33,718 bases of DNA from a virus. The notes beneath the pieces were generated by a model. That model had not been told where the DNA came from. It did no database searches and saw only the letters and a list, made by a program, of their open reading frames with translations. The position numbers and the translations under genes were made by a program. Below, one piece after another: positions 1 through 33,718 of this stretch (its first letter is position 1; each line of letters starts with the position of its first letter). Location: the IMG/VR virus record IMGVR_UViG_3300017752_000071, positions 1-33,718 of that record. One strand, given 5' to 3'.

Positions 1-224
1 ATTTAAACTCTTCAAAGGTTAGTGCTACAATAAAAGGTAGGCTTGATATTGAAGCTGGAAATGTTGTGGCCGTAATGTTACCAGAAATATCAATATCAGA
101 TGATAGAACTAGATTAAATAAACAATTGGGTGGTAAATATCTTGTACATACAGTCACTCATACAGTGGAAGAGAATGTTCTCACAACAAATATGACTCTT
201 ATAAAATATGGAAATACACAATAA
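1..224 (+). CDS. Baseplate hub-like protein, C-terminal fragment (5' end outside window)
   Basis: The frame starting at base 3 is open from the window edge to a TAA at 222-224 and gives about 73 residues. The stop overlaps the ATG of the spike gene (TAATG), so the two genes are translationally linked. The fragment has a short strand-rich pattern: a GRLDIEAGNVVAVMLPE segment, then GGKYLVHTVTHTVEEN and a terminal TNMTLIKYG. This 'scaffold, then GKYLV..V.H....N..TT.M.L.K' ending recalls the C-terminal domain of gp27/gpD-type baseplate hub proteins, which form the ring that holds the spike. Its position directly before a gp5 spike fits that role. The assignment is inferred from a short fragment, and another tail protein is possible. 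Confidence 0.5.
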   Translation, partial: LNSSKVSATIKGRLDIEAGNVVAVMLPEISISDDRTRLNKQLGGKYLVHTVTHTVEENVLTTNMTLIKYGNTQ

Positions 225-1720
225 TGGATACTGCAGGCTTAACTAATCCTCTATTCTTTGTCGGTGTCGTTGAAAACATCGAAGATAAAAGGCACGAAGG
301 ACGTGTACAAGTTCGTGCGTTTGGCACACACGGTACAAATAAAGAAATCGAAACTCCAGATCTACCTTGGGCAATTTGTGTGCAAGGAAATTATGACCCA
401 AATAATCCACCACCCCCGCTAAATTCTTTTGTTTGGGGAGTGTTTATGGATGGTCGTAATGCTCAACACCCAATGATTTTAGGTTTAATACCTTCGCAAT
501 ATGTGGAAGAGCATGACCCTGCAACAGCAGGCTGGGGTGTCATTCCGGAAAATAATGGAGCAATCCAAGCAAAAGGAATGACTCCAAAAGATATAGGTTT
601 ACCACAACAATCTAGATTGGCAACTGGTGAAAACCTAAACGAAACTTATATTCCCACACAAGAATTAAATAGAGTTCACGACCAAAAGGTTGGAGGCGAA
701 TCTGATACCTGGGCAGAACCAGGCTCTGCATACGCTGCCAAATATCCATATAATAGAGTAATAGAAACAGGTACTCATAGTATTGAATTGGATGACTCGC
801 CGGGATCTGAACGAATTATGATTAACCATAAATCTGGTGCATATATTCAAATCGATGCCAAAGGTACAGTAACTGAACGTGCTGCAGCAGATAGATATGA
901 AATAAACATTGGCACAAAGCATGAGTCGTCTGGTCATTCGACAGTTACGGTCAATGGTAACGCGCATGTGTACGTGAAAGGTAATAAGACAGAAGAGATA
1001 GAAGGCGACTATCGTATGCTTGTGCATGGTAACGCGGAATTTGGTGTCGGTGGCCAAATGAATCTAAATGGTGGTGAACAAGTTCAAATCCGAGGCGGTG
1101 ATGTTAAAATTGACGCTAATGTAGGTGTATTAAATCTCTTCGGCAAAGAAAGTATTGTTGCTGACGGGGGTGAGCAAGTTATTGTCACAGGACAAAATGT
1201 GAATATTACATCGCTGCTTGATATGGAATTATATTCGACCCTTGGCATGAAATTTACATGTATTAATGATTTAACTGCAAGTAGTAATGATATTAATTTT
1301 AATGTTGGTTTTAAAGGCTTTAATATTTGGGGTATTGGTAATACAACAATTGATACACCGTTTGTTAAATCCATTGGTGTAGTGCAGGCTACTGCTGTAT
1401 CTTCCCTCAGAGGAGATTTTGCAACATTAGGTGCTCCATTACCAATTAGCTCAGCGCCGGGAAGTCCTTGTGCTCCTGGTCCTGGAAGAACACCTCCATT
1501 AAACATACCTTCAGGTCTATTCTTTACTTTACCAGAATTAAATTTTGCAATCCCTGCATTATTTGCTGGCTCTCAAACTAAAATGCCAGAACCACCATCC
1601 AAATCTACTAACATAATGCCGGGTGGTTATTTTGCAATGGGTTGGGCTGCTGGATATGTTTCTCCTATTGAAGATGAGGCAACTGATATTGTGAGTAAAA
1701 TTAAGGAGATATTGTTCTAA
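224..1720 (+). CDS. gp5: Baseplate spike protein, gp5/VgrG-like, without lysozyme domain
   Basis: This 498-aa protein has a gp5-type OB-fold at its N-terminus (about residues 8-95, with GVVENIED...GRVQVRAFG and DLPWAICVQG). A linker follows at about 95-175, then a VgrG/gp5-like region from YPYNRVIETGTHSIELDD. Five consecutive octads with the V/I-x-G pattern of the T4 gp5C triple-stranded beta-helix start at V243, V251, I259, V267 and V275; looser beta repeats continue to about 350. The Pro/Gly-rich C-terminus (about 405-498) probably forms or caps the tip, and no PAAR motif is visible. T4 gp5 carries a lysozyme domain between OB-fold and helix; here that space is only a short linker, so no muramidase is present. 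The downstream M15 gene may supply the wall-cleaving activity. The start ATG overlaps the upstream stop and the end overlaps the next ATG (TAATG). Confidence 0.88.
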   Translation: MDTAGLTNPLFFVGVVENIEDKRHEGRVQVRAFGTHGTNKEIETPDLPWAICVQGNYDPNNPPPPLNSFVWGVFMDGRNAQHPMILGLIPSQYVEEHDPATAGWGVIPENNGAIQAKGMTPKDIGLPQQSRLATGENLNETYIPTQELNRVHDQKVGGESDTWAEPGSAYAAKYPYNRVIETGTHSIELDDSPGSERIMINHKSGAYIQIDAKGTVTERAAADRYEINIGTKHESSGHSTVTVNGNAHVYVKGNKTEEIEGDYRMLVHGNAEFGVGGQMNLNGGEQVQIRGGDVKIDANVGVLNLFGKESIVADGGEQVIVTGQNVNITSLLDMELYSTLGMKFTCINDLTASSNDINFNVGFKGFNIWGIGNTTIDTPFVKSIGVVQATAVSSLRGDFATLGAPLPISSAPGSPCAPGPGRTPPLNIPSGLFFTLPELNFAIPALFAGSQTKMPEPPSKSTNIMPGGYFAMGWAAGYVSPIEDEATDIVSKIKEILF

Positions 1721-3267
1721 TGGCAACCTCGAATTGTATTGACGTAACTGACCAAGTCACAATGAATAAACTCGGACTTGGGCCGGGAGTTAATTTAAAT
1801 GATAAAGGCGAATATACCTTAAATCAGATTGATGTATTTGCAGCACAATTTATTGAGAATATGGATTCCGATAAGGAAGACAATCCGGTTGGAATTTTAT
1901 ACAATCAATATGGTGACGATTTATATAAAGCAAGCGATTATATTAATGCATTACAAAGTACCCTTACCGATGGTGATTATCCTTCTTTAGACAGGAGATG
2001 GTCAACTGGTAATATTACAATTGTTGAATTTGCAGATTTTATAAACTCTTATAACTATACACCAGCTGGTGTTTTAAATAGTGATTTAACAAAACTCGCC
2101 AGAACATTGGATTCATATTATGCTGATACATTTGATGAGAGTGCATTGGGTGGTTTCTGTGCATTAATGCCACAAATTTTTGGTCAAATCGATGCCTTCT
2201 TTACATTGGTTGGTCAAATAGAGGATGCAATTGCAGATACATTGGCGTTTATTAATAAAATTAGATCTTATGAATTCTTTTCAAAGGAAGCAGAAAAGCA
2301 ATTAGTTAAACAGCTTATAGAAGAACTTAAAAAGAAAGTTGGAGATGTAATTGACGATATTATCCAAGAGGTTCAGGACGCAATAGAAAACTTTAGTATT
2401 ACTGATATAATAGGTGATATAGAAACCTTTTATAATAAAAATATAGCAAAACCTGTAATGACAGCAGCGTCACAATCTTGTGCTTTCTTTACTGATGAAA
2501 ATAAAAAGACATTTAAGGAAAAGATAATTGCATTAATAGACTATTTTGTCAGTCTATTTGAAAGCCCTAATTTGGAAGCTATCCAAATGATGATTTCTCG
2601 TTTCTGTGCCTTGGTTTCTAATGTGGAAGCGTTGGTTCGCGACATTAAAAAGCCTTTAGACGATTACACATTGCGATTTACAACAATTACAAACAGACTT
2701 AAAACGATTTCAAACATTAATACATCGACCGCAATAAGAGCAGGAGCCATAAGATATTCTCCAGCTGTTCGGAAAGATAAAATAAATAGATTGGAGGCAC
2801 GCTGGACTGACCCTGGAGGAAGTAATTTCACACCGTCAGGCAACGCACCTCAAAATGTGCCAGAACCAACAGCTGCTGAATATGCTGATTTACCACCTTG
2901 TGGGCAAGTATTTAAGGGTGCTAATGACAAGATAAAACTTGAAGGCGATTGGATGGACGAAAAGGAAGGAGTTGGTATCTACGGATATACAAGAATCGAC
3001 CTTGATGTTAAAGTTTACCTAATGAGAGTTCAAGAAGAAATAGGTGGCACATTTACTATTAATTATGGTTGGACCAGTAAAGCTTATAATAAGAAATTAA
3101 AGGGCAATGAAAATAATGCTCATTTAAGCGGATTGGTTATAGATGTTAAAAAAGACATGGCCGATGTTGATGCATTTATAGATTCGGCACTTAAAAATGG
3201 ATTTAAATTCGCAAAGGAATATGATAAATCCATTCATTTAGATATAAGAGAGATACCAGGACAATGA
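1720..3267 (+). CDS. Tail-associated protein with C-terminal M15-type Zn peptidase domain
   Basis: This 515-aa protein has two parts. Residues 1-350 are acidic and mainly helical, with heptad-like stretches such as KQLVKQLIEELKKKVGDVID, and I recognise no family there. The last 80 residues look like a D-Ala-D-Ala carboxypeptidase/endopeptidase of family M15: W451-TSKAYNKKL resembles the usual 'SGYRSPAYN' segment, AHLSGLVIDV supplies His468 and Asp475, and SIHLDI supplies His506. These match the three metal ligands of the H-x(6)-D...H-x-D family pattern, although the residue two before the first His is Asn rather than the usual Ser. The likely role is cleavage of peptidoglycan peptide cross-links during injection, replacing the lysozyme missing from the neighbouring spike. 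It overlaps the spike gene by one base and gp25 by four (ATGA). The peptidase call is strong by motif; virion location is inferred from context. Confidence 0.78.
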   Translation: MATSNCIDVTDQVTMNKLGLGPGVNLNDKGEYTLNQIDVFAAQFIENMDSDKEDNPVGILYNQYGDDLYKASDYINALQSTLTDGDYPSLDRRWSTGNITIVEFADFINSYNYTPAGVLNSDLTKLARTLDSYYADTFDESALGGFCALMPQIFGQIDAFFTLVGQIEDAIADTLAFINKIRSYEFFSKEAEKQLVKQLIEELKKKVGDVIDDIIQEVQDAIENFSITDIIGDIETFYNKNIAKPVMTAASQSCAFFTDENKKTFKEKIIALIDYFVSLFESPNLEAIQMMISRFCALVSNVEALVRDIKKPLDDYTLRFTTITNRLKTISNINTSTAIRAGAIRYSPAVRKDKINRLEARWTDPGGSNFTPSGNAPQNVPEPTAAEYADLPPCGQVFKGANDKIKLEGDWMDEKEGVGIYGYTRIDLDVKVYLMRVQEEIGGTFTINYGWTSKAYNKKLKGNENNAHLSGLVIDVKKDMADVDAFIDSALKNGFKFAKEYDKSIHLDIREIPGQ

Positions 3268-3680
3268 CAGTAGATGTTTTCACACCCAGAACCAAAAAGG
3301 TCAATTTATATTCTGACTTTCATAAAGACCTGCGTGTCAGTCCTATATCAAAAGACCTTGCATTAATGAAGGACGAAGACTCAGTAAAACAGTCAATTAG
3401 AAATCTAATGTTAACTGACCCAGGCGAAAGACTTATGCAACCAAACATAGGTGGTGGTATTAGGGAATTGTTATTTGAACAAATGACTCCCGGTACATTA
3501 AAACTTATGGAAGAAAATATTGTTGATACCATAGAGATATACGAACCAAGAGCAGAACTTATAGATGTGCGTGTGATTGCAGGCTTAGACGATACACACG
3601 TAAATATTAGTGTATTATTTTCGGTGCGAAACGAAGAACAACCTATTCAGTTAGACGTTATTTTAGACAGGACAAGATAA
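3264..3680 (+). CDS. gp25: Baseplate wedge protein gp25 (P2 gpW-like)
   Basis: At 138 aa this is close to T4 gp25 (132 aa). It has the family core: helix, then TDPGERLMQPNIGGGIRELLF at about 51-71, followed by the TLKLMEENIVDTIEIYEPR helix-strand segment and a final beta hairpin (VNISVLFSVRN...IQLDVILDR). gp25 links the baseplate to the first sheath ring in contractile tails and is among the most conserved baseplate proteins, also found in P2 (W) and in type VI secretion. The ATG overlaps the M15 gene stop by four bases (ATGA), and gp6 starts two bases after its own stop, so the three are translated as a unit. Confidence 0.93.
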   Translation: MTVDVFTPRTKKVNLYSDFHKDLRVSPISKDLALMKDEDSVKQSIRNLMLTDPGERLMQPNIGGGIRELLFEQMTPGTLKLMEENIVDTIEIYEPRAELIDVRVIAGLDDTHVNISVLFSVRNEEQPIQLDVILDRTR

Positions 3681-3682
3681 AA

Positions 3683-5593
3683 ATGGCCAATCCAAAAACC
3701 CCAATTACAGAACTTGACTTTGATAGTATTAAAAGTCAACTTAAAACATATTTAAAGACACAGACGCAATTTAAAGATTACAATTTTGAAGGTAGTAACC
3801 TATCAGCTATGCTTGATGTTCTTGCTTTTAACTCGTTTCAAAATAATTTCTATACTAATATGGCAATTAATGAAATGTTTCTTGATTCGGCTGTACTTAA
3901 AAATAGTATAGTTTCTCATGCTAAGGAATTAAACTATATTCCAAGGTCTCGTAAATCTGCAAAAGCAACTGTAACAGTAGAAATTACAGACCCAACGCTT
4001 CAAGATTCCACTATAACGATTCCACAATATAGTCAATTTACAGCAACATATCAAGGTGAAACGTATACGTTTGTTACTGACCAAGTATATGTTGCAAAAA
4101 GAGTTGGTGTTGGTCAATATACTGCTGAAAATGTAGATATCTACGAAGGCCAAATGTTAACCAGTTTCCAAAGAGAAGGCTTTATTGTAGATGCTGATGG
4201 TGTTCTTAGAGTTCAGCTAACAAATAGTGAAGTTGATACCGACAGTATTGTAGTATTCGTTGATGCGGAAGCCACTGAGGACCAAAATGTGTTTACAAAG
4301 GCAACCACAATATTTGGTGTCGGTCCTGATGATTTAGTATTTTATTTAGAACCATATCTTGATGACAGATATGCAATTTATTTTGGTGCGAATAAATTTG
4401 GTCTACAACCTGAAGAGCAGGAAGATGTTCGTGTAAGGTATCGTATTTGTTCTGGTGAAGAGGCTAACGATGCTTCATCATTCAGTACATCATTCCTTGA
4501 AGGCGCAACAATTAATGTTGTAACTACCAGTCCTGCTGCAGGCGGTGCTGATAGAGAAACAATGGAGAGTATTAGATATTTTGCTCCTAAAGCATTACAG
4601 ATTCAGGAACGTGCTGTAACAACATCTGATTATGAAATACTATTAAAACAAAGATTCCCTGAAATTACAGCTGTATCTGCATACGGTGGAGAACAATTAG
4701 ATCCACCTCAATATGGTAAAGTTGCCATATCAGTTTATCTTGCAGACGATACAACGCTTATTTCATCTTCACTTTCTGCTGGATATATTAATTATCTTTC
4801 CTCAAAATCACCATTAGGTATTGAACCTTTCTTTGTTCAGACCAAATTTATATATGCAGACGTTACTGTTAACTCAACATATTCAACAAAGAGAACTGAA
4901 AAATCAGAACCTGAACTTGAAAGTTTAATTAGAGCTCAAGTACAAAGTTATTCAGACACAAATTTAGAAAATTTTGATACAACACTTCGTTTATCAAAAC
5001 TTAATGCTCAGATTGATTTGCTTGATGAAGGTATTGAAAGTAACAGTATTGAGATTATGCCTATTATTGAATATGCTCCAGTTGCAAATTTTGAAACAAA
5101 CCCAACATTTAAATTTGATGCAGAATTAATTAAACCATATCCATATAAAAGTACAAACGGTTTTGTAGATTACAAACCTGCTATTAAGAGTAGTGTTTTT
5201 GATGATAAATCTGGAACTTGTGTATTTTTACAAGATGATGGTACTGGTATTATGATGACAGTAACAGACGATATCTCAAACCCACAAATTATCAACCCAG
5301 CTGCTGGTACAGTAAATTATAAAACTGGTGAAGTCAAACTTACCAAGTTTATTGCAAGTGCATATACTGGCGCAGGAATTAAAATAACTGCAAGGTTAAA
5401 AAATAGTGATGTTGTTGCTCCAAAAGGACGAGTGTTTATTATTAGAGACACGGACGTAAAAGTAGTAATGACAAATGAGTCTACTGGATTATCAGCCTCA
5501 AACAATACAGGAACTGGTGCGACAACATCGGCATCTAGAAATTCTGGTAGTACTGGTGGTTCAAGTTCCAGTTCATCTGGATCCGGTTATTAA
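3683..5593 (+). CDS. gp6: Baseplate wedge protein gp6 (P2 gpJ-like)
   Basis: This 636-aa protein is close to T4 gp6 (660 aa). The N-terminus has the family pattern ITELDFDSIKSQLKTYLK followed by YNFEGSNLSAMLDVLAFNS and NEMFLDSAVLKNSI, then AKELNYIPRSRKSAKATV leading into beta domains. A central stretch (about 298-330, RYFAPKALQIQERAVTTSDY) is the part typical of gpJ/gp6 baseplate proteins. gp6 dimers form the continuous ring of the inner baseplate. The last 30 or so residues are an Asn/Thr/Ser/Gly-rich tail ending in a run of serines and SGSGY, which looks disordered and has no counterpart that I know of in T4. The gene lies between gp25 and gp7, as do J in P2 and its relatives. Confidence 0.92.
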   Translation: MANPKTPITELDFDSIKSQLKTYLKTQTQFKDYNFEGSNLSAMLDVLAFNSFQNNFYTNMAINEMFLDSAVLKNSIVSHAKELNYIPRSRKSAKATVTVEITDPTLQDSTITIPQYSQFTATYQGETYTFVTDQVYVAKRVGVGQYTAENVDIYEGQMLTSFQREGFIVDADGVLRVQLTNSEVDTDSIVVFVDAEATEDQNVFTKATTIFGVGPDDLVFYLEPYLDDRYAIYFGANKFGLQPEEQEDVRVRYRICSGEEANDASSFSTSFLEGATINVVTTSPAAGGADRETMESIRYFAPKALQIQERAVTTSDYEILLKQRFPEITAVSAYGGEQLDPPQYGKVAISVYLADDTTLISSSLSAGYINYLSSKSPLGIEPFFVQTKFIYADVTVNSTYSTKRTEKSEPELESLIRAQVQSYSDTNLENFDTTLRLSKLNAQIDLLDEGIESNSIEIMPIIEYAPVANFETNPTFKFDAELIKPYPYKSTNGFVDYKPAIKSSVFDDKSGTCVFLQDDGTGIMMTVTDDISNPQIINPAAGTVNYKTGEVKLTKFIASAYTGAGIKITARLKNSDVVAPKGRVFIIRDTDVKVVMTNESTGLSASNNTGTGATTSASRNSGSTGGSSSSSSGSGY

Positions 5594-5606
5594 TTAGGAA
5601 AAATTT

Positions 5607-8309
5607 ATGGCAACCCAAGGCGAGATAGAAAAAAATATAGCCTTTTTCATTAAACACCAATTCCCTGGTATTTACAGGGAGGAAGGTTCTGAGCTCGTCC
5701 AATTAGTAGAAGATTACTATAAGTTTGCCGAGACACAAACAAATCAACACGTACATATTTCTCGTAGGTATAGTGAATATAGAGATGTAGACACAACACT
5801 AGCAAGTATGATTGTGTTTTTCCAAAAGAAATTCCTTTCTGACTTGCCTCTCAAATCAGATGTTATTAAGTTTATTGTTAAAAACATCCAAGATCTCTAT
5901 CGCAGAAAAGGAACACCAGCTGGTATTGAACTATTCTTTGGTATTTTCTATGAGGAATTTGATGTAGACATTGTCTATCCTGCCAAGAAAATGTTTAAGG
6001 CTTCTAATAGTCAATGGAGTCAAGGAACGTATCTTCAATTATATCCAAACTCAGGTATATTCTTTTCAAAGACAGATAAACGATATGAATATAGTGATTT
6101 AATTTCTCGTAATATTACTGGTTCAGCGTCTGGTGCAAAGGCAGCTGTAAGTAAAATTAACTTTGTTGTATTAAATGGTATTCAAACTCCTATCATTTAT
6201 ATTGATGAATTAAGAGGCTCGTTTACTCAGTATGACGAATTAATTGTTAACATTGCTGGAGAGGTTATAACATTTGGTCGAGTAAATGGCTCATTAAGTG
6301 CTATTGCAATTGATGATGACTATCCAGGAACAACAGGAAATAAAATTGGTGATGTATTTGATGTAACGTCAGAATTTGGTGGAGGTGGTAAAGCTGTTGT
6401 CACAGAACTATCAGATAAAATTACTGGTGAAATTGATTACACACTTGATAATGGTGGTTATGGTTATACTATAGCCAATACAAAACTTTTGGTTTCCAAT
6501 CAAACCTTGGTTGTGAATAACCCAAATAAAGATTTTATTATTTACGAAACACTACAAGATAGTGCCGGCAACGAAGGTATTATTATAGGACAAGATGAGA
6601 ATACTATTGGTGTAAGAATAGACCGTTCGGTAAATGCTCTTGCAGAATTTGATCTCACTCGACCTATAAGCACTATTGACCGTGCAACAAATATAACTCT
6701 TAATCCTGCTTTGGTTTCAGCATTTAATGATACCTCACCTGGTGTTTTATTTCCAGATGGAGGCAATGCAAATACCAATGTTATAGTTTCAGGTTTAACA
6801 AATACTTCTCAGGCGTATGTAATTACTGACCCAATCGCGCCACATTTAACAACGGTACTTAATGCTGCTGATTTTGAACCACCAGCAATGACCGGTACAG
6901 CATCACCAGTTAATTTAACTACTCCACTTGAAGATGCATTTGATATACAAACACTTACGATAGGAAAAATTTTAGGCTTTGATAATATTAATGTAGGACA
7001 AGATTACACAAATAGTGTATTCGCCAGAGCAAGAGATGAAGTGTTTAAAAACTTCGAGCGAAAGGACCAAATTTTAAGATTTACAGAACCTGGTATTGCT
7101 GGTAACTTTAGTGTTGGCGATATTATTAATGACCCAGATGATGCTGGTTTGGAAGGACAAGTTCTTGCACTTGACACAGAGTTTGGTGCAATTACAGTAA
7201 GACCTTTTGATTATTATGGTTTTAATAATACAACTAATATTGCTTTAGTAAATGGTGATTCATATCCTGTTGTTGGTGTTTCAGTTGATTATAGTGCCAG
7301 AGATTATGGTGATAACGCAATTGTAGATGCTGATACGGAATTTAAAGAAGGTAAGATTAAAGCTGTAGGAATTGAAAATTCAGGTTTGGGTTATGTTCAT
7401 GGTAAAATTGCAAATCTTGTAAACGAGGATCTTGAAATACAAGCTCAAGGAATTCTTGCTGCAAATACACAAGGTGTCACATCCGGTTTCTGGGCCGACC
7501 AATCTGGCCACATTAACGGTTATATTGAGAAAGGAACAACAACCACAACGGAAATACTTCCAACACTTGATTTTTCAACTGCATTGGATGTAGTTATAGG
7601 TGGCGGTGACCCTGCAGGAAGTGTTGCTGGTTTAACATCGGCATTTGATACTTGGGTAACGACTACAGCATCAGATGGATTTGCCTTCGGTGATATTAAT
7701 AAGGACGGTGTAATAGATGCAAGTGATTCTGCAGAGTACTTATTATTAGCCAATACCGCAACAGCAGAGGCTGCTTCAAGTACAACACGATGGAATAATA
7801 TTATAGGACCAAGTTTAAGAGTTCAGCCTTGGTATTCACAGATGGAAAATATTGTCTATAATGTTACAAATAGTACTACTATTGTCTCACAGGATTATTT
7901 TGAATCTGGCCAACGAATTCAAGATAGTGATTTCTTCCAAGAATATTCATACGAAATTAAAACAAAACTAGGCAGAGAACGCTACGAAAAACTATTAAAA
8001 GAAAATGTACATTTGTCCGGCTCAAAAATGTTCGGCAATTTCATTTATAAAGTAAAAACAGACGGCAAAACAAAACAAAGATTCTTCAGGGCATTTAATG
8101 ATGATGGTTATGGTTCACCATTAGATATAGCTGACCTACAAATTTTGGATGCCGGTATTACAAACTTCACAATCGACACAACATATGTAACAGCTGACCA
8201 TGTCAAAGGTGGTGGATATAATGGTCCAACAACTACAGACCCAGCAGATATGGCTATTAGTGATGTGAATGGTAATTATCCAAGTACAACAACAATAACG
8301 GTAACATAA
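5607..8309 (+). CDS. gp7: Baseplate wedge protein, gp7-like with P2 gpI-like N-terminus
   Basis: This 900-aa protein has an N-terminal helical domain with FPGIYREEGSELVQLVEDYY and, at 97-107, LYRRKGTPAGI. The KGTP segment is the signature of the tail protein I family, and T4 gp7 is the gpI counterpart. Beyond about residue 150 it is beta-rich with glycine turns (GGYGYT, GLGYVHG), consistent with wedge domains that support peripheral proteins. Residues 693-711 (F-G-D-I-N-K-D-G-V-I-D-A-S-D) form a single dockerin-like calcium loop, which is odd for a wedge protein. The C-terminal part includes FFQEYSYEIKTKLGRERYEK. An AGGAA ribosome site at 5596-5600 precedes the ATG, and gp6 ends 13 bases upstream. 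T4 gp7 is 1032 aa. I am sure of a wedge protein; exact equivalence to gp7 is inferred from the motif and position. Confidence 0.8.
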   Translation: MATQGEIEKNIAFFIKHQFPGIYREEGSELVQLVEDYYKFAETQTNQHVHISRRYSEYRDVDTTLASMIVFFQKKFLSDLPLKSDVIKFIVKNIQDLYRRKGTPAGIELFFGIFYEEFDVDIVYPAKKMFKASNSQWSQGTYLQLYPNSGIFFSKTDKRYEYSDLISRNITGSASGAKAAVSKINFVVLNGIQTPIIYIDELRGSFTQYDELIVNIAGEVITFGRVNGSLSAIAIDDDYPGTTGNKIGDVFDVTSEFGGGGKAVVTELSDKITGEIDYTLDNGGYGYTIANTKLLVSNQTLVVNNPNKDFIIYETLQDSAGNEGIIIGQDENTIGVRIDRSVNALAEFDLTRPISTIDRATNITLNPALVSAFNDTSPGVLFPDGGNANTNVIVSGLTNTSQAYVITDPIAPHLTTVLNAADFEPPAMTGTASPVNLTTPLEDAFDIQTLTIGKILGFDNINVGQDYTNSVFARARDEVFKNFERKDQILRFTEPGIAGNFSVGDIINDPDDAGLEGQVLALDTEFGAITVRPFDYYGFNNTTNIALVNGDSYPVVGVSVDYSARDYGDNAIVDADTEFKEGKIKAVGIENSGLGYVHGKIANLVNEDLEIQAQGILAANTQGVTSGFWADQSGHINGYIEKGTTTTTEILPTLDFSTALDVVIGGGDPAGSVAGLTSAFDTWVTTTASDGFAFGDINKDGVIDASDSAEYLLLANTATAEAASSTTRWNNIIGPSLRVQPWYSQMENIVYNVTNSTTIVSQDYFESGQRIQDSDFFQEYSYEIKTKLGRERYEKLLKENVHLSGSKMFGNFIYKVKTDGKTKQRFFRAFNDDGYGSPLDIADLQILDAGITNFTIDTTYVTADHVKGGGYNGPTTTDPADMAISDVNGNYPSTTTITVT

Positions 8310-8310
8310 T

Positions 8311-9165
8311 ATGCCAACGATAACTATTACTTCAGACGGTGACCCTTATCCAGCTAAGGCTGGTCGTTCAACGTTAACGAATGACGGCACAACAGCTCGA
8401 GAAGGTTTTGGTGGTAATAACCAAATAACTGACCAAAATCATAATTTTGTATTTGAATATAGAGCAGGAACAAATACCTCCAATCCATCTCCTACAACTT
8501 TAGGTGCGATGGGTGTTGCAAATAATGGAGCAGTGTTATTTAATCCTAGCGCAGCCCCTGGCAATTTACCAGGAGGAAATCAAACTCCAAATTTTGGCTG
8601 GACTTTTAATGCTGTTTTTAATGAAGCGTCTTATGGTGTAGATGCTTGTGGAGGCCATCCTGAACAAAATGGTGAATATCATTATCACTCTGGTGCATTT
8701 TTAACAAATTGTTGGGACACAAAACTCTCTTCTGGAACTGCATATTATAATGATACCAATTTTAATGGGGATAATTTTAGACATACTGACGGACACAGCA
8801 AAGTATTAGGTTGGTGTTTTGACGGATATCCTTTATATGGCCCATACGGATATCAAACACCAGATGACTCAGAAACAACAGTGGTACAAATGTTATCCAG
8901 TTGGAGAACATTAGCAGCTGAAGGCTCAAATAGAGGCTTTACATATTCACAAATCCCAGCTGGGAGTTTTGTTCAAGATCACGAATACGTTTCCAGTTTA
9001 GGAACATTAGATGAATACAATGGCAGATTTTGCCTTACCCCAGATTACCCAGGCGGAACTTACGCATACTTTTTAACATTCGCCAGTGGCGATTTTAACA
9101 CTCCAGTATTCCCTTACATATTTGGTTTGAGTACAAAAGAGCAAAGAGATGTTACAGGGGCTTAA
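8311..9165 (+). CDS. YHYH-domain protein
   Basis: The 284-aa product matches the YHYH family pattern. It has the eponymous Y123-H-Y-H126 inside NGEYHYHSG, GWCFDGYPLYGPYG at about 167-179, and a C-terminal RFCLTPDYPGGTYAYFLTF. Several Cys (113, 134, 169 and one in RFCLTP) could pair or bind metal together with His116, His124 and His126. The family occurs in many bacteria and phages without a settled biochemical role. There is no signal peptide and no membrane segment. It starts one base after gp7 and is followed by a 38-base gap with a late promoter, so it closes the first transcription block. The location suggests a virion surface or baseplate-peripheral protein; that is inference. Family call is strong, function unknown. 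Confidence 0.82.
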   Translation: MPTITITSDGDPYPAKAGRSTLTNDGTTAREGFGGNNQITDQNHNFVFEYRAGTNTSNPSPTTLGAMGVANNGAVLFNPSAAPGNLPGGNQTPNFGWTFNAVFNEASYGVDACGGHPEQNGEYHYHSGAFLTNCWDTKLSSGTAYYNDTNFNGDNFRHTDGHSKVLGWCFDGYPLYGPYGYQTPDDSETTVVQMLSSWRTLAAEGSNRGFTYSQIPAGSFVQDHEYVSSLGTLDEYNGRFCLTPDYPGGTYAYFLTFASGDFNTPVFPYIFGLSTKEQRDVTGA

Positions 9166-9173
9166 TATAAATA
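9166..9173 (+). promoter_or_regulatory. T4-type late promoter (TATAAATA)
   Basis: This is an exact TATAAATA octamer in the 38-base gap between the YHYH gene and the fibre-like gene, 38 bases upstream of the ATG at 9204. TATAAATA is the T4 late promoter element read by gp55 with the gp45 clamp. A ribosome site (AGAGGA) follows just before the start codon. Exact match, position and spacing all fit. Confidence 0.75.
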
Positions 9174-9203
9174 TACAATTAAGGAATTTAATTAGAGGAC
9201 AAC

Positions 9204-10535
9204 ATGGCTAAACAAACAATTAATATCGGCGCATCTGCGAACGACGGGACAGGTGACCCGCTCAGAAATGCGTTTGATAAAGTAAACGACAATTTCAACG
9301 AAATATATTTTGGGGCAGGAAGTGGTAGTAGTATTACTAACTTCTTCGATTCAAATGGAAATTTGGATCTAGTAGGCAAGCCTCATAAAATAACATTTTT
9401 ATATTCTCAATATGCTGACCTACCTACAGCAAGCACATATCACGGTGCGGTCGCACATACACATGATACTGGGTCATTATATTATGCCCACGGTTCATGG
9501 AGAAAATTACTAGCTGATAATTCCCTTAATGATATCACAAGTTATACTGACCCTCTAAGCAAACATGTTTATTTAGCCAATATCACCAATACCGAAACAG
9601 CTGATTACGTCCTCAAAACAAATGCTGATGGTACATATACTTGGGCTGAAGGTGGCTCTGGTGGAAGTGGCGATGTTAACCAAAATGCATTTAGTTCTAT
9701 TGTAGTTGCTGGTTCATCAGATGTTGTGGCAGATAATGCGACAGACTCATTTACACTTATTGCTGGCTCAAATGTAACTCTTTCAACCAATGCAACCAAC
9801 GATGCAATTACAATTAATGCTTCAGCTGGTGGTGGAGGAAGTGGTACTGACCTTAATAGTTTATCAGGTGGAACACTTGATGTAGCAGCAGATAGCATTG
9901 GTTTTGTTGATGCTGATGATTCTAATAATTCTAAGAAAGACTCGATTGCTAATTTAGTTACAGCAATTGCAGGTACTAATATTACAGCTACAAACGGAGT
10001 GTTAAGTGTCGCGGCACCAGGTACATATTCAAATTCAGATGTTGATACTCATTTAAATACAAGTGCAGCAGGCACTAACGAAATTTTATCTTGGACTGGT
10101 TCTGATTATGCTTGGGTTGCTGACCAAACTGGTGGTGGTGGAGGTGGTTCTGGTGCGGTACGTGTTACTGAAACAGAAACTACATCTTCAGTCGCTAGTG
10201 GCTCGAGTGCTTCTGTTCAATTCGCTACACTAGGCAAATCCTTCTCATTACAAAAGGTTACTGTTGACAAGCAATGTTGGGTAAGAATATATTCTGATAC
10301 AGCAGCAAGGACAGCTGATGCAGGTCGATCACAAGGTACTGACCCAGCAGATGGTTCTGGTGTTATTGCAGAATTTATTGCAACAGGCTCTGGCTCTACA
10401 GAATTTAAAATCACTCCTGCTATTTCAGGTTGGCTTGATGATAGTGAAACCGAGGTTCCCGTAGCAATACAAAATAATAGTGGTTCTGCCGGAACCGTAG
10501 AATGTATAATACAAGCACTTAAATTAGAGTCTTAA
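9204..10535 (+). CDS. Tail fibre-like virion protein with NIGASANDGTGD N-terminal anchor
   Basis: This 443-aa protein opens with INIGASANDGTGDPLRNAF followed by DKVNDNFNEIYFG, an N-terminal segment shared by many phage fibre and adhesin proteins and thought to attach them to the virion. The middle is Ser/Thr/Ala/Gly-rich with three glycine runs (about 151-155, 210-213 and 310-316) that look like flexible linkers between beta segments. The last 125 residues (from GAVRVTETE) form a compact beta domain containing CWVRIYSDTAARTADAGR and GVIAEFI, a C-terminal domain I associate with structural proteins of marine phages. It is preceded by a good ribosome site (TTAGAGGAC) and an exact late promoter. 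Which baseplate or fibre position it occupies cannot be told. Confidence 0.65.
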   Translation: MAKQTINIGASANDGTGDPLRNAFDKVNDNFNEIYFGAGSGSSITNFFDSNGNLDLVGKPHKITFLYSQYADLPTASTYHGAVAHTHDTGSLYYAHGSWRKLLADNSLNDITSYTDPLSKHVYLANITNTETADYVLKTNADGTYTWAEGGSGGSGDVNQNAFSSIVVAGSSDVVADNATDSFTLIAGSNVTLSTNATNDAITINASAGGGGSGTDLNSLSGGTLDVAADSIGFVDADDSNNSKKDSIANLVTAIAGTNITATNGVLSVAAPGTYSNSDVDTHLNTSAAGTNEILSWTGSDYAWVADQTGGGGGGSGAVRVTETETTSSVASGSSASVQFATLGKSFSLQKVTVDKQCWVRIYSDTAARTADAGRSQGTDPADGSGVIAEFIATGSGSTEFKITPAISGWLDDSETEVPVAIQNNSGSAGTVECIIQALKLES

Positions 10536-10538
10536 TAT

Positions 10539-12770
10539 ATGAGTAAGAAACTTTATAACTTAGTTCTTCAAGAAGGCACAGATGAAGCAGCCTTTATAAG
10601 TACTGAAGCAGCTGGCATGGAAGTACATGATAACTTAAGTATGTTTGACATGCTACTTTGTATGAGACTGACAGAAGATGAAGCTGCAATACTAGAATCA
10701 AGTGAAAAAGTTTTAGAAATAGGACCGGAAAGAACTGTTATTGAAACGATATCATATCCTAGCTCAACTCCAAGGTATGAAACTCCAGCCGTAACATATA
10801 GAACAAAATTCAATCCTAGTAGTGGTGCTGGTGCAGACCATACTGGCTTAAATATGTTTTTTACAAGTGAATTTAATACAGCAGATGGAACACCACCTTT
10901 TGGATATTTTCAGGGTTCTGAATATCAATTTGATGATACTGTAAAAAGTAATTTCCTTGGTGAGTATGTTGATATAGTTGCTATTGAGGCGGGAGCTCCT
11001 GTCGCAGGTTATGCTGGAACTGAAAACCATGTTGATTTTGAAGAATGGGATAGTAACGATTCCAAATTTGTTGCTATGGATTGGTCATCTGTAAATAGTT
11101 CGGCTAGTTCTACAAGAAATAACCAGATAACAAATGGTTATGCTAATACCTTTTCAGCTCATGCAATTGGTGTATTAAGTGCGGCCGGTGGCAAATATTG
11201 TGGTTGGGGTAAAAAATCAACTCTGAGAGTTATGTATTTGTCTGATGGTGTCGCAACAGCATATAATACAGTTCTTACCTGGCACAATGCTAAGTCTGTT
11301 AACCCTAATACTGGTGTAAAAAATGCAACAGTAGTTACAGGTGCTTGGGGATTTAGTGGTGTTGAACATCAAAGGTTTTTTAAGATAGAAGATATTTCAG
11401 CTTTCGTAACATACGATAAGGATAGTGGAGTTTCAACAACCCACCAAAGACCGGGACCAACTAATCTTCCTGTGCAAACATTTAATTATACAGCAACTGC
11501 AACTGGCGCATCAGATTATTTGATGGCTGGTGGAGATAGGAATGGAAATTTAGTAGGTTCTCAACCAGACCCAGGTATTGAGTTGGTTGTAGGCGATACA
11601 CTCAACATTACAAATAATGCTAATGGCGGTCATCCAATGTACATTAAAACTGCTTCCACTACTGGAAGTGGTGACCAAGCATCAGGTGTTTCTGGTAACG
11701 GAACTGTAAATATATCCTGGACTCCATCATCGGCAGGAACTTATTATTATATTTGTGAATTCCATGGAAGTATGGTTGGAACAATTACAGTTGTTGAACA
11801 AATTGCAGATGGTTGGGAAGATGATTATTCAGTATTCGCAGACAATTTAGCAATACCTAGAGTTATTTTAGATACAAACGCGCCAACAATAGATAAATGG
11901 ATGATTTCCATACCTGACCAAACTAGATATACAACATTTGATACTATAATGTCTAATTACGCTTCGGCTGGTGGCATATATCATTTTAAATCTGCCGGTA
12001 ATAATTCTCATGTTGGGGTAAGTCCAGAAGACCCAAGACATAATAATCAGATTACTGTTGACGCAGGAAGTACATATGTCAGCAATTCACTAGACGGCAA
12101 TGGGTACAATGGTTTTAGTTCATCAACTCTGGGTGGTAGTACAACATATTATGTAAATAGGAATGAGATTGATGGTGGTCCTAACCAATTTACAATTGCT
12201 GCATGCCAACAAGATGATGTAAATAGACTATTGGATGATTATAGCAATCGAGGACCTATGTGTGATTTTGCTGCTTATGGTGCATATACTTGGACAAGCT
12301 ATCCGACTGGTACTTATTCAGATGGCCAATGGGGATATTTCAGTGGAACAAGTTGTGCCGCTCCTGTAGCTGCAGGTTGTGCCACTATATTTTTAGAATG
12401 GTATATCACACAAAAAGGAGTTTGGCCAACAATGGCTCAGTTAAAAGAGTTAATGGTAAATTCCGCAAAAGAAAATTTAATAGGAGAGGACTTAATTAAT
12501 TTCTCTAGCATACCAACAGCTGATGATATCACCTCAAGTAAATTATATAACTCTAATGAAGTAAATAGAATTAAAGACGGTGATTCTCAAAACGGCGGTG
12601 CAGATTTAACAGAATTATACGGAACTCCACCTTTAAGAGTACATATTCCTTGGGGTATACGAATGGGAAGCGGCAAATATATTGCTGGTGGTACCGAACA
12701 AACAAGTTATAAAAGACGACCTACATCAGGCTCAGTTTGGCCTCGAAGAAAAGTAACCTTTTCTTCCTAA
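10539..12770 (+). CDS. Subtilisin-like serine protease with an inserted cupredoxin domain
   Basis: In this 743-aa protein, residues 1-80 (MSKKLYNLVLQEG...TEDEAAILESSEKVLEIGPE) resemble an inhibitory propeptide. The subtilase core shows VDIVAIEAG at 144-152 where the catalytic Asp would be (Glu150 here), SAHAIGVLSAAGG with His208, SAGNNSH with oxyanion Asn488, and GTSCAAPVAAG with nucleophile Ser605. Between His208 and Asn488, about residues 307-418, lies a cupredoxin-like domain with His365, Cys406, His409 and Met412; the C-x2-H-x2-M spacing equals that of amicyanin. There is no signal peptide or membrane segment. It starts three bases after the fibre-like gene, so is probably co-expressed and virion-associated. 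A role in processing virion proteins or digesting the host surface is inference. It could also be an inactive adhesive fold, given the Asp-to-Glu change. Subtilase and cupredoxin calls are strong by motif. Confidence 0.82.
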   Translation: MSKKLYNLVLQEGTDEAAFISTEAAGMEVHDNLSMFDMLLCMRLTEDEAAILESSEKVLEIGPERTVIETISYPSSTPRYETPAVTYRTKFNPSSGAGADHTGLNMFFTSEFNTADGTPPFGYFQGSEYQFDDTVKSNFLGEYVDIVAIEAGAPVAGYAGTENHVDFEEWDSNDSKFVAMDWSSVNSSASSTRNNQITNGYANTFSAHAIGVLSAAGGKYCGWGKKSTLRVMYLSDGVATAYNTVLTWHNAKSVNPNTGVKNATVVTGAWGFSGVEHQRFFKIEDISAFVTYDKDSGVSTTHQRPGPTNLPVQTFNYTATATGASDYLMAGGDRNGNLVGSQPDPGIELVVGDTLNITNNANGGHPMYIKTASTTGSGDQASGVSGNGTVNISWTPSSAGTYYYICEFHGSMVGTITVVEQIADGWEDDYSVFADNLAIPRVILDTNAPTIDKWMISIPDQTRYTTFDTIMSNYASAGGIYHFKSAGNNSHVGVSPEDPRHNNQITVDAGSTYVSNSLDGNGYNGFSSSTLGGSTTYYVNRNEIDGGPNQFTIAACQQDDVNRLLDDYSNRGPMCDFAAYGAYTWTSYPTGTYSDGQWGYFSGTSCAAPVAAGCATIFLEWYITQKGVWPTMAQLKELMVNSAKENLIGEDLINFSSIPTADDITSSKLYNSNEVNRIKDGDSQNGGADLTELYGTPPLRVHIPWGIRMGSGKYIAGGTEQTSYKRRPTSGSVWPRRKVTFSS
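11457..11793 (+). other. Cupredoxin (type 1 copper) domain nested in the subtilase
   Basis: This segment encodes about residues 307-418 of the protease. It has the order of a small blue copper protein: a beta-rich lead, GDTLNITNNANGGHPMYI with His365, SWTPSSAGTYYYICEFH with Cys406 and His409, then Met412 and a final TITVV strand. The C-x2-H-x2-M spacing matches amicyanin and is shorter than plastocyanin's C-x2-H-x4-M. All four ligands expected for a type 1 copper centre are present. Copper binding itself is inferred. Confidence 0.75.
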
Positions 12771-12790
12771 AATGGAATACATAAAATGAT

Positions 12791-12798
12791 AATAAATA
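12791..12798 (+). promoter_or_regulatory. Probable T4-type late promoter (AATAAATA)
   Basis: This octamer has seven of eight matches to TATAAATA and lies in the 62-base gap before gp8, 42 bases upstream of the ATG. The gap is the largest in the window and shows no convincing terminator hairpin. AT-rich DNA makes a one-mismatch match easy by chance, so confidence rests on position. Confidence 0.5.
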
Positions 12799-12832
12799 AA
12801 CATAACCACTTTGAAATTCAAATGAGCTAACC

Positions 12833-14473
12833 ATGGCAGAAATATTAAGTAATAGTTTAAAAAGCGACACGACCAGGCTATTTTTGTCTGATATAAACAG
12901 CAACCAAGATTTTTATATGTTCGTATCCTCGGTTGATACGTTTGACCCTAATGATACTCTCGTATCAAAAATGAGTTTTAAAGAAAAAACATTATTCGGC
13001 AAGAAAATTGCATCAAGTGATATACATTTTTGTATTCCTTATTATCCTTGGCAGGTAGGCCAGGTATATACTGAATATGATGATACAGTGGATTTGGAAG
13101 GTAAAAACTTTTATGCTGTTGTAGGTCCAACTCAAAATGATACTGGTGATTATAGAATTTATAAATGTTTAGACAACAATAATGGTTCGACAGTTTCAAA
13201 CCCACCAAATTATAATTCAACAACAACAAATCAATTATATAAAACAGCTGATGGTTATGTATGGAAATACATGTACAGACTGAGTGATTTGGAATTTGAA
13301 GCATATAATGCTTTAGGATTTATTCCTGTTGTTGGTATGACAGCAAACAATGCAGTAATTCAACCATCTGACGCCGGTGGTTCTACAATTTCAGATGTTA
13401 TTGTATCGAATCCAACAATTAATAATGGATATACTATTGAGGAAGGAAGATTAAATGCTAGTCCAACAGGTGATAAACTTTCGATTGTAGCTGATTCAGG
13501 TTATAATTTTAGTCCAATTACAAATTATTATACTGGTCAATATATCTACACAACAAATTCAAATGGTGTTTCAAGATTATTTGAAATCACCTATTATTTC
13601 TACGATAGCAATACCGATGAAATTGAGATAAGGGTAGGCGCAGACCTCATAACAGGTGCAGCAGGCCCAACTCTTGCTGGTGTAAGTAATAATGCAAGTA
13701 TTACAATCTTTCCAAAGGTTGAAATTAAGGGAGACGGTACTGGTGCAGTAGCTATTCCAAATATTGTTGATGGACAAATAGTCAATATTACAATTTTGCA
13801 ACAAGGTTCCGGCTACCATAATGTTACAGCACAAATTATTGACCCCGTCTTTGATTTCGATCCGGAAGATGCTACGACAACAGATATCAGAGCTATTGTA
13901 AGAGCAGTAATGTCGCCTGATGGTGGACACGGAACTAATCTGATTGACGAATTTAAATGTAAAAACTTTAGTCTGTATGGCTATATTTCGGCTGCAGATA
14001 ATACAAACATTGGGGCAGTTAATACATACTCTGCAGTAGGAGTTGTAAGAACACCCTCATTTGCAAACACAGCGCCAGATGTTTTTGATAACCGAATCGC
14101 GGTGGTCACTAATGACTATGCAAAGGTTACAGCAAATAATACTATAACGCAACTTAATACCGACAACGAAATTATATTCTCTGCGAGGGTTCATGAAGTT
14201 GATGAAACAGCAAACACAATTTATTTAGCAGAATATATGGGACCATACCAGAATTATGCCAATACTGGAAACGGAGATATTTCATTGGATATAACTTTAC
14301 CATTTAGAAATGAAACAGGTCAAGTAATTTCAATAAATACACCTATAGCAGATAATATTACAGTTTCAAATTACATTCAAAGGACAGGCGAAGTGTACTT
14401 TATGGAAGATTTCTTTCCACTTGCACGTACAGACCTTTCTAGAGAAGAATTTAAGTTTGTATTGGAATTTTAA
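12833..14473 (+). CDS. gp8: Baseplate wedge protein gp8, enlarged
   Basis: This 546-aa protein has the landmarks of T4 gp8 in order: RIYKCLD at 108-114 (T4 VYRCLD), ADGYVWKYMYRL at 139-150 (T4 GDGYVWEYLFEI), and the C-terminal TGEVYFMEDFFPLARTDLS from 518 (T4 SGEMIYMENRPPI), ending in a short aromatic strand. T4 gp8 has 334 residues, so about 200 are inserted, mostly between 165 and 470. The insert is beta-rich with motifs such as GDGTGA and GSGYHNVTAQI, like modules in phage adhesins. gp8 dimers sit on the wedge periphery and bind gp7 and gp10. The ATG lies just after a TAACC sequence with only a weak ribosome site. It follows the largest intergenic gap, which contains a probable late promoter. 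Confidence 0.87.
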   Translation: MAEILSNSLKSDTTRLFLSDINSNQDFYMFVSSVDTFDPNDTLVSKMSFKEKTLFGKKIASSDIHFCIPYYPWQVGQVYTEYDDTVDLEGKNFYAVVGPTQNDTGDYRIYKCLDNNNGSTVSNPPNYNSTTTNQLYKTADGYVWKYMYRLSDLEFEAYNALGFIPVVGMTANNAVIQPSDAGGSTISDVIVSNPTINNGYTIEEGRLNASPTGDKLSIVADSGYNFSPITNYYTGQYIYTTNSNGVSRLFEITYYFYDSNTDEIEIRVGADLITGAAGPTLAGVSNNASITIFPKVEIKGDGTGAVAIPNIVDGQIVNITILQQGSGYHNVTAQIIDPVFDFDPEDATTTDIRAIVRAVMSPDGGHGTNLIDEFKCKNFSLYGYISAADNTNIGAVNTYSAVGVVRTPSFANTAPDVFDNRIAVVTNDYAKVTANNTITQLNTDNEIIFSARVHEVDETANTIYLAEYMGPYQNYANTGNGDISLDITLPFRNETGQVISINTPIADNITVSNYIQRTGEVYFMEDFFPLARTDLSREEFKFVLEF

Positions 14474-14488
14474 GGAAAATAATTAAAG

Positions 14489-17400
14489 ATGCCTATTAAC
14501 ACAAACCTCAATCAAGCTCCATATTTTGATGATTTCGATCAAGAAAATCAATATTATCGCGTTCTGTTTAAGCCAGGATTTGCGGTTCAAGCTCGAGAGC
14601 TTACTCAGCTTCAAACTACACTCCAAGACCAGGTAGAACAATTTGGAGATAATATATTTAAAGAAGGTAGTATTGTTAAAGGTTGTAACTTTACAGAACT
14701 TGATGACCTTCAATTTGTAAAGCTAATTGATATTGCTGGATTCGACCCAAGAAATTATATTAGTACAAGAACAACTGAAGAAATTTTAGGTCAGGAAGTA
14801 GAACTTGATTATGTTTATGAGATTGTTGGTGGAACATCTGGACTGAAAGCAAATATCATTCAGGCAGCTCAAGGATATCAAACAAATCCACCAGATTTAA
14901 ATACATTCTTTATTAACTATACAAATACGTCTACAATTTATAAACAGTTCCAATCTGGTGAAGCTTTAACAATTAATCTTTATAAATTTAAGGTTGGTAC
15001 AACTGAAGCCACTGCTACTATTCCTAATGTCGCCTCAGCTCGAGATAGTATTTCAGGACTTGCTGTTACATCTCTAGCAAATCATGTTGGAAATTCATTC
15101 GGTATTCAATCCTCTCCAGGTATTATATTCCAAAAAGGGCATTTCCTATTTGCAAAAGACCAAACAATTGTTGTTTCAAAATATAACAATGTTCCAGATG
15201 GTGTATCAATTGGTTATCAAGTCACAGAATCATTAGTTAATAATCTACAAGATAATACACTATATGATAACGCGAATGGTTCAAACAATGAAAATGCGCC
15301 AGGTGCTGATAGACTTAAAATGACACCAAACTTAGTTGCATTAACAACAAGTACTGGTGATACCGATTCTAATTTCTTTACACTTGTTCGTTTCCAAAAT
15401 GGTAATTCAGTTACAGTTCGTGATGTTTCTCAATATAATGTTCTAGGTGAAGAAATGGCCAGGAGAACATATGAAGAGTCTGGCAACTATATTTTAAATG
15501 ATTTCCCTGTACAAACTGATGATAGAATACCAGCTGGTGAAACAGAATCTGTAGTTCATGCATTGGTTGGACAAGGTACGGCTTACGTCAAAGGTTATAG
15601 AGTAGAAAACTCAGGAGACCGTGCGTTTGAAATCGACCAAATTTCTTCAACAGAAATAGTAAATGCACAATCAGTATCATTAAATTATGGTGGTTATTTG
15701 GGTATTAACTCAATTCAAGGTACTGTACCTTTAAATTACACATCCGTAATATTATTAAACTCTGGCAACGCAAGCATTGGTTCAGCTACAGTAATAAATG
15801 TAACACCAACAAGAATTTATTTAATTGCGATTAAACTGACTTCAGGTACAGTTTCTGATATCGCTAAAGTTCAAGGCTTATCTGGTAACATTTCGGTAGA
15901 CCCTTCAAGACTTATTGAGTCAAGAACAAAGGCATTAATTTTTAATACAGGCTTAAAGAGTCTGTTCTCAACAACTGACACATTAATACCAGTAAGAAGC
16001 TCAGAGTCTGCGACTCAGACAGGAAATGTAATTACATTAAATGCAGACCCAGGTGAGGATTTTGCATGTACAAATGATGATGTTCTTGTTGTTGATAATA
16101 CCAATACTTACATACCAGTATTGTCTACTACCACAACGGTAAACAATAGTGTATTAACTATAAACTTAGACCCGGCCGCGTCGTCTGCGACGAATGTGAC
16201 TGTGTACTATAACAAAAGGTTAATAGGCTCATTAAATGGTGTAGAACCACATAATAAAATTGCAAGTGATACCTATGTTAAAGTGGTATACAATCCTGCT
16301 ATATCAAAATATAGTTTAGGTTTCCCAGATGTCTATAAACTTGTAAGTGTTGTGGATTCAACTGGTGAAGATTATACAAGTAGTTTCAGATTAAAAACAA
16401 ACCAAAAAGATACATATTATGATATTTCGTATATGGAATCCATTGCTGGCAGACCAGAACCTTCTGGAACACTTACAGTCAATTTAAAGGTTTTTGAAAT
16501 TTCACAAGCAACAGGCGAATATTTCTTTACTATTAATAGTTATCCAAACACACTTGATAGTTTTGATATCCCAACATATCTATCGGATTCAGGTACCAGA
16601 TATAACCTTAGGGAATGTTTTGATTTCAGACCTCATCATGCTAAGGACCCAGCTGCAAGTTATACTGCCACTGAAGGAACAGCTCCAACTATTAGTACAG
16701 CTGTAGGTGCTTATACAATATCTTTCTTTGGTGCTCCTCCATTACTACCAGCTCCAGGGCAAAATATTACAACTGACATTGAATATTACTTGTCACGAGT
16801 TGATGTAATCGCATGTGACTCTTATGGACAAATTAATCTGATTAAAGGACAAGAGGAACGATTCGCAGTTCCACCTCGTTTGGATACTGACCAATTAGCT
16901 ATTGCCAATGTGACGATACCCGGTTTCCCTGCACTTTCAAGATTAAATGCAGCCAAACAAGGTAAGTTTGAATACGCAATTAAAGCCAAATCAACAGGTA
17001 TTAAAGCCTTCACAATGAAGGAAATGCATGCCCTTGATAAGAAAATAGATAACCTTTCATATTATATTTCTCTTAACCAATTGGAAGCTGAGACTCAAAA
17101 CTTGGTTATCACAGACGAAAATGGATTAAACAGATTTAAAAATGGCTTTATCGTAGACCCATTTAATGATTTATCTTTATCAAATGTCGAAGATGCTAGC
17201 TTTAATGCTGCTATACCATTTAACCAAAGAATATTAACTCCATCAGTTAAAACTTATCCGTTAAATTTAAAATATAAAACTGCTACAGGTTCTACAGTAT
17301 TCCCATCAACAAGTCTACCAAAAGTTGCAACGGTTGCTAGAGATTCAAGTGTTAATATTATTAATCAACCTTATGCATCTAATTTTAGAAACTGTGTAAG

Positions 17401-19858
17401 TAATTTCTACAAATATGAAGGCGATGGTGCTATTTCACCACCTTATGATGGAAATTATGATACAACAACTAATCCTGCTAATATTGATATCGACCTATCA
17501 AGTCTAACTGAGACAATTCTTGACACAGTTCAAGAATTTATACCAATGACTGATACTAGTCAAACACAAACATTCGAACAAACAGATAGACGTGGTGGTG
17601 GAATCGAAACTACAACTTTCACACAAACAACAAGTGAAATTGTTGTTGAACCAGGCGCAGAGGCTGTAAGCTTTGTTGGTGACTTTATGACCAACTTTGC
17701 ATTCGAACCATTTATGGCTGGTCGTGATATTAAAATTTATATGGCTGGTTTAAGACCATCAACAAGACATTATTTCTTCTTTGATGGTGTAAATGTAGAT
17801 ACACATATTATTCCTGGAACACCAGCTGATACAGTGGAAACTGTTGAAAGATATGGTGAAAAAGGTGCTGTTGTAGAAACAGATGCGAATGGTGTTTTAA
17901 GAGCAGTATTTGCATTACCAAGAGAAACATTTTATGTTGGAGATAGAGTATTACAAATTGCTGACGTAGACACGCTTGCAAATATTGATTCTGCCTCTAC
18001 TTCAAAAGGTTTCCTTACATATCGTGCATATAACTTCAGCGTTGAAAAAACAAGTTTAACAACCACAACAAGAACTCCAAATGTTGATGTTAATACTACT
18101 GTAACGACAAGAAACGTTGCGAGACGAAGACGTGGTCGTGACCCACTTGCTCAGACATTCTTTGTTAAAAAAGGTATGGGTGCTGGATCCAATTCGGTTT
18201 ACCTATCTGAGGTAGATGTATTCTTTAAACGTGTCAGTACTGTAAATGGTATTTCATTACAAATACGTGAAGTCGTAAATGGATATCCAGATACTGCAAT
18301 TTTACCTTTCAGTGTAGTACATAAAGTTCCTTCACAACTAACATCAGCTGTAAGTGATGATGCTTCTGTTGCAACAACATTTGCATTTGAGGCTCCAGTA
18401 AGATTGGATGTTGAAAAAGAATATGCATTTGTATTACAACCGGATGCTTCTGACCCTAATTATCTTGTATATACATCTAAGGTTGGTGGTAGTGATTTAA
18501 CTCCTGGCGATACTCAAGGTTCAGCAATTGTACAAGACTGGGGTGATGGTGTTCTATTTACTTCAACAAATAATTCTGCATGGAAATCTTACCAAGATGA
18601 AGATGTTAAATTTACTATAAAAAGACAAAATTTTGTAGGGCCAACTGGTGTTGTCACAATGACAAATGCCGACCATGAATTCCTTACAGTTGAAAATTTA
18701 AATGGTAGATTTACTCAAGGTGAATTAATATATCAAGAAAAATCATTACAAGGTTCAACTGAAGCGAATGTTGCTATTGTTGCTGCAAGTACAACTGTTA
18801 CTGGGGTATCATTAGACGATACTTATGCTGTTGGGGATTACATTAAAATCTCTCAACCTTCCCCAGGCACTACATTTGATATATTTGAGGTTACGAATAT
18901 TGTAAACGCAAATCAGTTAACAGTAAATAAACCTGCTGCTTTCACCTCGAACCCTGCTCCGGCAATTCCAGTTGTGGCTGGTCATTTATCATATTATAAT
19001 ATTAATAATCCATACGAAATGCAACTAGAAAATAGTACAGCTACTTCGACAAGAGGCTTTGCAGCTGCAGGAACTATTATAGGTTTTGATAGTGGAAGAA
19101 CAGCAACGGTCACTAGTGTTGATAATATTAATTTAAGTTATGTTCAGCCTATGATTATGAAAACGACTGATTCATCTTCTAAGACAAGTCTATCTGGAAC
19201 ATTTGTACCACCCGATGCAATAAATACTACATACAATCAACCAATGAAATTTAATGATAATAATCATTTCAGTAAAGATGGTGTGGTTGTTTATAGTAAA
19301 TCGAACGACCCTGCTGGTGCAAAGGCATTTGATATTAAAGTGAACTTGGATAATGGAAGCAATATTACATCAACACCATTTGTTGATATTGAGGCTTCAT
19401 CATTAATAGCTTACAGATATAATCTTACAAATACTCCAGCGACAACCTCTAAATATATTGGTAAAACAATTGAGTTGGCAGCAGACCTTGACGCTGAGGA
19501 TTTAGAATTAATCTTAACTGGTTACAGACCAACTGGTACTGATTTTAAAGTTTACATAAAAGCTCAACATGCATTCGATAACGAACCATTTGATTTACTT
19601 GATTGGACTGAATTAGAGTTATTTGAGGGTGTAGGCTTATTTAGCTCGACAACAAATATTAGGGATTATAGAGAATTTAAATATAGAATACCGGCTGCAA
19701 ATAAAGTAGGTGGTGTTGCAAGTGGTGCCTTTACATACACAAGTACAGGTGGCACATTTACAGAATATAGAAGATTTGCTATTAGGATAGATCTTCTGTC
19801 ACCGAACATTCACAATGCACCTACACTGCGAGACTATCGCGGAATTGCAATATCATAA
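14489..19858 (+). CDS. Large baseplate/fibre structural protein, DUF4815-like N-terminus
   Basis: This 1789-aa protein begins PINTNLNQAPYFDDFD and VLFKPGFAVQARELTQLQ at 25-42, followed by QVEQFGDNIFKEGS. I recognise this as the DUF4815 start found in large structural proteins of T4-like marine phages. The middle contains further beta-rich domains. Residues 1065-1150 (TFEQTDRRGGGIETTTFTQT..., MTNFAFEPFMAGRDIKIYMAGLRPST) and then RRRRGRDPLAQTFF at 1212-1225 lead into a carbohydrate-binding-like beta region (SEVDVFFKRVS...IREVVNGYP). An AAGGA site at 14472-14476 precedes the ATG, and gp8 ends 15 bases upstream. The position after gp8 resembles that of gp9/gp10 in T4, so a peripheral baseplate or fibre-base role is likely, but no T4 equivalence is visible in the sequence. 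Confidence 0.72.
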   Translation: MPINTNLNQAPYFDDFDQENQYYRVLFKPGFAVQARELTQLQTTLQDQVEQFGDNIFKEGSIVKGCNFTELDDLQFVKLIDIAGFDPRNYISTRTTEEILGQEVELDYVYEIVGGTSGLKANIIQAAQGYQTNPPDLNTFFINYTNTSTIYKQFQSGEALTINLYKFKVGTTEATATIPNVASARDSISGLAVTSLANHVGNSFGIQSSPGIIFQKGHFLFAKDQTIVVSKYNNVPDGVSIGYQVTESLVNNLQDNTLYDNANGSNNENAPGADRLKMTPNLVALTTSTGDTDSNFFTLVRFQNGNSVTVRDVSQYNVLGEEMARRTYEESGNYILNDFPVQTDDRIPAGETESVVHALVGQGTAYVKGYRVENSGDRAFEIDQISSTEIVNAQSVSLNYGGYLGINSIQGTVPLNYTSVILLNSGNASIGSATVINVTPTRIYLIAIKLTSGTVSDIAKVQGLSGNISVDPSRLIESRTKALIFNTGLKSLFSTTDTLIPVRSSESATQTGNVITLNADPGEDFACTNDDVLVVDNTNTYIPVLSTTTTVNNSVLTINLDPAASSATNVTVYYNKRLIGSLNGVEPHNKIASDTYVKVVYNPAISKYSLGFPDVYKLVSVVDSTGEDYTSSFRLKTNQKDTYYDISYMESIAGRPEPSGTLTVNLKVFEISQATGEYFFTINSYPNTLDSFDIPTYLSDSGTRYNLRECFDFRPHHAKDPAASYTATEGTAPTISTAVGAYTISFFGAPPLLPAPGQNITTDIEYYLSRVDVIACDSYGQINLIKGQEERFAVPPRLDTDQLAIANVTIPGFPALSRLNAAKQGKFEYAIKAKSTGIKAFTMKEMHALDKKIDNLSYYISLNQLEAETQNLVITDENGLNRFKNGFIVDPFNDLSLSNVEDASFNAAIPFNQRILTPSVKTYPLNLKYKTATGSTVFPSTSLPKVATVARDSSVNIINQPYASNFRNCVSNFYKYEGDGAISPPYDGNYDTTTNPANIDIDLSSLTETILDTVQEFIPMTDTSQTQTFEQTDRRGGGIETTTFTQTTSEIVVEPGAEAVSFVGDFMTNFAFEPFMAGRDIKIYMAGLRPSTRHYFFFDGVNVDTHIIPGTPADTVETVERYGEKGAVVETDANGVLRAVFALPRETFYVGDRVLQIADVDTLANIDSASTSKGFLTYRAYNFSVEKTSLTTTTRTPNVDVNTTVTTRNVARRRRGRDPLAQTFFVKKGMGAGSNSVYLSEVDVFFKRVSTVNGISLQIREVVNGYPDTAILPFSVVHKVPSQLTSAVSDDASVATTFAFEAPVRLDVEKEYAFVLQPDASDPNYLVYTSKVGGSDLTPGDTQGSAIVQDWGDGVLFTSTNNSAWKSYQDEDVKFTIKRQNFVGPTGVVTMTNADHEFLTVENLNGRFTQGELIYQEKSLQGSTEANVAIVAASTTVTGVSLDDTYAVGDYIKISQPSPGTTFDIFEVTNIVNANQLTVNKPAAFTSNPAPAIPVVAGHLSYYNINNPYEMQLENSTATSTRGFAAAGTIIGFDSGRTATVTSVDNINLSYVQPMIMKTTDSSSKTSLSGTFVPPDAINTTYNQPMKFNDNNHFSKDGVVVYSKSNDPAGAKAFDIKVNLDNGSNITSTPFVDIEASSLIAYRYNLTNTPATTSKYIGKTIELAADLDAEDLELILTGYRPTGTDFKVYIKAQHAFDNEPFDLLDWTELELFEGVGLFSSTTNIRDYREFKYRIPAANKVGGVASGAFTYTSTGGTFTEYRRFAIRIDLLSPNIHNAPTLRDYRGIAIS

Positions 19859-19871
19859 GAAGGATAATATT

Positions 19872-20054
19872 ATGTCGTTTCAAAAAGATGAAAAAACACA
19901 GGCAGTACTGAACACAGATGTCGCTGCGTTGAATAAATATAAGATTGAAAGGACATATTATCGTAAGGTAGATAATCTGACTACAGACATTCTTGAAATT
20001 AAAAGAAGTTTAATTACTATCTGGGAAAAGATAGAGGAATTGGAAAATAAGTAA
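19872..20054 (+). CDS. Small coiled-coil protein of the fibre block
   Basis: This encodes 60 aa. An in-frame upstream ATG at 19815 lies inside the preceding gene; the start at 19872 is preferred because AGAAGGA (19858-19864) precedes it at good spacing and begins right after the preceding stop. The stop overlaps the next ATG (TAATG). The first 25 residues include LNTDVAALNKYKIER. The C-terminal half (VDNLTTDILEIKRSLITIWE and on) has a heptad pattern of hydrophobics and is predicted to be coiled coil. It lacks cysteines and signals. A helper for trimerising or attaching the adjacent fibre is plausible from position. I do not recognise a named family. Confidence 0.65.
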   Translation: MSFQKDEKTQAVLNTDVAALNKYKIERTYYRKVDNLTTDILEIKRSLITIWEKIEELENK

Positions 20055-21262
20055 TGGCTAAACCATCGTTAGGAAATATCGCAACTACTCAGACCTTCCA
20101 AAATTGGTTGGATAAAACAAATGAAGTAGTCGATTTAATTAAAACAGATGTTATAACAGCATCTGGTGGAGCTGGTGATACTACTTCCGGTAATGCTACT
20201 TTGGCTGGAACATTAACAACCACCAATTCAACTGTTGATACATTATTAAGAACAAATGATATTGCTGCAAGAACTACTTCTTCAATTAATTTTCAAAATG
20301 CTATTAATGTCACTAGTGGTGTGGCAGCTGCAGCGACATTTAGTTTTGGTTCTGGTGGTAGAGTCAATTTTACAGACAGTGCTACTACCTGGGAAGCAGG
20401 TATGGAATCTTCCAACCCTGCGAACTTTATTATCGACACAGGAACAGGACAGACTAAATTAGAGCTTTCAACAGCTGGTTTATTAACGGTTCCGGCAGCT
20501 ACGGTCACAGGTACACTTACAGTTGGTTCAATATCCATAGGTGGTGCTGGTGCAGGTTTTACAACTGACCAAGTTACTGAAGGTGACAATAATTTATATT
20601 TTACAGTTGAACGTGCTAGAGCAGCAATTAGAGCTGAGGACCTTCCAACAGATATAGATGCTGATACAGTTGATGGTTTAGAGGCAGCACAATTTATTAG
20701 GTCTGATGCTGATGATATAGCCTCGGGCGATTTAACTTTTAGTGGTACATTAGACATTACAAATGGTGCAACTTCAGCACTTAATGTCACAAATGGTGCA
20801 ACGTTTGGAAACACTGTTGATATTACAGGTGCGCTTGATGTTACCGGTAATACTACGTTAAAAGGATCTTTATTAATTAATAATAGTGCTGATGAAGGCA
20901 TATTACAATGTGACACAGCTGGTAACCTTATTGTTGTAGGTGATATTACATCTACTGGTACTATATCAGATGAAAGATTAAAGGAAAATGTAGTTAGGTT
21001 AAATAACTCATTGGAAAAAGTTACACAGATTAATGGTTACCTATTTAATTATATAGATAGACCAGATGAACCAATGCCGGGTGTACTTGCACAAGAGATT
21101 GAAAAAGTGTTACCTGAAGTTGTTTATGATTTTGTGCAGGAAGATACAACATATAAAGCAGTTCGTTATGCAAATATTGTACCTCTATTAATTGAGGCAA
21201 TAAAAGATTTGAAGGAAAAAGTAGATGATTTAGAGGGTCGCGTAAATAGCGACAACAATTAA
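20054..21262 (+). CDS. Tail fibre protein with C-terminal S74 intramolecular chaperone
   Basis: This encodes 402 aa. The N-terminus PSLGNIATTQTFQNWLDKTN followed by EVVDLIK is a fibre anchor seen in marine T4-like phages. The middle is a Thr/Ala/Gly-rich beta shaft with TVDGLEAAQFIRSDADD, a phrase common in phage fibres, and repeats such as ITNGATSALNVTNGATFGNTV. Residues 305-402 form a peptidase S74 domain: S305-DERLKENV gives the Ser305/Lys310 dyad, followed by INGYLFNYID, GVLAQEIEKVLPEVV and YANIVPLLIEAIKDLKEKVD, which ends in a coiled coil. In this family the C-terminal domain trimerises the shaft and is then cut off just before the Ser, so about 98 residues would be released. It overlaps the upstream gene by one base. 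Confidence 0.87.
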   Translation: MAKPSLGNIATTQTFQNWLDKTNEVVDLIKTDVITASGGAGDTTSGNATLAGTLTTTNSTVDTLLRTNDIAARTTSSINFQNAINVTSGVAAAATFSFGSGGRVNFTDSATTWEAGMESSNPANFIIDTGTGQTKLELSTAGLLTVPAATVTGTLTVGSISIGGAGAGFTTDQVTEGDNNLYFTVERARAAIRAEDLPTDIDADTVDGLEAAQFIRSDADDIASGDLTFSGTLDITNGATSALNVTNGATFGNTVDITGALDVTGNTTLKGSLLINNSADEGILQCDTAGNLIVVGDITSTGTISDERLKENVVRLNNSLEKVTQINGYLFNYIDRPDEPMPGVLAQEIEKVLPEVVYDFVQEDTTYKAVRYANIVPLLIEAIKDLKEKVDDLEGRVNSDNN

Positions 21263-21269
21263 TTGGTCT

Positions 21270-21277
21270 TATAGATA
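21270..21277 (+). promoter_or_regulatory. Probable T4-type late promoter (TATAGATA)
   Basis: This octamer has seven of eight matches to TATAAATA and sits in the 42-base gap before the giant fibre gene, 35 bases upstream of its ATG. A strong ribosome site, AAAGGAAAG (21292-21300), follows. No terminator hairpin is seen for the preceding gene. A chance match is possible. Confidence 0.45.
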
Positions 21278-21304
21278 AGTATATAAGGGATAAAGGAAAG
21301 CTAA

Positions 21305-24300
21305 ATGGCAAAAATTTCAGAACTAGGTGCAATATCAGGCGCTAATACCAGGTCAGAAGACTTATTGGTTATCGTTAACCTTGTTCAGGGTGACGACGGC
21401 ACCAAAAATATTACAAGAAAAGAACTTGTACAGGCAATCCAGTATGAGGAATTTGATCGTATAAACATTACTGGCGGAACTATTTCCGGCGTCGTAATGC
21501 GTGACTCGCGAATAGACAACGTAGTAATTGACAATTCAGATATCGAAGATACAACCTTTGTAAGAGGTAGTATTGATAATACTGACATTACAAATTCCAC
21601 AGCCAATAATATTAGCATTACTCAATCTGACTTTATCAATGGTGAGATCTTTAATGGTACTGCAAATAATGTAACCATCACTCAATCCGAATTCCTAAAC
21701 GGTACTGTAAATAACACAATTATTACAAGTTCAGAATTTAATGATGGAACAATAGCAGATTCCACTGGTAATAATGTTATACTTACAAATTCAGAACTAA
21801 ATGATTCTACAGCAAACAATGTTGTCATTGAAAATTCAGAGTTCAATAACGGTACAGCCAATACTGTTGTTATGGTTAACTCAGAATTTAATGATGGTAT
21901 AGTAAATAATTCAGTAATTGTTAATTCAGTAATTAATGATTCTACTGGTAATAATGTTGTACTTACAAATTCAGAACTAAATGACTCTACTGGTAACAAT
22001 AGTGTATTCACAAGTTCAGAGTTTAATCAAGGAACAATTAATGATTCTGCCTTCCTAGATGGCACAGTTAATAATACAATTATTACTAATTCTGAATTCA
22101 ACGATGGTACAGTTAATAACACAATTATTACCTCATCTGAATTTAATGATGGTACTGGAAATAATGTAGTACTTACAAATTCAACCATTGACGATTCCTT
22201 ATTTACAGATGGTACAATATCTAATACTGATTTCCAAGGTACAATGCAAGATGTTGTAGCTACCGATATGACAATCAGAAGTTCATCTGCTGATGGACTC
22301 TCCTCAAATAATTCAAGCTTTGATAATGGTACAATGGCCGGGTCTGTATTCTCTGGTGGTACCATTGATAATTCTAAACTTGTTGACTTTGACATGGAAC
22401 TCAATAACGAGTTCGAACCACCACTTGATGAAGAAAGTTACTTTGCAATTCGTAACGAAAAAACTGGTGATACTGAACAAATTAACTTTGCTCAACTCTA
22501 TGATGAAGTTTCCAAAAAGACAGCCCAGGCACTTAAAGTTAATGTAGATGCTGCATCTGGTGATGATGCAAATCCAGGTACAATGTTACAACCTGTCAGA
22601 ACATTGGAAAGAGCTTTTGAACTCTGTTTGGAAAAAGCAGGTGGAGATTTAAACAGAAACGCTATTAATAACGCGGTTCATATTTCTGTTGGTCCTGGAA
22701 CATATTATACAAAAGGTAATCTTATGTTACCGGATGACTGTTCTTGTACTTCTACTGCTGGTCAGTATGCAACAGTTATTGAATTGCTTCCTGGATACGA
22801 AAACAATAACGGAATCTTAGTTGGTTCTGGTGGTTATGTTCAAGGATTTGGTTATCAGAACTTTAAAGTTGATAACTTTGATTTCCCAGAAGGTGGATTC
22901 GCGATTGCTTATCGACCTGGTGCCAAACTATTACGTTCACCTTACTTAAGAGATAGTACTCAGTTATCTAACTTCTTACGTCAAGATGTTGAACCACCTC
23001 TTAATCCTTATAACTCAAAGGGAACACTTGCTGATTTAGGCCGACAATTCTATGTTGACCCATCTTATACTGGTACATTTGCTGTTGATGATGAAATTAA
23101 ATTTAGTTCTGGTGCTGTAGGTTTTATCACTTATGTTGATAGTCTTGCAACCAATAATGAGATATATGTAAGAAACCTTAAAAACAATCAAGGATTTGCT
23201 GTTGGTGATACAATGACAGCAGAATCCGGTGGTGTTGCTGTTATAACCGAAATCGGTATTGATGATTTCCCTAACAGACAGGTAGGCCGTGGTGGTGGTT
23301 GTGTACTCGCGGACAGAAGAGTACTAGATACTGATTCACTATATACCTACGTATTATGTTTTGGTTTCACACCTCGTACTCAAAATGGTATAGGTTATGT
23401 TGCTAGAGACGGAGCTGGTGTTAACGGTATTGGTTCTCTATCAATTTTTGTAAGATGTGCATTCTACGCCTTAAATGGTGGTCAGATGACATTGAACAAC
23501 TCAGGTACTCAGTTCGGTGATATTTCAATGAGGGCGAAAGGTTCTACAATCTTTATGCAACCTAGAAATACTACTGCTAACATTATCGGTAACACGGCAT
23601 TCGCTGATACGATTGATACAAATGCTGATTCAATTATTGATGATATGGTTGATTACCTATCTGCAAATACTGCACAAGGTGGCTTAGACTACACATTATA
23701 TGATTCAGTTAAATGTGAACGCGACAGTGGTATTATTTTAGATGGTGTTGGATACGATATTGCATTAGACACTAACTACTGGTCCAGACTTGCTGGTATT
23801 TCATATCGTTCCCCAATAAGTTCTAAAGTTATAGGTGAACAGCTTGATGCAACAATAGGTGCAAACGAATATCTCCAAGGTAGAGTTGAAGCTCTATTTG
23901 GTGACTCTAATCCTGATATTGTTGAACGTGCAAATACCTCATTCCAAGAACTTTATAACGTTGTAGAGTATGGTGAAGAAAACATCAATCCTATTATCTG
24001 GAGAGATACAGGGAATCAAAACTATACTAACGCTAGAGAGTTATTACAAGACAATAAAGAATTAATCCAAGATGAACTTATAGATTGGATTGAAAACAAT
24101 GGCGAATTTTATGCTTATAATAGTAAATCTTGCCGAAGAGATGTACAAGATTATATTTTACCAGCTGTCGAAAATGACATGTTACTGGACACAAACTATA
24201 ATTCAGTTACAGCAGGACGCGCATATTATATGGCAACTGCAAAAACAGTTTTGGAAAATCAAAACAATGAAACTGTTGCTGCATACAGAAGATTAAAAGA

Positions 24301-27300
24301 TCAAACCAATGAACTTGTTGACGGTGATTCATATCTTGCTACACAAAGACTTGATGAAGGTTTTGATGAAATTTTATCTATCCTTGAAAATAAAGGAACA
24401 CAGTTTACTCCACCAGCTGCCACTTATGACCCTTCAACCGGTTTATCAGTTATCACACTAAGCACAAGTACAAAGTTTACACCAAGTACCGCTACTTATG
24501 ACCCTGCTACAGGAATTATGGTGGCAACTATTGGAGCTCACGAATTAACAACTGACGACCACATTTGGTTCAAACCAGGTGGAATGACATTCAGTTGTGA
24601 TACAGGTTCTGGTGTACAAAATCATGCTGTACCTGAAGCTCATCACCCATATTATAATACTCCTTGCCCAATTACAGCTGTAACTGAAACTACTGTTACG
24701 TTAAATGTTGGTAAAGGTGGTCCGACAGGACAACAGGCTCATACCTTTGTATCAGCTGTTAAAAATGCACTTGCTTCTGGACACGGTTTAGGAGTTGGTA
24801 GAAAAGTATTATTAAAAACTGGTGGTCTTATATTTACATGTGACAGAGATAATAATGTCGCAAAAACTGGATACCCAAGAGCTTCTGACCCAGCTGCTGG
24901 TACTCCAATAGATGTAATCGGTGCAAATGAAACTAAGATTACAGTTAATGTTGGTAAATCTGTACTGATAGACGAACATACATTTGTTGAGGCATTACCA
25001 AATTCGGTTTCAGTATTAGGTTCAGCACTAAGATTTAGTGATGACGCCGGTATTGCTGCTGATAATATTAATGCTAGAAAACAATTACAAGCTAATAAAG
25101 AGTTTATACAAGAACATATGCTCGGTTATATTGACTATAACTTCTTCAGATATGATTCTGATAAGTGTCGTAGAGATGTAACGAAATATATTCTTCCTGC
25201 AGTCGAAAGAGATATATTGACAGGAACAAATTATAATGCAATCCAAACAGGTCTTGCTTATAGAAGTGGAACAACTCTAGCTGATAACGTAATTAATGAC
25301 CAGTTGGTAGAAACTTCTGGCGCAATTACAGAATTAAAAACAAGAGTTAATCTCAATAATACAGAATCTGGTTTTACTGTAACAGATGCTACTTATGATC
25401 CTGCAACAGGACGATTTGAGGCCACAATCGGCGCTCATACAATGGCGGTAGGCGATTATATAAAATTTGCAGATGAAGGTATTACAATGAGTTGTGATAT
25501 GGGAAGTGGTCAACAGAACCACACTTCACCACAAGCTCACCACCCTTATTATAGAAAACCTTGTCCAATTACAAGTGTAACTGATACGACTATTGTAATG
25601 AATGTTGGCGATGGCGGAACTGGCCAATACCCACATACATTTGTTTCAGCTGTTGCTAATGCAATTACTCCTGAAAAAGGTATCGGTTTAAGTTATACTC
25701 CAACAACTGCTGATTATGACCCAGTCACTGGTAAATTTACGGCTGAAATTGGACCACATACACTTCAACCAGGCGATATGTTAAAATTCACTGCTGGTGG
25801 TGTTACATTTAGTTGTGATACAGGAAGTGGTCCACAGAATGACTCTGTTCCAGCTGTTGGACATCCATATTATAACCACCCATGTCCTATTGAATCAGTA
25901 ACAAGAACTTCAGTTTCAATGTTTGTTGGAACCGGTGGAACTAATGCTCATACATTTGTATCTGCCTTAGATGATGCTCTAACTCACATGGTAAGTATTG
26001 ACGATAATGCTTCTGGATTCAGAAGTAATGAATCATTCGATGAAATACTTACAATCATGAATGACAGAAATAAGTTATACTCAACAACAAATGCTACTTA
26101 TGACCCAGCTGGTGGTATGACAGAATTAACAATTGGCACGCATGATTTCCAAATTGGAGACCAGATATTAATTGCAGCTGATAGTTTAACATTTACTTGT
26201 GCGACCGATGGTGACGCAACAGAACATACATACCCAACCACAACAATAAGTACTTTCTCTCCGACAGACGCGACTTATGTACCATCTACTGGTGTATTTA
26301 CAGCAACAATCGGAACTCATAAATTACAAATTGGTGATTTAGTAGAAATTGCTCCATACTCATTTGCATTTACTTGTGAAATGGACGACAATGCTACTGA
26401 ACATCTAGCGCCTGAACCACATCACCCATTCTATAAAAAGAAGGTTGCTATAACAGGTATTACCAGTAATACAATCACAATGAATGTTGGTTCTGTTGTA
26501 AATGGTGGCGGAGTACACACATTTGTATCTGCACTACCTAACAGTATTGAAGGTGAAAGACAACACCCTGCTTACAAGAAACCAGTTACGATTGCTTCAA
26601 AAACAGCAACAACGATTTCTGTTAATGTAGGACCTTCAACTGACACATCAGTTCATACATATGTAAGTTCAACAGCTGACAATATTAAACCAGCTAAATA
26701 TACATCTGCATACACACCAACAACTGCTACTTATGACCCTGCAACTGGTGTCTTTGTTGCAACGATTGGTAATGGCCATAATCTTGTGGCTGGTGATTAT
26801 GTAGAAATTAAACCTGAATCTATTGTATTCACTTGTGCTCTTGATGGTAATGCTACAGAACATGCTGTACCTGAAGCTCATCACCCATTCTATAGAGTAC
26901 CGGTAATGATTAGTAGTGTTACTGCTGATACAATTACAATGAACGTTGGTACTGGACCTGGTGGAGCTCACACATTTGTAAGTGCAAGTGTTGGTGCAAT
27001 TGATTCTGATGCACTTGTCTTTACGGATCCGGCTTCATATGTAAGTTACTTTACTCCAACAACTGCTACATTTGTACCGGCAACTGGCGACAGTGTCATT
27101 ACTTTACCTGCAGGACATGGTTTAACAACAGATGATTATATTGAGTTCGCTCCATATTCATTCACATTTACTTGTGCACAAGATGGTGACGCAACAGAAC
27201 ATTCATATCCAAGAAAAGGTGACGTAAATTACAGAACACCTATGGCAATTACTGCTGTAAATGGTAATGATGTAACAGTTAACCTAGGTGCTTCAACTGG

Positions 27301-30300
27301 TGGTCTCCACACATTTGTAAGTGTTGAAAAGGATGCTGTATCTAAAGTCACTTATAATTCTCAAGGCCAATATGCTAGAGAACAATTACAGAAAAACAAA
27401 ACATTCCTACAAGAAGAAGTTACATCTTACTTAGACAGTCAATACTTTGTATTTAATGGCGAAAAGTGTAGCAGAGACACAGGCTTTATATTAGATGCAG
27501 TACGCAGAGATGTTGCAACTGGTTCTAATTATAATTCAGTCTTTATGGGTCTAGGATATCGCATTGGAACTAAAGGTTCAAATGAGGTTATTACAAATCA
27601 ATTAACAGAAACTGTAGGCGCAATTAACTACCTTAAAGGTCGTGTTGCTGCTGAGGCAAGTGTTACAGGAACTGCATTAACTCGTGCAAATGCTGCGTTT
27701 GATGAAATCGTTGACATTATGTCAAATGGTACTGCAAATGCTGATGCTCTTGTTTACGGAACAGATGCAAGTGTAAGTGTTAATCACACTATAGGCTCAA
27801 ATGCTTTAATTAATAATAGGGCATTTATTGTTGCTGAGGTTACAGCTTACATCGCTGACACATTCCCAACATTAACATATAATGTTGCAAGTTGTGAAAG
27901 AGATACAGGTTATCTTATAGATGCAATTGTTTGGGATTTAAGATTCGGTTACAATACTGCTGCAATTAACTTTGCAAGACTATACTTTGAGAATGCAATT
28001 TCTACATTGCCAGAGGACCAAAAACTTCCAACAGCTAAGACTTGGGAACATATTGCAAATGTTGCGTATGATATCGTAAGAGATATAGCTGTTACTCCTA
28101 CAACAGGAAATGCTGCATCACAAGATGTATCATTAACAGATGCTGGTGTTGAAGTTGGTGAGGCTGCAAGGGCAGGTATTAATGTTACTACTCAAATTAT
28201 TAGAGATGATAACTTACAATCACTTCCTGCAATTAATGAAGGTAATGTTGAAGCTGCAATGGCTGGTGCTGTTACTACCATCGATGGTATAACTGAAGGT
28301 TTACAATCAGGTGTCATTGACTTCCTTAAAGATGAGTATAATGGATTACCTTATGCTGTTGAGACATGTAAACGTGATGTTGGTCTTATGGTTGATGCAG
28401 TATCTCGTGATATTGAATACGGTGGTAATGAGAATACATTAGAAGTGTTTGATTACTACTTCAGAAGATTCGATTCTCAATCAGCTGATTATGAACAACA
28501 GCGTTCAATCAACGTATTGCCACTTGAGGTAAAAGGACAGTTCAAAACACTATCTAATTACGACGATAACGCCAATGTTTCTGGTTTAAGAGAAGCAATT
28601 AATGTTCTTCCTTATGACCAACGTGGCCCAACAAGAGATGCATTTGCTCATTTAGCTGATGTCGCTGAAAAGGTTGTTAAAGAAGTTAATCATTCAACTA
28701 GTTTCAATAAATTCACTCCAACGAATGCTACTTATGATCCGGCAACTGGTGTGTTCACTGCAACAATCGGTACTCACGACCTTGTAAAAGGTGACAGTGT
28801 TTGGTTGAAACCTGAAGGATTTACATTTAGCTGTGATATGGGTGGCGGTGCTGCTAACCATACTTCACCTCAAGCACATCATCCGTTCTATAACAAACCA
28901 GTTACAATTACTGAAACAACATCTACTGTTATTACAATGAATGTTGGTGGTGGTGGTTCTGGTCAATATCCACATACTTTTGTTTCAGCTGACGCTCAAT
29001 CAATTAGTGAAGGACCATATCAAAATGTTGATGGAACAGCTGCTGATGCTACAACAGGTACAACAGTTCACGATTTATTAAATCTTATTGCCAACCTGGT
29101 TGATGATACTAATATAGAAACTGCTCAATTACCAACATTGGTTAAGGCTTCATACGATCCAAATAGAACTCTTGCTAGAAAACAGCTACAAAGAAACAGA
29201 GACTTTATTATTGAAGAGGTTCAAGGTTATATTAAGGACAGATATTATGTCTTTGATGGCGACAAATGTAAGGCTGACCTAGGATTTATCCTTGACGCAG
29301 TTAAAACTGATGTGCTAACAGGTTCTAATTATAATTCCATATACGCAGGACTTGCTTATAATATTGGAACAACTAATACAACTAGAGTATTAACTGAACA
29401 ATTAACAGAAACAGTTTCTGGTATTAATTATGCTAAGAAACTTTGTATTGAAGCTGTAACTGACGGTAGTGCAAAATTAAAAGTTGAACAAAGTTTTGAT
29501 GAAATCATAGATATTATGACTAATGGTAGAGGGGCTGCTGATGTAATTAATTACACTGGAACTGCCTCAAATAATACTAGGATTAGTGGTAGATCTCAAT
29601 TACAAAACAACAAGGCATTCTTACAGGCTGAAATAACAGCTTGGCTTGCTGCAAACAGACCTTCACATTCCTACGATGTAGCAAAATGTGAAAGAGATAC
29701 AGGTTATATGATTGATGCAATATCATTTGATACTCAGCATCAAGGTAACTTTGCGACCATAAACTTTGCTAAATTGTATTTTGAAAATGCAATATTGGTT
29801 GGTTTACCTGCGGATCAAGTTGAACCGACAGTAGCTGCATATTTACACTTAGGTAATTGTGCAAACCTTATTGTTCAAGATACAGATATTGCTGGATTAA
29901 AATCATCTGGTAATGCTGCATCCCAGGACTTTAGTGCTGCCTCTGCTGGTGCTCCTGTAGGTAATGAGGTTCGAGGATTATTTAATATTGTTGCTGATGC
30001 AATTGAAGCTGGAACAATGTTATTAAGTCCTCCAGTTGCTATGCCAACTCTTACTACATATTCTGCAGAAAATCAAGCTTCATTCGGTGAAATTGAAAAT
30101 ACTAAATCTACAGCTCAAAATGGTGTATTATCTCACCTTGCTAAATACTTTGAGGTATTACCATATAGTGAAGAGAAGTGCAGAAGAGATACTGGCTACA
30201 TTGTTGATGCCATATCACACGATATCCAATATGGTGGTAATGCTGCAACAGTACAAACAGCTGGTATGTATTTTGAAAATGCTGTAAATACTGGTTTACA

Positions 30301-32485
30301 AATTGAACAGAGAATGGGTTCAAGAGATGCATTCCTCCACATGGCAAAATTGGTCGAACATGTTGTAGGTGGTAAATCAATCACAACTACAATGTTCCCA
30401 AGAACTGGAAAATATTACACAGGTGATATAGTAACGAAATACGAATATTGGAATGGATTACATTCTTATCAAACAACTGAAGCCCAGGATATGCAAGTAC
30501 ATGGTGCAAATCCTAGAACCTCAATTGCTGCAAGAAAACTTGCTGAGATTGTTGCTAATGCTGTTGATGATAATATTGAGGTCGGTACAACAATTCCAGA
30601 AATGATTGATGTTGACCAAACATGGCAAGGTCAAAATTATGTGGTTGCTAAAGAAATAATCGAAAAAGGTAAAGTACATATATCTGAAAAGATAATTAGT
30701 TACCTTTCAAATGTACATAATGGATTATCATTTAGAGATGCCAAGTGTAGACGTGATATCGGTTATCTTATTGATGCTGTTTCACACGATGTTCAATATG
30801 GAACAAACTTTGCTACAAGACAATCTGCAGGCATTTATTTTGAAAATGGAATATCTGTTCTACCGATTGACACAAGAGCTCAAACTGCAACAATTTACGA
30901 CTACCTAGGTACCGTGATGAGTAATGTGGTTCAAGAAATTGATTCTGCAAATACTACATATTCAATATTCCCACAAGATACAAATGGTACTGCTGCAACT
31001 GCTACTGAAGGTGCAAGAGTTGATGAATTAATGGGTTACGTTGAAAATGTCATTAGAGCTAATGATACTGATGAGTTACCTGCAATTGAGGCTCCAACAA
31101 CTACTTGGGTCCCTGCTCCACTTGTTAGTGCTAAAACTAAGATTATGGATAATTCAGAAGAACTTGCTACTGATATAACAGACTTTATTAACTCTAGCTT
31201 TACTGTTCTTGATTATGACAGAGTAAAATGTAGACGAGATACTGAATACTTAATTGATGCATTTAGTTTCGATATGAACTTTGGTGGTAACACTGCTTCA
31301 AGATGGAACGCAGATTTCTACTTCTGGAATTCAGTTTACAGATTGCCTGAAGATCAGAGAATACCAACTGCTAAATCATACCGCCATTTAGGTAGAATTG
31401 TTAAAGATATAGTAATCGGTGAATATCCAGGTCAGAAGGTCCTTGGTGGAATTGCTTCAGAAGTTGAGGCTACTAAGGTTCAAGGTCTTGCAGATATGTT
31501 CTATAAAACACAACTGTATGACGACACGAAATATTTACAGGTTAAAACAGAACCAACATACACAGATCCTAAATTTAAGGATGCTTCAGATATCATTGGT
31601 CAAAATAGAATTGCATTAAGTAAAGATACTGTGAGATATGTTGGTGCAACTTATAAATATATAGATGACGCTTTAACCAGAAGAGATGCAAGAAACCTTC
31701 TAACAGCTGTCCAAAATGACTTTAAATATGAAAATGTAAATGTTCCGGCACCAAGTTATCAAACAAATGGTAACTCAAATGCTACAATGACATATACTAC
31801 TTCATTCTTTAACTTTGATGGACGACATGTATTCCCGGTATTTAATGCACAAAGAGCTGAATTGAAATACCAGGGAAGTATACAAGGACCTGTTTCAAAT
31901 GGTGGCCTTGCAAGTATAACTGGTATGAAACCAAATCATGCTTATATTGTTGCTGATGATATGACAGTAAGTCATTACACTGGAACTATATACTACTGGG
32001 ATGGTAGTGCTTGGCAATTAGATGGACCAAATAATACTGACCTATTGGATGCATTTACTGGGGCTTGGGATAGAATTAAAACAAATCTTGTTAATAATTA
32101 CTCTCCAAACTCAGAACATAGCTTGATGATTGAAGGTTTATTTAATGATTGTATTAAAGGCAATGTATTAAGACCTAGTACTCTGGTATTCGGTTCATTG
32201 GTTGAGTCAATTGCTCACCAGTTTAATGGTGCTTCGGCAGGTGTTAACAGAAATGCATTACCTCTGAACTTTAGAAACTTAGGTTCTGCAATATCGGCTA
32301 TCGCTTCTGTCCTAAATGAGGATGGTGGTAGAATTAGATGGTCGGGTGCTGACGAATTGAATAACCAATATTTTGCAAGAGGATTGAAAATTAATGGTCG
32401 AACAGGAAGAATTGAAGGACGACCATTTACATCATCTGTAAGAAAACTTGCAAGAAGAGCCTCAAATAGTAGAGCTAATATTTAA
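21305..32485 (+). CDS. Giant modular tail fibre/adhesin protein (3726 aa)
   Basis: Residues 1-50 (MAKISELGAISG...EDLLVIVNLVQ and TKNITRKELVQAI) are a fibre-type anchor. About 73-312 is a 15-residue repeat (NDGTVNNTIITSSEF type). From 413 (NVDAASGDDANPGT...PVRTLERAF) to about 764 is a pectin-lyase-like right-handed beta-helix. The rest alternates helical modules carrying K-C-x-R-D-x-G...DA, with Cys at 804, 943, 1288, 2055, 2197, 2355, 2655, 2795, 2959, 3148 and 3309, and beta modules starting TPTxATYDPATG and ending HTFVSA (main array 1033-2010, one more at about 2470-2570). A unique C-terminal domain from about 3480 contains DGRHVFPVFNAQ, YYWDGSAWQLDG and GRTGRIEGRPF. It is probably the main adsorption fibre or a whisker-like decoration. 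No enzyme motif is evident. The start is supported by AAAGGAAAG. The reading frame is open throughout, so the gene looks intact. Confidence 0.8.
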   Translation: MAKISELGAISGANTRSEDLLVIVNLVQGDDGTKNITRKELVQAIQYEEFDRINITGGTISGVVMRDSRIDNVVIDNSDIEDTTFVRGSIDNTDITNSTANNISITQSDFINGEIFNGTANNVTITQSEFLNGTVNNTIITSSEFNDGTIADSTGNNVILTNSELNDSTANNVVIENSEFNNGTANTVVMVNSEFNDGIVNNSVIVNSVINDSTGNNVVLTNSELNDSTGNNSVFTSSEFNQGTINDSAFLDGTVNNTIITNSEFNDGTVNNTIITSSEFNDGTGNNVVLTNSTIDDSLFTDGTISNTDFQGTMQDVVATDMTIRSSSADGLSSNNSSFDNGTMAGSVFSGGTIDNSKLVDFDMELNNEFEPPLDEESYFAIRNEKTGDTEQINFAQLYDEVSKKTAQALKVNVDAASGDDANPGTMLQPVRTLERAFELCLEKAGGDLNRNAINNAVHISVGPGTYYTKGNLMLPDDCSCTSTAGQYATVIELLPGYENNNGILVGSGGYVQGFGYQNFKVDNFDFPEGGFAIAYRPGAKLLRSPYLRDSTQLSNFLRQDVEPPLNPYNSKGTLADLGRQFYVDPSYTGTFAVDDEIKFSSGAVGFITYVDSLATNNEIYVRNLKNNQGFAVGDTMTAESGGVAVITEIGIDDFPNRQVGRGGGCVLADRRVLDTDSLYTYVLCFGFTPRTQNGIGYVARDGAGVNGIGSLSIFVRCAFYALNGGQMTLNNSGTQFGDISMRAKGSTIFMQPRNTTANIIGNTAFADTIDTNADSIIDDMVDYLSANTAQGGLDYTLYDSVKCERDSGIILDGVGYDIALDTNYWSRLAGISYRSPISSKVIGEQLDATIGANEYLQGRVEALFGDSNPDIVERANTSFQELYNVVEYGEENINPIIWRDTGNQNYTNARELLQDNKELIQDELIDWIENNGEFYAYNSKSCRRDVQDYILPAVENDMLLDTNYNSVTAGRAYYMATAKTVLENQNNETVAAYRRLKDQTNELVDGDSYLATQRLDEGFDEILSILENKGTQFTPPAATYDPSTGLSVITLSTSTKFTPSTATYDPATGIMVATIGAHELTTDDHIWFKPGGMTFSCDTGSGVQNHAVPEAHHPYYNTPCPITAVTETTVTLNVGKGGPTGQQAHTFVSAVKNALASGHGLGVGRKVLLKTGGLIFTCDRDNNVAKTGYPRASDPAAGTPIDVIGANETKITVNVGKSVLIDEHTFVEALPNSVSVLGSALRFSDDAGIAADNINARKQLQANKEFIQEHMLGYIDYNFFRYDSDKCRRDVTKYILPAVERDILTGTNYNAIQTGLAYRSGTTLADNVINDQLVETSGAITELKTRVNLNNTESGFTVTDATYDPATGRFEATIGAHTMAVGDYIKFADEGITMSCDMGSGQQNHTSPQAHHPYYRKPCPITSVTDTTIVMNVGDGGTGQYPHTFVSAVANAITPEKGIGLSYTPTTADYDPVTGKFTAEIGPHTLQPGDMLKFTAGGVTFSCDTGSGPQNDSVPAVGHPYYNHPCPIESVTRTSVSMFVGTGGTNAHTFVSALDDALTHMVSIDDNASGFRSNESFDEILTIMNDRNKLYSTTNATYDPAGGMTELTIGTHDFQIGDQILIAADSLTFTCATDGDATEHTYPTTTISTFSPTDATYVPSTGVFTATIGTHKLQIGDLVEIAPYSFAFTCEMDDNATEHLAPEPHHPFYKKKVAITGITSNTITMNVGSVVNGGGVHTFVSALPNSIEGERQHPAYKKPVTIASKTATTISVNVGPSTDTSVHTYVSSTADNIKPAKYTSAYTPTTATYDPATGVFVATIGNGHNLVAGDYVEIKPESIVFTCALDGNATEHAVPEAHHPFYRVPVMISSVTADTITMNVGTGPGGAHTFVSASVGAIDSDALVFTDPASYVSYFTPTTATFVPATGDSVITLPAGHGLTTDDYIEFAPYSFTFTCAQDGDATEHSYPRKGDVNYRTPMAITAVNGNDVTVNLGASTGGLHTFVSVEKDAVSKVTYNSQGQYAREQLQKNKTFLQEEVTSYLDSQYFVFNGEKCSRDTGFILDAVRRDVATGSNYNSVFMGLGYRIGTKGSNEVITNQLTETVGAINYLKGRVAAEASVTGTALTRANAAFDEIVDIMSNGTANADALVYGTDASVSVNHTIGSNALINNRAFIVAEVTAYIADTFPTLTYNVASCERDTGYLIDAIVWDLRFGYNTAAINFARLYFENAISTLPEDQKLPTAKTWEHIANVAYDIVRDIAVTPTTGNAASQDVSLTDAGVEVGEAARAGINVTTQIIRDDNLQSLPAINEGNVEAAMAGAVTTIDGITEGLQSGVIDFLKDEYNGLPYAVETCKRDVGLMVDAVSRDIEYGGNENTLEVFDYYFRRFDSQSADYEQQRSINVLPLEVKGQFKTLSNYDDNANVSGLREAINVLPYDQRGPTRDAFAHLADVAEKVVKEVNHSTSFNKFTPTNATYDPATGVFTATIGTHDLVKGDSVWLKPEGFTFSCDMGGGAANHTSPQAHHPFYNKPVTITETTSTVITMNVGGGGSGQYPHTFVSADAQSISEGPYQNVDGTAADATTGTTVHDLLNLIANLVDDTNIETAQLPTLVKASYDPNRTLARKQLQRNRDFIIEEVQGYIKDRYYVFDGDKCKADLGFILDAVKTDVLTGSNYNSIYAGLAYNIGTTNTTRVLTEQLTETVSGINYAKKLCIEAVTDGSAKLKVEQSFDEIIDIMTNGRGAADVINYTGTASNNTRISGRSQLQNNKAFLQAEITAWLAANRPSHSYDVAKCERDTGYMIDAISFDTQHQGNFATINFAKLYFENAILVGLPADQVEPTVAAYLHLGNCANLIVQDTDIAGLKSSGNAASQDFSAASAGAPVGNEVRGLFNIVADAIEAGTMLLSPPVAMPTLTTYSAENQASFGEIENTKSTAQNGVLSHLAKYFEVLPYSEEKCRRDTGYIVDAISHDIQYGGNAATVQTAGMYFENAVNTGLQIEQRMGSRDAFLHMAKLVEHVVGGKSITTTMFPRTGKYYTGDIVTKYEYWNGLHSYQTTEAQDMQVHGANPRTSIAARKLAEIVANAVDDNIEVGTTIPEMIDVDQTWQGQNYVVAKEIIEKGKVHISEKIISYLSNVHNGLSFRDAKCRRDIGYLIDAVSHDVQYGTNFATRQSAGIYFENGISVLPIDTRAQTATIYDYLGTVMSNVVQEIDSANTTYSIFPQDTNGTAATATEGARVDELMGYVENVIRANDTDELPAIEAPTTTWVPAPLVSAKTKIMDNSEELATDITDFINSSFTVLDYDRVKCRRDTEYLIDAFSFDMNFGGNTASRWNADFYFWNSVYRLPEDQRIPTAKSYRHLGRIVKDIVIGEYPGQKVLGGIASEVEATKVQGLADMFYKTQLYDDTKYLQVKTEPTYTDPKFKDASDIIGQNRIALSKDTVRYVGATYKYIDDALTRRDARNLLTAVQNDFKYENVNVPAPSYQTNGNSNATMTYTTSFFNFDGRHVFPVFNAQRAELKYQGSIQGPVSNGGLASITGMKPNHAYIVADDMTVSHYTGTIYYWDGSAWQLDGPNNTDLLDAFTGAWDRIKTNLVNNYSPNSEHSLMIEGLFNDCIKGNVLRPSTLVFGSLVESIAHQFNGASAGVNRNALPLNFRNLGSAISAIASVLNEDGGRIRWSGADELNNQYFARGLKINGRTGRIEGRPFTSSVRKLARRASNSRANI
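21521..22240 (+). repeat. 15-residue (45-bp) tandem repeats in the giant fibre
   Basis: About fifteen imperfect units of 15 residues follow one another, of the form N-D-G-T-x-N-N-x-I-I-T-x-S-E-F. The hydrophobic spacing of five residues resembles pentapeptide-repeat or beta-prism folds, with three five-residue steps per unit. At DNA level the phrase ACTTACAAATTCAGAACTAA recurs exactly at 21781 and 21961, showing recent duplication as well as older divergence. Confidence 0.8.
22541..23600 (+). other. Right-handed beta-helix domain of the giant fibre
   Basis: Residues about 413-765 begin with VDAASGDDANPGT, then a PVRTLERAFELC helix and HISVGPGTYY, the entry into pectin-lyase-type helices. Short strands with Gly/Asn turns follow, including GGCVLADRRVL and GGQMTLNNSGTQFGDISM. 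An inserted small beta segment (FAVDDEIKFSSGAVGFITYV) breaks it at about 595-655. No catalytic residues of a polysaccharide lyase can be identified by eye. Confidence 0.6.
24400..27350 (+). repeat. Main array of beta 'ATYDPATG...HTFVSA' modules
   Basis: This array holds tandem modules of roughly 95-105 residues, some partial. Each consists of TPTTATYDPATG, TIGxHxLxxGDxV, TF(S/T)C, an acidic turn, HHPFY, IT.V...TI.MNVG and HTFVSA. Full units begin near 24477, 25372, 25694, 26255, 26714 and 27050. Truncated units occur near 24403, 24773, 26077 and 26560. A helical module interrupts between about 25050 and 25370. A further full unit stands alone at 28714-29020. Confidence 0.8.
28714..29020 (+). 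repeat. Isolated copy of the beta module
   Basis: This is a single complete ATYDPATG-HTFVSA module set among helical modules, about 1.4 kb beyond the main array. Its central part (SCDMGGGAANHTSPQAHHP) is nearly identical in protein to the unit at 25372 but differs at many third codon positions, so the duplication is old and the protein sequence is conserved. Confidence 0.75.
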
Positions 32486-32502
32486 AAATAGGATAAAAGA
32501 AA

Positions 32503-32928
32503 ATGTCAATAGTAACAATTACAACCTCCCAAGCGCCGGACGCTAAACCGGTTGCAGTAAATCTAGTTCTATCAACGAACTGGCAGGAAATTATTAATGT
32601 ACCAAATTATGAAGTTCCTGAATTGGTATTTGGTGGTAGTACAACAGTAGAGCCTGGTGTAGGTGAGGTTATCTCTCCTTTGGTTCTTTGTAATACGTCG
32701 GCAAATACTGTAAACGTAGATGTACAAATATATAGATATGATGATAACTTAAATTATTATATTATCAGAAATATGCCAGTACCTTCATATGATACAATTC
32801 CAATTCCACTGAATGGTCAATTCCTAAAAAGTGGGGATATACTTGAGGCAAAAGCTTCAGCAGATTTAGCAGTACACAGTACATTATCATTTACCCTCGG
32901 TCAGTCCGAAGAAGATGATGTTGTCTAA
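32503..32928 (+). CDS. Small beta-rich virion protein, function unknown
   Basis: This 141-aa protein has no signal peptide and no membrane segment. It is almost entirely beta in character (VNLVLSTNWQEIINVPN, VISPLVLCNTSANTVNVDVQIY, GQFLKSGDILEAKASADLAV) with an acidic end (EEDDVV). The 'N-x-S-A-N-T-V-x-V-D-V-x-I' stretch and 'LKSGDILEAKAS' look like a small jelly-roll or sandwich, a type commonly found next to fibre genes in T4-like marine phages. It follows the giant fibre by 17 bases with an AGGA ribosome site and precedes a gap with a late promoter-like element. A fibre-connector or decoration role is inferred from position only. Confidence 0.6.
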   Translation: MSIVTITTSQAPDAKPVAVNLVLSTNWQEIINVPNYEVPELVFGGSTTVEPGVGEVISPLVLCNTSANTVNVDVQIYRYDDNLNYYIIRNMPVPSYDTIPIPLNGQFLKSGDILEAKASADLAVHSTLSFTLGQSEEDDVV

Positions 32929-32932
32929 AAAA

Positions 32933-32940
32933 CATAAATA
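32933..32940 (+). promoter_or_regulatory. Probable T4-type late promoter (CATAAATA)
   Basis: This octamer has seven of eight matches to TATAAATA. It sits in the 53-base gap after the small virion protein, 49 bases upstream of the collagen-like fibre ATG at 32982. An AGGAG ribosome site (32968-32972) lies between them at good spacing. Confidence 0.55.
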
Positions 32941-32981
32941 AGATATATTAATGATGACTATGAACCCAGGAGAAACTTTAA

Positions 32982-33718
32982 ATGTCAAGTAGATTTGGAA
33001 CCCTTTCAGGTAAGAACCTTGTTATCGGTCACGGTATTCCGCAGACGTTTCCTATTCAGTTGGACCCAGCCCCGTTTGAAGGTGCTTTGGTTTATGCCGA
33101 TAACGGAGAATTAAGATATTCCGACGGTACAAACTGGCTCACAACTGGAACAGGCCCACAAGGTCTCCAAGGTACAACTGGTTCCCAGGGAACACAAGGT
33201 CTCCAAGGTGATTATGGACCTGGTTTTACAATTATTGGTGCTGTGCCAGATGTCAATGTCGATCCACCAAATGACGAACAACTTACTCTTAATAATGCCT
33301 TTCCTGCAGCAGTTGTGGGCGATGGTGTTATTGATAATACAGATGATGAGTTATGGATTTATGATGGTGCGACTTGGGTAAATATTGGTTCATTTAGAGG
33401 TGTTCAAGGTTTTACTGGTATACAAGGTACTCAAGGTGTTCAAGGAACAATTGGTAACGAAGGTATCCAGGGCGAAAGAGGTTTTAGAGGTTTCCAAGGA
33501 GAAGCTGGCCCACAAGGTACTCAAGGTGTACAGGGTGATTTAGGTATACAAGGTTTACAAGGCCGAAGAGGACCACAAGGTGTTCAAGGCGTACAGGGTG
33601 ATTTAGGTATACAAGGTATCCAAGGCTTACAAGGTATTCAAGGACCTCAAGCATTCCAGGGTGTTCAAGGTACAGACGGTATTCAAGGTTTACAAGGTTA
33701 TAACGGTGATGATGCTGG
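32982..33718 (+). CDS. Collagen-like fibre protein, N-terminal part (runs off window end)
   Basis: The frame is open from ATG 32982 to the window end (245 complete codons), and the 3' end is missing. Residues 1-57 form a small domain ([14 protein letters not shown]...[19 protein letters not shown]). A short collagen-like stretch (from Gly58, [13 protein letters not shown]) follows. A second globular insert (about 82-139) contains [16 protein letters not shown], resembling the first. A long Gly-x-y stretch runs from Gly140 to the end with Gln dominating the third position ([12 protein letters not shown]). The triplet pattern breaks once, at GPQAFQG (221-227). Collagen-like segments form trimeric rods in phage fibres. 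The start has a strong AGGAG ribosome site. The receptor-binding end must lie downstream. Confidence 0.8.
33399..33718 (+). repeat. Collagen-like Gly-x-Gln triplet repeat
   Basis: A near-continuous series of Gly-x-y codon triplets, mostly GGT-xxx-CAA, begins at Gly140 and continues past the window end. The block [10 protein letters not shown] occurs twice in close succession (near 33529 and 33592), a sign of recent internal duplication. A shorter stretch of the same type lies at 33153-33220. Confidence 0.85.

Follow-up and report, generated by a model that had tools for sequence, protein, structure and literature searches.

The window analyzed here, a virus record of 33,718 bases, holds a T4-like baseplate cluster that encodes a hub/lysozyme-like protein, a putative peptidase, a short putative gp25-like protein (a label resting on gene position), gp6, a wedge protein, a YHYH protein, a fibre with a T4 gp9/10 N-terminal domain, a subtilase, a wedge subunit, and large structural proteins. 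Its gp6-like protein is nearest to those of Sinorhizobium phages phiN3 and phiM12 (40%), with pelagiphage HTVC008M at 32%. The fibre–subtilase–wedge gene order is kept among related loci, and the subtilase is encoded amid baseplate wedge genes with conserved neighbours, as a baseplate component would be (Table 1). The C-terminal ∼100 residues of this fibre recur at the loci of distant phage subtilases too, which suggests that this segment is a candidate docking domain for the protease.

Table 1. Features of the subtilase locus in window coordinates
Feature	Position	Strand	Basis or remark
Upstream fibre with T4 gp9/10 N-terminal domain	9204..10535	+	Often the cupredoxin carrier in relatives whose subtilase is module-free
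Upstream fibre, C-terminal ∼100 residues	10227..10532	+	Candidate docking domain for the protease
Subtilase with nested cupredoxin, 743 aa	10539..12770	+	Intact ORF; AlphaFold2 and fold matches
Residues 1–70, likely subtilase propeptide (I9-like)	10539..10748	+	AlphaFold2 secondary structure (beta-alpha-beta-beta-alpha-beta) and fold match
Glu150, at the catalytic-Asp position (subtilisin D32)	10986..10988	+	
His208, catalytic His (H64)	11160..11162	+	
ATVVTGAWG strand, residues 263–271, counterpart of the subtilisin S125-L126-G127 S1-pocket wall	11325..11351	+	Expanded loop follows
Cupredoxin module, residues 309–421	11463..11801	+	Profile, AlphaFold2, Foldseek
His365, predicted copper ligand 1	11631..11633	+	Amicyanin alignment, invariance
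Cys406, predicted copper ligand 2	11754..11756	+	Amicyanin alignment, invariance
His409, predicted copper ligand 3	11763..11765	+	Amicyanin alignment, invariance
Met412, predicted copper ligand 4	11772..11774	+	Amicyanin alignment, invariance
Asn488, oxyanion-hole Asn (N155)	12000..12002	+	
Ser605, nucleophile (S221), in GTSCAAP	12351..12353	+	
Baseplate wedge subunit (phrog_438), directly downstream of the subtilase	12833..14473	+	Conserved neighbour

Elsewhere in the window, the YHYH protein (PF14240, 2e-38) lies within the baseplate cluster at 8311–9165, and a protein at 1720–3267 with a weak C-terminal Peptidase_M15_3 match is possibly a tail endolysin. A 3726-residue protein (21305–32485) begins with pentapeptide repeats and also contains about ten repeats built around C-x-R-D plus several of the form HHP-[YF]-Y, and an open frame that leaves the window end (32982–33718) carries collagen-like G-x-Q-G repeats.

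Judged by its predicted fold and the Pfam matches of its relatives, the 743-residue protein is a subtilase with a variant catalytic triad. The whole-protein AlphaFold2 model (pLDDT 76.9, pTM 0.75) was matched by Foldseek to subtilases and cupredoxins separately, the subtilase matches including 1s2n (TMt 0.65) and 3whi (0.63). Searched as a single sequence against Pfam, the window protein gave no Peptidase_S8 match; 14 of 33 relatives do match that family (best 3.6e-13), and the family profile searched against the PDB finds the subtilase SubHal (5fax, 4e-6) and amicyanin (4.7e-4), each in the expected region. The ORF translation shows that a sequence-only reading of this DNA had correctly placed His208, Asn488, G603-T604-S605-C606-A607-A608-P609, and the four residues His365, Cys406, His409, and Met412. 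H208, N488, and S605 are present in all full-length family members in the alignment, and the His, the Asn, and the Ser of GTS-x-A-x-P follow one another in the usual order within the predicted subtilisin fold.

The catalytic Asp is replaced. Every family member covering that position has Glu there, which the sequence-only reading had overlooked, within AIEAG where subtilisin has VIDSG; an H-x-D motif like the HPD of subtilisin follows, and distant phage subtilases retain Asp. Equivalences to subtilisin (Asp32 and the others) refer to the subtilisin BPN' sequence. Also missed earlier was the N-terminal segment, whose model matches propeptide-containing structures, namely pro-subtilisin and CspB. 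Pfam returned no I9 match for residues 1–70 of the window protein, so it is the model that points to a propeptide here.

The cupredoxin module lies between the catalytic His and Asn, in the loop after the ATVVTGAWG strand, a loop that is already enlarged in other phage subtilases. Among close relatives, this module-bearing loop and residues 501–560 are the fast-changing parts of the scaffold. AlphaFold2 confidence drops near both module junctions, suggesting flexible linkers.

Several lines of evidence identify the fold. The window protein alone scores 17.8 bits against Copper-bind (E = 0.0044), below the Pfam cut-off, while 12 of 33 relatives match that family (best 6e-7), and a profile of the module matches amicyanin at 2.7e-6 with Cys-x2-His-x2-Met and the upstream His in register. 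Modeled in isolation (pLDDT 89.7, pTM 0.83), the module is a Greek-key beta sandwich whose listed PDB matches in Foldseek, namely rusticyanin (4.5e-6), plastocyanin, copper nitrite reductases, laccases, and factor VIII, are all cupredoxin folds; the nearest virus structure model is the S-CAM1 tail fibre. A generic Ig-like domain is rejected by the amicyanin profile alignment and by these cupredoxin-only matches. Structure prediction thus assigns the inner segment to cupredoxins and the remainder to subtilases, and the proposal that a complete amicyanin-type cupredoxin is nested in the subtilase, not appended to it, is borne out by profiles, predicted folds, and the family alignment.

The His, Cys, His, and Met of a type-1 copper site occupy the positions expected from the amicyanin profile alignment in 25 of 25 module clusters (<65% identity; mean pairwise identity 37%), which span subtilases, fibres, wedge proteins, and other tail proteins. 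These four ligands are among just seven invariant columns across the clusters, far beyond chance at such divergence, and in one module (L093) the second His and the Met stand one residue further apart. This conservation is strong evidence for selection on the metal site. Convergence of the ligands within the module is expected from the amicyanin alignment together with the fold match, and the module would accordingly be predicted to bind type-1 copper.

The comparison across related contigs, which are fragments, indicates that the module is a mobile part that has been gained, lost, and swapped repeatedly. It occupies the window's site in 40 of 65 family proteins (39 by alignment and L107 by profile) and is absent there in the other 25. 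One pair is L068 and L103, whose DNA is nearly identical save for the presence or absence of the module and whose proteins are ∼97% identical; compensating changes do not cluster around the module junction. In a second pair, L006 and L008, the scaffolds are 91% alike and the modules 40%; here the adjoining loop residues 263–300 and 426–460 are altered too, so some coupling between module and scaffold is possible. On the scaffold tree, 10 changes among the states none, type A, and type B are needed, against a minimum of two.

Placement varies as well. One relative (L106) carries an additional module in the interval from the catalytic Glu to the His, and the same interval in the subtilase of cultured cyanophage S-CAM1 (L045:2080-4335, HQ634177) holds a circularly permuted cupredoxin that keeps all four ligands; in it the strand bearing Cys, His, and Met, normally the last, has become the first. 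As a separate observation, some members of the subtilase family (L007:862-4029, L101:4001-6802, and L117:407-3235) carry a different insert of ∼300 residues after window residue 113, with a conserved E-H-x-F-H-T-x-H motif and no Pfam match.

Where the subtilase is module-free, a neighbouring gene tends to carry the module. With S-CAM1 set aside, each of the 19 module-free loci in which the upstream gene is complete has one nearby, 14 in the upstream fibre and five in the wedge gene above, and a second copy occurs upstream in 7 of 28 module-bearing loci. When either neighbour is counted, this trade-off has a Fisher p of 1e-7 unthinned for kinship and 0.007 after thinning near relatives; for the immediately upstream gene only, significance is lost after thinning at 80% identity (p = 0.44). 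A rule of at least one module per baseplate is, on these gene comparisons, a good lead. Using tblastn, we found such modules in 130 phage records, and among the matches listed they are not named as copper domains.

Several known proteins resemble parts of this architecture. The S-CAM1 tail fiber protein (AGH26742.1; phrog_15006) shares the scaffold family, the Glu at the acid position, and the type of upstream fibre C-terminus, but it lacks a module at the window's site and has the permuted cupredoxin instead. The subtilases of S-H9-1, S-CAM4, and ACG-2014e/j, annotated as "subtilisin-like serine protease" or hypothetical, carry a homologous module (41–47% identical), and S-H9-1 and S-CAM4 have the same upstream fibre C-terminal domain as the window locus; in these phages, however, the module is appended C-terminally, as in the distant relative L039, and the catalytic acid is Asp. 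An unannotated ORF of marine virus AG-345-F15 (MH319749, L052) resembles the window protein in having its module nested in the His–Asn interval, near that same loop, but differs in its distant scaffold and in the Asp at the acid position. Amicyanin, plastocyanin, and rusticyanin share the fold and ligand set of the module, and the Cys-x2-His-x2-Met spacing is that of amicyanin; they are stand-alone electron carriers, whereas the module is an insert in a tail protein, with identity of ∼20%. Plant subtilases and C5a peptidase likewise nest an accessory beta insert, the PA domain, in the catalytic domain, but that domain has a different fold and is usually inserted between Asn and Ser rather than in the His–Asn interval. 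Accessory beta domains also occur as Ig-like and carbohydrate-binding modules of phage virions, but without a copper site (PMC6669499).

Two simpler origins are rejected. The architecture is not an assembly artefact, since it recurs on many contigs from different metagenomes; two metagenome contigs encode a protein >99% identical to the window protein. Nor is the module a host plastocyanin acquired as a metabolic gene, being a domain of tail proteins and not a stand-alone gene.

The sequence-only reading had raised the idea that copper or redox state affects folding or activity of the protease, and an intramolecular switch, in which copper loading or redox state gates or stabilises the enzyme, would suit a module that interrupts the chain between His and Asn, on the loop that follows the S1-pocket strand. 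The joint change of module and neighbouring loop residues between L006 and L008 and the corresponding placement in AG-345-F15 are in its favour. Yet the same protease occurs without the module in L103 and other module-free members, like scaffolds bear modules sharing merely 40% identity, the module is C-terminal in S-H9-1, S-CAM4, and L039, and lower AlphaFold2 confidence near both junctions suggests flexible linkers. Because the module is absent, replaced, or on other baseplate proteins in close relatives, control of the protease is not supported as a general role, and we consider such a switch unlikely.

Another idea, which we rate as quite improbable, is that tail copper acts as a lure, engaging a host metal-uptake or copper-handling protein as a copper version of the Ferrojan horse. 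The invariant ligands and the location among genes of the adsorption apparatus fit this idea, and for iron the idea has already been put forward in ocean phages (Bonnain et al. 2016, as cited in PMC10892097); against it, no receptor is known, and when the iron idea was tested with Vi01-like phages, iron-uptake mutants were infected similarly (PMC10892097). That the module is a beta-sandwich decoration that has kept the cupredoxin fold but no metal, acting like phage Ig-like domains, would agree with its being mobile, swapped, probably flexibly linked, and present in many tail contexts, but full retention of the ligand set across 25 of 25 divergent clusters would not be expected without metal, and we rate this reading as unlikely.

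What we favour, with reasonable though incomplete confidence, is that the module serves the virion as an accessory domain, bearing a type-1 copper site and carried on a tail protease, and is not an on-off switch of that protease; the sequence-only reading had offered a virion accessory domain as its alternative, and loss, exchange, and placement on other baseplate proteins support it. The gene would then encode a baseplate or fibre subtilase from a marine T4-like phage. This enzyme would have Glu-His-Ser as its triad and probably a propeptide, and its family-specific loop past the S1-pocket strand bears the complete amicyanin-type cupredoxin. The protease may be docked on the upstream fibre through the conserved C-terminal domain of that fibre, and its putative role is probably to cut a host surface protein or to mature the fibre; both protease activity and virion location are what we infer for the window protein. 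The cupredoxin would be an exchangeable, surface-exposed accessory domain serving the whole tail tip, in host-surface contact or in local copper or redox chemistry.

Blue-copper sites are known as cellular electron carriers. A bolder extension of the accessory-domain reading, and one we regard as a long shot, is that a redox-active type-1 copper centre is near-obligatory at the tail tip of marine T4-like phages, on any of several baseplate proteins, and that adsorption or the triggering of infection involves copper or electron transfer at the host surface.

Subtilases, cupredoxins, and phage Ig-like and carbohydrate-binding modules are already known; subscription papers aside, we found no description of cupredoxin, blue copper, or plastocyanin-like domains in phage tails, virions, or subtilases. 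A search of bacterial and archaeal genomes found no relative within the limits of the pattern used. That tail proteins of marine phages share a mobile cupredoxin whose ligands are fully conserved, and that public records leave it unannotated, raises the question of whether phage virions carry copper, and why; naturally occurring pairs that differ in having or lacking the module allow a direct test.

Follow-up and report, generated by a model that had tools for sequence, protein, structure and literature searches.

A giant gene in the window, the whole stretch of 33,718 nucleotides analysed here (IMG/VR record IMGVR_UViG_3300017752_000071), encodes a protein best explained as a long baseplate or tail fibre in the virion of a T4-like marine phage. 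We propose that eleven domains from the phycobiliprotein/bilin-binding-globin superfamily form a fixed row in this fibre, that a mobile beta domain accompanies them, and that the fibre carries a cysteine-bound bilin on the virion; for this explanation as a whole, fibre assignment included, we estimate a probability of about 0.5. Comparison of related sequences shows that the helical row is fixed, that the beta domain varies and nests, and that the helical modules are kin to phycobiliproteins with the CxRD motif conserved. For pigment in some such virions, we put the odds at even or slightly lower.

A giant gene in a T4-like tail cluster

The gene is a single, uninterrupted ATG frame, the one open frame of 11.2 kb already described in a first-pass annotation made from the window alone. 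It lies in a T4-like baseplate cluster, downstream of gp5/lysozyme, gp25, gp6 and gp8 homologs, and matches phrog_701, phrog_5342 and phrog_4527, which comprise virion structural and tail fibre proteins. Position in the tail cluster and virion fibre homology, two marks of a T4-like baseplate or tail-fibre gene, are both present. The following features flank or delimit it.

20054-21262, + strand: fibre protein with a Peptidase_S74 intramolecular chaperone, immediately 5' of the giant gene (Pfam)
21305..32485, + strand: giant fibre-like gene, 3726 aa (ATG frame without internal stop; phrog_701/5342/4527 matches)
21305..21478, + strand: conserved N-terminus M[AS]KISEL..I.G.NTR.EDL[LF]V[IV]VN, presumed virion anchor (common to complete orthologs)
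21758..22195, + strand: 15-residue (45-bp) pentapeptide-like repeats (TRF, Pfam)
22532..23584, + strand: candidate beta-helix region, aa ~410-760 (read from sequence only)
32183..32476, + strand: near-invariant C-terminal segment (39 aligned orthologs; model pLDDT under 40)
32503-32928, + strand: 141-aa ORF separating the giant gene from the collagen-repeat ORF (unmatched in PHROG and Pfam)
32982-33716, + strand: collagen-repeat tail fibre ORF that continues past the window end (PHROG/Pfam)

In 48 of the 72 related loci gathered for comparison, the frame is complete and exceeds 2900 aa; adding the window and removing five duplicates left 44 distinct proteins. An assembly artefact, which the first-pass annotation had named as a ground for refutation, is ruled out by two other contigs (L002 and L005) that have the 3726-aa frame at ~100% identity, and the exact window layout, common to 17 of the 44 non-identical orthologs, also counts against it. 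Nor is the size exceptional. It had been described as far above that of T4 fibre proteins, a misleading comparison; isolated cyanophages have bigger proteins built of the same modules, the larger marine T4-like examples being those of S-WAM2 (4759 aa), S-RIM2 (6378 aa) and P-SSM4 (an open frame of 7312 aa).

The 15-residue repeats reported earlier are borne out by TRF (21758-22020 and 22058-22155, 45-bp unit) and by a Pfam Pentapeptide_4 match at aa 224-297 (E 4.8e-10). The supposed unique tip did not survive comparison: the last ~100 residues are nearly unchanged across the 39 aligned orthologs and therefore do not resemble a host-range tip. In a fibre that otherwise varies, so constant an end points to a part in assembly or attachment rather than in host recognition. 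Megablast of the giant gene and tblastn of its N-terminal 798 aa returned no match, and tblastn of the C-terminal segment returned weak matches only.

Helical modules and the CxRD motif

Profiles built from the giant protein alone, with domain E-values reaching 1e-48, resolved 11 helical modules and a weak remnant at aa 3430-3477, in line with the 'about eleven' Cys-containing helical modules noted beforehand.

23609..23890, + strand: H1, CERD, start aa 769 (profile and motif)
24032..24319, + strand: H2, CRRD, start aa 910; model resembles phycobiliproteins (profile, motif, VIA)
25073..25351, + strand: H3, CRRD, start aa 1257 (profile and motif)
27374..27649, + strand: H4, CSRD, start aa 2024 (profile and motif)
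27803..28078, + strand: H5, CERD, start aa 2167 (profile and motif)
28274..28504, + strand: H6, CKRD, start aa 2324; C-terminal end displaced (fragment aa 2432-2458)
29174..29458, + strand: H7, CKAD, start aa 2624; sole departure from CxRD in the window
29591..29875, + strand: H8, CERD, start aa 2763 (profile and motif)
30089..30367, + strand: H9, CRRD, start aa 2929 (profile and motif)
30647..30931, + strand: H10, CRRD, start aa 3115 (profile and motif)
31130..31414, + strand: H11, CRRD, start aa 3276; independent second model resembles phycobiliproteins

CxRD occurs 11 times in the window protein against 0.1 expected on shuffling; ten of these motifs lie within helical modules, so that 10 of the 11 modules keep it. 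Across the 44 orthologs it is found in 479 of 484 helical modules, where every copy has the C and the D and 99% have the R, and helical modules of different positions have a median identity of 29.5%. Three further residues, D+14, N+20 and Y+30, are conserved as strongly as CxRD and have no obvious counterpart in phycocyanin, so part of the conservation has other causes. CXRD is described in PMC10151467 as the bilin site, with the Cys binding covalently and the R and D by hydrogen bonds; the same source describes related globins of heterotrophs (BBAGs) that take up bilins without a lyase.

Kinship of the helical module to phycobiliproteins

A fold prediction for each module type had been proposed as a check, and for the helical module the phycobiliprotein fold came first in two models. 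With the model of aa 905-1460, five phycobiliprotein-fold entries headed the VIA comparison (Z 11.7-13.5 over 118-123 residues; best 6yx7, Z 13.5, rmsd 2.3 over 118), and the rows below them were unrelated proteins, the next helical one having Z 7.2. With an independent model of aa 3270-3726, all 50 entries listed were phycobiliproteins (Z 11.7-13.8; best 7y4l, Z 13.8, rmsd 2.4 over 130). The globin-type phycobiliprotein fold thus appears in two models, the helical parts of which have low pLDDT (about 40-77), and helical models can reach high VIA scores by chance; Foldseek placed no phycobiliprotein among its best 50 matches and returned nothing at E ≤ 0.001. We therefore compared sequences.

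The window's own 11 modules gave no match to PF00502 (Phycobilisome) at E ≤ 10, and a PDB sequence search with the window's helical modules alone did not find phycobiliproteins; the kinship is visible through relatives rather than from the window modules alone. Profile A4, built on 22 modules (13 taken from S-WAM2, S-MbCM7, ACG-2014j and S-RIM2, plus 9 of the 11 in the window), gave 41 matches to PDB sequences at E ≤ 10, of which 38 were phycobiliproteins or smURFP (best E 0.0028). Its alignment sets phage KCrRDigyiv on phycocyanin KCARDIGYYL, CxRD on CxRD, although this agreement is less independent than the E-value suggests because the 13 isolate modules had been selected by the motif [KS]C.RD. 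Five of the 22 A4 modules match PF00502 itself (best 28.6 bits, in S-WAM2; cut-off 22.2). A whole-record search with PF00502, which involves no motif selection, scored two S-WAM2 frames above or at the cut-off (26.6 bits, E 5.9e-7, and 22.2 bits), and 8 of the 12 records had matches at E ≤ 1, with giant frames in all the matches listed; G006, an ortholog from the window's own family, reached E 0.01. On these comparisons, we consider kinship of the helical modules to the phycobiliprotein/bilin-binding-globin superfamily very probable.

Two observations stand beside this result. The first-pass annotation did not recognise the Cys-containing helical module as a phycobiliprotein-like domain. Giant frames with helical modules also lie at ~67.1-68.2 kb (3446 aa) and ~88.0-90.1 kb (3226 aa) of S-WAM2 (NC_031935.1), several virion genes of which thus share such modules.

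The helical module is like phycobiliproteins (PF00502; C-phycocyanin alpha, allophycocyanin, phycoerythrin) and BBAGs in modelled fold and profile, and each has one Cys at the putative bilin site with the CxRD columns aligned. It differs from phycobiliproteins in its additional invariant D, N and Y, and in an apparent lack of the N-terminal helices, as model alignments begin at about residue 30 of phycobiliproteins. Light-harvesting phycobiliproteins are separate alpha and beta subunits that form phycobilisome discs, whereas the window modules stand in tandem within one 3726-aa phage protein; we therefore claim kinship, not membership.

A fixed helical row and a mobile beta domain

Helical modules number 11 in 42 of the 44 orthologs and 12 in the other two. 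We chose 26 of the 44 orthologs and placed their 287 helical modules in one tree: for 284 of them the nearest neighbour is the same-position module of another phage, and for one it is a module of its own protein. Beta modules vary, with 3 to 9 copies in 17 layouts among the 44 orthologs and with variable slots after helical modules 2, 3, 5, 6, 9 and 10; 6 of the 177 beta modules in a second tree have their nearest neighbour in their own protein. The suggestion of module shuffling within one gene, to be judged by module number and order among relatives, hence stands for the beta modules and falls for the helical ones, and the variation is better described as gain, loss and nesting of beta modules than as general shuffling. 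A fibre made by free shuffling of four module kinds, as first envisaged, would accommodate beta modules that change place and number and that nest, but it is highly improbable given that helical number, order and position-specific descent are kept and that one module kind only is mobile.

Recursive nesting of beta modules

The same profiles resolved nine beta modules in the window, seven uninterrupted and two split into four pieces. The earlier count of about eight complete and several partial beta modules was right, the partial ones being the halves of the two split modules.

24404..24466, + strand: outer beta module 1, first part, aa 1034-1054 (model 1-21, strands 1-2)
24476..24772, + strand: inner beta module 1, aa 1058-1156, in the strand 2-3 loop of outer 1
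24776..25009, + strand: outer beta module 1, second part, aa 1158-1235 (model 21-96, strands 3-9)
25373..25666, + strand: beta module, start aa 1357 (profile, structure model)
25694..25981, + strand: beta module, start aa 1464 (profile)
26078..26242, + strand: outer beta module 2, first part, aa 1592-1646 (model 1-55; profile)
26255..26548, + strand: inner beta module 2, aa 1651-1748, placed in the strand 5-6 loop of outer 2
26555..26686, + strand: outer beta module 2, second part, aa 1751-1794 (model 54-96; profile)
26711..27001, + strand: beta module, start aa 1803 (profile)
27050..27340, + strand: beta module, start aa 1916 (profile)
28712..29005, + strand: beta module after H6, start aa 2470, missing from several relatives (profile)

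The pieces are not decay products, as their breakpoints are complementary (21/21 and 55/54) and they resume around a whole module. In the model of aa 905-1460, where the nested region has pLDDT of about 80-94 in most blocks, the inner and the ordinary beta module each have nine strands, and outer module 1 has two before the insert and seven after it. The second break, judged by its position in an ordinary module, probably falls in the loop between strands 5 and 6.

Among the 44 non-identical complete orthologs, the window counted, the first nest is present in 22 and the second in 29. Relatives with an empty site resemble the outer module: the un-nested module of L040 is 90.8% identical to the outer and 37.1% to the inner module of L022, and that of L046 is 79.4% and 43.2% identical, respectively, to those of L051. 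Of the 22 un-nested first-slot modules, only 14 are nearer to the outer module; the other eight are distant (none above 0.56 to either) and are nearer to the inner module or tied. The empty-site case therefore depends on the near relatives. Six beta modules of P-SSM4 gp7 and three of S-SSM7 gp7 likewise resume past an insert, with breaks at model positions 20-28 and 56-58 and once at 80, and one module holds two inserts. The beta domain thus inserts recursively at fixed loops, in distant phages as well.

Nesting in P-SSM4 gp7 (L079) goes deeper than one level, and one module begun at aa 4245, as numbered in the partial reading, is apparently resumed at aa 5320, beyond the whole array. For the beta fold, VIA ranked Uba1/Uba6 beta barrels best, at Z about 8, with Z 7.7 for phi92 endosialidase and 6.5-7.8 for tail proteins of phages N4 and T1, all too weak to name a family; a PDB sequence search with one beta module gave chance matches only.

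Bilin genes in the window family and in other phages

The window family comprises seven records, the window and six longer ones, mostly fragments. None of the seven has psbA, CpeT or CpeS, and one (G001; 169.7 kb, psbA-less) has a heme oxygenase and a bilin reductase.

L100:9855-11210 of G001, - strand: adjacent heme oxygenase and bilin reductase genes

The reductase may be PcyX-like because its score (95 bits) is below the NCBIfam PcyA equivalog cut-off of 206. A 159-aa ORF without an NCBIfam match (9375-9854) follows the gene pair, and another giant frame, of 3347 aa, occupies L198:9097-19137 (+ strand) of the same genome. As the G001 capsid protein and helicase and the window gp6 are nearest to those of Sinorhizobium, Methylophilales, Stenotrophomonas and Caulobacter phages, the host of the window family is probably a proteobacterium.

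We then surveyed 22 complete phage genomes: 6 used earlier, and 16 picked by name before the search, of which 13 are cyanophages and 3 are T4-like phages of hosts other than cyanobacteria. Helical modules were found in 16 genomes, and not in phiM12, Melnitz-2 or HTVC008M. Helical modules and cpeT (PF06206) occurred together in 15 genomes, helical modules alone in 1, cpeT alone in 0 and neither in 6 (Fisher 9e-5; 0.004 in the 19 cyanophages alone), associations that are confounded by clade. For P-SSM7, the sixteenth genome with helical modules, a table in PMC3037559 appears to list a CpeT-like gene.

At least five CxRD modules and a long CpeT coincide in 6 of the 22 genomes (S-WAM2, S-MbCM7, ACG-2014j, Syn1, S-PM2 and S-RSM4, each with at least 7 helical modules), either occurs alone in none, and 16 have neither. 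CxRD is kept by 43 of 58 modules in these six genomes against 6 of 34 in the ten with short or undetected CpeT. All six have the long cpeT on the strand of the CxRD-rich giant fibre and upstream of it, 0.3-2.0 kb from the fibre gene in S-WAM2, S-MbCM7 and ACG-2014j and about 1 kb in S-RSM4; in Syn1 and S-PM2, 1.2-1.9 kb separate it from the first helical module. All these genome patterns are confounded by clade and came to light after S-WAM2, S-MbCM7 and ACG-2014j had prompted the hypothesis; without these three, Syn1, S-PM2 and S-RSM4 carry the pattern. T-type lyases serve a Cys (beta-155) other than the Cys84 of CxRD.

Bilin reductase showed no association with helical modules (p 1.0) or CxRD (p 0.38) in the 22 genomes, and only 1 of 18 PcyX/bilin-reductase contigs of at least 16 kb had helical modules, leaving an association unsupported. 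Reductase is present in 5 of 5 Prochlorococcus phages with helical modules and in 0 of 11 other phages that have them. The idea that only phages of pigment-poor hosts supply a reductase nevertheless fails, for CxRD is missing from 3 of those 5 Prochlorococcus phages, and P-SSM2 and S-SSM7 have a reductase but no helical modules.

Discussion

In the proposed fibre, a stiff row of globin-like modules would span the distance between the conserved N- and C-terminal ends, decorated with beta domains that could be exchanged without breaking the backbone; the ends of a beta domain would lie close together, as would fit insertion into loops. The CxRD sites most likely hold bilin, covalently bound by the module Cys. 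This bilin could come from the host or from a phage heme oxygenase and bilin reductase, and could attach spontaneously or with the help of a phage CpeT-type lyase. Against a bilin-carrying fibre count the lack of a link with bilin reductase, the scarcity of bilin genes in the window family and the different Cys served by T-type lyases. The virion would thereby bear rows of chromophores, and, most speculatively, bound bilin might alter the conformation, stability or adsorption of the fibre in light.

Two other readings deserve weight, each of which we regard as possible at odds clearly short of even. The modules may be of superfamily descent and yet pigment-free, serving as stiff spacers in which CxRD is needed for packing, assembly or a metal site. 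This would suit the equal conservation of D+14, N+20 and Y+30, the loss of CxRD from 28 of the 34 modules of ten cyanophage genomes, where they yet stay in virion proteins, and the absence of bilin genes from 6 of 7 records of the window family, which has core genes like those of phages of proteobacteria, hosts that need not produce phycobilins. It leaves unexplained the joint persistence of C, R and D in 479 of 484 modules that otherwise diverge, and the pairing of a CxRD-rich fibre with a long cpeT in 6 of 6 genomes. That pairing is itself the subject of the second reading, which takes cpeT for an ordinary auxiliary metabolic gene for host phycoerythrin and its co-occurrence with the modules for shared clade ancestry. 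By gene order, the six long-CpeT genomes may indeed be close relatives, and phage bilin genes are assigned to host light harvesting in PMC2984593 and PMC11480375. Against it, cpeT adjoins the fibre gene, and PMC3037559 treats the role of phage cpeT as unresolved and that of the phage genes for phycobilin synthesis as a mystery, because Prochlorococcus has no intact phycobilisomes; host-acting and fibre-acting roles of cpeT are also mutually compatible.

Giant virion proteins of modular build are already known from marine T4-like phages and annotated there. Those of Kyanoviridae, named 'short tail fiber' or 'gp7' (S-WAM2, S-PM2, S-RSM4, S-RIM2, P-SSM4), have the same helical and beta modules, often with CxRD, and match phrog_701, phrog_5342 and phrog_4527 as the window gene does; gp7 of P-SSM4 and S-SSM7 shares beta nesting at the same loops. 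They differ in module order and ends, are at most ~30% identical to the window protein at the best places, and lack the strict 11-module row of the window family. Phage hemO-pcyX and pebS/ho1/cpeT sets are likewise matched by the G001 gene pair and by cpeT beside CxRD-rich fibres; these are enzymes of pigment supply and loading, whereas the fibre module is a candidate acceptor. We met no mention of a phage-encoded bilin acceptor in the available parts of PMC11480375, PMC3037559 and PMC2984593, the first of which leaves open, in those parts, the purpose of the phage hemO-pcyX cassette. A targeted search of the open literature (titles and abstract starts) found no phycobiliprotein-like domains in phage fibres, and a search at the same level found no recursive beta-module nesting.

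The beta-in-beta loop insertions, with their empty-site relatives, clearly illustrate how domains of a virus fibre can be inserted recursively. A virion protein that is a row of bilin-site globins would be a concrete candidate acceptor for phage-made bilin. Our broader proposal, tentative and somewhat under an even chance, is that marine T4-like phages, some of them probably not infecting cyanobacteria, carry pigmented bilin-globin fibres. If this is true, phage heme oxygenase, PebS, PcyX and cpeT would serve the virion, not host light harvesting, which would explain phage bilin genes where hosts lack phycobilisomes and might provide a link to the light-dependent adsorption described for several cyanomyoviruses in PMC2984593.
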